Source of the DNA: Actinostola sp. cb2023 | Taxonomy: Eukaryota > Cnidaria > Anthozoa > Actiniaria > Actinostolidae | Assembly (NCBI GenBank): GCA_033675265.1 | Contig: JAUJYZ010000195.1 | Span: 62,001 to 126,000 of the forward strand | Length of the DNA stretch: 64,000 nt | Reading direction: 5' to 3' | In this document: piece after piece, positions 1-64,000 of the stretch | Layout: every line of letters starts with the position of its first letter | How positions within the stretch are numbered: position 1 is the stretch's first letter | Notes under the pieces: model-generated | Databases searched by the model: none | Told to the model about the DNA's origin: nothing | Seen by the model: the letters and a program-made list of their open reading frames with translations, nothing else | Made by a program: the position numbers and the translations under genes

Positions 1-536
1 GTAATTGGGTTAATTTAGAAACATCGTCAATCCCTTATGCAGAATGACGTCATGTGATCACGTGATCACCCTGCATCAATGTGCAAGTTTCATACTATTT
101 CGTTGAGTTACCAAGTTCAAAAACAAAAAAAAACTAATTTTATCGATTAGGCCTTAAAGGGGCTGTATCATGAGCTGTACATGCGCATTAATGCCTAGGC
201 CTATTTTATCGTTACATATCCCATTGCATGCCAGAGCATTATTTGGCCTTATTCCACGCTAAAGAGATATCTCCATTTAAATACATCCTCGCACGACTTT
301 GCTGCCGTGATTTTCTTTGGTATCGAATCGTTTCTTGCAACCCGAATTTTGCCGTCGGCAGCCGCCGTAAAACTGAGATCGTTGCCTTTGGTCTCCATTA
401 AACACTCTGGGTTTCCGAGTATGAGTCTATTGTTTTTGTTCAAGCGTGAGGTACTCTTACAAATGAAAAATATAATCTGGTTTTGATGAGTAGCATAAAA
501 TTGTTGTTGTTGATCACGTGACTTTCTACTTTACAG
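1..536. other. Intronic 5' flank of lipoxygenase copy 1, no gene seen
   Basis: No convincing exon or repeat is seen here. The stretch ends in a pyrimidine-rich tract and an AG acceptor (535-536) that opens the first visible lipoxygenase exon. That exon enters in phase 2, so at least one upstream coding exon, probably a signal-peptide or short N-terminal exon, lies outside the window. Confidence 0.6.
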
Positions 537-3500
537 CCAAGCCTTCTGTCCGATAAGTCTACCTCAAGACATACCATGGTGGTCACCTTGTAAAGGGTTA
601 CGTGGTATAGGTTTGACAGCGAAGCAGATTACATATCGCATCCAACAAGCCACCCCGGCGATGCCATATAATCGCCTCGCAATGTCCATTCCACATTACC
701 TACTATTTCTCCCCACCAACCCATTCCTTGCAGTTCATGCGACCCTCTGGACACAAGAAGCAGCAGTCATTATGGCTGGAAAAGCCGCTTATGAAGTATT
801 CAATGGAAAGAAAAACCAGATAATGACGATCCCCGAATATGCCTCAATGATAAAATTCTTTAAGAACCACGTCTCGTCACCACTCAATCTGATCAGAGTA
901 AGAGCACAGCTATGTATGTATATTTTGAACAGGCCCTGCAGGGGAAGGTGAAGGAGGAGGAGACAGGGTTCGGGGAAGAGGATGAGGTAGAGGAAAGGGG
1001 AAAAGAGGGCCATTTCTCTTCTCCCTTACTTTTCATCCCCCATCTCTCCCCTTCATGGGAGCTGTATGTCATTGACTATTTGTTGTTGTACGTAATTGAC
1101 AATAAGGGGCAATGATGCCCTGAGCTAATTACAAAAGCTCTCATTTATTTATAATGTAAAGTTGTTATGTAAATTGTGGGTACAATAAATTGTTGTTGTT
1201 GTTTGTAGGGGTTCATGAAGTATCCATCAAGTACTGAGCCATTTCAATCAGATATGACTAAGTGGATTTCAGATCAATTCTTCACTGAACAGCGATTGGC
1301 TGGAACAAATCCAATGACAATACAGAAAATAACACTCTCTAACTCAGGTATGCACTCGACGTACTGTATAATTGATTTGTAGTCGAACAGTTTATTTTCC
1401 ATTTTAACGTATGTTAATCAAGTGAGCTCAATAAATATTTCTGGGACTATGCCGCAAACCGTAGACTCAACCTAGTATTTCTACCACGGGCACTAGAGAG
1501 ACATTTATAGATATATTGGTTTATATTAACTGAAGATTCCAATCCACTGTACATAATAGGATCAGTACATTCTACCACAATCCTCTGCGTGCATAAAACC
1601 ACCTTACCTCGTAGAAACTTTAGAACATCATACAGAAAATACACACAGCAATTTCAAATCGCCTCTCTCTAACCTACGGTGGCTCTGAAGTGATATCACT
1701 GAATTGATCAAGATCGCTATTTTTCATCAATGCCACTCAGGGTTAGGGTTGTCAGTTGCCAATTAGGGTTGTCAGTTGCCAATTAGGGTTGTCAGTTGCC
1801 AATTAGGGTTGTCAGTTGCCACTTAGGGTTGTCAGTTGCCACTTAGGGTTGCCAGTTGCCACTTAGGGTTGTCAGTTGCCACTTAGGGTTGTCAGTTGCC
1901 ACTTAGGGTTGTCAGTTGCCACTTAGGGTTGTCAGTTGCCAATTAGGGTTGTCAGTTTCCACTTAGGGTTGTCAGTTGCCACTTAGGGTTGTCAGTTGCC
2001 ACTTAGGGTTGTCAGTTGCCACTTAGGGTTGTCAGTTGCCACTTAGGGTTGTCAGTTGCCAGATAGAGTTGCCAGTTGCCACTTAGGGTTGTCAGTTGCC
2101 ACTTAGGGTTGTCAGTTGCCACTTAGGGTTGTCAGTTGCCACTTAGGGCTGTCAGTTGCCACTTAGGGTTGTCAGTTGCCACTTAGGGTTGCCAGTTGCC
2201 ACTTAGGGTTGTCAGTTGCCACTTAGGGTTGTCAGTTGCCAGATAGGGTTGCCAGTTGCCACTTAGGGTTGTCAGTTGCCACTTAGGGTTGCCAGTTGCC
2301 ACTTAGGGTTGTCAGTTGCCACTTAGGGTTGTCAGTTGCCACTTAGGGTTGTCAGTTGCCACTTACGGTTGCCAGTTGCCAGTTAGGGTTGTCAGTTTCC
2401 AGATAGGGTTTTCAGTTGCCAGATAGGGTTGTCAGTTGCCAGATAGGGTTGTCAGTTGCCAGATAGGGTTGTCAGTTGCCACTTAAGGTTGCCAGTTGCC
2501 ACTTAGGGTTGTCAGTTGCCAGATAGGGTTGCCAGTTGCCACTTAGGGTTGTCAGTTGCCACTTAGGGTTGTCAGTTGCCACGTAGGGTTGTCAGTTGCC
2601 ACTTAGGGTTGCCAGTTGCCACTTAGGGTTGTCAGTTGCCACTTATAGGGTTGTCAGTTGCCAATTAGGGTTGTCAATTGCCACTTAGGGTTGTCAGTTG
2701 CCACTTAATTTTTAGGGTTGCCAGTTGCCACTTTAAATAGGGTTGCCAGTTGCCAGATAGGGTTGTCAGTTGCCACTTAGGGTTGTCAGTTGCCACTTAG
2801 GGTGGTCAGTTGCCACTTAGGGTTGCCAGTTGCCACTTAGGGTTGTCAGTTGCCATTTAGGGTTGTCAGTTGCCACTTAGGGTTGTCAGTTGCCACTTAG
2901 GGTTGTCAGTTGCCACTTAGGGTTGTCAGTTGCCAGATAGGGTTGCCAGTTGCCACTTAGGGTTGTCAGTTGCCACTTAGGGTTGCCAGTTGCCCTTAGG
3001 GTTGTCAGTTGCCACTTAGGGTTGTCAGTTGCCACTTAGGGTTGTCAGTTGCCACTTACGGTTGCCAGTTGCCAGTTAGGGTTGTCAGTTTCCAGATAGG
3101 GTTTTCAGTTGCCAGATAGGGTTGCCAGTTGCCAGTTAGGGTTGTCAGTTTCCAGATAGGGTTTTCAGTTGCCAGATAGGGTTGTCAGTTGCCAGATAGG
3201 GTTGTCAGTTGCCAGATAGGGTTGCCAGTTGCCACTTAAGGTGGCCAGTTGCCACTTAGGGTTGTCAGTTGCCAGATAGGGTTGCCAGTTGCCACTTAGG
3301 GTTGTCAGTTGCCACTTAGGGTTGTCAGTTGCCACGTAGGGTTGTCAGTTGCCACTTAGGGTTGCCAGTTGCCACTTAGGGTTGTCAGTTGCCACTTATA
3401 GGGTTGTCAGTTGCCAATTAGGGTTGTCAGTTGCCACTTAGGGTTGCCAGTTGCCACTTAGGGTTGTCAGTTGCCAGTTAGGGTTGTCAGGGGGGGGGGT

Positions 3501-6500
3501 AGTTTTCGTAAGTTAGTAAGGTTTGAACATTTTTTATCATTTGTATATAATTATTTCTAGTGTTGTGTAATGCGCATTTGATCATATTCAAATGTTAAAA
3601 TGCGCAATATAAGCAATAAACATTATTATTATTATTATCAGTTGCCACTTATAGGGTTGTCAGTTGCCAATTACGGTTGTCAGTTGCCACTTAGGGTTGT
3701 CAGTTGCCACTTAATTTTTAGGGTTGCCAGTTGCCACTTTAAATAGGGTTGCCAGTTGCCAGATAGGGTTGTCAGTTGCCACTTAGGGTTGTCAGTTGCC
3801 ACTTAGGGTGGTCAGTTGCCACTTAGGGTTGTCAGTTGCCACTTAGGGTTGTCAGTTGCCACTTACGGTTGCCAGTTGCCAGTTAGGGTTGTCAGTTTCC
3901 AGATAGGGTTTTCAGTTGCCAGATAGGGTTGTCAGTTGCCAGATAGGGTTGTCAGTTGCCAGATAGGGTTGCCAGTTGCCACTTAGGGTTGTCAGTTGCC
4001 ACTTAGGGTTGTCAGTTGCCACGTAGGGTTGTTAGTTGCCACTTAGGGTTGCCAGTTGCCACTTAGGGTTGCCAGTTGCCACTTAGGGTTGTCAGTTGCC
4101 ACTTAGTGTTGCCAGTTGCCACTTATAGGGTTGTCAGTTGCCACTTAGGGTTGTCAGTTGCCAGATAGGGTTGTCAGTTGCCAGATAGGGTTGTCAGTTG
4201 CCAGATAGGGTTGTCAGTTGCCAGATAGGGTTGCCAGTTGCCACTTAAGGTTGCCAGTTGCCACTTAGGGTTGTCAGTTGCCAGATAGGGTTGCCAGTTG
4301 CCACTTAGGGTTGTCAGTTGCCACTTAGGGTTGTCAGTTGCCACGTAGGGTTGTCAGTTGCCACTTAGGGTTGCCAGTTGCCACTTAGGGTTGTCAGTTG
4401 CCACTTATAGGGTTGTCAGTTGCCAATTAGGGTTGTCAATTGCCACTTAGGGTTGTCAGTTGCCACTTAATTTTTAGGGTTGCCAGTTGCCACTTTAAAT
4501 AGGGTTGCCAGTTGCCAGATAGGGTTGTCAGTTGCCACTTAGGGTTGTCAGTTGCCACTTAGGGTGGTCAGTTGCCACTTAGGGTTGCCAGTTGCCACTT
4601 AGGGTTGTCAGTTGCCATTTAGGGTTGTCAGTTGCCACTTAGGGTTGTCAGTTGCCACTTAGGGTTGTCAGTTGCCACTTAGGGTTGCCAGTTGCCACTT
4701 AGGGTTGTCAGTTGCCACTTAGGGTTGTCAGTTGCCAGATAGGGTTGCCAGTTGCCACTTAGGGTTGTCAGTTGCCACTTAGGGTTGCCAGTTGCCCTTA
4801 GGGTTGTCAGTTGCCACTTAGGGTTGTCAGTTGCCACTTAGGGTTGTCAGTTGCCACTTACGGTTGCCAGTTGCCAGTTAGGGTTGTCAGTTTCCAGATA
4901 GGGTTTTCAGTTGCCAGATAGGGTTGCCAGTTGCCAGTTAGGTTTGTTTCCAGATAGGGTTTTCAGTTGCCAGATAGGGTTGTCAGTTGCCAGATAGGGT
5001 TGTCAGTTGCCAGATAGGGTTGCCAGTTGCCACTTAAGGTGGCCAGTTGCCACTTAGGGTTGTCAGTTGCCAGATAGGGTTGCGTTGCCACTTAGGGTTG
5101 TCAGTTGCCACTTAGGGTTGTCAGTTGCCACGTAGGGTTGTCAGTTGCCACTTAGGGTTGCCAGTTGCCACTTAGGGTTGTCAGTTGCCACTTATAGGGT
5201 TGTCAGTTGCCAATTAGGGTTGTCAGTTGCCACTTAGGGTTGCCAGTTGCCACTTAGGGTTGTCAGTTGCCAGTTAGGGTTGGGGGGGGGGGTAGTTTTC
5301 GTAAGTTAGTAAGGTTTGAACATTTTTTATCATTTTATATATAATTATTTCTAGTGTTGTGTAATGCGCATTTGATCATATTCAAATGTTAAAATGCGCA
5401 ATATAAGCAATAAACATTATTATTATTATTATCAGTTGCCACTTATAGGGTTGTCAGTTGCCAATTACGGTTGTCAGTTGCCACTTAGGGTTGTCAGTTG
5501 CCACTTAATTTTTAGGGTTGCCAGTTGCCACTTTAAATAGGGTTGCCAGTTGCCAGATAGGGTTGTCAGTTGCCACTTAGGGTTGTCAGTTGCCACTTAG
5601 GGTGGTCAGTTGCCACTTAGGGTTGTCAGTTGCCACTTAGGGTTGTCAGTTGCCACTTACGGTTGCCAGTTGCCAGTTAGGGTTGTCAGTTTCCAGATAG
5701 GGTTTTCAGTTGCCAGATAGGGTTGTCAGTTGCCAGATAGGGTTGTCAGTTGCCAGATAGGGTTGCCAGTTGCCACTTAGGGTTGTCAGTTGCCACTTAG
5801 GGTTGTCAGTTGCCACTTAGGGTTGTCAGTTGCCACGTAGGGTTGTTAGTTGCCACTTAGGGTTGCCAGTTGCCACTTAGGGTTGTCAGTTGCCACTTAG
5901 TGTTGCCAGTTGCCACTTATAGGGTTGTCAGTTGCCACTTAGGGTTGTCAGTTGCCAGATAGGGTTGTCAGTTGCCAGATAGGGTTGTCAGTTGCCAGAT
6001 AGGGTTGTCAGTTGCCACTTAGGGTTGTCAGTTGCCACTTAGTTAGAGTCGTCACTGTTCACCGGATACACGTGGCCTCATCCGTTACCTTTTCACCCTT
6101 AATCGTTTAACAATATCGTTTATCACATGGTCAAAATGTTGTGGAATCACGAGGCGTAAATATAATAATAATAATAATAATATATATATATATATAAATA
6201 TAATTCAGGTGAAGTTCACCGGTGAATTCATCAACTTAATCGACAGATGTTTCCCGGCTGGTCACAAATTAAAGAAGATATTTAATCGAAACACCCTAAA
6301 AATAAGTTACAGTTGTATGCCTAGCGTAAAACAGATAATAGACGGACATAACGAAGCCACCCTGAAGAAAGACGCACAGCCTCAACACGACGAGACTACA
6401 AACACGTGCAACTGCAGAAAGAAAGACGAGTGCCCATTAGAAGGAGAATGCTTGACGAAAGAAATAATTTACCAAGCCACGATCAAAACCAAAGACACGA

Positions 6501-9052
6501 CAGAGACATACGTAGGACTGACAGCGACCGAGTTTAAGACCAGATGGAGAAACCACCAGATGTCGTTCAAACACGAGAAAAGGAAAAATGATACTGAACT
6601 GAGTAAATATCTGTGGAAACTAAAGGGAAAACAAGAAGAATACACACTCAAGTGGAGAATCCTCGCCAAGGCAAAGGCCTATACAAACCTAACGAAGCGA
6701 TGTAATTTATGTAACGCAGAAAAACACTTAATAATAACTGAGCCACATAAAGCAACCTTAAATAAACGCAACGAACTTGTATCAACATGCAGACATCAAC
6801 GAAAGTACATTCTCAAGTATAATTAGACATCATGAAATCACTTTATCTTAACGGCATATTCCAAAGGTTTGCCAACCTGATCATATTATTGTCAATCAAT
6901 CAATCAATTTATTTATTTATCTATGTATTTATTTATTTGTTACATGCTTCGGTTTGTAGAATGTAACATGCAATCACATTAGCGCGTGCAACTATTTAGC
7001 GCGCGCAACTATTCAACGGTTTACGATACTGACGCGATCATATTGTTGTTGTAGCTCTTGACAATTGCTTCAGTGTATAGAGATTAACTGAAGAGTGGAC
7101 TGACTTCACGTCGGTCTACGAAACAAATTGTATTAAACTCTATGTACTCAAAAACTGAGTAGTATACACATTGGTTATATATAAATATATATATTTTAGC
7201 ACAAAAACAGAATAATTAATCGCGCAAATTACCTACGAAAAAGCTGGAAAATAGATCCGACTACGAGTACGAAATCTAGCACGAGTACGACTTTCTATTT
7301 TCTAAATAATCTCGTTCTAACAGCCGTCGCTCCTCCCCTGTCGTCCATCAGTAGAAGTAGGGCATCTGGAGAAAAGATTGGTGTGAAACGTGATTATCTT
7401 GAGTACGGGCACTAGGTTTGAAAAGTCGTACTCGTACTAGATTTCGTACTCGTAGTCGGATCTAAAGGTCCCTAATGACCCTCTCTGAACGAACTTTTGC
7501 TCAAAAACATTGCAGATCGCGCAATCATGGTATATAATTTTCTCTCTTTTTCATTGGTTGATGGAATTTGTAAACAAACATCTTGCCGTTTTGATTGGTT
7601 GGATTTTGACAAGCAACCATTTGAATGCTACTTCCAAGCTTGTCAAATTAGTTTTCAAGTCTGAAAGAAACTCTCAGAGAATTAATTATCAGTGGGGAAA
7701 GCTTCACCTTGTGCCTGGTCATTGTGTGAAATCTGAAAGATGCCTTTTGACAGTCAACAAAGCCGAAAATTACTCTGAAATCTGGAAAATTATTTTAGCC
7801 AATCAGGATCCTTAAAAGTTTGTAATTTGCACTGGTATTACAGATTTTTGCACGGGCATTACAGATTTTTGCACTGGTATTACAATTTTTTGCACTGGTG
7901 TTACACTTGAACTGCACTGCTCTTAGCCAATCAGCATCGAGTAATTTTTGCATCTATATTTTTAGGATAGAAATACATAAATACATAAATAACAAACAAA
8001 CAAATAAATATACATCAACTGATGATAAATACTAGAAAAATATATGTCTATTCGCTTCAAGAAAGCCACATCTTTCATTTGCTTATTTGTGTTCATGTTT
8101 TTCAGTTGGAATACACTACGACAAACTCAAACGATTGTTGAACCCAAAATTTAACTTTGTGAAGGCTGTGGATCGAGTACTGGGAGGTATCACAGACGAA
8201 GCATCTCTAACAACGGTAAGACGATAAGCAAAAAATACTTAAGCCGCATCTACACGAGCAAGTTTTCCTTGACAAGTTTTCCTTGACAAGGAAAAATGGA
8301 CAATTTTTTGTCGTCTACACGAGCAAGTTTTCCTTGACAAGGAAGAATTGGCGATGTTTTTGTCATCTACACAAGCAAGATTTCCTTGACAAGGAAAAAT
8401 TGGCGATGTTTTTGTCGTCTACACGAGCAAATCTTCCTTGTCAAGGAAAATTTGCTCGTGTAGATTCGGCTTTACGATTCTCAAACTCATTAATAATTCA
8501 TGAGCACAAAACAGTGGAGGTTTAAAAATGTAATGTTAATTAGCATAAACTTTGGTCAACTGTTACTTTGAAAGTCTCCGAAAATTATTAATTAATAGTT
8601 AACTGCGCCGGTTTTGAAATTGGAGGAATGATTATTTCTCATGTCGAAAACTATATAAACTAAACACCAACTTTTGACTGAAAAAAACTGATTTTATAAA
8701 ACATGGTAATTATATCAAGTGAATGACAAATTGGATTTAAATATACATTTCCAAAAAATCTACGAGGATTAGAAATTCAATTTCCAAAGTCGCGATTTCC
8801 GATGAATTCTCGAGGTTTTAAGCGCTTTCATGTTTTTTTTTTCAGTGGGATATCTACAGGACCCGAAATGATCCCTGGCTCCGAAATGATCCCTGGACCC
8901 GAAATGATCCCCAAAGTGTCTAGATTGGCTCCGAAATGATCCCGGACCCGAAATGATCCCCAGACTGGCTCTGAAATGATCCCCAGTGAAATTCGGGAAT
9001 GGTCCTAATCAGTCCGGCCGTTCCTTTCCTATTCTCTTTTTCTTTCTTCCTC

Positions 9053-9118
<66 letters not shown>

Positions 9119-11678
9119 TAAGAGATAGAAAATAATAATAATAATAATAATAATAACGATAACAATAATAATCACCATCATCATCATCATAATAATAATA
9201 ATAACGATAACAATAATAATAATCATCATCATAATAATAATAATAATAACAATAATCATCATCATCATCATCATCATAACGATAACAATAATCATCATCA
9301 TCATCATAATAATAATAATAATAACGATAACAGTAATAATAATCATCATCATCATCATCATAATAATCATCATCATCATAATAATAATAATAATAATATC
9401 GATAACAGTAATCATCATCATCATCATCATCATCATAATAATAATCATCATCATCATCATAATAATAATAACGATAACAATCATCATCATCATCATCATA
9501 ATAATGATAATAATAACCGGATCATCATCATCATCATAATAATAATAACGATAACAGTAATAATCATCATCATCATCATCATAATAATAATAACGATAAC
9601 AATAATCATCATCATCATCATCATAATAATAATAATAACAATAACGATAACAATAATCATCATCATCATCATCATAATCAATAATAATAACGATAACAAT
9701 CATCATCATCATGATAATAATAACGATAACAATAATAATCATCATCATCATCATAATAATAATAATAATAACGATAACAATAATAATAATCATCTTAGTA
9801 ATAATAATAATAATAATAATAACAATAATCATCAATATCATCATCATCATCATCATAGTAATAATAATAATAATAATAATAACTCACAATAGATTTTCAG
9901 TGAGGTATGTTAGGTATTACTTACATATTTTCTTTCTTCCTTTCTTTCTCTCTTTCTTTCTTTCTTTCTCTCTTTCTTTCTTAGTTTCTTTCTTTTTTTC
10001 TTTCTCTCTTTCTCTAATTCCTTCCTTCTTTGCCACTACGCTGTTATGCTAGTTTCGTCTAGACTGGACATTTCAGTGTGGCGGAAGACTGCGAAAATGT
10101 CAAGTCAAATGATGGTACGATGTTTTGCTTTTCTATCTTTTATACTGGTGTTTTTGTGTCATGTTTCGGAAGCGGGTTCAAATGACAAGAAAGTGCACGT
10201 GAAAGTAAGCTGATCGATCAAGTCCAATTTCTCATGCATGGCCAGGCTCTAGGCTACTAATTTAGCCTACTTCAATGCTGAAGATTAAACCGTGCACCAT
10301 AAATAGTACTGTACTGTACTTTTCTATTTCTATTGTTTAATTAGTGCTATTATCAGCTATTTCAGCTGCAAAAACGTTGCACGGTTTTGGTGTCCGTGTA
10401 CTCTATTAATTAATACGCTGTGGCTATGTGGCTATATGCCCAGCAGCCGGTCGCGGTCTTAAATTGACTAAATGCCCGGCAGTTTGAAAATTTCGCAAAA
10501 TTCTACTGAAACACTCAATGTAACCCGAATGAGAGTATTCTATCTTTGTTTACAAATGTCAAGCGATTTTAGAAACACTGGTGGTTTGTCGTGAACGATT
10601 TTCTCGAGCTTGAGTTCTCTATGAAATCGACATGTTCGTGGCATGTTTGATTTCATGAAGTCAGTCGTTGTCTCGAATTATTTGCGTAATTTCAAGACTG
10701 CCAGGCATATAGTCTATTTGAGACCCGCTAATTAATACTTTCAGTCAGTACAAATTAAATCCATCTATAAAGACCATCTAATTTTATATTGACCTGAAAG
10801 ACTAAAAGCCCTTCTGTAAGACAATGACGGTATTGTTGCATGTGACTGCAGAAAGTGATCAAAGCTATCAAGTCATCATACCAGGAGAACCAAATCACAA
10901 ATCCTAGCATGACTCAAGAAAATACCCTATTTAGTTTTGTTAATTCTAGACACTGTCCTAATTTTAATATCTAATTAGGGACCTGTCATTATTTATCGTC
11001 TGGCCGGGGAGGTCGTGTGATTTTCATTGTAGGGGGTACCGTACCGTACTGTACCCCTCTAGGAGCTCGCGATTTCGACGCTCGTCATATTGTGCCGCCC
11101 CTCAATACATTTCCCCTTGCTACGGGCCTATTGTCTTCCCTTAATGATTTAAAATCCTTTTCGACGCAATTCAAAGTATTTTGGTTCACAACACCGTTAT
11201 TTTATTATTATTGTTATCGTTATTATTATTATTATTATGATGATGATGATGATTATTGTTATCGTTATTATTATTGATTATGATGATGATGATGATGATT
11301 ATTATCGTTATTATTATTATTATGATGATGATGATGATGATGATTGTTATCGTTATTATTATTATGATGATGATGATGATCCGGTTATTATTATTATTAT
11401 GATGATGATGATGATGATGATTGTTATCGTTATTATTATTCAGTATGATGACGATGATGATTATTGTTATCGTTATTATTATTATTATTGTTAATTATCG
11501 TTATTATTATTATTATGATGATGATGATGATTATTATTATTATTATTACTGTTATCGTTATTATTATTATTATTATGATGATGATGATGATTATTATTGT
11601 TATCGTTATTATTTTTATTATGATGATGATGATGATGATTATTATTGTTATCGTTATTATTATATGATATGATGATGA

Positions 11679-11773
<95 letters not shown>

Positions 11774-14700
11774 GAGGAAGAAAGAAAAAGAGAATAGGAA
11801 AGGAACGGCCGGACTGATTAGGACCATTCCCGAATTTCACTGGGGATCATTTCAGAGCCAGTCTGGGGATCATTTCGGGTGGGATCATTTCGGAGCCAAT
11901 CTAGACACTTTGGGGATCATTTCGGGTCCAGGGATCATTTCGGAGCCAGGGATCATTTCGGGTCCTGTACAGATATCGTACTGAAATGAAACACTAGGCC
12001 CATATATACGACAGAAAATAGAGGTCAAAACGACCCGTAAGTGGCGGATTAAGATAGACGAGCTCCAACCCCCAGGCTTAGCTAAGTAGGGGCTTTACTG
12101 TATTGATCCATTTGTAAGAGTTGTTCGAGACCTAGCCGCCACCCTCTTATTAAGCGGCCAGTTTTCAAAGTCCCGAATTGAGTTTCACCCATACAAACTC
12201 TGCATCTGCTACCTCGCCAACCTCTATTAATTGGCCAGTTATCAAAGTCCTGGTGGCCGCTAAATAGCGGTTGGACTGTATTGTCATTGCCATAATAAAT
12301 AAATAATGAATGACAACTTTTCAAAACGTGCAGGCCATCAAACAAGGGAAGCTCTTCGTCCTTTATCATCAAATATGCAACCACGTGCCAACGATGAAGG
12401 ACATCACAAATCACGATTCAGCACGGAAAATGTGGAAGTTTAAGTCACCGATTGCAATTTTTGCGTCAAAGCGCGTCGACAACGTTGCTCGTTTAACACC
12501 TGTTGCTATTCAGATGGATGCTAATACAGGTATGATACACACTCAAAATCGTTCTAATGGATAGTAACATTTTTTTTTCTTTTATCCATGTTACTGAGAA
12601 TAACATATCTGTAAACTTATTTTGGATCGTCATATTGACTTATGTTGCAATGCGATAGCTTATATTCTATAGTTTACTTTAGCATACATGCTTTTCAGAC
12701 CACGGATTGATATAGTCCTTTCAATCCAGCTGTCTTCATAAATGCGCAAATATCATAACTGTAAACGTGTGTGAAGTTTTTTCTAATTCACAAGCTGCAT
12801 TTCTGATCTTCACTTAGATGCTCAAGTCTTCACTCCACAAGATGGCGATAATTGGATGCTTGCTAAACTCAACATGCAAGCCACCGACTTGGGCTGTAGT
12901 CAGGTTGTTGAACATCTTGACAAAGTGCACTTCACCGCCGAACCAGTGTGTTTGAGTATTGAGAGGCAGCTTTCTGATCAACACCCGTTGTACGATATCA
13001 TGAGATTCCATTGTCGAGGTATATTCACGGCCAATGTAGTTGGAGCACCAGTGCTTTTAGATGAAGAACAATCTTTGCACAAGATATTCGCCTATGGTAA
13101 CCGAGGTTCTCACTATTTAACACAGCACGCGGCTGAATACATTGACTTTAACGATTTTGACCTGAGAAACAACTTAAAGGTAAAAATAACTAAGATTATC
13201 ATATACCAAGTGTGAAAGTTAATTTTTCTCGGCCTCTCATTGAACGAGACGGAATCACGTGACAGTTATCAAATTCGACTGTTTCCCGGTAACAGCTTAA
13301 CTTGGAGCGGGCAAAACCGGAAATTACTTCATCGGAAAAGTAATTATTCAATTATGTTGGATATGAGATGATTATAACCAACTCGGCTAACGCCTATTTG
13401 GTTATTAATCATATTCATTTTGAAATCACTAGTAAATCCTGCAATCTGATTGGCTAAAAATGGTGCGATTAAATCATTAATTGCACTATTTTGGATCATT
13501 AATTGAACCAATTTTTTTTTTTTTTTTTTTCCGCACAGAAACTCTAATTTTATTAAATTCAAACGATTCTTCATAAAAAGTAATTTGTAATTTAGAATGA
13601 AAGAGTTGTATTTCAGGCATCAAAATTATTCTTATTATTGCAACTTACCACCTAAATATAGCGAGTATATTTTAAAAGATTTCAAAATGAATATGATTAA
13701 TAGGTAATTGAACTTCGTGTCGTGCAATTTTGGTCTGAAATCATACTCGTGATAACAAATTGCACTCCCGCTACGCGGTCGTGCAATTTTGTAATCACTC
13801 GTATGATTTCAGACCAAATTGCACTCCACTCAGTTCTATTACCATTACTTATCACCTCATATCCAACGCACGCTCATGGGATAATTGATAAATAACACCA
13901 TAGATGATCAATTATGTCTGAGTATCGTGCTTATTATTGAGGAGCTATTGAGGAACCGTAATGCTTTTTCTGACCACTCATTGTATTTCATATTTTGTAC
14001 ATCAGAGAAGAGGGGTTGACGACACGAAACACCTGCCTTATTACCCGTATAGAGATGATGGTCTGGTTATTTTCGACGTCCTCCACAAAATGGTGACAGA
14101 TTACGTAAATAGGTAAATACTACAACTTATTCATAACCTGCCAACTGCCAAATATGGATATTAGTTACCAAAAAAGGAAATGTGCCAACTACAATATCCC
14201 AAAGGAATTGTTTGATCTCGTAAGAAATGCTACGCAATACGCAAGGAGTCAAGGGCGACCAGGATGCTAGTTGTCTGCCAAACCCAAAATTGTTTCCTAT
14301 TCAGATGATTGACATGTAAATGTTTGCATTGTAGATTTTATCGTTCGGACAGTCGCGTCAGAAGAGATGTTGAAGTGCAAAAGTTTGCAAGAGAAGTATC
14401 AAAAGCTGGCAATGGGCAGGTGAGAGTAACCCTTCTCTTATGCAACAACTGACGACTTATCTCCATGTTTAGCCTTTGCAGATTACGGTTTTCAGTTGCT
14501 ATTACCTTAGTTATATTTGTCGTTTAAATGCTTTGTTCTATTGCTGTCCCATTCTGAATGTGCTTGTTGTTATAACTGTATCATTCACATAACATGGTTT
14601 TTATTTGACAGCTTCGCGGATTCCCTGCTAAGTTCAGGAATAAAGCCAGTTTGATTCAAACATTTACTAGCCTTCTTTGGTTGATGACGGGCCAGCACTC

Positions 14701-15270
14701 TGCAATCAACTACCCTTTGGCGGACTATGCTACGTACGTGCCCAACTTGTCAACTAAACTCTATGACGTCAAAGGCGTGCCTAACGACAAGTTCACTGCA
14801 GCAAGGTTGGATAATCGAAAGACATCAGAGGTAAGAATAAACATTTTATTACTCAGTTCTTTATCAGAGATAAACTAAAAGACTGATTGCCTGTAACACA
14901 GGTCATGCAAAGGTCTTAATTAGTGTCGGATCATTGATCTTTGCATTGCGCCGACTCAGCTACGCCTCTTGCTTTTACACTTGATAAAAAACGAACTGCG
15001 AGTTTAATAAACTACACTTAATATTTACTTTCACAGGAGCAAATATTTCTTACATTGGCCCTTTCTTCATTTCGCTTTGATCGACTATTTGATTATGGCT
15101 CCAAGTTGCGTCACTCAAAAGCAAGAGACATCGTGAAGTTCTACAAACACAAGCTGGAAATCGACGTCGAGCGAAAGCTGGATCAAAGGAACAGGGACAG
15201 GCTCCGCCAAGGTCACCTGACCTACCCATACTTGGAGCCTAGGTGGTTGACTAATGGCGTACAAGCATAG
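537..15270 (+). CDS. Lipoxygenase, tandem copy 1 (9 visible exons, 5' end outside window)
   Basis: Non-haem iron lipoxygenase, which dioxygenates polyunsaturated fatty acids to hydroperoxides. Exons: 537-897, 1209-1347, 8106-8215, 12334-12529, 12818-13179, 14006-14112, 14335-14419, 14612-14830, 15037-15270; all have GT/AG borders and phases stay open over about 603 codons. Iron ligands seen: His codons 12913 and 12928 in HLDKVH, His 14696 and Asn 14708 in QHSAIN. Other lipoxygenase signatures are QRLAGTNP (exon 2), WMLAKLN (exon 5) and PYYPYRDDGL (exon 6). The Coffa-site residue is Gly (codon 13042), known to favour R stereochemistry. The last residue is Ala (codon 15265), not the usual Ile whose carboxylate binds iron. 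No PLAT domain or catalase-like allene oxide synthase is seen in the window. All nine exons match copy 2 in length. The family call is secure; substrate and product are not known. Confidence 0.93.
3500..3638 (+). mobile_element. Retroposon 3' tail inside the minisatellite (copy A)
   Basis: About 139 bp of non-satellite sequence follows a run of about nine G and ends in AATAAA plus (ATT)n, after which the 20-bp repeat resumes. The polyadenylation-type signal and trinucleotide tail fit the 3' end of a 5'-truncated non-LTR retroposon or SINE. The family is not recognised. Confidence 0.6.
5293..5432 (+). mobile_element. Retroposon 3' tail inside the minisatellite (copy B)
   Basis: Nearly identical to the insert at 3500, exactly 1,793 bp downstream, and again preceded by a G run and followed by the same satellite variants. 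Copy B therefore arose by duplication of the array with the insert in it, not by a second insertion. Confidence 0.6.
6150..6205. repeat. AT-rich microsatellite (TAA)n/(TA)n
   Basis: Short (TAA)n then (TA)n tract directly before the Penelope-like fragment. It marks the 5' junction of that truncated element. Confidence 0.8.
6209..6826 (+). mobile_element. Penelope-like element fragment: C-terminal GIY-YIG endonuclease region
   Basis: An open frame of 205 codons resembles the C-terminal part of Penelope-like retroelement proteins. The N-terminal part (residues ~9-45) has the IDRCFP...KIFNRN...SCMP pattern found after the reverse transcriptase. A Cys-rich stretch (CNCRKKDECPL) follows, then a GIY-YIG-type core with TYVGLT and FKTRWRNHQMSF, and a tail with RCNLC and LNKRNELVSTCRH. 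The reverse transcriptase itself is missing, so this is a 5'-truncated copy. Its frame is intact, so the insertion is probably fairly young. It sits in intron 2 of lipoxygenase copy 1 and has no counterpart in copy 2. The GTG at 6209 is only the edge of the open frame, not a real start. Confidence 0.85.
7254..7462. mobile_element. MITE with ~41-bp terminal inverted repeats
   Basis: The left arm begins GATCCGACTACGAGTACG and the right arm ends with its reverse complement; about 40 of 41 positions pair. The 209-bp element sits in intron 2 of lipoxygenase copy 1. No coding content and no clear target duplication. Confidence 0.8.
7829..7910. repeat. ~24-bp imperfect tandem repeat, about 3 units
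   Basis: Repeats of the pattern GCACTGGTATTACAGATTTTT in intron 2 of lipoxygenase copy 1. No function is suggested. Confidence 0.6.
8242..8471. mobile_element. Harbinger-like MITE (TTA target duplication) with internal tandem repeats
   Basis: Terminal inverted repeats of ~35 bp start AGCCGCATCTACACGAGC and pair with the right end (AGCCGAATCTACACGAGC, reverse strand). TTA flanks both sides (8239-8241 and 8472-8474), matching the TWA duplication of PIF/Harbinger elements. Inside are about three ~57-bp repeats of CTACACGAGCAAG...TTCCTTGACAAGG. Lipoxygenase copy 2 has the empty site at the same place (AATACTTCCGATTCTC), 20-odd bases after the exon 3 donor, so the insertion post-dates the gene duplication. 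Confidence 0.85.
9052..9893. repeat. (TAA)n/(ATC)n compound microsatellite, left arm
   Basis: Alternating blocks of AAT and ATC triplets separated by AACGATAAC. The array is the inner part of the left inverted arm of the 3.1-kb element and mirrors the array at 11194-11775. Confidence 0.95.
9940..10020. repeat. CT-rich (TTTC)n tract
   Basis: Polypyrimidine TTTC/TCTT repeat just upstream of the possible signal-peptide exon. Confidence 0.8.
10097..10204 (+). CDS. Possible orphan signal-peptide first exon
   Basis: ATG at 10097 opens 36 codons that read as a classical secretory signal: Met-Val-Arg, a hydrophobic core (FAFLSFILVFLC), a VSEA-type cleavage region, then a polar stretch with KKVHVK. 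A consensus donor GTAAGC follows at 10205. The exon ends in phase 0, the same phase in which exon 4 of lipoxygenase copy 1 begins 2.1 kb downstream, so splicing to it would keep frame. It lies in the unique centre of the palindromic element and could be a captured host exon. No transcript evidence is available; chance remains possible. Confidence 0.35.
11194..11775. repeat. (ATT)n/(GAT)n compound microsatellite, right arm
   Basis: Inverted counterpart of the left array at 9052-9893, ending in a long (ATT)n run. The two arrays could form a very long hairpin. Confidence 0.95.
13502..13531. repeat. Poly(T) run in intron 5 of lipoxygenase copy 1
   Basis: A ~20-nt T run in a diverged stretch that is absent from the matching intron of copy 2. 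It may be part of an old insertion. Confidence 0.5.
13703..13843. mobile_element. Hairpin MITE family A, copy 1
   Basis: Inverted arms GGTAATTGAACTTCGTG... and ...TTCTATTACC contain GTGCAATTTTGGTCTGAAATCA and its reverse complement. A second member lies at 18447-18587. The related flanking sequence TTCAAAATG.ATAT is also shared, so the true element may be longer. Confidence 0.7.
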
Positions 15271-15755
15271 TAAACCAGTCAAGGCAATCTCATCGTTAAT
15301 AAATACCAGTATATCATCTTAAAGATCCATCTTGAGAAAAAGTACTTTTAGAGTATTCTGGAATTTTAATTTTGCATTGAAAGTAGCAGCCATCTTGATT
15401 TGTGTTGACGTAACACGGCCAATCCACCAGTTGTTCGCATTCAAACATAGTTTCCAATCGCTAAAACATGATCACAAAGTTCTGGATCGGTTTAATAACA
15501 TCAACAAAATCTGTAATATCCAACATTTTGCAAATATGTGACGTCATCAAAAATCCAAGATGGCGGCTCCAGACACTCAATGCGATTTTTAAAAATGAAA
15601 ACATATACTTGAAGTGAGATTTATCGAGATAAATCTATAATTAGACATACTGGGATTAATTTGAGTGGTATTTGTTTGAACATATCAGCTGCGGGATTCC
15701 CTTTAAGAATAAATAATTTAATCATAAAGGATAATTATAACTAATAAGGCTTGGG
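15271..15755. other. Copy-1-specific ~480-bp insert at the lipoxygenase stop codon
   Basis: The two lipoxygenase copies align up to the stop codon and again from GACGTGTTCTTTCC onward, but copy 1 has about 480 extra bases starting within 1-2 nt of the stop. The stop is TAG in copy 1 and TAA in copy 2. No coding content is seen. It is either an insertion in copy 1 or a deletion in copy 2; no terminal repeats settle this. Confidence 0.6.
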
Positions 15756-15938
15756 GAAAAGACGTGTTCTTTCCTGACCAGATAAAATGCTCAAACGTTA
15801 AAATTTGCAAGACAAGATTGTTTTAGGCAAAACTGTATTAGTCGATAGAACAACTTGTTGTTAAATTAAAGCCGTTAAAATATTACATTACACAATCAGT
15901 AAAATAATCATCAAGTAGTTAATGAGATGCCTGTGCTC

Positions 15939-15944
15939 AATAAA
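15939..15944 (+). terminator. Polyadenylation signal of lipoxygenase copy 1
   Basis: AATAAA about 670 nt after the stop codon, in a 3' flank conserved with copy 2 (signal at 34569). Conservation of this flank supports its being 3' UTR. Confidence 0.55.
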
Positions 15945-16007
15945 AGGAAGTACAAAAAAATCAGCGTTGGTTTTACTAAGTATGATGGAACGATAATGAT
16001 AACAATT

Positions 16008-17084
<1,077 letters not shown>

Positions 17085-17221
17085 ACTTTATTTACTTGTC
17101 AAAATGTAATAGCTGAGGGGAAAATCCCTCTACTAATAGGGGATACCTAAAATGATGATGACGATGATTGATGATCATTGTATGAGCAGACAATTTAGCT
17201 TGGTTGTCGTGATAATGAAAA

Positions 17222-17370
17222 CTAGGCCAGAGGACCGCAGCTGAGTTGCTTTAAAGGAGGTTAATTTTGGGTCTTTAGGGAAGTCTGCATGATTCAAAGG
17301 GGGTTTGTTTGGTTCTTCAGTGGAATCTGCATTATGCAAAGGGGGTTCGGTTGGGTCTTCCAAACAAATT
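17222..17370 (-). repeat. 42-bp minisatellite, ~3 units, 3' flank of lipoxygenase copy 1
   Basis: Degenerate units of TTCAAAGGGGGTTTGTTTGG with GTCTTCAGGGAAGTCTGCATGA. The same array has about nine units after copy 2 (34757-35153). The minus strand stays open (17175-17393) because the unit is a multiple of three. This sequence shows that the tandem duplication extended at least 2 kb past the lipoxygenase stop. Confidence 0.8.
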
Positions 17371-17779
17371 ACAAAGCTACCATTAATTCCCAAATCGCAC
17401 CTTTTTGAGCTCTATATCGCACCAATTTGAACAGCCAATGAAATTGCAGGAACAACATAAAACAGGCAATCAGAATACAGGAAAAAAACAGGAAAATAAA
17501 TGAACAGGAAAGACTTTGGATTTTACCACAACAAATCTTTCATATTTTACAAAACAAATGGATGACTTTTTCAACTTACAGTTTTTTATTGATGACTATT
17601 CCCTCTTTCAAGCTGAAGAGGCACTGAATGTGAATGATTATCCGTCATTTGACATCCATTTGGATTCAGAAAATGCAGAATAAACTAGCTACCAAAACAG
17701 GTCCAAAACAAGCGAACAAGCTCCGGTAACTCCTAGTCGTAGTGAGTCCATTCCTGAATTTGTGATTGGAAAAACAGTT

Positions 17780-18180
17780 CGTGTTTAATTCTACACAAGC
17801 CAAGATATTGATGAATTAAAGTCTCGGGCCATTAACAAGAAGACTAAAACCATTTCACAAAGCAATCGCTTTCTGTGTTTGAAAATTGGTGCAAGACGTC
17901 CAACAATCTTGGCATTGAAATCAACATTGACAACAAAATGGCGCCTGTTGTAGTTTTGACCTCGACAAGACTCTCACTCGATCAGTTCTATGCAGAAGTC
18001 AAATGCAAGGACGGCGAAGACAATGAGCCACAATCACTAAGAATTATGCAGAGTGCCATTGAGCATCGTTTGAAGTAGAATAATTATCCTGTGAGCGTAG
18101 CATTTATTGTAAAATGTCCAGGGAATTGCACGGCTCGGCAAATCCTCAACACGAAGGTCATATACGACAGCAGGGTAAGT
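17780..18180 (+). pseudogene. Crypton-like (KIAA1958/DUF3504-type) fragment, decayed
   Basis: A broken reading frame contains FENWCKTSNN, then STRLSLDQFYAEVKCKDG, EDNEPQSLRIMQSAIEHRLK and, after an in-frame stop, NNYPVSV. The order W...L..FY.EV...DG..YEP.SL..M...I.R.L matches the N-terminal core-binding region of the Crypton-derived tyrosine-recombinase family (KIAA1958-like). The catalytic domain is missing. The family call is from motif order only. Confidence 0.5.
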
Positions 18181-18446
18181 GATCCCAAAACTACACCAGC
18201 TGTACGTTCAATTACTACTCAAAAGAACAACCAGCAACGGTAAAAAAGCGATGTTGGGCTTTTGTCTGTGATTCTGACGACGAGAAAGAGAATAAAGAAG
18301 GACTAATTTGTACCCAAGTAAACAGTGCTCAATCGTTCATTGCGCACTATACTCATCACGTGACATTTTCCTGTAAATATATAAAATCGTTGTTTATGTT
18401 TTCCGGCATGGAATGAGTGTAAATTTCAAAATGGATATAATTAAGT

Positions 18447-18587
18447 GGTAATTGAACTTCGTGTCGTGCAATTTTGGTCTGAAATCAAACTTGCAATTAT
18501 AAATCGCACTCCCGCTACGCGGTCGTGCGATTTTGTAATCGCGCGTTTGATTTCAGACCAAATTGCACTCCACTCAGTTCAATTACC
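18447..18587. mobile_element. Hairpin MITE family A, copy 2
   Basis: Close to the element at 13703-13843 over both arms (GTAATTGAACTTCGTGTCGT and TCAGACCAAATTGCACTCCA). The loop differs by CGCGCG/ACTCGT-type changes. Confidence 0.7.
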
Positions 18588-18686
18588 ATTATAAATCGCA
18601 CCATGTTTAACCAATCAGATTACAGGAAATGCTAGTGATTTCAAAATGGATATAATTAAGGTATCAGGATATGTTTTTTTAGCAAA

Positions 18687-19635
18687 AAAAGGGGAGGAGG
18701 GAAGAGGGGAAGGAGAGCCTGTAAACATTCTTCAGAGAAAACTGTTCCATGATACCAGAATCTGGTATCAGCCTCTGATTGGTCAATTTTGTGACAACTG
18801 ACATTTTGACATTCAGCATGCCCTGTATATGAGCAAGTACAACTGTAAACAAAATGAGAGAACGAGTTTGAAGGAGTGTTACTAGTCTTAAAAGCGAGCA
18901 GAAAGCCTGTATAATGTCTACTGCAAGGAAAAACGATGACTTGGGTCGAACTTGGGGTATTCTTCCTACGGGATTCGTGAACGTTTTATATTCCAACTTC
19001 TGCTATGCGTTTTGCCGGAAAGAACCGGAGCGATGTCGATCGCGCAAAGCAGACCAAAGCAACCGTCATTAATACGCCACTCATCTCAATAATGAACTGA
19101 CCAAGTCAGCCATCCAAACAACCGTCCCTGAGCATGAAAGCAATCGCTTTCGAAGATGAGAAAGAGCTGCGAAGCAAGGATTTCGAAGTGGATGTTATTT
19201 ATTATTTTCTCTTCGCTGTTTGACCCATTACAGTATTTGCCAAGCACGTTTTAAAACAGCACAGAACTGTACTGGATACTCTTCTCCTCTTTGAAAGGGG
19301 AATTACATGTAAAGCCAAGTTTTCTATTAAAGACGTTAGAAATTTTCACTGTCTGTGTAGGAGCCGTTGGAAGCTCAGCTTTCAGTCTGTTGTTTCTTCA
19401 AACAGAATATATCGAGTAGGGTCGACTCTTGTGTTGAACGCTAACATCTGTATTTCGCTCGTTTATTCGTTGTATTTTATTATGCTTCACGTGCATGGTT
19501 AACTTCGAGCGAGCTGTCAAACTCACATGCAAATTGATCGACGTGACGGAAATCATTAGGGGGCGGAACAGTTTTCTCTGAAGAATGTTTACAGGCTCTC
19601 CCTCCTCTCCTCCCCTCCTCCCCAGTCCCCCTCCC
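18687..19635. mobile_element. Inverted-repeat element with ~60-bp purine-rich ends
   Basis: Left end GGAGAGCCTGTAAACATTCT (near 18712) with upstream GGGGAGGAGGG pairs with AGAATGTTTACAGGCTCTCC (near 19580) and downstream CTCCTCCCC. The ~0.95-kb interior has no recognised gene; the open frames in it are short and unrelated to known families. Confidence 0.6.
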
Positions 19636-19640
19636 TTTCC

Positions 19641-20669
<1,029 letters not shown>

Positions 20670-20765
20670 ATCTGAATGTTAATAGGTAATGATTGAATTG
20701 CATTTCCACACCGATATGAGTGAGAGCAGACACTGAGGGTGGTCACTACCAGAGGTTTGTTTACG

Positions 20766-21018
20766 TCCCCAGTGGTTCTTTTACGTCGTTTACTCGAACT
20801 CGTAGTCTAATTGTTAAATAATAGTGTGGAGAGACGGGACCGCCATTTACGTGATCATCCGAGCCACGTGAAGGTCTAACCATTTGTAGATGTAATTACA
20901 AAGGCAGCACCTTCTCCTCAATTATTTTAAGACCCTGCAGAGTAATGGTTCGGCCGGGACTCGAACCACGAACCTCCCGCACAATAGACCGGTACTCAAC
21001 CAACTGAGCCAACCGGAC
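20766..21018 (-). mobile_element. tRNA-derived SINE
   Basis: On the minus strand the head reads CCGGTTGGCTCAGTTGGTTG (A-box region) and, after ~30 nt, GGTTCGAGTCCCGGCC (B box), as in a tRNA. It is followed by a non-tRNA body with TGCTGCCTTTGTAATTACAT. This head-body structure is typical of tRNA-derived SINEs, which are abundant in cnidarians. The tRNA cannot be a functional gene: the anticodon arm and the 3' acceptor do not pair properly. Confidence 0.85.
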
Positions 21019-22177
21019 GACCAAATATTGGTCTTGGATTCTCGTTTCTTCTTCGAGATTTTCAATAATGAATTTTCTTTACAACGGTTACAAAAAATTC
21101 AAACTTGACAACATTCGTAGTACGACGACTCAAAAACTGAGTTGAAATCAGAAATGTATTTTACTGCCATTTTCAACACGAAGTGGATGGTTTTGTGTCC
21201 AGCTCTTTGTTCGTTTTCCTCAACCGGTGCCGGACCGTGTACAAACAAAATATTTTTATATCAAAAGTTCAGCCAATAAAACCCAAGATCCCAGTCATAA
21301 AACCATAGAATTTGAGTCTAAAACAAAACATTACGCACGGTCAATGTTACGTGATGGGCCTACTCAACATCCATGCTGGCTTCTCTGTCAGGCCCTTTGA
21401 AGCTTGCCGGTCTTCATAACCATTATTTTCTGTTAACTATGGTATGAGTAAAATAAGAAGGCCTAACGTATGAAGCAGTCTCTACTAGTTCAACCGCTGG
21501 TTTCTATTAATCTTCGACTTGGCGTCATTGTTTGATCAGAGTCCCCGTCCTCTATTAACTCTGGTTTGGTCGCTGAATAGAACTGTAAAACAATCTATAG
21601 ACCGAATTCGTAATGGCTGCTTCTAATTTGCATAAAAGCCAGAAAATATCATTATGGGAAAAGTAAATATTTGGTATGATAGAATGTGATTATGTAAATA
21701 CTATGTGTGTGTTTTGAAGCCAAATAATAAATCCTTGAGAAGATATGAACATTTGAAATTGTGAAATTGCACCAAAACGAGGCTTTTTAGGACTTACTTG
21801 AAAAATACATACAAAACTCTCTATTCATGATCTGTCATTACTCCGATGATATTTTGTCTACAGCAAAAAAGCTTTCCAAATATGTTTATTTCTAGATACT
21901 GTTTTAGATGACAGTGATCATTTGTACCAGGAACGTATCGTATCGCCAAACTAAAAACACGCCATTATATTATGAATTCGGTATATTGTCAGTCAGATTG
22001 GGTCTGAACGAAAGTCGCCTCACATGGTCTGAATGCACGGATCTCGCCATCAGACCGCTTGCCTCGAAGGCCCGTTTCAAACGGCGATCTTAGCAACAAA
22101 GAAAAAGTAAAAAGGAACAAATATGTATAATTAATACGCGATCTCGCTTGTTTGATCGACTCTCGGAGTGGTTTCAA
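21019..22177. other. Unassigned spacer
   Basis: No gene, RNA or strong repeat seen over about 1.15 kb. Confidence 0.5.
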
Positions 22178-22186
22178 TAAACCTTT

Positions 22187-22922
22187 CATTCTCGTACCCA
22201 GAGCCCACTCCTCATTTGGTTCGTCGCTGGCTCTGGGATACCCTGAAATTTTAGCGAATTTCATTGGCTGTTGAAATCAACAATGAATGATCGTATTTGA
22301 TTGGTCCATGAGATAAACAAAGATTCAAACTTGCAAAGCGAACGAAGCGAATGACAGCGACGGTTGTAGTAATTTCAAACAATATTATTTTCAAAAACTA
22401 TATACCTTTTTTGAATAGTAAATCAATGGAAATGAGTGACTCATTGACTGTGTAGACATAAATTCGTAAAGGGAGATCTAACAATACAATACTAACGGCT
22501 ACAGATACAATTGATCGTACGGCGCTTTGAGTATTCAAAGGAATATTTTTATAATTCAAGAGAAACAATAACAAAGCGGAAGACAGGAAGGTTCACATGC
22601 AAGATTATATTAGAACATGTATTTATCGTCCAGCCTTTATCGCAACAGAGCCAGAGAAGAACCGGTGATGAACGTCGAAGGGATTTTAAACGGCTACACG
22701 AAGATAAATGTACAAACTTGTGTACTTGTTACATTGTTTGAATATTCAAACCAACGTGAACACTACGTAGCCAGTAGACTCTTCCACAGTACCCGCTCTC
22801 AGCGGTCTTTAGTATGAGCATGCGCTCTGACGACTTGGTCGTCAAAATTTGACGACCGAGCAACAGGGTTTCCCAGAGCCAGCGACGAACCAAATGAGGA
22901 GTGGGCTCTGGGTACGAGAATG
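22187..22922. mobile_element. 736-bp MULE-type MITE with 9-bp target duplication
   Basis: Ends are inverted repeats of ~55 bp starting CATTCTCGTACCCAGAGCCC and ending with the reverse complement. TAAACCTTT occurs immediately on both sides (22178-22186 and 22923-22931), a perfect 9-bp duplication. Nine bases is typical of Mutator-like elements. The interior has no transposase. Confidence 0.9.
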
Positions 22923-22931
22923 TAAACCTTT

Positions 22932-25212
22932 CTCATACTCATTAATTATTCATGCGCTATTAGGCCAATGGGAGCTGTCCATTTGGTCAGGTGCATGGAC
23001 CTTTATTCCCCCATAAAGGTTCATCAAACTAAAAGTCGGGGGCGGTTTTGAATGTCTCAGGGGAGTGCGGGGCTGATATACGTGCTGATTCGTGCACTTG
23101 TGCTTGATGAACCGTAATAGATATAGAACTGTTTAATAAACATGAGTGTTTTATCAGAGATAAAAATATACCACTTTGTGGTATATTTTGCACTGGAAGG
23201 TACCGAATCTTCAATAATTTTCTTCTGCTGTTCAGAAGTTCGTGCCTTCCTAAAGCGCTGCATCTTCGTTGTGACGCGCGCAAAAAGACAGCAGAAACTC
23301 GATCTAAAGTCTAACAGCAAAATCTAAATCACAATGCATTGATGATTCTTGAACAAAGAAAGCTATTTACAAATGGTAACACTAATGATGATATTCAACG
23401 CAAATATGTTGAAACTGAGCCTCCTGAGATTTATTTTCTTTAGAAACAATACATAGTGTATTGTTCTTTAATTTCCATTCATGAAACTCATATTTAAAAA
23501 CTTAGACAACAAATGTGACAGCAAATTATGCTATAAATTATACTTAAAGAACACTTTTCATCAAAGTCTTAAATGAAATGATTGATAAATGTTCAGCACT
23601 ATGCTGATGGGTTTTAGAAGTCATTTAAAAAACTCGCATTTCGTGTTTTATCATGGGATATAAACACTCGGGCTACGCCCCCATGATAAAACACTCCTGT
23701 TCGTTTTTTAAATCTCACATTGAATTCGTTTGCCACTCCCTTTCAATATTTGTTGAACAAACGCATGCACGTCATATCAACGTTTCGCCACCATGTCTAT
23801 TGTTCACGGAGTCTCTTGGGACACACCCTTTTTTCCATGTTGAATACTTTTGCCACCAAAAAGCTTGCAACAACATTCAAGTTCTTCCTTCGATTTCACA
23901 TCACCGAGAAGTCAGTTGAAAAAAACGAGGCGCAACCGTTTTCTAAACTGACTTCAAGGTGTTTTGAAATTGCAGAAAAAATTCTTTCTCGTGTTTGATA
24001 TAGCTTCTCAAACCATTAATAATTCTTGAAGAAATTTAAAAGTTAATTAAAGTTGACCAAGTTGTAAGCTAATTATGATGACATTTTCAGACCGCATTCA
24101 CGGTAGTGATTTCCTGTATTTTGTCCTCGTGAATAATAATAATAATTCTTAATGAGTTTGAGAATGAACGCTGAAACTGTTTGTGGCCTGCACCTTTAGG
24201 CCCTGTCATGGCATATACTAATTAATGCATTTTTGAACACCTCCGTTTTTGCCGCCATTATGCACCAAAACGATGCGTTTTTGAAAACCTCCCTTTCTCT
24301 GTGTAAATATAGATTGTTCATTATTTTTTTGGTTCCGTAAATAGTTTTTTTGTACTTCAATCATTATCGTTTTTGTTCATAGCATGAATTTCATAAACCC
24401 GTGAAATATTGCTATTGGTCTAACACACATTAACACACCCTAATACCATTGTGTTGTTTCGTTTTCATTTGACTATATTATACAATCACTAAAATAGTTT
24501 GTTTCACGAGTCCCTTAGGAGTTTGTAAACTAGATTATAAGAAAGACCTTCATGTAAATTTGTTCAGTTACAACTTGAACAACCAATTCGACCAGTTACC
24601 TGCAGCACAACGTAAGTCTTATTTCACTTGTATCTTTGATTCTCATGTCAGTTACAGCGTTAGTATATATGTCGGTATATTCGTACGTATTCGTTCGAGT
24701 TAAATGTGCAGGTCTAGTAATACTTTTACCGTTTGCAAGGAGAGGAATCAAACTTGGCATCACTCGAGTCTGAAAGGGTTCAAATAATGTCGGTGAAGTC
24801 GCTTGATAAATGTTCTTAACTTAGAATAAATTCGATTAATGTTCTCGAAATTAAAATATGATAATTGGTTTCAATGTCCCTCAGTCGATTTCAAAAACAC
24901 TTGTACTTTTTAAATGAAATAGAATCCAAATATACCTTCATTTGGAAGACGATTTTGAGCTAAAATGTATCGTCCATACCATGATACCATGGCTGGAGTG
25001 ATTGTACGTCGATAAAAAGGTGAACAATGCTTGTTGTTTTCCTCAGGTTGATTTGAAGAATGGTATCCAGTAGTATATTCCCGCTGGTAATCATTGGATT
25101 GATGGTCGTCGCCAGGTACGTGAAATAACGGGGGTTTAAATTAAAGATTACATTAACTACTTTCGATCCATTCGATTGCTTTATTTTATATGACGTATAG
25201 TTCAGTTTCTGG
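22932..25212. other. Spacer with decayed hairpin repeats
   Basis: Contains the hairpin at 23643-23694 and short open frames without recognised domains. A possible donor (GTAAGT at 24612) closes an open stretch with no identifiable homology; not called as an exon. Confidence 0.45.
23643..23694. repeat. Hairpin repeat, 15-bp perfect stem
   Basis: GTGTTTTATCATGGG pairs with CCCATGATAAAACAC across a 22-nt loop. It is probably the core of a larger decayed MITE. Confidence 0.7.
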
Positions 25213-25530
25213 TTGCTCCAGGAATTTCTCAAGAGCGCGCTCACACTACTAAGTAGTTCAGTTAGTAGCACAATAGCAGCACCAGTAGTAACTATGCACT
25301 CATCTCCATATCATGAGATATCGCGAAGGGTACCAGCCTACCTAGAGCACTTCTCCAACGATATTATACGTAAAAAACTGAAAACACATTCGTTGTTAAA
25401 TAAGAAAGTGCGTAGAGTGTTTCTTCCACGTTTTATTAAATTTGTGATACAGCCGATCATTCGCACTACTAGTGCATCTTCGGGGATAAAGCCTCAACGG
25501 AATCAATTCAAATATAAACTATATCAGTAG
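25213..25530 (+). CDS. Unrecognised open frame between the lipoxygenase copies
   Basis: A 105-codon open frame, Ser-rich at first then basic (RRVFLPRFIKFV). It has no motif I recognise, and an equally long frame on the minus strand (24960-25271) overlaps it. It lies ~630 nt upstream of the first exon found for lipoxygenase copy 2 and could contain a 5' exon of that gene, but no splice donor in the needed phase was found. Confidence 0.15.
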   Translation: MLQEFLKSALTLLSSSVSSTIAAPVVTMHSSPYHEISRRVPAYLEHFSNDIIRKKLKTHSLLNKKVRRVFLPRFIKFVIQPIIRTTSASSGIKPQRNQFKYKLYQ

Positions 25531-25618
25531 TATGCGCGTGCAAATGTGATAGTAGGAATGGACCAATGAGAGCCAAGTATCTACTTATGTACACAGAAAA
25601 AAACCTAGAGTATATATT

Positions 25619-25758
25619 GGTGGTTTGCAATACACGTCACGGCGGCCATCTTGGTTGAACTTCAACAAAAGATTGCTCATTAGTGTCTGTTGTTTGTTCA
25701 ACCAACATGGCCGCCGTGTCTTTATCTCTTGATTCTCAAGGGATGGATTGCAAACCAA
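25619..25758. mobile_element. Short hairpin MITE
   Basis: Arms TGGTTTGCAAT...CGGCGGCCAT..TGGTTGAAC and GTTCAACCAACATGGCCGCC...ATTGCAAACCA are inverted copies. About 140 bp, no coding content. Confidence 0.65.
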
Positions 25759-25836
25759 GGATAGCGTAGCCTGAGGTCTTGAAGTTCAATGAAAATCCGA
25801 GCCCATAGTTTTGAACGGGTTTAATAACCAGCCACG

Positions 25837-25954
25837 CCCCAATTCTATTGTTTTAATGGCAGACAATGTGTAATTAATCAAATGCCGTCCCTGGATTTAA
25901 GAATGTAGGTCTTGGTCTGGATTTCAAAACCTACATAAAACAATAGAATTGGGG
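25837..25954. mobile_element. Short hairpin MITE
   Basis: Perfect 19-bp ends CCCCAATTCTATTGTTTTA and TAAAACAATAGAATTGGGG, 118 bp in all, lying ~200 bp upstream of the first exon found for lipoxygenase copy 2. Confidence 0.8.
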
Positions 25955-26155
25955 TGTATCAGGTTTCTAACTCCCATGTATAAAGCAGGAGACACCTTCA
26001 AACTTACTAGTTGACGTTTTCAATCTAAGGAATATTGTTTTATATGATCGTCGACGTTTGTGGGGGTAAATAGACAGTCCAAGATCTTCTTTATACAGTA
26101 CTATACAGTGCATGCTATTCAATTGCTCTTGTTTACGTGACTTTCTACTTTGCAG

Positions 26156-29100
26156 CCAAGCCTTGTGTCCCATAAGTCTACCTCAAGATGTACCATGGTG
26201 GTCACCTTGCAAAGGGTTACGTGATGCAGGCCTGGTAGCGAAGCAGATTACTTATCGCATCCAACAAGCCACCCCGGCGATGCCATATAACCGCCTCGCA
26301 ATGTCCATTCCACATTACCTACTGTTTCTCCCCACCAACCCATTCCTAGCAGTTCATGCTACACTCTGGACACAAGAAGCAGCAGTCATTGTGGCTGGGA
26401 AAGTCGCTTATGAAGTATTGAATGGAAAGAAAAGCCAGACCATGACGATACCCGAATATGCCTCGATGATAAAATTCTTTAAGAACCACGTCTCGTCACC
26501 ACTCAATCTGATCAGAGTAAGAGTACAGGTATTTGTGTATAGATTGTTACTGAGAACAGGCTCTACAAGGACAAGGAAAGGTGAGAGGCAGGAGGAGATA
26601 GAGGGACAGGGGCGGATCCAGGTTTTTGTCAAACAGGGGGTTGTTTTGCGGCCGTTGTGTTGTGCGAGCGGCAAAGCCGCGAACTACTAGGGGGGTGTGG
26701 GGGCATGCCCCCCCAGAAAATTTTGAAATCTACAAGCTCTAAAATGCAATATTTAGAGATCTGGAGTTGTTTTATTAACACAACAAAACTCAATTTTCAG
26801 TAAAATTTTGAGTTTATTGGACATCCAACAAAGATGCTTGGAAGAGTCTTCTTGGGTGAGCTTACAAGTACATGTATGAAGGCTTCACATACGTTTTTGA
26901 CGCTGAAAACGGCAGATTCTTTCTGTTATCAGTCAAACCGGCCTCGAAGTCGAACGGTCGTGTAAACAGTATGAATGAATTATATTATTCTTACGAGGGA
27001 GAGAGCTGAAAGTGCAAGAGAGACCTACGGACAGACATATCTATACAAGCGGTATTAAAAAAATATCCATAGGGGGGGTTGCAACCCCCAGAACCCTCCC
27101 CCTGGATCCGCCCCTGAGGGAAGGGGGAAAAAGACGGCCCTATCCCTTCTCCCTCTACTCCTCCTTCCTTCCTACCTTTTCCTCCCCAACACCCTCCCCT
27201 TCGTGGGAGCTGTATGTCATTAACTATTTGTTGTCGTTTGTAATTGACAATGATGTGCAAGGATGAGGGGCAAGGATGCCCTGAGTTAAGTACAACAGAT
27301 CCCATTGATTTATTATTTAATGCTCGTTGTATCGTTTAAGATATACGTTTCGTTTATGGTACCAGTTTAGAACGTTAATTTTGACTTTTGAAATGAGGGT
27401 TTATCACGTAATTTCAAAACTCATAGGAGACATAGCACGAAATATTGTATGAAAACCATTGTGCGTAAATTTCCAAAGGTTTTCATATCAAATTTCGATG
27501 TTCGCAATTTTTAAAGCGATCTTTTCCAAACTTCACATTTTTACTAATTTCAACGAGCTCTTTCCAGCTATGATAATCATATTTCTGTCCTATGAGTTCT
27601 GAAATTACATGATAAACCCTCATTCAAGTTTGGTGACGAGGAAGATGAGTGACGATAAAGTTACACATCAGCATATCCATTCACATAATCGTGTCGGTTT
27701 CTTCTGTTGTAGGGGTTCATGAAGTATCCATCAAGTACTGAACCATTTCAATCAGATATGACTAAGTGGATTTCAGATCAATTCTTTGCTGAGCAGCGAT
27801 TGGCTGGAACAAATCCAATGACAATACAGAAAATAACACTCTCTAACTCGGGTATGTGTCCTGTGGGTGGGCGAGTGGTGAGAGGGTGGCCGAGTGGTGA
27901 GAGCCTTGGTCTGTCACCTGTGTCCCGGGTTCGATTCCCGTACCTGGGATCACATGTGAGTTGAGTTTGTCAGTTCGTTCTCTCCCTTGCTTCGAGGGAT
28001 TTTCTCTGGGTACTCCGGTTTTCCTCCCTCAATAAAAACGAACTAGTGAGCTGAAAGTTGTATGCATAGAATATTAGAATGTAGTGGTAGTGTGTGCGAG
28101 AGTAGTGTCCCCCAATTGCACTTGAACTTCCCTATATTTCTATTCGCTTCAAGAGAGCCATGCATATCTTTCATTTTCTTGATTTGTGTTCATGTTTTTC
28201 AGTTGGAATGCACTACGACAATCTCAAACAATTGTTGAACCCAAAATTTAACTTTGTGAAGGCTGTGAATCGAGTACTGGGAGGTATCACCGACGAAGTA
28301 TCTCTAAGAACGGTAAGAAATAAAGCAAAAATACTTCCGATTCTCAAACTCATTAAGAGAGGATATCAGTAAGAATCGAGATTCGCCGGTCAACTAAAAA
28401 AAATCGAATTTAATTTTCTTTCGCCATATCATTCCTTTCGATGACCTCTTTTAGGGAAAAATACTAAAAAGTTCCAGCGATTTTTATTTTAGGAGAAATT
28501 TGCAGTTTTTAAAAACCCGCCTGATGACTGACCATTTTCGGCTAAATTATAAGGCAACTTTGAACAGTCGGTGTGTGTTAATCTATATCACTACAACAAC
28601 GACATTCGGCATACTTAATAAACGTTTCTTGGTCTTTTCTACTATAGTATTTATTTTTGTGTAACTTTTGTAGTTATTTTTCAAATTTGGTTTTAAAAAG
28701 GTGTACTGAGCGCCATGAACGGAACGTTGAAATATAGGCAATGTTTGAGGTACGAAAACGGATTCTGGTACCTAATTCTTTGAGGAAAACGCCATGCCCT
28801 AGGAAAGCTTCACCTTTGCTCTTTCAGTTTAGAAAGTTTCAACTTTGAGAATTCAATGTAGCATTTTTGAGAAATAAAACTATTATGCTTGGGACTGCCA
28901 AAATTAGCATTAATTTCGGCCTTTCGCGGACATTTTTGTCGTTAAAACACAAAACTTAATGCCAAAACACGACTATCTTGCACTGTTAGTTGATCGCTGC
29001 CAACAGATAACAATCTTGGAGTTAATAAGAATGAATTTCAACAATATTTGAGCTATTTCAGCCACATTAAGCTCCTAAAATAGTGAAAATTAGCATATTC

Positions 29101-32100
29101 ATTGGTCAAATAAACACTGTAGTATTGGTCGTTTCCGAAAATTATGGTTCTTCACTTTGAAATGCTTAGAATGTGCTCCAAATAAGATTTACAAACAATT
29201 AAGCTGATTTATACTTAAAACTGGCGCTTATTCCTGAAGAGTTTGGATATTTTGACTGGATGCTCCACTTTGTTGACAAGCCAATTATGTAACGCAATGT
29301 AACTGCTGCAAGTCACGCTACTGCTCTTCGAATACTTTTTTTGCGGCATGAAATAATAGTTTTAATCATAAAATATAAAACAAAACAGAATTCATACTTG
29401 CTTGAAAGGGTGGAATTTCGTATAAATGTCGTTTAGACAAAATTCGTAATTTTTTCTGTGAGATGCTATTATCTGATCGACAATCTATGCTAATTTTAAC
29501 TTTTGCGAGAGTTATTTACGATTCATTGTCGAAAGGCATTCCTATTGACTCGAAGATTGTTTTCCATCAGCAGCAATCAACTGAAAGTGAAAGATAGTCG
29601 TGTTTTGGCATTACGTTTTGTGTTTGGACGACAAAAATGACCGCGATAGGTCGAAATTAATGCTAATTTTGGCAGTCCCAAGCATAATAGTTTTATTTCT
29701 CAAAAATGCTACATTGAATTCTCAAAGTTGAAACTTTCTAAACTGAAAGAGCAAAGGTGAAACTTTCCTGGAGCATGGCGTTTTCCCTCAATAATTAGGT
29801 ACCAGATTCCGTTTTCGTACCTCAAACATTGCCTATATTTTTGGCGCTCAGTACACCTTTTTAAAACCAAATTTGAAAAATAACTACAAAAGTTACACAA
29901 AAATAAATACTACAGTAGAAAAGAGCAAGACGCGTTTATTAAGTATGCCGAATATCGTTGTTGTAGTGCTAGAGGTGAACACACACCGACTGTTCCAAGT
30001 TGCCTTGTAATTTAGCCGAAATTTTTCAGTCATCGGGCGGGATTTTGAAAACTGCAAATTTCTTCTAAAATAAAAATCGCGATAGGAGGTCATCGATAGG
30101 AATGATATGGCGAAAGAAAATTAAATTCGATTTTTTTTAGTTGACCGGCGAATCTCGATTCTTACTGATATCCTCTCTTAATAATTAATTCATGAGCACA
30201 AAACACGGAGGTTTGAACATGTAGTCTCGATTTCCGTTGGAGTTTGAAGGGCTTTCATATCTCAGTGGAACATCGATCGTACTGAAATGAAACATTAGGC
30301 CCATATATACGAGAGAAAATACGGGTCAAAACGACGCCTGATCTGCAGCTTAAGTTAGACGAGCTCCAACCCCCAAGCTTAGCTAAGTCGGGGCTTTGCT
30401 GTCGTTCGAGCAGCTTGTTTCCTCTCGTTTCAATGTGCATATTGTCATTGTCATAATAAATAAACTGACAACTTTTCAAAACGTACAGGCCATCGAACAA
30501 GGGAATCTATTCGTCCTTTATCATCCACTAAGCAACGACATAGCAACCATGGAGGACTTCAACGATGACGATCCAACACGAAAAATGTGGGAGTTTAAGT
30601 CACCGATTGCAATTTTTGCGTCAAAACGCGTCTACAACGTTTATCGTTTAACACCTGTTGCTATTCAGATGGATGCTAATACAGGTAAGAAACGCACTCA
30701 AAATCGTCGACGGGACGGAAGTCATCCATAGAACGAATGCAATAATGGCGTCCAATTTCAATTGCCATTGTTCTGGACCGACTAACCTCATGTCCATGTG
30801 GAAACCCAAAAGCATTTTCAGAGAGGATAGTCAGCATAGAACAATGGCAATTGAAATTGGACGCCATTATTGCATTCGATCTATGAATAACACTAATCTA
30901 TATAATCTATGAATAACACTAATCTATCTGTAAAATTAAATTTTATCATATTGACTTAAAGTGTATATATGGCCAAACATTTTATTTTGGAAATCGATTC
31001 TTTATGAAGTAAATAATGGGGTGGTGTAGTAGTTTCTTGGTTTCGGCTTCGCATTTGTGAGTTATAGAGGTTTGAAATCTCAATATGCTAATTTGGTGAC
31101 GTCAATTCGGGAATTTGTCATAACTAAATTATATTTTTTCAAGTAGTGCTTTTTTCTGAAATAGGAAAAAAATTCATACAACTATTTCTATAAACTGTGG
31201 AAAGATATCGCAACGGTTTAGAAATGTCAGTAATTTGCACAAAGGCGTTTTTGTATAATAAATGTGACTGAATTTACGTCATCTGATTTGCATATTGAGA
31301 ATTCAAACCTCTGTAACTCACACGTGTGAAGCCCAAACCAGGAAACTACTACCCACCCCATTATTTACTTCATAAAGAATCGATTTCCAAAATAAAAAAA
31401 TTGGGCCATATATACACTTTTTAAAAAAAAGAGGATATTTATTTGAACATTGCGTAATATCCGCGAAAAGCGCCAAAAACGAGCGCTTTTGAACAGTTTG
31501 ACTTTCGATTTTCGCTTTGGATTAACACTCTAATTTTATTTTAACTAAGCACAAGCTATTAAAAACAAAGTAAATTGTCTGTTTAAAGCTGTTTTAGCGT
31601 TGTACAAAGCCATTTTCCTGCTTTTTGTTTCAAATTTGAGCTAATTCAGGGAAAAACATCGACAATAATAGTAAATATACAGATCTAGCCCATGTGCACA
31701 GTTTTCAAATCAAATTTTCACTTTGGATTAACACTCTAATTTCACTTTTACCTGTCAAAAACCATCCCAAATAACTTGAACTCTTTGCTAAAGCAGTTTT
31801 AGCCTTGTACAAAACGTATTCTCCATGCTATTGGTTTTTGGCGCTCAATACGCGCGTTCGTAAAAAATCTCCTCTTAAAGAGAGATTATTGTTGGAATGC
31901 GATAGCTTATCAGTTTACTTTAGCAGAAATACTTTCCATGGACTGACATATTCCTTCCGAATCCAGCTGTCTTCATAAATGAGAAACTTAATATCATAAC
32001 TGTAAACGTGTATGAAGTTCTTTCTAATTCAGAAGCTGCATTTCTGATCTTCACTTAGATGCTCAAGTCTTCACTCCACAAGATGGCGATAATTGGTTGC

Positions 32101-33825
32101 TTGCTAAACTCAACATGCAAGCCACCGACATGGGCTGTAGTCAGGTTGTTGAACATCTTGACAAAGTGCACTTCACAGTCGAACCAGTGTGTTTGAGTAT
32201 TGAGAGGCAGCTTTCTGATCAACACCCGTTGTACGATATCATGAGATTCCATTGTCGAGGTATATTCACGGCTAATACAGTGGGAGCACCGGTGCTGTTA
32301 AATGAAGAACAATCTTTGCACAAGTTAATCGCCTATGGTAACCGAGGTTCTCACTACTTAACACAGATGGCGGCTAAATACATTGACTTTAACGATTTTG
32401 ACCTGAGAAACAATTTAAAGGTAAAAATAACCAAGAATAATACTTGATGATCAATATGAACGAATAAATTTCAGAAATATAAAGGAACAATTCTCCAGAG
32501 AATATCATGTTTACATCACATGATCTGAAATGGACAATTTGCATACAAGCTAAAGAGGTCTATTGTTTTGCAACACACGAAGACGTATCATCACCGTGTA
32601 TCTTGCATAGAGCAGTCGCAAAGGATACTTATGCTGACCACTCACTGTATTATATTTCATAATTTGTAAATCAGAGAAGAGGGGTTGACGACACGGAACA
32701 CCTGCCTTATTACCCGTATAGAGATGATGGTCTGGTTATTTTCGACGTCCTCCACCAAATGGTGACAGACTACGTAAATAGGTAAATACTGCCATGTACC
32801 CATAGCCATTAGCTTACTGCCAAATATGGATATTCGTTACCAAATAAGAAAATGTGCCAACTATAATTTCCATAAGGAATTGTTTGATCTCGTAAGAAAT
32901 GCTAGGCAAGGAGTGAAGGGCGACCAGGATACTAGTTGTCTGCCAAACCCAAAATTGTTTCGTATTCAGATGATTGACATGTGAAATGTTTGCATTGTAG
33001 ATTTTATGCGTCGAACAGCCACGTCATCAAAGATGTCGAACTGCAAAAGTTTGCAAAAGAAGTATCAAAAGATGGTGATGGACAGGTGAGAGAAACCCTG
33101 CTCTTATGCAACAACTGACAACTTACAGTCAATGTCATTAAGGTTGTCCACCTCGGAAAAGCACATTTGCACATTTGAACATTTGCACTTTTACACATTC
33201 ACAAAATCATGTGTCTCATTATATATTCGTTGTGCGCACGTGGAACAAGTGCAAATACTCCCTTCTCTAGAAGTGCGCGAATGTGCAAATGTGCTTTTCC
33301 GAGGTGGACAACCTTAATGACATTGACTGTATCTCCATGTCTGGCTTTTGCAAGATTACGGTTTTTCTATCTACTCTATCGTGTAAATTCTTTGTTCTAT
33401 TGCTGTCCCATTCTGAATGTGCTTGTTGTTATAACTGTATCATTCACATAACATGGTTTTTATTTGACAGCTTCGCGGATTCCCTGCTAAGTTCAAGAAT
33501 AAAGCCAGTTTGATTCAAACCTTTACTAGCCTTCTTTGGTTGATGACGGGCCAGCACTCTGCAATCAACTACCCTTTGGCGGACTATGCTACGTACGTGC
33601 CCAACTTGTCAACTAAACTCTATGACGTCAAAGGCGTGCCTAACGACAAGTTCACTGCAGCAAGGTTGAATAATCGAAAGACATCAGCGGTAAGAATAAA
33701 CATTTTATTGATCAGTTCTTTATCAGTGAATAAAATACTCCTGCTCGTTTATTAAACACTACTAAACTAAAAGACTGATTGCCTGTAACACAGGTCTGCA
33801 AAGGTCTTAATTATAGTGTCGGATC

Positions 33826-33897
<72 letters not shown>

Positions 33898-34394
33898 ATT
33901 TACAATATATAGATACAAACAACATTTTACAAAACAATAATTACTAATAACTATTACAATATGTGACAATATTACAATATCAGTCCTACAATATAGATCT
34001 ACAAAAACAATTCGATTACAGGGTTTTTACATATATGTTTTTAGTGTCGGATCATTGATCTTTGCATTGCGCCGACTGGGCTATACGCCTCTTGCTTTTA
34101 CACTTGATAAAAAAACGAACTGCGAGTTTAATAAACTATACTTAATATTTACTTTCACAGGAGCAATTGTTTCTTACGTTGGCCCTTTCTTCATATCGCT
34201 TTGATCGACTATTTGATTATGGCTCCAAGTTGCGTCACTCAAAAGCAAGAGACATTGTGAAGTTCTACAAACACAAGCTGGAAATCGACGTCGAGCGAAA
34301 GTTGGATCAAAGGAACAGGGACAGGCTCCGCCAAGGTCACCTGACCTATCCATACTTGGAGCCTAGGTGGTTGACTAATGGCGTACAGGCATAA
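26156..34394 (+). CDS. Lipoxygenase, tandem copy 2 (9 exons found)
   Basis: Paralog of copy 1 with the same nine exon lengths: 26156-26516, 27713-27851, 28203-28312, 30489-30684, 32059-32420, 32675-32781, 33001-33085, 33471-33689, 34161-34394. All borders are GT/AG. Iron ligands: His 32154 and 32169 (HLDKVH), His 33555 and Asn 33567 (QHSAIN). Coffa residue Gly (codon 32283), predicting R specificity. The C-terminal residue is Ala before TAA. Most exons are nearly identical to copy 1, but exon 4 (first half) and exon 7 differ strongly, mostly by charge changes. The first found exon enters in phase 2, so a short upstream coding exon is missing; it was not located between the two copies. A bacterial-like secreted form without PLAT is possible: the visible N-terminus starts near an SLPQD motif. 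Confidence 0.92.
26607..27116. mobile_element. 510-bp MITE with CAGGGGCGGATCCAG ends
   Basis: The 15-bp ends CAGGGGCGGATCCAG and CTGGATCCGCCCCTG are perfect inverted repeats. AGGGA flanks both sides (26602-26606, 27117-27121). The end sequence resembles widespread hAT-like elements, but an 8-bp duplication is not clear. It sits in intron 1 of lipoxygenase copy 2 and is missing from the homologous purine-rich stretch in copy 1 (near 980). Confidence 0.85.
27882..28045 (+). mobile_element. tRNA-derived SINE in intron 2 of lipoxygenase copy 2
   Basis: Head with A-box region TGGCCGAGTGGTGAGAGC and B box GGGTTCGATTCCCG (27928-27941), followed by a body with GGGTACTCCGGTTTTCCTCC and an A-rich AATAAAAACG end. 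This is a polymerase-III SINE structure. It replaces, at the same intron, the minisatellite and Penelope-like fragment found in copy 1. Confidence 0.85.
28356..30178. mobile_element. 1.8-kb palindromic element with ~650-bp inverted arms
   Basis: The left arm starts AGAGAGGATATCAGTAAG and the right arm ends with its exact reverse complement; pairing continues with scattered mismatches for about 650 bp. TA lies on both sides. Copy 1 has the empty site in the same intron (ACTCATTAATAATTCATGAG near 8490), so the insertion post-dates the gene duplication. No transposase is visible; ORFs in the arms are mirror artefacts. Confidence 0.88.
30727..30885. mobile_element. ~160-bp MITE in intron 4 of lipoxygenase copy 2
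   Basis: A perfect stem of ~41 bp: CGAATGCAATAATGGCGTCC at 30734 pairs with GGACGCCATTATTGCATTCG ending at 30878. Confidence 0.85.
30956..31422. mobile_element. ~470-bp hairpin MITE in intron 4 of lipoxygenase copy 2
   Basis: Arms of ~150 bp: TTAAAGTGTATATATGGCC on the left, GGCCATATATACACTTTTTAA on the right, with GAATCGATTTCC and CCCATTATTTACTTCATAAA pairing further in. It is absent from the matching intron of copy 1. Confidence 0.8.
31423..31880. repeat. Direct-repeat region in intron 4 of lipoxygenase copy 2
   Basis: Two diverged direct copies (about 31500 and 31720) share CTTTGGATTAACACTCTAAT and TTTTAGC.TTGTACAAA. The region is bounded by AGAGGATATTT and AAATCTCCTCTT. Not found in copy 1. 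Confidence 0.55.
33126..33329. mobile_element. 204-bp MITE with TA target duplication in intron 7 of copy 2
   Basis: Ends CAGTCAATGTCATTAAGG and its reverse complement continue as a ~47-bp stem with CACCTCGGAAAAGCACATTT. TA lies on both sides; copy 1 has the uninterrupted site (ACTTATCTCCATG near 14457). Tc1/mariner-type by target site. Confidence 0.88.
33826..34041 (-). mobile_element. Retroposon insertion with 12-bp target duplication in intron 8 of copy 2
   Basis: TAGTGTCGGATC occurs at 33814-33825 and 34042-34053, while copy 1 has it once. The insert starts on the plus strand with TTTT(ATT)n of ~70 nt, i.e. a trinucleotide 3' tail on the minus strand, so the element runs antisense to the gene. 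The ~140-nt body is not recognised. Confidence 0.85.
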
Positions 34395-34568
34395 GGACGT
34401 GTTCTTTTCTGGCCAAATTTAATGCTCAAACGTATTTCAAGACAAGATTGTTTTAGGCAAAACTGTATTAGTCGATAGAATAACTTGTTGTTAAATTAAA
34501 GCCGTTAAAATATTACATTACGCAATCAGTAAAATAATCATCAAGTAGTTAATGAGATGCCTGTGCTC

Positions 34569-34574
34569 AATAAA
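34569..34574 (+). terminator. Polyadenylation signal of lipoxygenase copy 2
   Basis: AATAAA ~175 nt after the stop, conserved with the signal after copy 1. Confidence 0.6.
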
Positions 34575-34756
34575 AGGAAGTACAAAAAAATCAGCGTTGG
34601 TTTTAGTTTGGTGCTGATCGTTGTGTTTAGAACACTACTAAGTATGATGGATCGATCATGATAACAATTATAAATGACGATGATGATCATTGTATGAGCA
34701 GACAATAGAGCTTGGTTGTCGTGATAATGAAAACTAGACCAAAGGACCGCAGCTGA

Positions 34757-35153
34757 GTTGCTTCAAAGGGGGTTTGTTTGGGTCTTCAAGGAAGTCTGCA
34801 TGATTCAAAGGGGGTTCGGTTGGGTCTTCTGGGAAGTCTTCATGATTCAAAGGGGGTTTGTTTGGGTCTTCAGGGAAGTCTGCATGATTCAAAGGGGGTT
34901 TGTTTGGGTCTTCAGGGAAGTCTGCATGATTCAAAGGGGGTTTGTTTGGGTCTTCAGGGGTGTCTTTATGACTTAAAGACTTTAAAGGGGGTTTGTTTGG
35001 GTCTTCAGGGAAGTCTGCATGATTCAAAGGGGGTTTGTTTGGGTCTTCAGGGAAGTCTACATCATTCAAAGGGGGATTGTTTGGGTCTTTAGGGATGTCA
35101 TCATGATTTAAAGGGGGTTTGTTTGGGTCTTCAGGGAAGTCTGCATCATTCAT
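34757..35153 (-). repeat. 42-bp minisatellite, ~9 units, open on the minus strand
   Basis: The minus strand has ATG at 35153 and 139 open codons made of a 14-residue unit NHADFPEDPNKPPL with few changes and one 3-residue insertion. Because 42 is a multiple of three, the frame can stay open without selection. The same array has ~3 degenerate units after copy 1. A short secreted or acidic repeat protein cannot be excluded, but no upstream exon, signal peptide or promoter is visible. Confidence 0.7.
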
Positions 35154-35269
35154 TTACTGAGTAGAGGGAGAGTTCACTATTTGAACCATATTGCATCATT
35201 TCTGCTGTATAAAGACTGACAGTCAAGAGTACCCATTGGAGCCGCTCCACAAAATAACCGCTCCTCACC

Positions 35270-35520
35270 CTATTGTTTTGCTGGCTGGCAAATTGAATTT
35301 TTTTATTGCTGGCTGGGAATTTTTCGATTTGTGTCCAATGCTGGGATGCTGGGACCGGATGATACGCTGCTAGCTGGGATTTTTCCGATTTGTACCCAAT
35401 GCTGGGACCGGGTGTTGCGCTGCTACCTGGGAAGTGTTTGATTTGTATCCTATGCTGGGAGGTCTGGGAGCAGATATTGCGTTACTAGCTGGGGATTATC
35501 ACGTCCTAGCAAACGGCCGA
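35270..35520. repeat. Left GCTGG-rich repeat cluster (~70-bp units)
   Basis: About three degenerate units with GCTGGCTGGGA, GATTTGTRTCC and AATGCTGGGA. A similar cluster lies at 55395-55576 in the same orientation. Confidence 0.7.
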
Positions 35521-36461
35521 CCTCTCAAGCTGAAGTGTTATTTGATTTCAACTGAATAGGATTTTTGTAGCATTCCATGTATGTTGACATTACAATAAAA
35601 ACCTTTTGGCAGCTGTCATGTACTGAGAGTATTTTGCCTGGATTTGATTGGTACTAAAAGTGTCGCCACTATCCTGTCCTGTCAAAGTCCGAAATACAAA
35701 GAACAGGAACATCTCTGTCAATAGAACGTGCGCTTTGTGTTATAGGCGAGCTGACATTCATTTGGCTCAGTAGGGTATAGTTTTAGAGCAAAAGCGGCCT
35801 CACAATTTTTCCTATTCTGAAATTTAAAAACTTTTTGGATACAAAGAAGTACGAAGAAACTTGCCAGTTAAGTCCTGTCGCAACTCCGAACACTGAGTGG
35901 TTGCCTTCAGTCGACAAACTCTGCCTACACTTACAACGGTAAGTCATCTATCTATAGAAATGCAACTAATGCAAGTTAGTAGTACTAGCTAACTGCCTCA
36001 CCAATTTGCAGATATTAACAAATACGTTATTTCTTCAGGTCTGTTTGCGTCCTTTTTAATTGATGTTCATGTAAAATTCAGGTAAGATAATTGTTTATTT
36101 CCGCTGATTTATTTTTGATAAAGTTTCGGCATTAATACTCAGACAAAGAGGATCGTTACGCTGGTTTCGGGGATTGAATTGCTTGAAGTCAGTCCCTGAT
36201 TATTTGTAACATTTACAACTGAAGCCTTTCTTGTTTTTTGAAACTTTGTTTATTGATTAATCAAAAGCTGTTTATGCTTTTTAAAACAGTAGTTCATAGG
36301 TATTCGGCTGTAACTTTATTTCTTACATTCACAAAGGTTTTCTTGAAACTTTGCTTATATTGTCTTCTCAACATTTTTACACATAAAAGTTTTGCCTGTT
36401 TGCAAGTAGAAAGTCATAATGAATGAATGACTGAAAGCTTCAACAAATAATATTACACCAA
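35521..36461. other. Unassigned spacer
   Basis: AT-rich sequence with no recognised gene; only short open frames. Confidence 0.5.
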
Positions 36462-36745
36462 TAGTTCATAGTTATTCTGTAGTTTTTCCTTGAATTCTTT
36501 AACATCAGGGTCGGTCTCAGATTCCGCTTTAATAGTAACGGCCTTTGGCCTCATGAAGTGATCTGTGACTTCGATGCAATTTTTGTCTTTAGGGTTTCTT
36601 GGTTGTCTCCTCAGAGGTTGGTTTTTCCAACTGTTAAATCTGTTTTATGGAAAAAACATCCCCACTGCCCTGACTCTTTCGCCTACAACCGCTTTTCATT
36701 TTTCTCGAAAAGAAATAATTTTCATCAGTATTGTCGATAATCCGT
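36462..36745 (-). pseudogene. Decayed HIRAN-domain gene copy
   Basis: On the minus strand a frame-broken sequence matches the HIRAN gene at 38563-39103: ISFREK, then VVGERVRAVGM, then RRQPRNPKDKNCIEV and DHFMRPKAV. It then jumps to a segment like the end of exon 2 (ESETDPDVKEFKEKL). In-frame stops and loss of the middle part show that it is not functional. Confidence 0.6.
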
Positions 36746-38173
36746 TGTATGTCTATTGATTGACAGCTGTTCGTTATAGGACTGAAATGCATGTCACCAA
36801 AGGCAGGACTGATTGTGAATGAAGTTTTGTCTATTAGGAGGTTTCGTGAGAAAATATCAGTTGCCAGTTAGTGATGTATCGATGGGAAAGAATAATCTAG
36901 CAACTCGAGCTTTAACTAGGTTTGACTGTGTATGAGTTTCACAAATAGTAAAGCTGATTGACTTTCGCTATCAAACATCCCAAAGATTCCTAGTCAGGGT
37001 GCGTTTTCACTAGGACATTTTTAGACTAGTTTAACTCAGAAACTCCGGAAATACAATGAAAACAGTCTAGGAAAAGTTAAGCAGTTAAAAATGGGAGCAC
37101 GTTAGTTGACAGATATCTGTCTCATTATTTACTTGATGCGTGTTATCATACAACAGACAACCCTAGAATCGTTAGAATCGTTCTTAAAAAAAAAAATATT
37201 GTATATTTTAAAGAATGAATCCTCCAATTTTAACTTAATAGACCATTATTTCTTATGGAGAGTTGTAAAACTTTGTATTTTTGTGACTGCTTTCTTTGGA
37301 AATGACCGTTGGTAAATAGATCCATTCAATGGCACCACAAACTTTGCTAGTGAAAACACTGAAAAAGTCACACTAGTCTAAAGTCGGTCGGTAATTGGAT
37401 TATTCAAAAAATATTCGTCTAAAATAGGTTACGCTAACTGAATGATCATCCAAAGTAACAAAAATTTATTTCAATAGTCAACACTAGGAATGAAAATACC
37501 AAAAATTGGTATTTCAGCCAACAATTTAAACAGCAAAGAATACCGACGGTGGTGGACAGGGGAAGACGTTTGTCAACATCTGCATTCTTTGCATATTTGC
37601 CAGTTCGACGTTTCTGCAGATCATCGGAAGAAAGGCAAATACTCAACGTCTAGAGCGAATTAGCACCAACAATGACCTTTAATTCGTAGAGATTCTGTTA
37701 TGTGTTTATCTCTACTCATATTTAATGTTCTAAAGTATATTTTGGGTCCATAGTGACAATTAGGTTCCTTAACATTTTCATCTGTGTATGATCCGACCTA
37801 TTTTGCCAAATAAACCATTTTGACAACGAAAATCTTTCATACTCAAACTTCGGTTTCTGTGGGTCTTTCATTTTACCATTACGCTTCAAGTAAAATAATC
37901 TAGCGATCGTACTTTTTGACAGGGGGCAGGTTGCTAAACTCAGCATGAAGGAGATCTTATCTCAGCGTTTTGAAGCAGTCATCTGGATATGATACCACAA
38001 CATGTTCCTCGTCAATCAGCGTGACAGTTCCACAATGTCAAAGACGTGACCAGCGTCAAAGAATAAGAAAACACAAGATTTCCATATTTATTTTGAGATA
38101 TTCTTACTTCTTTTTTATCGTGAATGACAATATACTTCTCTCGCACATACTACGTGTAATTGGTGGATTTTTG

Positions 38174-38236
38174 AGGGGGTCCAAATTGGGGGTCCAAATT
38201 GGGGGTCCAAATTGGGGGTCCAAATTGGGGGTCCAG
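38174..38236. repeat. 16-bp tandem repeat
   Basis: Four perfect units of GGGGGTCCAAATTGGG plus a partial one. Lies inside the 3.9-kb element, downstream of the HIRAN gene. Confidence 0.9.
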
Positions 38237-38562
38237 CGATTGTACCCTCCCCTTGACGTGGGCCAAGTGCTACGAGCTTCCAGGGGCTAAAATGGAAACC
38301 ATTTTGATACATTTATTTTATGCACCGATTTTATTCTAAAATTGTAACTAACTTCAAAAAATATAATTCATTACCAGATGTGTGAAATCATAATATAATA
38401 GTTTAAAATTGTTTTCGTTTGTATGAGAGAAATCTGATGCATGATGACTGCGCTCTTTGCATGCCCCGTATCTAGTCTAGTTTACAAAAGTAATTCCACA
38501 ATCATTACATGCATACAAACAAAAATGCATTATTAAAAACGGTTTATTACTTAGATGATGTA

Positions 38563-39103
38563 TTATTTACATAAAGTAGATAATCTTGACTCTGATTTAA
38601 AAAAAAACAGTTCATAATCTCTTTGCAATTTATCTTGAAATACTTTAACAACGGAGTCTGATTCATCATTTAACGAGATCGATATTCTGATCCGATGGGC
38701 ACGGGCTGGCCTTTGACTATCTCCTCTACTCCATTTGGCCTTCTCGATCACTTCACTGTGGAACAAGTTAAGTCAGATTTAATATTTGAAATAGACATTT
38801 GACGTTTATCTATAAGCAACAAACAATTCAAAGGCACTCTTACCATTCTGCATTCATTATTTTGTTTTCGTCTAATAAAGGCGAAATCATGGATGCCACA
38901 TCTCTATTCAAAACTGCCCTGGGTTTCTGAAAGCGATCCACTAGTTCTACACAATTAGGGTCTTTGGGGTTCATCTGCTGCCGTTTCAAAGAATACATTT
39001 TTCCAACAATCAGATCTTCGTTGCGAAAATACACCATTCCAACAGCTCTAACTCTTTTCCCCACCGGCGAGTCTTTCTTTTCTTGAAAAGATATTTGCTT
39101 CAT
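38563..39103 (-). CDS. HIRAN-domain protein, two exons, ~150 aa
   Basis: HIRAN domains bind single-stranded 3'-OH DNA ends in HLTF/Rad5-type helicases and also occur alone in mobile elements. Exon 1 is 39103-38844 (ATG at 39103, donor GTAAGAG), exon 2 is 38755-38563 (acceptor CACAG, stop TAA); the phase-2 junction gives 150 residues without stops. Visible HIRAN pattern: RVRAVGMVYF (residues ~18-27), KRQQMNPKDPNCVEL (~40-54), VASMISPLLDE (~69-79), ending in HRIRISISL and a tail that is mostly hydrophilic. There is no helicase or nuclease domain. A broken second copy lies 2 kb away. HIRAN assignment is from motif order. Confidence 0.65.
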
Positions 39104-40858
39104 GGTTACAAGAGTATCAGTACATTACCGGCCTCATGCAGTCACAAATTGACAGCTAAAACTTTACTGACGCTTGTATTGTTCATCATACCTTCTCCAA
39201 CGTCAAAACTGTCAGATGTCATAACATGTAACAGAGAAATGTCCGGGTAGAGCGGAAAACTCGAAAAACTAGTTAAATCTATTCTTAAAGTGGCATGAAC
39301 AATAAGAAGAGTCCTTGTTACGATGAGTATCAAAGATAATTAGGGCCACTTACAGCACTATTAAATATATGCGGTTTGTTTGCTTAAAAGTATTGTGTAT
39401 CTCAGCTGCGTGCCAACACAACAAAAATTTATCATGACTTTGTTAGAGCCGAACAATTTCTATGACTCTAGTGCAAAGCATAGAAGTAGAAACCCTGGAA
39501 ACTACCATAATTGACATGATACAATACTCTAGTTTGCGCAATTAAATACCAGGGAGTATCATCCTGAATTTCGCCATCTGACCTGAGACTCAAACTTATG
39601 TTTTATCTTAGTCGCAGTTTGGCATTTTTTTCTCGACTGTGATAACATAAATTGGAGCCAATAAATTTCTCAGCCGATAACGATCCAACCAATGAAAACC
39701 AATAATAATGCATACTAGTAGACCCTAAATCAACTGTTTCCTTTTGTTGAATTTTTACTAATACACTGTACACTAAATAGCTAGTTTTTATTTAACAGTC
39801 CGATGAAAATCACTCTAAATGAATAGATGAATAGATATAGACAACCATCCATAATCTTTTCTAGTTATGCAATATGAACTTGCGCCCCGGAAAGTAAAAT
39901 ATGTGTTACTATGTTATAATTCAATAGCAATGGGACTTTTTTCGGCTTTTTTTGCCGTGTAAACAACTAGCTTAACTTTGTTATAAGGTGTTTCCACTGG
40001 TGTTTCGGAATTTCTTTGTTAAGCTAGCAAATGTCTAGTGGAAACGCAGCCCTTTTATCTAAACCGAAAAACAAGCGTCAAGCAACTCCATGACGAAAAA
40101 ATGTTACATACAAGTGTTAATGGAACAAACCACCTCCTACTTAATAGATTTTTGTGAAGTGAAACGTTTTAGTGAAGTTCTGTCAACATTTCTAAAATGT
40201 CACTTTTTTGGACAATTTCATGGCTGGAAGTGTTTGTTTAGGCGGAGCCTGGAATTTCAACTTGCAAAACTTGTTCTGGTAAAAGTTTAGCTTGGCACTC
40301 ATTAACCTCATGCATACACTATGCATTTTAGGTCGCCTAAAATTCCTTTAGGTGTTTGTTTACTGACCAACTTTAGACTAGTATAATTTGCCGACTGTTT
40401 TCACTGTAAACTTTTTTTAACGTTATGAAGAACATATCTGATTACAAACGACTCTTCGAAGAAATGCAGGGAGAGAAAACGCTTGTCTCTACATCCCTAC
40501 TCATAATTGTTACAATATTTATTTCAATAACGATAGGAATTTCTTCAAAACTCTGTAATTTCTTTGATTTGAATAGTCTTTTACGAACGTCTGTTGTACG
40601 CTACGAGAGATTACATAAATAAACTGACAGATATCTGTCAACCAGTTTGCTGTGAGTGGCTGCGGTGTTTACCAGGACAAGTTAAACCATCTTGCTAGGT
40701 AGTCTAACTTTGGTGTGATTTCCGTTGTTTTAGAGACAATTTTGTAAGTGAAAACACTCTGCATTTTTAACTCGCTTAACTTTTTCTAGGCTGTTTTCAC
40801 TGTATTTCCGGAGTTTCCGAGTTAAACTAGTCTAAATTGTCCCAGTGAAAACACACCC

Positions 40859-41768
40859 ATTCTCTAGCAATCAGCACTAGTTGACTTCATAAATGAGCCG
40901 CTAGCAGACCTTATCGAACTTCGACGCCGTACTGATGCCGACAATTTTTTTTGGTCAAATGTCAAAAGTGTCAGATTTCATGACTTGAAACAGAACTGGA
41001 AAACTCTCACATAATTTTGGATTTTGTGATGTTCAGTTCAGGGTACACTATTTCAAACAAAGTTTCGATAAATTAGCAAATGTTAAAAACATCGGGGTTG
41101 TGTCTAAAAATGTTGCCTCGAAACGCGCAGTTACTCTTGTTTTTAGCTAAAATACCAAACATGTTAGCTAAAGCGAAATATTAAATACATTCATATGGCT
41201 TTGCATTTGGTCTCGCAAAAGGCTTATCGCCATTCAGCCAATTCTCAGCGCCGACTTTGCCTAGCTGGTTGACAGATGTAGCTGCTTTATTCGCAAAAGA
41301 GGAAGAACACGTTCACGTTCGTGCATGCGAAAGATTTGGTTTTGGCGGGCCGTACGTGGCTTTTGGCAGGATTAAACGTTAAAATAAAAAGCCTGGAAAA
41401 CAGAATAAAAAGCAGTATACCTATTCTACCGAAGTCAACAATACTATGAAATGATGTAACTGCAACAAGCTAGCTAAAAACACGTTCGTTCACATTGAGT
41501 TATGGTATTTAACTAACTTTAATATAAAAGCTAGAAGTCGAGCTGTTCAGGCTTTGCTACTTGTTGGGACTTGAATCAGTTCGTCAGCTTTGTCATTTTG
41601 CTTTGTTTCCGAATAAATCTAAATGGTCGGAGTATATAGCAGTAAAGCGATAATATCGTCATTTTATTTAAACGCGAATAAATCTACCTAAACAATTAAG
41701 TGACGTTAAACATTGTTTAACAAGCGCGAGTTTCTTTTACTATGCCAGTAATTCAATACCAGTATTCA
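40859..41768. other. Spacer with HIRAN-upstream-like sequence
   Basis: The stretch near 40960-41020 (GTCAGATTTCATGACTTGAAACAG, GGAAAACTC) resembles the upstream region of the HIRAN gene near 39205-39265. No coding part remains. Confidence 0.4.
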
Positions 41769-41776
41769 ATATATGT

Positions 41777-42728
41777 CAGGCGGTGGTCGCACTACGACCG
41801 CAACGCATCACGGAAAATTTTTGAAATACGAGTCATTTACAACTGGTCTCGGTACAGTACACATCATTGCCAGTCTTTATTCTCCTGTAATATTCCACTT
41901 ATCACTCTACTTTTACGTAAATAGGGTAACAAAACTCTTTTGTAGTGAACTTTATGGGAATTTTCGAACAAATATGCGAAGAAAATTAAAACATTTCTGG
42001 ATTAACCAGACAAACTGAAATTCCCGATGACAGGCATGAAATGTGACCCAAAGGTCAAACTGCGTGACTACTTCGAGTAGACGAACCAAAACAAATTGGT
42101 TTCAAGAGAATTGTAAGAACAAGAAAATCATCGCATATGTTCTTTGACTGAAGCTTAAATCCTACACTTTCCCAAAGTTCAAACCCAAAGTTACATTTGT
42201 TGTGCAAACCCCGCTTTGGAATTTCATGTCTCATACCGGGCTCATAGCAGCCAGTGACAGGATACGTGACTTCGGCGGAAATTGGCTACAAGAAACACAG
42301 TTTTCAAATCATGAAAACAGAGATATAGAGTGGGGCGCGATGGGGCGCGTTTATACTGGCTCAAAGCGCCATTCCAGTACAACACTATGAAATCTTCAAA
42401 AATGCCATCCAAAGTAAAATAAGAAAAATATCATCCAAATAATGACCCGTCGTCAAATTACATGCGTGTGGTTAAAAAATACATAGCCTACATTAAAATG
42501 ATAAATTCTCTACAAATATCAATTGAATCACAACGAAATGGCCAGAATATCTTCGCTTAATTATGCATGTTATCATCCTTCAAAGATGATATCAATCAAG
42601 AAAATACTTCTTACATAAAATCCAATGTTAAGTTACCCTTCTGAAAGCACAAAGCAGCCATGATTTTGGCAAAATGCGTGAAAAAGTGCTACCATACTGC
42701 TTTGCGGTCGTAGTGCGACCACCGCCTG
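41777..42728. mobile_element. 952-bp hAT-type MITE with 8-bp target duplication
   Basis: Ends CAGGCGGTGGTCGCACTACG and its reverse complement, stem ~27 bp, with ATATATGT on both sides (41769-41776 and 42729-42736). An 8-bp duplication and a CAG.G start fit hAT elements. No transposase inside. Confidence 0.92.
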
Positions 42729-42736
42729 ATATATGT

Positions 42737-44430
42737 GATCTTTTGGGCGGATTAGATTTTATTAGCCCGTGAAGGAATGGTCAAACAAGTCAAAAACTAG
42801 AAAAAAGTAGCAGCTTCTATTCAATCGAAGTCATGATAATTAGTAATTTCCTTTTGATAAACAGTTTTATGGAAGCACTGGATCTATTTTTGCAATACCA
42901 ACTAAAATCCGTATGTTTGCAAATAAGTTACTCGGAATTCAGTAGCACGACTTATCATACGTCAGTTTGATTGACAGGCATGCAGTTTATATTTCAGGCA
43001 GTAGTTGAAGTGCAAATACACCAATCATAATTATTGTTGTTATAAATTCATGTGTTCTTTATTGTATCTGGCTCAGTCGTTTGGTAAATCTGAAGGTTAT
43101 TTTACGATCGGAGCGACTAGCCCGTGGGCTCCATATTTTCTTTTCTCATGTGCTCTGCGAGCGTTCGGATGTTCATTGTTACTGAGTAACACAAGACCGG
43201 ATGTGTACCTTTCGGGATCAGGGCACATATCAATCTGCAAAACCACCAAATTATTGAGAGAAGATATGAATGACTTCTTGATCTTCGATAATGTACAATT
43301 ATATCGTTACATTGTTCAAGTAAATGACAACCCGAATATGCTATTCACTCCGCTTAAAAAATATATTGTTTACACGTGCGTCCGTATCAGTCAAAACAAC
43401 TACAGTTAATATTTATTTAGATTTATTTGATACAAAACTTCCACTAATGACATGTTATAAACGTAGTCATTTCAGTCTAGCCAGCAGCCGATTCGAATTT
43501 ATTAAACTGACATTAGGTTCAGTTCGGTTTGAGTTCTTTCCTAAATTTCAGACTGTTCATTTTATTGCGCTTTTCTACCTAGGCAACAGCAAAAAATGTA
43601 TTGAAAATCGATATGATTTGTGTTCAAATTACCCAAACTTTGGGTAAATACAATATGTTTCAAGAGAAACTTAACTAGACGTACGACTTCTTGTTGGATA
43701 CCAGGTGAAGTTTTCCTAGTTTTATATATTAGGTTTAATCCAATCAAAAGAATGGGACAAAGGGACAAAGGGAGAGACACCGTCCACTAGTGGAGAATGT
43801 TTCCTGCTGTTGCTAAGCTACAACTGTTATTTCGGAGATCAGTGCATCAGGCGCTATCGAGTAAATTCACAAACAATGTACACTGTTTGTTCATAATAGT
43901 GTTTTGTATTATTTAAATGTTTTGCAGATTAGTTATATTTACAGGAAAAATTATCTTCATTTGCAAGAATGCAAATGGCTGAAGAACACCTGTTGTGGTA
44001 TACCATTAATAACAAGTTTGTATACATTATATCACATCAATCAATCGGCAATCATTAAGATGGTCATCCCAGGGTCTATTCCTACCATTCCTATCCACTG
44101 CCTTATAAGCATTGTCTGCATGTACTATACGAGTTTTTTTATAATGGCATTGATTTTTTGGCAAACCGGCACCCCGATAACGAACATATACCAATAAAAC
44201 AAATGTTTTAGACTGTTTTAGTTTTTATTGTACGACATTACATCGGTCAGATGACACGTGCCGTTACCAGCCGGCGTTATAAATTATATTTGTTAAATTA
44301 AGGAGTATTGAGATTTCTTCTGCGATTTCGAATCAACTGCATGTTCTTGAATAATAATATATATATATATATATATATAAGTAATTACTTCCCATTGCCG
44401 TGTTGACTCTGGTTCGACGTTACAACTTTT
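42737..44430. other. Unassigned AT-rich region
   Basis: Open frames at 43005-43409 and 43904-44197 have no recognised motif, ordinary starts or splice context. A (TA)n run is at 44357-44380. No gene is called. Confidence 0.5.
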
Positions 44431-44439
44431 GGTTAGGTC

Positions 44440-45300
44440 TTTGGTCATGTTTTTGATTTTGATGGCTTTTGTTGCGCTTTGCAGATGTTTCTGTGAATTT
44501 TTGATGCGATTGTCAGTAATGACTTTTGCTACAGATTTTTGCAGCCGTGCCTGTGAAGATTGCGGCGATTGTCGTTGATATCAGTTCGTTGAATCCAGTT
44601 CGATCGATGTTTGATTTTTTTTGGTCATGTTTTTGATTTTGATGGCTTTTGTTGCGCTTTGCAGATGTTCCTGTGAATTTTTGATGCGATTGTCAGTAAT
44701 GACTTTTGCTACAGATTTTTGCAGCCGTGCCTGTGAAGATTGCGGCGATTGTCGTTGATATCAGTTCGTTGAATCCAGTTCGATCGATGTTTGATTTTTT
44801 TTGGTCATGTTTTTGATTTTGATGGCTTTTGTTGCGCTTTGCAGATGTTCCTGTGAATTTTTGATGCGATTGTCAGTAATGACTTTTGCTACAGATTTTT
44901 GCAGCCGTGCCTGTGAAGATTGCGGCGATTGTCGTTGATATCAGTTCGTTGAATCCAGTTCGATCGATGTTTGATTTTTTTTGGTCATGTTTTTTTGATT
45001 TTGATGGCTTTTGTTGCGCTTTGCAGATGTTCCTGTGAATTTTTTTGATGCGATTGTCAGTAATGACTTTTGCTACAGATTTTTGCAGCCGTGCCTGTGA
45101 AGATTGCGGCGATTGTCGTTGATATCAGTTCGTTGAATCCAGTTCGATCGATGTTTGATTTTTTTTGGTCATGTTTTTGATTTTGATGGCTTTTGTTGCG
45201 CTTTGCAGATGTTCCTGTGAATTTTTGATGCGATTGTCAGTAATGACTTTTGCTACAGATTTTTGCAGCCGTGCCTGTGAAGATTGCGGCGATTGGCATT
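44440..45300. repeat. 180-bp satellite, ~5 units, upstream of the transposase gene
   Basis: The unit contains GATGGCTTTTGTTGCGCTTT, GCGATTGTCAGTAATGACTT, GCCGTGCCTGTGAAGATTGC and ATCCAGTTCGATCGATG. Period is 180-183 bp; units are almost identical and differ mainly in T-run length. It ends ~330 bp before the transposase start codon, where subterminal binding sites or a promoter would be expected. Confidence 0.95.
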
Positions 45301-45971
45301 GAAGATTGCAACGATCGTATGAATTAGTCCGTTGAATCCGGTTCCATATGGAAATTACTTTATCGATTGGTTTCGAGAACTTTAGCAACGAACATTGCAA
45401 TTCCGTCGAAGTTTAGATGTAATTTTGTTTCCACGATCATTTTTTTCAGGCAAGACGACACAGCAAGAGCGCACGAAGAGCGAAGTCATCTGGCACCAAA
45501 AAGTCTGCAAGGTACTGTGGTGTTGCAATTATCGGTGTTAATAGGTGTGCATTTTTGGTGATATGAAGGGCCGGTTTTTGCTAATTTGTTCGTCTATTAC
45601 TTTTTATAGGCAATTTTCATGCACAGTGAAAATGGTGAAGGTGAGGGACCTAGATACATTTCTAATATGAAATAAATACAATGCTGTTTTGTTTAAGTTG
45701 TCATTCTTCGAAAAACGCGCTCGATATGCATATGAACGCGAAAAACTGACAATACTTGTGACACAATCTAGCGTTGACAAGTCCCGCGCTCATTGAAGAG
45801 TGTCAAACTTTGAGATGCAATGAGAATTTTCTGAGAATTTTCCGAGAAATGATTCAATGATTTTGGATCACTGGGCTGGTATTGCTGGAAATTTCCACTA
45901 CTCACTTGCGTTTTTTTTTAACACATAGGTGTACTAGCTAGATATAACGTATATTTGTTGTTGTCCGACAG

Positions 45972-46450
45972 GTTTCAGATGTTGAACGTTGGCTTCAAGA
46001 AAACATTGAGCGTGATGAGGAGGCGTCGATCGAAAAACTCAAACTGTGGGAAAGATTCTCCAGTTCGATGAATCCTAAAGAAGAGGTGGGAAAAGACACT
46101 TTTTTCGCATATCTAGGCATTGCATTGCAATAGCAAAATTCCCATGGGTGTCAGTAATATTAAAAAAGCGACGGCAAATAGGTTTTAGAGGTTTGAGACT
46201 AATAGCGAACGAAGAAGAAAAAGGTTCAAAGCGACTCAAGACCAACAACACCTTTAGTACAACTGTTATCCAAGAATGGATGACGGCTAATTTTTGCGAA
46301 GGAGGACCTGATGACAGTGTTTCGCGTGAGGAAATGTGGTCTCAATTTAAAGCCAAAAATGCATCGGTCACTGATGACGACAGAGAGGTCTTCTTTTCTT
46401 ATATGGGCAATGTTTTACAAAAACATCCATTCAACAACAAGAAAAAAGAA
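45972..46450 (+). other. Two RFX-like winged-helix units (N-terminus of the giant protein)
   Basis: Unit 1: VERWLQENIERD, LWERFSSSM, FFAYLGIA, then after the 5-nt duplication AKFPWVSVILKKRR and GFRGLRLI. Unit 2: VIQEWMTANF, MWSQFKAKN, VFFSYMGNVLQKHPF. The pattern W...N.....S...LW..F...FF.YLG..L..FP resembles RFX-type DNA-binding domains (WLQ.NY...LY..Y......FGK.IR..FP). The role would be recognition of transposon ends. The RFX link is by pattern only. Confidence 0.5.
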
Positions 46451-47091
46451 AACCAATCAGTGTCTGATTTACAGGCAGACCAAGACAAATTTTCGTCTTC
46501 ATCACAAGTAAGGAATGGCATTGACAGCAGTGAAGGGGGTAATTTCTTTGATGCAAGTGACTTACCTGAGACACTGGACGAAACACCGCAAGACACAATC
46601 GATGAAAGCAATCACCAGTTAATGCCGGACGTCGCGGACCATCTTACAGAAGATTATTATTCATCTGAAGACACAGCATCTGAAGACACAGCCTCGACAA
46701 TGGATTGTTCAGAAAAAAACGAGGACGTCATCGACATAGAAAGCGATAGTGAAAAGGAAGACTTGAGTGTGAATGTTTTGGAAGAGTTTTTTGAAAAGTT
46801 CCGCAAACATGTTGGTCGTTTGGTGCCATCGAAATTGCTAAAGAAATTCAGTTCTTTTCAAGCCTACCTGACCAGCTTGTTTCCGAAGTCCGAAAGCTTC
46901 GTGAAAGACCGCGAAGAAATTCACTTGGCGTCTGGCAGTACATCTGTTTATGCAGATGCCCGCATTCGCGCATTTATTGCTACGTGTTTCCCACCAGTAG
47001 AAGTTGGTAGCCTTGCTGGCGATTACCTCCCTTTCACATTTCAAGGCGATATTTCCTCAATTTACGCACCATGGGAATCAAAATGTTCAAT

Positions 47092-48619
47092 GTGCTATTT
47101 GCATATCCTACCTCAAGTGGGCTATTCAAAATCAGAAGCCTCACTCACAGTGCAGGTCAAAGAAGGCATCGAATGACGCAGTTCTCTCTGGTACTGCTCG
47201 ACTGGAATTTTCTGGTTTAGTGCAGGCACGCGAACATAAACTTTCCAAATGCCACGCGGAGGCTATTGAGTTTTTCAAAAGAGATAGAGAGTTGACAACA
47301 CAAATTTCGTCTGCCATTAAAGAGGAAAATGTTGAAAAAAAAGATAGACCGATTTCGTCTTACTTCATTGCAAAGAAGCCTTTAAACTAGATACGACCTC
47401 CGAGTTCCAACAACTAAGCAACACAAAGAGAAAAGTAAAGTGTTACTACCTTTGGGATTCGGAGGTCGTTAAACAGTTTGCACAAGATTCAAGTATAAGA
47501 AGAACCACGCCAGCTACCCTTTACAGACAGCGTGTTAGCAATGGTAAAGTACGCTGCTTCAAAGATTCACCTGGACATGAGGGCTGTTCTACCTATGCTG
47601 GCTGGAAATCTCTCCATGAGATAGATGCCCAATCTCTTAAAGATGAAGCTAATAGAAAGTCCAAGTCAATCTTTGTTCCTTACCTCCAAGAAATATGTGT
47701 CAACGGTAAGCAAATCAGTATAGATGGCGGTATAAAAAGCCTAGATCCTCCCTGTCTAGAAGAAGCTTTTTCATACGGAGATCACCCCTATACGTGTGAT
47801 ATCTGTTTCCGGCAGTTGAGAGAGCTAAAAGACACTCTTCGACACCGCAGATCTGGTAGTCTTGAAGGTAAGGAAAATAGGCTCGGGTTGAAAGGGTTCA
47901 ACAAACGTTACGCCAGAAGAGCAGAAATTGTTGACGCATTCGAAGTGGAAACGCAACGCAGGAAAATGGCAGAAGGTACAGTGAAAGGTCTTATAAGGAG
48001 GGCATTGACTCAGCGAGAATGGGAAGACATCCTACATGAATCATGCCTAACTGGTGAGGATCAGAAGTTCGCCATAGACTTGATTCGCTTAATGAAAGGA
48101 GGAATCTCTAAAACCAACCCCATGCAAGTGAATGTACTGAAAAACCTTGTATTAAAACTCAAGAAAGGCAGGAATCACAAATACGTTGAATGCATCAAAG
48201 ATATAAGTGGTCTTTTCAAAAATGAATTAGGGCCGACTAATTATTCTCTCCTTGCTGAAATCTTTGGCCTTGCTAGAGAAACTACTGCTGCAGCGCATTC
48301 TGCTATGTCTAGGTTGGAGCCTGGTTTAAATAAAGGTGTGATAAGTTCTGCAGCATTGACATTCAAAGGCCTTCCAGTCATCGAAGGAAGTGACGGTGCT
48401 CGGTGTCTTCGATATCTTCAAGCACGAAAGACGAAGGACGATAAAGTCGTCTTAGTTGGAAATGCTTGGAATCCTAACGTTGAAACCTGGAAAAATGAAG
48501 AATTGACAATTCCTAGAAAAGATCCATCAAAGGGTGACCAAGACGACTTCGCAGCAATAAAACGGCTGATCGAAACCTTAATAAAGAAAGATAGATTGTC
48601 AAAAACAGTTTCCGTGCAC
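47092..48619 (+). CDS. Giant protein, Cys-rich and pre-catalytic segment (two frames)
   Basis: First part (47092-47387, frame ending at TAG 47390) has CAICISYLKWA, SGLVQAREHKLSKCH and a PISSYF segment. The second (from 47390, open to TAA 48625) has KVKCYYLWDSEVVKQF, HEGCSTYAGWK, IDGGIKSLDPPCLEEAF, YTCDICFRQLRELK and a long helical part with KTNPMQVNVLKNL and RLFK-like repeats. CxxC pairs suggest zinc binding. The two parts overlap at the third frameshift. Confidence 0.65.
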
Positions 48620-48621
48620 AC

Positions 48622-51120
48622 TTAACAGCTTTGGCATCTCTGGAAAAGCCAACTCTCATTACCTGCATGTGGCCAACACAAGACAAAGGCTACAACCACT
48701 CACACCTACTGAAGTACTGGGAGGAGTTAAGAAAAAACTGCTATTATGACGAAACTGGAGCAGTCCGCAACCCTCCGATCAATTTGATTGGATTTTCAAC
48801 TGACTCAGCTGGCTTTTCTTTGTCTGCTGCTAAGCATCTGATGACGCCGTCAGCTGAAGAAATTAAAAGTGGAATCCATTATCTTGGCCTGGGTATTAAA
48901 GAAGAGCGGTTTCTTGCTCCTTACTACTGGTGTCTGCCATCAATCGCTTATTTAGACTATGACCACGAACAAAGGCTTTTCCTGAAAAGTCTCAAATACA
49001 GAACACGAGAATTGACATTTTGGAAACAAGACGGAATTAATTCTAGACTTGCGACGATATCACACCTTAAGGATCTCAAACATCAATGTGAATCGTTGGG
49101 ATTGGATTGCGGTTTCACTGCTACTGATCTACTTTTGATATACTTCTGCGATCAGAACTCCGATGCTTGTGAAAGAATGTTTACCATCCGTGCTGCTGAT
49201 CTCTTAGATGAATATGTTCAGGGTTCTCAGGCCACAAGCCTCTACATAAGGGCCGTGTACCACTTAATCCAACCTTTTCGTGTGCCGAATTTTGGCTCTC
49301 CCCACGATGTTCAAAAATCAGTGTCATGTGGTATCCACATCTTAAGGTTATGGAGGAAAGTAGTGGAGCTCAGCAACATGCGTTTGCATGCAGCGCCAGG
49401 CGCAAAATCTGATCCCTCAAAGCGCGGCAACTTTATAACAAGTGGATGCTATGATACGGCAGAAATTCTCTTTTCTGCTGCAACGATACATCAGCTAACA
49501 ATGTTTCTGCATTTTAAAGACCTCGGACCTCAATGGGCATCCCCGTACAATTCCGGTACGAAGATGACAGAACGAATTATCGCTGAACTCCAAGGGAAAA
49601 CCACTGAAATACAGTCGCTGGACTCTCAGCCAACCTTCGGAGATATGCTTGATAAATGTACAAAGGTTCAGTTTAATATAAATGCAAAACATCGCCTAGC
49701 AATGAAAGGAGTTAATGTAAAAGCCTCTAACAAAAGGAAGAAGCTTGCATTTGCTTTCAAGAAAAGTGAAAGTAAACAACTCGAGAAATACCCAGAAGAT
49801 TATTTAGAATTCAGGGCTGCGCAAATTGACGCACATAAAGTAGGAGTTTCCGAAGCGAAATTTATATTTCAAAAATACATGCCCCCCGAGTGTGTCAATT
49901 TCTTAAAGTCTGCTAACAGCTGGGAAACACCTTACTCCTTTTCAAAGCCAGATGGTTGTATTATAGTTGACAAACCTCCCACGGATTTAGATACCGGTAG
50001 ACTACTCGACCTTTCCTTTTCCAACGTTACCAAAGAGGTAGAATCAAATGACCCAGATACTGATGAAAAGGAGAACGAAATTGAAGAAGAAGAACAGCAG
50101 ATTGAAGATGAGGATGACACATCTGGTTGTAAACTAGATGAAGAGAGTGAACCGGTAAATTATGAAGGTGACAAAAAGTGGAAGCTTAGCAAGAATGTCA
50201 ATGGAAAGGTAACCTACATCCATGTCAAACAAGCGGTAAAGATTCTCTTGCCACGCGAGTACATTTCACGCAGTAGAGGTAAAAGGCACTGGGCATCAAA
50301 GTATCTTCCGGGAAAAGAACCACTGAATCCAAGGCACGACATATACAAATACTGCAACGTGGCCTTAAAGGTACGGCGAAATAACAAAAACGTTTATGAA
50401 ATAGCTAGAGTGGAATCTATAGAGTCAGCAAGTGGGACAGAAATTTTAAGTTTTGACTCTAAAGAAAAGCGGTGTGATGGAGTAAGAATTCGCTGTTCAC
50501 TTTATAGCAGAAACGAAAAAGGCACCTATTATGTTCCAGAAAATGTTATCATCACACAGTGGAAATCTTCTTCTTCAATCATTTGTGCTGTACTCCTTCA
50601 GCCAGCCGAGTCTCAGATTTCAAGAACGTATCTTTTGGATCAAGAATCGAAGTCTCACCTTGAAAACGCTGGATTCGTTGCTTTAGACGACGCAGCATGT
50701 TCCTCCCCAAATACTTCACAAGAAGACCATTCTGATTCTGATCCTGATATTAAACCAGAGGTTGAGGAAGGATTTTTCGAGATTGACGAAATTGTAGGAA
50801 GACGTCTGTCAAAAGATTCAATGACGTATGAATACAAAGTTCGATTTAAGGGATATGGACCAGAGGACGACATGTGGCTACCTTCCTCTTTCTTTAACAG
50901 AGCGGTAACATTTGAGTCAACTTCCAAATTTGGGAGGAAAAGAAAACATACTGTGGACCCAAACAACGCTCAAGAACCTCCCAAGAAGAAGAAAGTGAAG
51001 AAAAAAAGCAGCTCTAATGATAATAAGTTAAATGATTCGAAAGAAGATCAAATAAAGATGAAGGTGAAAAAAACAGCCACTTCAAAAAAATACCCAAAAC
51101 AAGCAACCATCCTTGGATGA
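48622..51120 (+). CDS. Giant protein, RNase H-type transposase core plus chromodomain
   Basis: 830 open codons, continuing the previous segment after a 1-nt shift (SVH...LTALASL). Candidate acidic triad by pattern: Asp in FSTDSAG (codon 48802), Asp in YLDYDHEQR (48955 or 48961, with the D..H spacing seen in many eukaryotic transposases) and Glu in KMTERIIAELQGKT (49570). Between them are an all-helical insertion (LIYFCDQNSDACERMF), GSPHDVQKSVSCG and FITSGCYDTAEI. After an acidic linker, a chromodomain (50759-50900) reads FFEIDEIVGRRL, YKVRFKGYGPEDDMWLP: aromatic cage positions F, F and W instead of Y, W and W. A Lys-rich tail follows. Superfamily name not assignable from memory with confidence. 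Confidence 0.7.
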   Translation, partial: LTALASLEKPTLITCMWPTQDKGYNHSHLLKYWEELRKNCYYDETGAVRNPPINLIGFSTDSAGFSLSAAKHLMTPSAEEIKSGIHYLGLGIKEERFLAPYYWCLPSIAYLDYDHEQRLFLKSLKYRTRELTFWKQDGINSRLATISHLKDLKHQCESLGLDCGFTATDLLLIYFCDQNSDACERMFTIRAADLLDEYVQGSQATSLYIRAVYHLIQPFRVPNFGSPHDVQKSVSCGIHILRLWRKVVELSNMRLHAAPGAKSDPSKRGNFITSGCYDTAEILFSAATIHQLTMFLHFKDLGPQWASPYNSGTKMTERIIAELQGKTTEIQSLDSQPTFGDMLDKCTKVQFNINAKHRLAMKGVNVKASNKRKKLAFAFKKSESKQLEKYPEDYLEFRAAQIDAHKVGVSEAKFIFQKYMPPECVNFLKSANSWETPYSFSKPDGCIIVDKPPTDLDTGRLLDLSFSNVTKEVESNDPDTDEKENEIEEEEQQIEDEDDTSGCKLDEESEPVNYEGDKKWKLSKNVNGKVTYIHVKQAVKILLPREYISRSRGKRHWASKYLPGKEPLNPRHDIYKYCNVALKVRRNNKNVYEIARVESIESASGTEILSFDSKEKRCDGVRIRCSLYSRNEKGTYYVPENVIITQWKSSSSIICAVLLQPAESQISRTYLLDQESKSHLENAGFVALDDAACSSPNTSQEDHSDSDPDIKPEVEEGFFEIDEIVGRRLSKDSMTYEYKVRFKGYGPEDDMWLPSSFFNRAVTFESTSKFGRKRKHTVDPNNAQEPPKKKKVKKKSSSNDNKLNDSKEDQIKMKVKKTATSKKYPKQATILG

Positions 51121-53068
51121 CAGTTTAGATGATAAGAAACCCGATGAGAAAGCTGTTCTAAAGGACATCATGCAGCCAAAACATGGCGTGAAGATGGATA
51201 CTCCACCAACAACGGCCTCAAAGAGAAAGTGCAATCGACAGAAAACAATGACTAGAAAGGAAAAAGGAAGGTTGTACAGACAATCGTTGTCAACAGCATC
51301 TCAGAGTAAGATACCAAGAAAACAGCACGAAAACGAGGGTACCTGCCCAAAACCACCAACCATCCACGATGACAGTTCGGATGATGGGACACTTGAAGAG
51401 GAAGCCGTTAAAGCGGACATGGTGCAGCCAAAACATGGCGTGAAGATGGATACTCCACCAACAACGGCCTCAAAGAGAAAGTGCAATCGACAGAAAACAA
51501 TGACTAGAAAGGAAAAAGGAAGGTTGTACAGACAATCGTTGTCAACAGCATCTCAGAGTAAGATACCAAGAAAACAGCACGAAAACGAGGGTACCTGCCC
51601 AAAACCACCAACCATCCACGATGACAGTTCGGATGATGGGACACTTGAAGAGGAAGCCGTTAAAGCGGACATGGTGCAGCCAAAACATGGCGTGAAGATG
51701 GATACTCCACCAACAACGGCCTCAAAGAGAAAGTGCAATCGACAGAAAACAATGACTAGAAAGGAAAAAGGAAGGTTGTACAGACAATCGTTGTCAACAG
51801 CATCTCAGAGTAAGATACCAAGAAAACAGCACGAAAACGAGGGTACCTGCCCAAAACCACCAACCATCCACGATGACAGTTCGGATGATGGGACACTTGA
51901 AGAGGAAGCCGTTAAAGCGGACATGGTGCAGCCAAAACATGGCGTGAAGATGGGAAATCAAGTCAATGCTGCCACAATTCTAAGCTCGGAAGACGATGTT
52001 TCCTCAGATGATGAGGAATTAGAGGATGAGGGAGTTTTGAAAGACATAAAGCGTCGGGATGACAATTTTATTCATCCACGGAGAATTATTGCTTATACTC
52101 AATTTCCTGACGTTGATGATACTCTCAGTGTCTACAGCACGAGCAATACAATTGACGGACCAATTACGAATGCTCTTAAAGTCAACAGACTACCACCGTA
52201 TTCTACCCTAGAAGCTGCAGCAGAGGAATTTAGACGCAACAATGATTCAGCCTTCTTTATCCAATTCAAATCGTTTGGAACATTTGACAGACAGGGAATA
52301 AGGCATCTACAGAGATTTCACAGACTCAAACAACTGAGAAAGGAAGTTGAGTTTGAAGAAAAATGGCTTGAAAATGCATTTGAAAATCTTGGGAGCAATT
52401 TCAAAGATGCCGTCACCGGTGCTCTTCTCGACAGGTGGAATCCTGATGGCAACTTCCTGTCGTCTTATACCAACTACGTTGTAACATCCCAAGATCTTTC
52501 ATTGTTATGTGGCGAAAGATATCTTTCCGACGAAATAATTAACTTACTCTTGCATAAAGACTGTGACAAAGCCAATGAGATGGAGAAATCTACGAAATTC
52601 TTACTACTCCCATCCTTTCTTTCGACTGGTATGGTTTCTGGTGATGTAATTAGACGAGCATGTGATTCTGTACACATTCATGAAGTGAAAACCATATTTT
52701 TACCAGTTCATATGGTTCCTGCTCATTGGGGCCTTTTGGTGATTTCCGTTTCCGAAAAGACTCCATATTTTGACGATGGAATTCACTGTGCAATAACGAA
52801 AGAACTTCAAAATACTGTAAAAAAGATAATTACTGTAATCCATGACCATTACAAACTGCCGGAGTATGATCCTGTTCAGTGGAAAGGCGTTCAACGACTT
52901 CGACATCCTATACCTTCCCAACCTAAAGATTCTGGCAGTTGTGGCATTGCAGTAATATGTGCTGCCCGCGATATAATTAATGGAGCAACACCTTATACTT
53001 GGACCTTTAAAGACATGAAACGCCTGCGCGCCACTTTGATGGCAGAAATAGTTGCAATGCCGCAGTGA
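51113..53068 (+). CDS. Giant protein, repeat region and Ulp1/SENP-like cysteine protease
   Basis: 651 codons, originally in frame with the preceding segment (a 1-nt insertion near 51112 separates them; first repeat half already shows KQ-LDDSLDD). Three identical 84-residue repeats are followed by an acidic linker and a C48-type protease (~residues 455-651): YLSDEIINLLL (entry helix), PVHMVPAHWGLLVI with His 52724, TPYFDDG with Asp 52772, QPKDSGSCGIAVIC with Gln and Cys 52940. All catalytic residues are present. Such proteases cut SUMO or polyproteins; in a transposon it might process the giant protein or remove SUMO from chromatin near the target. Confidence 0.8.
   Translation: MDDSLDDKKPDEKAVLKDIMQPKHGVKMDTPPTTASKRKCNRQKTMTRKEKGRLYRQSLSTASQSKIPRKQHENEGTCPKPPTIHDDSSDDGTLEEEAVKADMVQPKHGVKMDTPPTTASKRKCNRQKTMTRKEKGRLYRQSLSTASQSKIPRKQHENEGTCPKPPTIHDDSSDDGTLEEEAVKADMVQPKHGVKMDTPPTTASKRKCNRQKTMTRKEKGRLYRQSLSTASQSKIPRKQHENEGTCPKPPTIHDDSSDDGTLEEEAVKADMVQPKHGVKMGNQVNAATILSSEDDVSSDDEELEDEGVLKDIKRRDDNFIHPRRIIAYTQFPDVDDTLSVYSTSNTIDGPITNALKVNRLPPYSTLEAAAEEFRRNNDSAFFIQFKSFGTFDRQGIRHLQRFHRLKQLRKEVEFEEKWLENAFENLGSNFKDAVTGALLDRWNPDGNFLSSYTNYVVTSQDLSLLCGERYLSDEIINLLLHKDCDKANEMEKSTKFLLLPSFLSTGMVSGDVIRRACDSVHIHEVKTIFLPVHMVPAHWGLLVISVSEKTPYFDDGIHCAITKELQNTVKKIITVIHDHYKLPEYDPVQWKGVQRLRHPIPSQPKDSGSCGIAVICAARDIINGATPYTWTFKDMKRLRATLMAEIVAMPQ
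51172..51927. repeat. Three identical 252-bp in-frame repeats
   Basis: Units start at 51172, 51424 and 51676, with a partial one at 51928. I see no nucleotide difference between them. Each encodes 84 residues with KRKCNRQKTMTRKEKGRLYR (basic, NLS-like) and DDSSDDGTLEEEAV (acidic). An older diverged half unit precedes them. Confidence 0.95.
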
Positions 53069-53116
53069 TAGTCATCTTATAGTGACATCCATCGCGCTGA
53101 TAAAATACAACAGCAA

Positions 53117-54440
53117 GTATGAAGTCAATGCCGTCAATCCATTACCTACTAAAGAACACTATGCTGATATCTAGAACTTTTTTTATCCACCATCTTCTGT
53201 CACTGCGTCATCTCGTTGGTCTGTCTCGCTCCTATAGCCAGTATGAAGTCAATGCCGTCAATCCATTACCTACTAAAGAACACTATGATGATATCTAGAA
53301 CCTTTTTTATCCACCATCTTCTGTCACTACTGCGTCATCTCGTTGGTCTGTCTCGCTCCTATAGCCAGTATGAAGTCAATGCCGTCAATCCATTACCTAC
53401 TAAAGAACACTATGCTGATATCTAGAACCTTTTTTTATCCACCATCTTCTGTCACTACTGCGTCATCTCGTTGGTCTGTCTCGCTCCTATAGCCAGTATG
53501 AAGTCAATGCCGTCAATCCATTACCTACTAAAGAACACTATGATGATATCTAGAACCTTTTTTATCCACCATCTTCTGTCACTGCGTCATCTCGTTGGTC
53601 TGTCTCGCTCCTATAGCCAGTATGAAGTCAATGCCGTCAATCCATTACCTTCTAAAGAACACTATGCTGATATCTAGAACCTTTTTTTATCCACCATCTT
53701 CTGTCACTACTGCGTCATCTCGTTGGTCTGTCTCGCTCCTATAGCCAGTATGAAGTCAATGCCGTCAATCCATTACCTACTAAAGAACACTATGCTGATA
53801 TCTAGAACTTTTTTTTATCCACCATCTTCTGTCACTGCGTCATCTCGTTGGTCTGTCTCGCTCCTATAGCCAGTATGAAGTCAATGCCGTCAATCCATTA
53901 CCTACTAAAGAACACTATGATGATATCTAGAACCTTTTTTATCCACCATCTTCTGTCACTGCGTCATCTCGTTGGTCTGTCTCGCTCCTATAGCCAGTAT
54001 GAAGTCAATGCCGTCAATCCATTACCTACTAAAGAACACTATGCTGATATCTAGAACCTTTTTTTATCCACCATCTTCTGTCACTACTGCGTCATCTCGT
54101 TGGTCTGTCTCTCGCTCCTATAGCCAGTATGAAGTCAATGCCGTCAATCCATTACCTACTAAAGAACACTATGCTGATATCTAGAACCTTTTTTTATCCA
54201 CCATCTTCTGTCACTACTGCGTCATCTCGTTGGTCTGTCTCGCTCCTATAGCAAGTATGAAGTCAATGCCGTCAATCCATTACCTACTAAAGAACACTAT
54301 GCTGATATCTAGAACCTTTTTTATCCACCATCTTCTGTCACTGCGTCGATCATCTCGTTGAACTGTCTCACTCCTACAGCAAGTATGAAGGCAATGCCGT
54401 CAATCCATTACCTACTAAAGAACACTATGCTGATATTTAG
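53117..54440. repeat. ~126-bp satellite, ~11 units, downstream of the transposase gene
   Basis: The unit contains AGTATGAAGTCAATGCCGTC, TACTAAAGAACACTATG, TGATATCTAGAACC and CGTCATCTCGTTGGTCTGTC. Period 125-130 bp; variation is mainly in T-run length and a CTA insertion. It begins ~50 nt after the stop codon. It probably holds the polyadenylation or subterminal region; repeated short open frames in it are artefacts. Confidence 0.95.
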
Positions 54441-55380
54441 GACTTTGTTGTATTTTTGTACAACGATTACTTACTTCGTTTATGCAATGCCTAGATATTA
54501 CTGATCCCACCTCTTACGGAATAGGAAACTAAACGAGACAAGATCAGAGCAACCACGCCACATCGTTGAACTCTTTTCTTAACTTGCCATTCAAACTGGA
54601 AAAACATGCAATCAAACTAAGTAAAAACAAAAAAAAGTAACAACAACAACAACCAAAAAAAAACATTACAAAAATACAAAAACTAAAACAAAAAGGGAAG
54701 AAAAAAAGAATCAGCGTTACAGTTAATACTTATTACGACTAAAGACCTGGGATATGCGAAAGGACTGCATGGCCTACTAATTACAAGGCTCATTTATCTT
54801 GACACTCCTAACACTCCTGGCTTTACAAACATTTTTCCCCATCAGGGCGTCAGTGCTTTGTCGTAGCGATGGGGCTCGTTTGTGCATCGCAGTAAAAGCA
54901 CAATCGCTAAATCTGTCGCCACATGAAAGTTAGTAATGTTCAATGTCACTATAGCTATATAGTGTAAAGAAGAATATAAAGACGTGTACAGTAAATGGAA
55001 AAGAACAATTGTTATACATTGGATTCGTTTATTTACAGTGTCATCTTTTGGTAAGTCACTACGTTAATGTCTTTAATTTTTTAATAAAGAGGTCAAGTAA
55101 CCTCTCTCCCTGAAATCAAGCACTACAGTCAAATGAAAAGAGCACCTTGGTCTTCCTAAAAGTGTAAGATTGGATCTTTTTCGTGCAATTCAATATACAA
55201 GGCGTTTTTGTAAATGAATCTAATCAGTTCTCCTAAGAAAATATTCAATCTTAAGTCTGCTGCGAACTTTTCTTTTTGATTTAGGAGACACTGGGTTACG
55301 TGCTTGGTCTAATGCATAAGGCCGATCGTGAGAATACTAGCTATATATAAAATTATCTAAGGAATTGGAGTAATTTCACC
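54441..55380. other. Unassigned spacer with A-rich tract
   Basis: A-rich at 54620-54710 (AACAACAACAACC, AAAAACTAAAAC). No gene recognised. Confidence 0.5.
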
Positions 55381-55394
55381 AGCGCTGGGGAAAA

Positions 55395-55576
55395 AAAAAT
55401 GGAAAATACTCTGGCTGGCAAAACCAAATACAAATCCCTACTCGCTGGCAAAACCAAATGGAAATCCCTACTCGCTGGGAAAATACTCTCATTTTTAAAG
55501 GGCTAGCTGGTAAAATGATATTTTACATGCCTTGCTGGCTGGGAAATTTATTTGGAAAAATTTGGCTGGCTGGCAC
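55395..55576. repeat. Right GCTGG-rich repeat cluster
   Basis: Repeats of CTCGCTGGCAAAACCAAATR and GGCTGGCTGGGAAATTT, ending against TGAGGAGCGGATATTTT. It resembles the left cluster at 35270-35520. Confidence 0.7.
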
Positions 55577-55682
55577 TGAGGAGCGGATATTTTTTTCCCA
55601 GGGATGTTAATAATTAACTATAATTAGCGTGGGAACACATGTCGAGTGTTTTAGACATCATATTGAGTGATTTGAGGAAAAG

Positions 55683-56830
55683 GTGTCGTTGGGTACTCTT
55701 GACAGTCAATACGATGAAGCAAAATCATGATACGAAAGAGCTCTAGCCATTTATGAGACTGTGTATCGTACAAATCACCCATCGATTGGAATTGCCCATC
55801 GCAAAAAAGAGCAGGGGACTGGGAGCGAGTTTATTAGAATTAATGTAATTACGAAATTAAGTTATGACATGAAACAACATGTTGAAATTATCATATGTGC
55901 AAAGTTTGATGTGATTTGAGTGAATTCTGTCGGAATTATAAACTTTTGAAATTTTGAAATTTTACAGTGAATGTATGGTTTGGGTAGACAACGTAAAAAA
56001 ATAGAGAGTTTGTATGGGAAAATGTACATCTTTGATGCCCTCTAGCATCGTCAATATTAAGCCAAAGTTCACCAAACTTTCCAGATTAGCTAAGTTTGGT
56101 CTGCTCTCTCAGAAAATGATGCCCACTTTTGCTACTTTCTTATACGCCCTATGCACGCGTCCTGATTTTCGATATCAGAATACTAGAATCTGTCACATAA
56201 AAATAACCACTGCCATCTGAAAAAGCATTTATTCATCGATATTTTTGGAAAAGTTCAAAAGTATTGGATAAAATCCCGCGAAGATATCGTAAATGACATT
56301 TATAGGTTTAGTATGGGATTTTGCCGTCATTAGTACACAGCCTCGTTCTGATGTACATCAATTTTCCAAATTGCTTCATTTCAAGGTTTAACACGTTCCA
56401 CTAAAAGAAGAGATTTATATAAGATTAGTGTAAAAGCTTCAGGGCGAAATGACATGTCCTTGCGGAGTTATGAACGTTTTTAATTCTGAAAATACATCAG
56501 AACGAGGCTGTGTACTAATTACGGCAAAATCCCATACTAAACCTATAAATGTCATTTATGATATCTTCGCGGGATTTTATCCAATACTTTTGAACTTTTC
56601 CAAAAATATCGATGAATAAATGCTTTTTCAGATGGCAGTGGTTATTTTTATGTGACAGATTCTAGTATTCTGATATCGAAAATCAGGACGCGTGCATAGA
56701 GCGTATTGAATTAGTTTTACGGACTTGGTCCCAGTCCCCTGCTCTTTTTTGTAATGGCCAATAGCTAGTACCTTGGTGTTATTCACAAGTCACTGGGACA
56801 ATACGACAATATTTTTCGTTGTTTTTGTGC
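55683..56830 (+). pseudogene. TPR-repeat gene fragment split by a hairpin element
   Basis: 55683-55800 reads VSLGTLDSQYDEAKS, a stop, then YERALAIYETVYRTNHPSIG: the TPR pattern of nephrocystin-3/kinesin-light-chain-like repeats found behind NB-ATPases in cnidarian NLRs. After the inserted element, 56760-56810 continues LGVIHKSLGQYDN. Stops and the insertion make it non-functional. It lies ~3.3 kb upstream of the HEPN/NB-ATPase gene on the same strand and may be a relic of a neighbouring gene. Confidence 0.65.
55803..56754. mobile_element. Hairpin element inserted in the TPR fragment
   Basis: Ends AAAAAAGAGCAGGGGACTGG and CCAGTCCCCTGCTCTTTTTT are inverted. A second, longer inverted part pairs 56137-56360 with 56486-56710 (ATCAGAATACTAGAATCTGT, ATCCCATACTAAACCTAT). 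About 950 bp, no coding content. Confidence 0.85.
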
Positions 56831-57277
56831 TTTATTTTCTTTTAAATATCATTTCAATGTAATTCATTCTATTGCTCTCACGCACAGTGCCTGTTCAACC
56901 GTTATATTTTTTGTCTCCATAGTTACCATTTGTTGTTTTGTTGTGTACACTTATTTAGCTCGCGCGGTTTTTCTAATTGTAACGCCCTGAAGATGGACGC
57001 AGAAGTCCGAAAGCTTGTCATATTAAACAAATTGTCGAAACTTAAAATCTACAAATATAAGTCTAGAATTATTCATCCGTTGGATGATGTCAGATTTCCT
57101 CGAAACAATTATGCATACATATAAGCATTTTAAAGCATCGAGACGAGTGTCGGGTTAAAGTAGATGGAACTAAATGTAATAGCTACGAGAATCTCTTTTA
57201 TTATGTAGACTTGCACATGATTTTGAGTTTGAACTTCCTGTGGGCCGAACCCTTCAGCCTCTTTCCCATGTAGGTTG
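56831..57277. other. Unassigned; short open frame
   Basis: An open frame at 56930-57124 includes ALKMDAEVRKLVILNKLSKL. It may be the edge of a retroelement, but I cannot name it. Confidence 0.3.
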
Positions 57278-57321
57278 ATATGTGCAAGCTTGCATATATA
57301 AATATGCAAGCTTGCACATAT
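57278..57321. repeat. Perfect palindrome with 20-bp arms
   Basis: ATATGTGCAAGCTTGCATAT and its reverse complement are separated by 4 nt. It could extrude as a cruciform. Confidence 0.85.
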
Positions 57322-57816
57322 GAACCAGTTGTGATCTAAACTACGCGATAGTTCTTTTGCTAACACATCACATATCATTTGATGCCTGACTACGAATGGT
57401 AAGTGTTAGCATACACTTGAAATGTCAGTAAATCATGCAATAATTGATCGACCATCGTCACAATAGTTTTGCTCTCACACTTTGATACTAGTACAGTCAA
57501 GAGTGGGACATTGCCTGGGTGCGTAATTATGTTCTATTATTTCCTTCTATTTTGGCGGCAAAAGACATTCAATGAAGTCAGTGCACTTCTTTGCTCGATT
57601 AGAATTGAAAGACATCAAAGTTTCCTCCAACATATTCATCTGAGCGAAGTTTAATAGAACTTTCAGTACTTTGTTGATCGCCAGACGAAATCGAAAGTAC
57701 GATGATTTTCAATGGTAAAAGCTTACGGCAACATTAAAACAGAACCTGATCTCCTAAATTCCATAAAGCGAGGAATGCAATAAGCCTATCAAATCTTTCA
57801 TCAGATGTACTTGTCC

Positions 57817-57978
57817 AGGGGCCGTACATAATCCAAAATTCAAGGGGGGGGGGGGCAGTACGTATGTTATAGCAAAAAATAAATAAAAATAGTACAGTTC
57901 TCAGTACTTTTTGGTATCTTTTTCACCTTGCTAGGGGGCAATTGCATTGTCCCCCTGCCCCTGTGCTGTGTACGGCCC
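57817..57978. mobile_element. Possible short MITE with poly(G) run
   Basis: Short inverted ends GGGGCCGTACATA and TGTACGGCCC; a G run lies at 57845-57855. Weak call. Confidence 0.4.
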
Positions 57979-58218
57979 ACAAGCTGAGACATTACATCCG
58001 GCCACGGACAGTTTCAAATCTTGCAAAGTCCATTCTCAAAACATGTCAACATCTCGGATGAAATATTTTATTAACACAGCCTTATATATCATGATACTTA
58101 GCATATATAACGAAGTTTCATAAGTTAAGTTTATTTGTGATAGCTTTGTGATATTCTAACGTATATTTCTGGGGTAGATTTGTACACTTGTGTCGGGGTT
58201 GTTTACGCACGTCACGCA

Positions 58219-58278
58219 TGACGGCATAGTCTTGGTATGACGGCATAGTCTTGGTATGACGACATAGTCTTGGTATGC
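58219..58278. repeat. 20-bp tandem repeat, 3 units
   Basis: Unit ATGACGGCATAGTCTTGGT, third copy with GACAT. Confidence 0.9.
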
Positions 58279-58279
58279 A

Positions 58280-59469
58280 AAGATTGTCATATAATTTACC
58301 AAAAAAAATACATCGATTGCAGAAATCGTTTATGTCTCGTTTGACATTCCAGTATTCTTAGTTTATATCATCACAAAAGCTGTGAAATGTTAAAAACCTT
58401 TCTGTAAACACCAGGTTTGTGATCATGTTTGTGGGACATGACTTTATAATCCCCATGGGGAAATTAATTGCTACCAACTGATTGGTCGTGCGCCATCACG
58501 ACCCCGCCTACAACTGATGTCAATGAAAACAATATTGTTTTGGTTTCGAATCTATTCTTTTTCTCAAGAAATTACTCGCACAACTAAATACTGGCCAAAA
58601 AGGATTCATAAATGGTCTCTAATCTTGAATAAATAAAGACTACACTAAGAAGTATATTTGCGAATAAATACTATGAAAACCCAAATAAATACTGATTAGC
58701 CTTTGCAAGCTGAAGTCATTTTGGTTAGTATTACTGGTAGCGCACCAGTGGTCATTACTATCTAAATTTAAAGGGTTTTGTGACCATCCCTTATTGATGA
58801 TTTTTGCAAATCTAACGCACAGGCTCTGTTGATTCGTCAGTCTCCAATTCATACGCGAAATGGTCGAGAAATGAGTCTTTCGAATCGCTGAATGTCTCTA
58901 TTTAACGGTTCTGTTAACCGGACTAGCGTGTTGCTATCGCAGGAAGAACAGTCCAAATCCTCCTCAGATTCACCTATCTATCAGTCTTTAATTTCTCTGT
59001 ATTTGTAAAAAAATATTTTCACTGTCCATCACACTATGTTATTCTAAATCTTGGTGAGCTAGCTCGAAAACGAATGTTACTCTAGCTCTCCAGCACTTCT
59101 ACCTTATCTACTATTTACACTATCAATTTATTGTTCCTCCTTAATTTTATTTATCACTACAAAAACTTGTAATATTATTGTAAAGTGCAAATAAAGTATT
59201 ATTATTATTCTCAGACTGTCTGTCGTTCGCTATGTGTGATTGCCTTCAGTTCTTCTTCCAGATTTCACATTCCTCGGCAGTGAGGATGATCTTATTTAAT
59301 TTGCATGTCCTCATTGACGCCTCTCTCTACGGTTCGTCTATCGGTTGTGCGGACCACTGACCTTCGATAGTTTTTCCGCAATTTCTGCGTAGTTGATCTC
59401 TTTGAGCTCTCCGCCTCGAATGACATGCTTCTACATTCCTAGTATTTCAATGAAGTCGAAGTCGTCTTG
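58280..59469. other. Unassigned spacer with a retroposon-like tail
   Basis: Nothing recognised except AATAAAGT(ATT)n near 59190-59208, a possible 3' end of a non-LTR retroposon. Confidence 0.4.
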
Positions 59470-59768
59470 TATACATTAAATTGCAGAATCGTTGTCGGGT
59501 TCAAAATCATAGAACATAGAAGTTAAGACCGCAAGGGATACCTGGGAAAGCGATAAATGAGTCAAATAATATGTCGCTTATTCGTAATTTATTTCCCGAA
59601 TATGTGTAGAATTTTGCTTAGAGAGATCATTTATTCCAATAAACACCAACATTTTCCTCTGACTACATAAAATTTAGCTGATTTACCGCTTACCCATACA
59701 TCCTAGCGGTCTCAGCTTCAATGTTCTATGATTTTGAACCCGACAACGATTCTGTAATTTAGTGTATA
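59470..59768. mobile_element. ~300-bp MITE upstream of the HEPN/NB-ATPase gene
   Basis: Ends TATACATTAAATTGCAGAAT and ATTCTGTAATTTAGTGTATA are inverted, stem ~48 bp including GTTGTCGGGTTCAAAATCAT. It lies ~300 bp before the gene's coding start. Confidence 0.8.
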
Positions 59769-60062
59769 AAGGGAAAGCAAATAATTAATTAATTAAAATT
59801 ATAAATTATAAATTACTTCAGATTTTCAAACGTTCTTGCTCAAACCAGAAAAAGTTCTTATAACAAGAGAAGAACACTGCCACGATTTTGTTGTGGGGGG
59901 AGGGGGAGAATCATTTGTCGATTTGATGCAAAATCGCTCTTATTATTTCCCATGCTGCGGCCTTCCGTTTCGTACTTGGTGTATAGTGTTTTTTTTTTTG
60001 TGTTTATGGTTTTCCAAAATGAAAATTCTTCTAATTGTCTTTTGCACACATAGCAAGAATAC

Positions 60063-61577
60063 ATGGAATTTACACAAGAACACCTCAACTACTTCACATT
60101 ATGTTACATCGTCACTGGTGTCGTCCCAGAAGGTCTACGAACGATTTTCAAGCAAGAATGGGACGCTTTGTACGCTGGTACGCCGCACGGTCCATGGGAA
60201 AATACGCCAGCAAATTACAATTCTTTCAACTCAATGGAATCTAAAAAGAATCGCAAACGTAATCAGCACCTTCTAAAAATGATGACCAATGGAGACCGGA
60301 TTGAATGGGACTGCACCTGCTTGTTTTACGCAATCATGTATTCAGACAGTGTAGGACCAATGTTACATCCTATTGTTCAGAAGAGCGTCGATGATGTACG
60401 AGTTATCCGAAATGAAGTCTTTGCCCACAACATTGATGGAGGTGTAACCGAAGCAGATTTCCAAGCATCCATTACGAAGATTATAAACGCATTCACGGCA
60501 TTAAAGCTTGATACGACCAAGCTGGAGGTGTTGAAGGACCAACCAACCTTCCCAACAGAGGAACTTAACAACATCAAGCAGAAGTTGGAAGACGAAAAGA
60601 AGAGAAATGCAGAACCAAGTTCGTTTTGTGTCCTACCCGCCAAACCCTCTCACGACACTATTGATCGAATGGATGAAGTTGGTAGGATATATGAACAAAT
60701 GAATCGGCTATCAAGTGAAAAGAAGGGAAAGACGACGGTTGTTTATCTGTCTGGAATGCCCGGATGCGGTAAGAGTGAAATGGCAAGACAGATCGGAGAG
60801 AAATACTTCCTTTCTGATGACACCACAGATCTAGTGTTTATCATGACAATCAATGCGTCTAATATGGACACGCTGCTCCAATCGTACGTTGAATTTGCTA
60901 CCAGACTAAAATGCCATCCCAACGACATATCAAGAATAGCCACACCAAAAGATCTTTCTCAAGAGAATAAATTCAACCAACTAAGAGCTCTTACTGTTCA
61001 GCAAGTAGGCAAATATCCATGTTGGCTGATGATTATAGATAACGTGAACGATCTGGACTCATTTTCAAAATACTGGCCGCAGACTGGGGAAAAGACAAGA
61101 GGTAGCAGTGGTCAGATCCTGGTCACCACACAGGACAGGCTTTCTATTTTTGCTACCTCTAACACTAAACACGTACCTCTTAGTTGTGGCATGGCAGAGG
61201 AGGATGCTATTGAACTACTTTCTAAAGTATCAGGGTTGGTAGATGACAAGGAGATGATGATAAAAGTAGCCAAGACCTTGGATTTGCAGCCATTGGCCTT
61301 GGCATGCGCTGGTGTCTACATGCAGTGCAGTCGCACCACAAACACTGAGGTTACTTGGCAACGATACTTGGAAGAACTTGATTATGGGAAACGCAAAGCG
61401 TCGGAGAGGCTGTACAATAACATAAGCTTGCATTATAAGATCACGAATGTCACAGCTGGCAATGTTTCCGTGATGAGCGAAATTCAGGAAGAACAGACAT
61501 ATAGTCGTCAGTATTTGATGGCCATAGTAATAATAATAATGTTGCTATTTTCTATTTACACTCGTTTACTTGTATAA
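60063..61577 (+). CDS. NLR-like protein: DZIP3-type HEPN + NB-ATPase, short hydrophobic tail
   Basis: 504 residues. Residues ~1-150 match the HEPN-like domain of cnidarian DZIP3-like NLRs (EFTQEHLNYFTLCYI, GLRTIFKQEWDALY, EWDCTCLFYAIMYSD, RNEVFAH). Residues ~165-215 are a charged linker. An NB-ARC/NACHT-type ATPase follows: P-loop GMPGCGKS (~residues 233-240), Walker B WLMIIDNVND, sensor QILVTTQDR, and a LQPLALACAGVYM helix. These are intracellular immune-type sensors, with HEPN as a likely RNase or adaptor. The family normally continues with a winged helix and TPRs; here, after KITNVTAG, an unrelated ~38-residue tail ends in a hydrophobic stretch (AIVIIIMLLFSIY). The start was chosen at the ATG preceding EFTQE; an acceptor-like ACACATAG at ~60053 suggests a 5' exon. 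Confidence 0.85.
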   Translation: MEFTQEHLNYFTLCYIVTGVVPEGLRTIFKQEWDALYAGTPHGPWENTPANYNSFNSMESKKNRKRNQHLLKMMTNGDRIEWDCTCLFYAIMYSDSVGPMLHPIVQKSVDDVRVIRNEVFAHNIDGGVTEADFQASITKIINAFTALKLDTTKLEVLKDQPTFPTEELNNIKQKLEDEKKRNAEPSSFCVLPAKPSHDTIDRMDEVGRIYEQMNRLSSEKKGKTTVVYLSGMPGCGKSEMARQIGEKYFLSDDTTDLVFIMTINASNMDTLLQSYVEFATRLKCHPNDISRIATPKDLSQENKFNQLRALTVQQVGKYPCWLMIIDNVNDLDSFSKYWPQTGEKTRGSSGQILVTTQDRLSIFATSNTKHVPLSCGMAEEDAIELLSKVSGLVDDKEMMIKVAKTLDLQPLALACAGVYMQCSRTTNTEVTWQRYLEELDYGKRKASERLYNNISLHYKITNVTAGNVSVMSEIQEEQTYSRQYLMAIVIIIMLLFSIYTRLLV

Positions 61578-61633
61578 TATGATGAGCCTCTCTTGCCCGC
61601 ACTACAGAGGAAGAGTATTTAAATAAATTAAAG

Positions 61634-61635
61634 GA

Positions 61636-61675
<40 letters not shown>

Positions 61676-61679
61676 AAAA

Positions 61680-61743
<64 letters not shown>

Positions 61744-61752
61744 GAGAAAGAA

Positions 61753-61784
<32 letters not shown>

Positions 61785-61785
61785 C

Positions 61786-61824
<39 letters not shown>

Positions 61825-61834
61825 AAAGAAAAAA

Positions 61835-61894
<60 letters not shown>

Positions 61895-61899
61895 GAGAC

Positions 61900-61998
<99 letters not shown>

Positions 61999-62017
61999 AA
62001 AGAAAGAAAGAAAGAAA

Positions 62018-62073
<56 letters not shown>

Positions 62074-62345
62074 GAAAGAAAGAAAGAAGAAAGAAAGAAA
62101 GAAAGAAGAAAGAAAGAAAGAAAAGAAGAGAAAGAAAGAAAAAAGAAAAAGAAGAGAAAGAAAGAAAGAGAGAGAAAGAAAGAAAAGAGAGAAAGAAAGA
62201 AAGAAAAGAGAAAGAAAGAAAGAAAACAAGGAAGGAAGGAATGAATGAAAAAGGAAGGGAGGCAGAGAGGTGGGAAGGAATGAAGGAATGGAGTAAAGAA
62301 GAAAGGAAGTAAAGAAGAAAGGAAGGAAGGATGGAAGGAAGGAAG
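61634..62345. repeat. ~0.7-kb (GAAA)n microsatellite
   Basis: GAAA units with sporadic GAGA, GACA and AAAA changes, passing into GGAA/GGAAT at the right end. It begins ~55 nt after the HEPN/NB-ATPase stop codon. Open frames on the minus strand (FLSF repeats) are artefacts. Confidence 0.98.
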
Positions 62346-62950
62346 GAAGGAAAGAAGGATACTGATACAAACACAGAAACCCATTTCTTTAAGGAATAGA
62401 AGACAGATAGCCGTGGTTTACTGGCGAAGTAGTAGTCCAGTCATTCTACGGTTTAGGTTGGAACAAATTGCAACAGAAAGTTTCTCATCGCTATTCAACC
62501 AAGATGGGTTACCTAAACAACATACTAAAAGTCCTCAAAAATCCCTTCGGTGGAACATGCCGAAAATTAGGATTAAAGATTTCGTGGTTTCACCACAGGG
62601 ATCCCGCGTCGAGCGAAATAAATTATATTAAAAAAATACATTTATCCGACTTTTTTCTTTGATTTTTAATTTCTAAGATCTTCAATATTATTCCTGTTGT
62701 GGTTGAAGTTACTTTATTAACACAAAAGTACTTGAAATGCAGGGGAAATGTCCCTAGGCCATGACCCTTACCACAGGGATCCCAATATGTAGAAAATAGA
62801 ATTTTCAATCAAAAAAAATCGATTTCCTGCTCGTTATGTTTGATTGTTTTTTGGTTATTCGTTGCGTTGTATAGCCAAATTAGTCTATTCTAAGACTGTT
62901 TAACACTAATGACTAATATTAATCAACTATTGAAATACAATAATCATAAT
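62346..62950. other. Unassigned spacer
   Basis: No gene recognised; overlapping short open frames near 62413-62662 lack any known motif. Confidence 0.5.
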
Positions 62951-63135
62951 AGAGTCGTTTTCGTATGAGTGGGAAACCTACGGTACGGAGCTACGCTCAC
63001 GGTACAGAATCGAACACATTAGAATCGAACACATTGTATTCAACCAATCACACTGCACGTTGATGGCACGATACTGTCACTGCACGGCACGAACCGTACC
63101 GTAACTACTTCCCACTCATATACGAAAACGACTCT
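62951..63135. mobile_element. 185-bp hairpin MITE
   Basis: Ends AGAGTCGTTTTCGTATGAGT and its reverse complement (one base inserted), flanked by AAT-rich sequence. Inner stem CGGTACGG / CCGTACCG. Confidence 0.8.
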
Positions 63136-63880
63136 AATTGGTTGCATTAAGGTTATATTTATAACTTAAATAATAATAAAGTCACGTAATAATTATGATA
63201 ATGACCATAAGATAAAATATTATACCAAGCAGAATTAAGATTTAAAGCTTAATACAACTAAAACATATTGTTAGTCAGACTCATCCAAACCAAGCTAGGT
63301 CTGGCGTGCTGGAGTTAGAATAACTTTGGCCTTTGCATGTACCACATGCAGCCGAGCAATCCAAGTAGTACTTTTTGCACGTACACCTGCGCACGTGCTA
63401 CCTGATCTGACTTGCAGCCATCTGATCATCTCAACTATAGTATAGTGCGCGCTATGGGATTGTGGTAATTCAGTTAGGATAGGAAGTGACTTCCCATCCG
63501 CTAAGTTTCATCCCCAGTCAAAAGGCTGTAGCTGTTCGCAACCTCTTTCCATTCCTGGATCTGGTAGTACACACGTAGGATGTGGTATGGTATGTAGCAG
63601 TAGCTGATGTGGGTGGAAGGCTTTCAGGTTGAACAAATTACGATCACTTGGCTACCTTTTGGCAAAAACGGGTGTATCGTAGAGAGTCTGCAATTAGCCT
63701 CTCCTCTGATCCATCACTGTACAAAGAGAGAAATGCTTTCTCTCCTGCCACAAAGATGTATTCCTTTCTAGTTATACCCGCTGGTCGATCAAAGATTTCT
63801 GCTTGTTGAAGGAATCTGCATGGAATCTGTTTCAATCATTATTAAAGCTGATGCAAAGCATAAAGTGTGTGCAAAAACAG
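63136..63880. other. Unassigned spacer
   Basis: No gene or repeat recognised. Confidence 0.45.
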
Positions 63881-63883
63881 GTG

Positions 63884-64000
63884 CGGTAATACGAGCAACA
63901 AAACGGTATGCAACTTGTCGCGCAACATTGTTCAGATTGTTGCGTTGCAAGTTGCAGAGCAATGTTTCTCGTATTACCATCGTTCGCGCAACTCGTCGCG
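63884..64000. repeat. Hairpin repeat at the window edge
   Basis: GGTAATACGAG at 63884 pairs with CTCGTATTACC at 63968; the inner part carries GTTGCG.GCAAC motifs. A further copy of the GCGCAACTCGTCGCG motif is cut by the window end. Confidence 0.65.

Follow-up and report, generated by a model that had tools for sequence, protein, structure and literature searches.

The window analysed here, a stretch of 64,000 nucleotides, contains a row of long open segments (46079-47173; 47001-47387, hereafter segment 2b; 47348-48622, segment 3; 48595-51117, segment 4; 51068-53065, segment 5) and a short one, the N-terminal unit, at 45972-46130. A preliminary description had joined five segments into one continuous frame of ~2,370 residues with RFX-like units, a DDE-type core, a chromodomain and a Ulp1-type protease, an arrangement that it did not recognise as a transposon superfamily. 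The locus thus raises two questions: to what kind of element or gene these parts belong, and how a protein is made from segments that do not share one frame.

Protein searches with segment 4 returned 62 relatives; a longer query added 34 proteins, and 13 ORF1-type proteins were found as well. The few relatives with organism names were all cnidarian (Actinostola, Oculina, Desmophyllum and Clytia), and corals, too, carry relatives of this sea anemone element. From the core to the protease, P0042 of Actinostola sp. cb2023 was ~95-100% identical to the window. At the DNA level, segment 4 had 41 matches in the 424-Mb assembly, in which the window itself lies on C183.

Comparison with three of the copies defined the ends of the element. 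The block common to the window, C825, C1266 and C1499 was mostly >99% identical; its left boundary was seen against C825 and C1266 and its right boundary against C1266 and C1499, and the flanks differed. The features of the element outside the gene are as follows.

35219-35223: left target-site duplication, ACAGT
35224-55701: whole transposon, 20,478 bp, the common block of C825 (left end), C1266 (both ends) and C1499 (right end)
35224-35234, plus strand: left terminal inverted repeat, CAAGAGTACCC, 11 bp
38843-39124, minus strand: HIRAN-like open frame
44440-45302: 180-bp tandem array 5' of the gene
53112-54440: 128-bp tandem array 3' of the gene
55691-55701, minus strand: right terminal inverted repeat, the reverse complement of CAAGAGTACCC, 11 bp
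55702-55706: right target-site duplication, ACAGT

Thirteen of 16 left-end genome matches began at the first base of the left terminal inverted repeat, and 7 of 11 right-end matches extended to the last base of the right one. Duplications were read at five loci. Besides ACAGT in the window, ATATAAA (7 bp) flanks an internally deleted copy of 1,654 bp on C910, and TTGATT and GAGAAT (6 bp each) were found at C286 and C1538, respectively; no target-site duplication was found for the C1266 copy. From the termini, the duplications and the end matches, the element is therefore a transposon whose duplications vary in length from 5 to 7 bp. Ends near the tandem arrays had been considered and were rejected, since in the copies the left end lies ~9 kb, and the right end 1.3 kb, beyond such positions; a comparison of 41500-45970 with 53069-57600 for inverted repeats gave no convincing pair. 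The C1499 copy has nothing left of 45925 and is thus a truncated copy that still has a long open frame.

The left half of the element holds the HIRAN-like frame, and the right half holds the gene between the two tandem arrays. The HIRAN-like frame matched PF08797 with an E-value of 5.9e-5 at 23.3 bits, just under the cut-off of 24.7. By eye, a second, decayed stretch like it lies at 36480-36870 on the minus strand, and Pfam gave no match for 36637-36867 (minus strand); nine more small frames in the left half gave no Pfam match except FANCM-MHF below threshold. An inverted repeat pair of ~97 nt, ~91% alike, at 36997-37093 and 40762-40858 may be a small nested element. In the C1266 copy, 6.5 kb are inserted (C1266:31533-38038, at window position 41921), with ends that look like inverted repeats, as of a nested element.

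Some other features of the window lie outside the element. Just beyond its right end, 56142-56355 and 56493-56706 form a 214-nt inverted repeat, 99% complementary, with arms 137 nt apart. Long tandem arrays occupy 1743-6042 (a 20-bp unit, 211 times), 16008-17083 (ATAG, 271 times) and 61634-62225 (GAAA, 148 times). A 507-aa open frame at 60054-61577 (plus strand), with the P-loop GMPGCGKSEMARQIGEKY, looks by eye like a NACHT/STAND NTPase, and the end of a 259-aa open frame at 6047-6826 (plus strand) resembles, also by eye, the GIY-YIG endonuclease of Penelope-like retroelements.

The gene contains the following features, all on the plus strand.

45975-46198: first RFX-like unit of ORF1, frame broken in the window copy and open in C825
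46253-46444: second RFX-like unit of ORF1
47052-47279: putative zinc finger, conserved Cys-x2-Cys ... His ... Cys-His
47381-53068: ORF2, with two further frame breaks in the window copy
48152-49692: P-like transposase core, corresponding to model residues 240-753 of P0020
48392-48394: predicted catalytic Asp 1, in segment 3
48802-48804: predicted catalytic Asp 2
48955-48966: D(2)H motif
49570-49572: predicted catalytic Glu
50323-50700: BAH or chromo-barrel-like domain (tentative)
50776-50883: chromodomain
51093-51953: 252-bp in-frame tandem repeat, 3.4 copies
52439-53053: Ulp1/SENP-type (C48) protease domain
52724, 52775, 52919 and 52940: first bases of the protease catalytic codons for His, Asp, Gln and Cys, respectively

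The core had been described as a DDE-type core of a mobile element with a D..H motif, and the predicted structure indeed has an RNase H fold. In this model, Asp 1 lies in beta-1 (conserved in 54 of 55 relatives), Asp 2 directly after beta-4 (84 of 84), the D(2)H motif directly after beta-5 (Asp in 86 of 86 relatives, His in 85 of 86), and the Glu in the helix after the insertion domain (83 of 84). Of the triad proposed earlier, the Glu at 49570 is retained and 48802 becomes the second Asp; 48955, or 48961, as second catalytic Asp was rejected, because 48955 belongs to the D(2)H motif. Structural realignment of the window's segment ranked P first, with Transib and RAG clearly below P in both models. 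On the predicted fold, the core and the P-element transposase are distantly related in structure. Foldseek alone, run with the window's segment, placed no P among its best 50 of 560 matches, none of which reached E <= 0.001. A sequence search gave no P-element match at E <= 10, and a profile search gave no P-element family among the matches listed. A first guess of KDZ/Zisupton was rejected, since no such profile appeared among the matches listed and the fold points to P. BFVD returned no match at E <= 0.001, and a viral origin of the core is thus unsupported.

The head of ORF1 may contain RFX-like units, as the preliminary description had proposed: PF02257 matched one of eight units (E 5.5e-4), the best match of a unit profile among solved sequences was RFX5 (E 1.3), and P0082 scored 14 bits against PF02257, the cut-off of which is 27. 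The Cys/His pattern that follows was found by tblastn with P0063 to P0066 and others, and it would bind zinc. The two assignments made earlier behind the core could be confirmed. The chromodomain matched PF00385 above the Pfam cut-off (E 5.7e-6; 26.6 bits against 25.1) and matched CDYL, the nearest solved sequence, MPP8 and HP1. The protease matched PF02902 above the cut-off (E 7.2e-6), its nearest solved sequences were SENP2 and SENP1, and its H/D/Q/C set looks intact when aligned with SENP2 (E 2.4e-8). The predicted C-terminal tail is modular, as indicated by PF04843 in six relatives (P0027, P0030, P0085, P0087, P0088 and P0091), before or with the Ulp1 domain, and by the end of P0082, where a PHD-finger-like Cys/His stretch was seen by eye. 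PF04843 is presumably the herpesvirus tegument protease family.

We then consider how these parts are joined. Their order matches that of unbroken relatives such as P0066, which runs over 2301 aa from the N-terminal units to the protease; since unbroken relatives join the parts, these are not always separate genes. The order of the five segments proposed earlier therefore stands. Four of the window's five breaks, be they due to mutation or to assembly error, are absent from at least one other copy: in C825 a single frame of 479 aa runs from the N-terminal unit through segments 2 and 2b, and a single frame of 1822 aa in C1499 spans segments 3, 4 and 5. The window, C825, C1266 and C916 share an identical break between segments 2b and 3, and for this clade the continuous frame could not be confirmed. 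As for the start, four ORF1 relatives (P0098, P0099, P0101 and P0104) begin with MSDVERWL. In the window Val, not Met, precedes SDVERWL, and the first Met of the C825 frame is residue 40, so that an upstream first exon for ORF1 is plausible. The gene model P0042 has a splice just 5' of VSDVERWL, from a first exon other than the 'MVK' start at 45632 proposed earlier.

Judged from its sequence, the 2b/3 break looks like a -1 frameshift site, with three elements on the plus strand.

47381-47387: slippery heptamer T_TTA_AAC, followed by the ORF1 stop TAG at 47388-47390
47393-47410: 5' arm of a hairpin, after a 5-nt spacer
47452-47469: 3' arm of the hairpin

The heptamer and the TAG in the ORF1 frame are identical in the window, C825, C1266 and C1499. 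The hairpin of the window has 18 pairs and a predicted energy of -34.0 kcal/mol (z -6.09), and none of 200 shuffles was as stable. The site was read in two subfamilies, the window type and the C916 type (C916, C1054, C1389 and C828), the latter sharing ~66% identity with the window where blastn aligned their core DNA. TTTAAAC and the 5-nt spacer are kept in the C916 type, and its hairpin (-27.9 kcal/mol, z -3.42) was equalled in stability by one of 200 shuffles. The heptamer has the form X_XXY_YYZ in the 0-frame phase in the window type and in C916, where the phase was checked against both frames, and on the ORF2 side also in C828. The ORF1 stop follows immediately in the window type only; in C916 it lies 10 codons past the heptamer. 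Over three distinct rows, 93.8% of the hairpin cells pair; in slid registers the maximum was 52.1%. Both partners have changed in two pairs, of which one is unpaired in C828, and 89 of 500 shuffles were as good, which so few distinct rows would lead one to expect. No TTTAAAC was found at the expected place in C88, C286, C636, C400 (two) and C509, most of which are decayed or not covered there. The degenerate copies C1137 and C286 are without the heptamer, and C1137 retains the hairpin.

The ORF1-type proteins end in a manner consistent with this site. Ten of the 13 reach it (P0106 and P0108 end before it, and P0101 leaves the frame before it), and all ten have Leu-Asn there, followed by no further residue in six, one in three and 11 in one. 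T_TTA_AAC encodes Leu-Asn, and from these proteins we infer the heptamers of the relatives. P0097, on a contig of 2,196 bases, shows 100% identity with the query in the covered 92%, which leaves nine rows independent of the window copy. ORF1 and ORF2 predictions lie on contigs of equal size in two cases (P0101 with P0001, and P0098 with P0068). Of the 59 relatives covering segment 3, a group of 12 reads through the border in a single frame; 16 begin at residues 16-58 of the segment, and the other 31 begin deeper within it. The putative slip, since 12 relatives read through, is a trait of part of the family and not a general one. The shared 2b/3 break, the heptamer, the hairpin and the ORF1 ends argue that expression is probably by two ORFs with -1 frameshifting rather than by the single frame assumed in the preliminary description.

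Taken together, our main reading, to which we assign a probability of roughly 0.7, is that the window holds a recent 20.5-kb copy of a cut-and-paste DNA transposon with a P-like transposase, in which a -1 slip makes an ORF1-ORF2 fusion with readers and a protease. Ribosomes that stop at 47388 would produce ORF1 alone, with the RFX-like units and the putative zinc finger; this product most likely binds DNA and may restrain transposition. A fraction of the ribosomes, delayed by the hairpin, would step back one base on T_TTA_AAC and produce the fusion, with a DNA-binding head, the DDE core, the BAH/chromo-barrel-like and chromo readers and the Ulp1-type protease tail. This fusion protein would attach to the ends of the element, cut with the predicted triad Asp 48392, Asp 48802 and Glu 49570, and insert at new sites with 5-7-bp duplications. 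The readers may steer it to, or keep it in, chromatin with methylated histones, and the protease may strip SUMO-like tags or trim the chain itself.

There are other possible interpretations of the gene. Splicing might bridge the frame change at 47381, or ORF2 might start independently, in both cases with no frameshift. The introns of the annotated Actinostola model P0042, and the 16 relatives that begin within segment 3 as an independent ORF2 would, speak for this. However, the frames overlap by ~40 nt, and from PLN to CxYLW the distance is close to that in read-through relatives such as P0066, so that an intron would hardly fit; in C1499, ORF2 has no Met before residue 206, far inside its frame; and without frameshifting, two subfamilies would share heptamer, spacer and hairpin by coincidence. 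We therefore regard a spliced gene or two genes as rather unlikely. It is far less probable that all five breaks are errors in a decayed or misassembled gene, the living element having one frame as in P0066. The absence of four breaks from at least one other copy, and the reading of P0063 to P0066 through the ORF1/ORF2 border in one frame, would fit such a gene, but it would leave the identical 2b/3 break in four copies and the common stopping place of the ORF1 proteins of nine other elements to chance. A host gene or a domesticated transposase might likewise have long frames and many chromatin domains. Terminal repeats, duplications, an internally deleted copy, the 41 segment-4 matches with near-identical copies at different sites, and clusters of relatives with up to 539 member sequences make that reading hardly credible.

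A mobile element with the proposed frameshift can then be compared with known systems. The signature of the P superfamily is D in beta-1, D at beta-4, [C/D](2)H after beta-5 and E in alpha-4, as given in the relevant part of PMC8230255. On the alignment of relatives and the predicted model, this core carries that signature. GTP as a cofactor is another trait of the P superfamily. The P element itself (Drosophila TNP) has 31-bp terminal inverted repeats and an 8-bp target duplication, according to the passage concerned in PMC7776569, whereas the repeats here are 11 bp and the duplications 5, 6, 6 and 7 bp at four loci, with none found at C1266. Where the P element and THAP9 have an N-terminal THAP domain, this element appears to have the RFX-like units and the putative zinc finger instead; no THAP was among the profile matches listed (the best 25 of 28 families in one search), although a weak profile could miss it. 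The readers and the Ulp1 protease behind the core also set it apart from these two, to which no sequence similarity was detected. KDZ (Zisupton, Kyakuja and Dileera) and Ginger are likewise eukaryotic DNA transposons. KDZ duplications are 7-8 bp in the part of PMC12730594 that deals with them, and a Ulp1 protease is often mentioned in the Ginger paper (PMC2836005). No KDZ or integrase profile was among the matches listed here, and a weak KDZ profile could be missed.

The arrangement was not recognised as a known superfamily at the outset, and this has held in part: the literature searched gave no description of it, though it may have an entry in Repbase, while the core is P-element-like. We incline, by a little, to the view that it represents a cnidarian lineage of DNA transposons, new at the superfamily level, with a P-like transposase made from two overlapping frames by -1 frameshifting and with a fusion that bears a SUMO-type protease besides the BAH-like and chromo readers. 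Within the literature searched, it would be the first cut-and-paste transposon of a eukaryote to follow the OrfA/OrfAB logic. P-type transposase, chromatin reading and SUMO biology would then meet in one chain, and the P fold would have a broader structural reach. The OrfA/OrfAB logic is that of bacterial IS elements such as IS1 and IS3, with overlapping frames, a DNA-binding first product and a -1 fusion transposase; the eukaryotic frameshifting described in the same sections of PMC5009743 concerns retroelements. The present element appears to resemble IS1 and IS3 in all three respects, and differs from them in being eukaryotic, in its P-like core, in its much longer chain and in a putative hairpin-stimulated T_TTA_AAC. 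If the slip is real, eukaryotic and bacterial DNA transposons would have reached the same control, in which a short product that binds DNA is accompanied by less of the full transposase; the control of transposase dosage by frameshifting could then be tested in an animal with a ~100-nt signal, short enough for a reporter.
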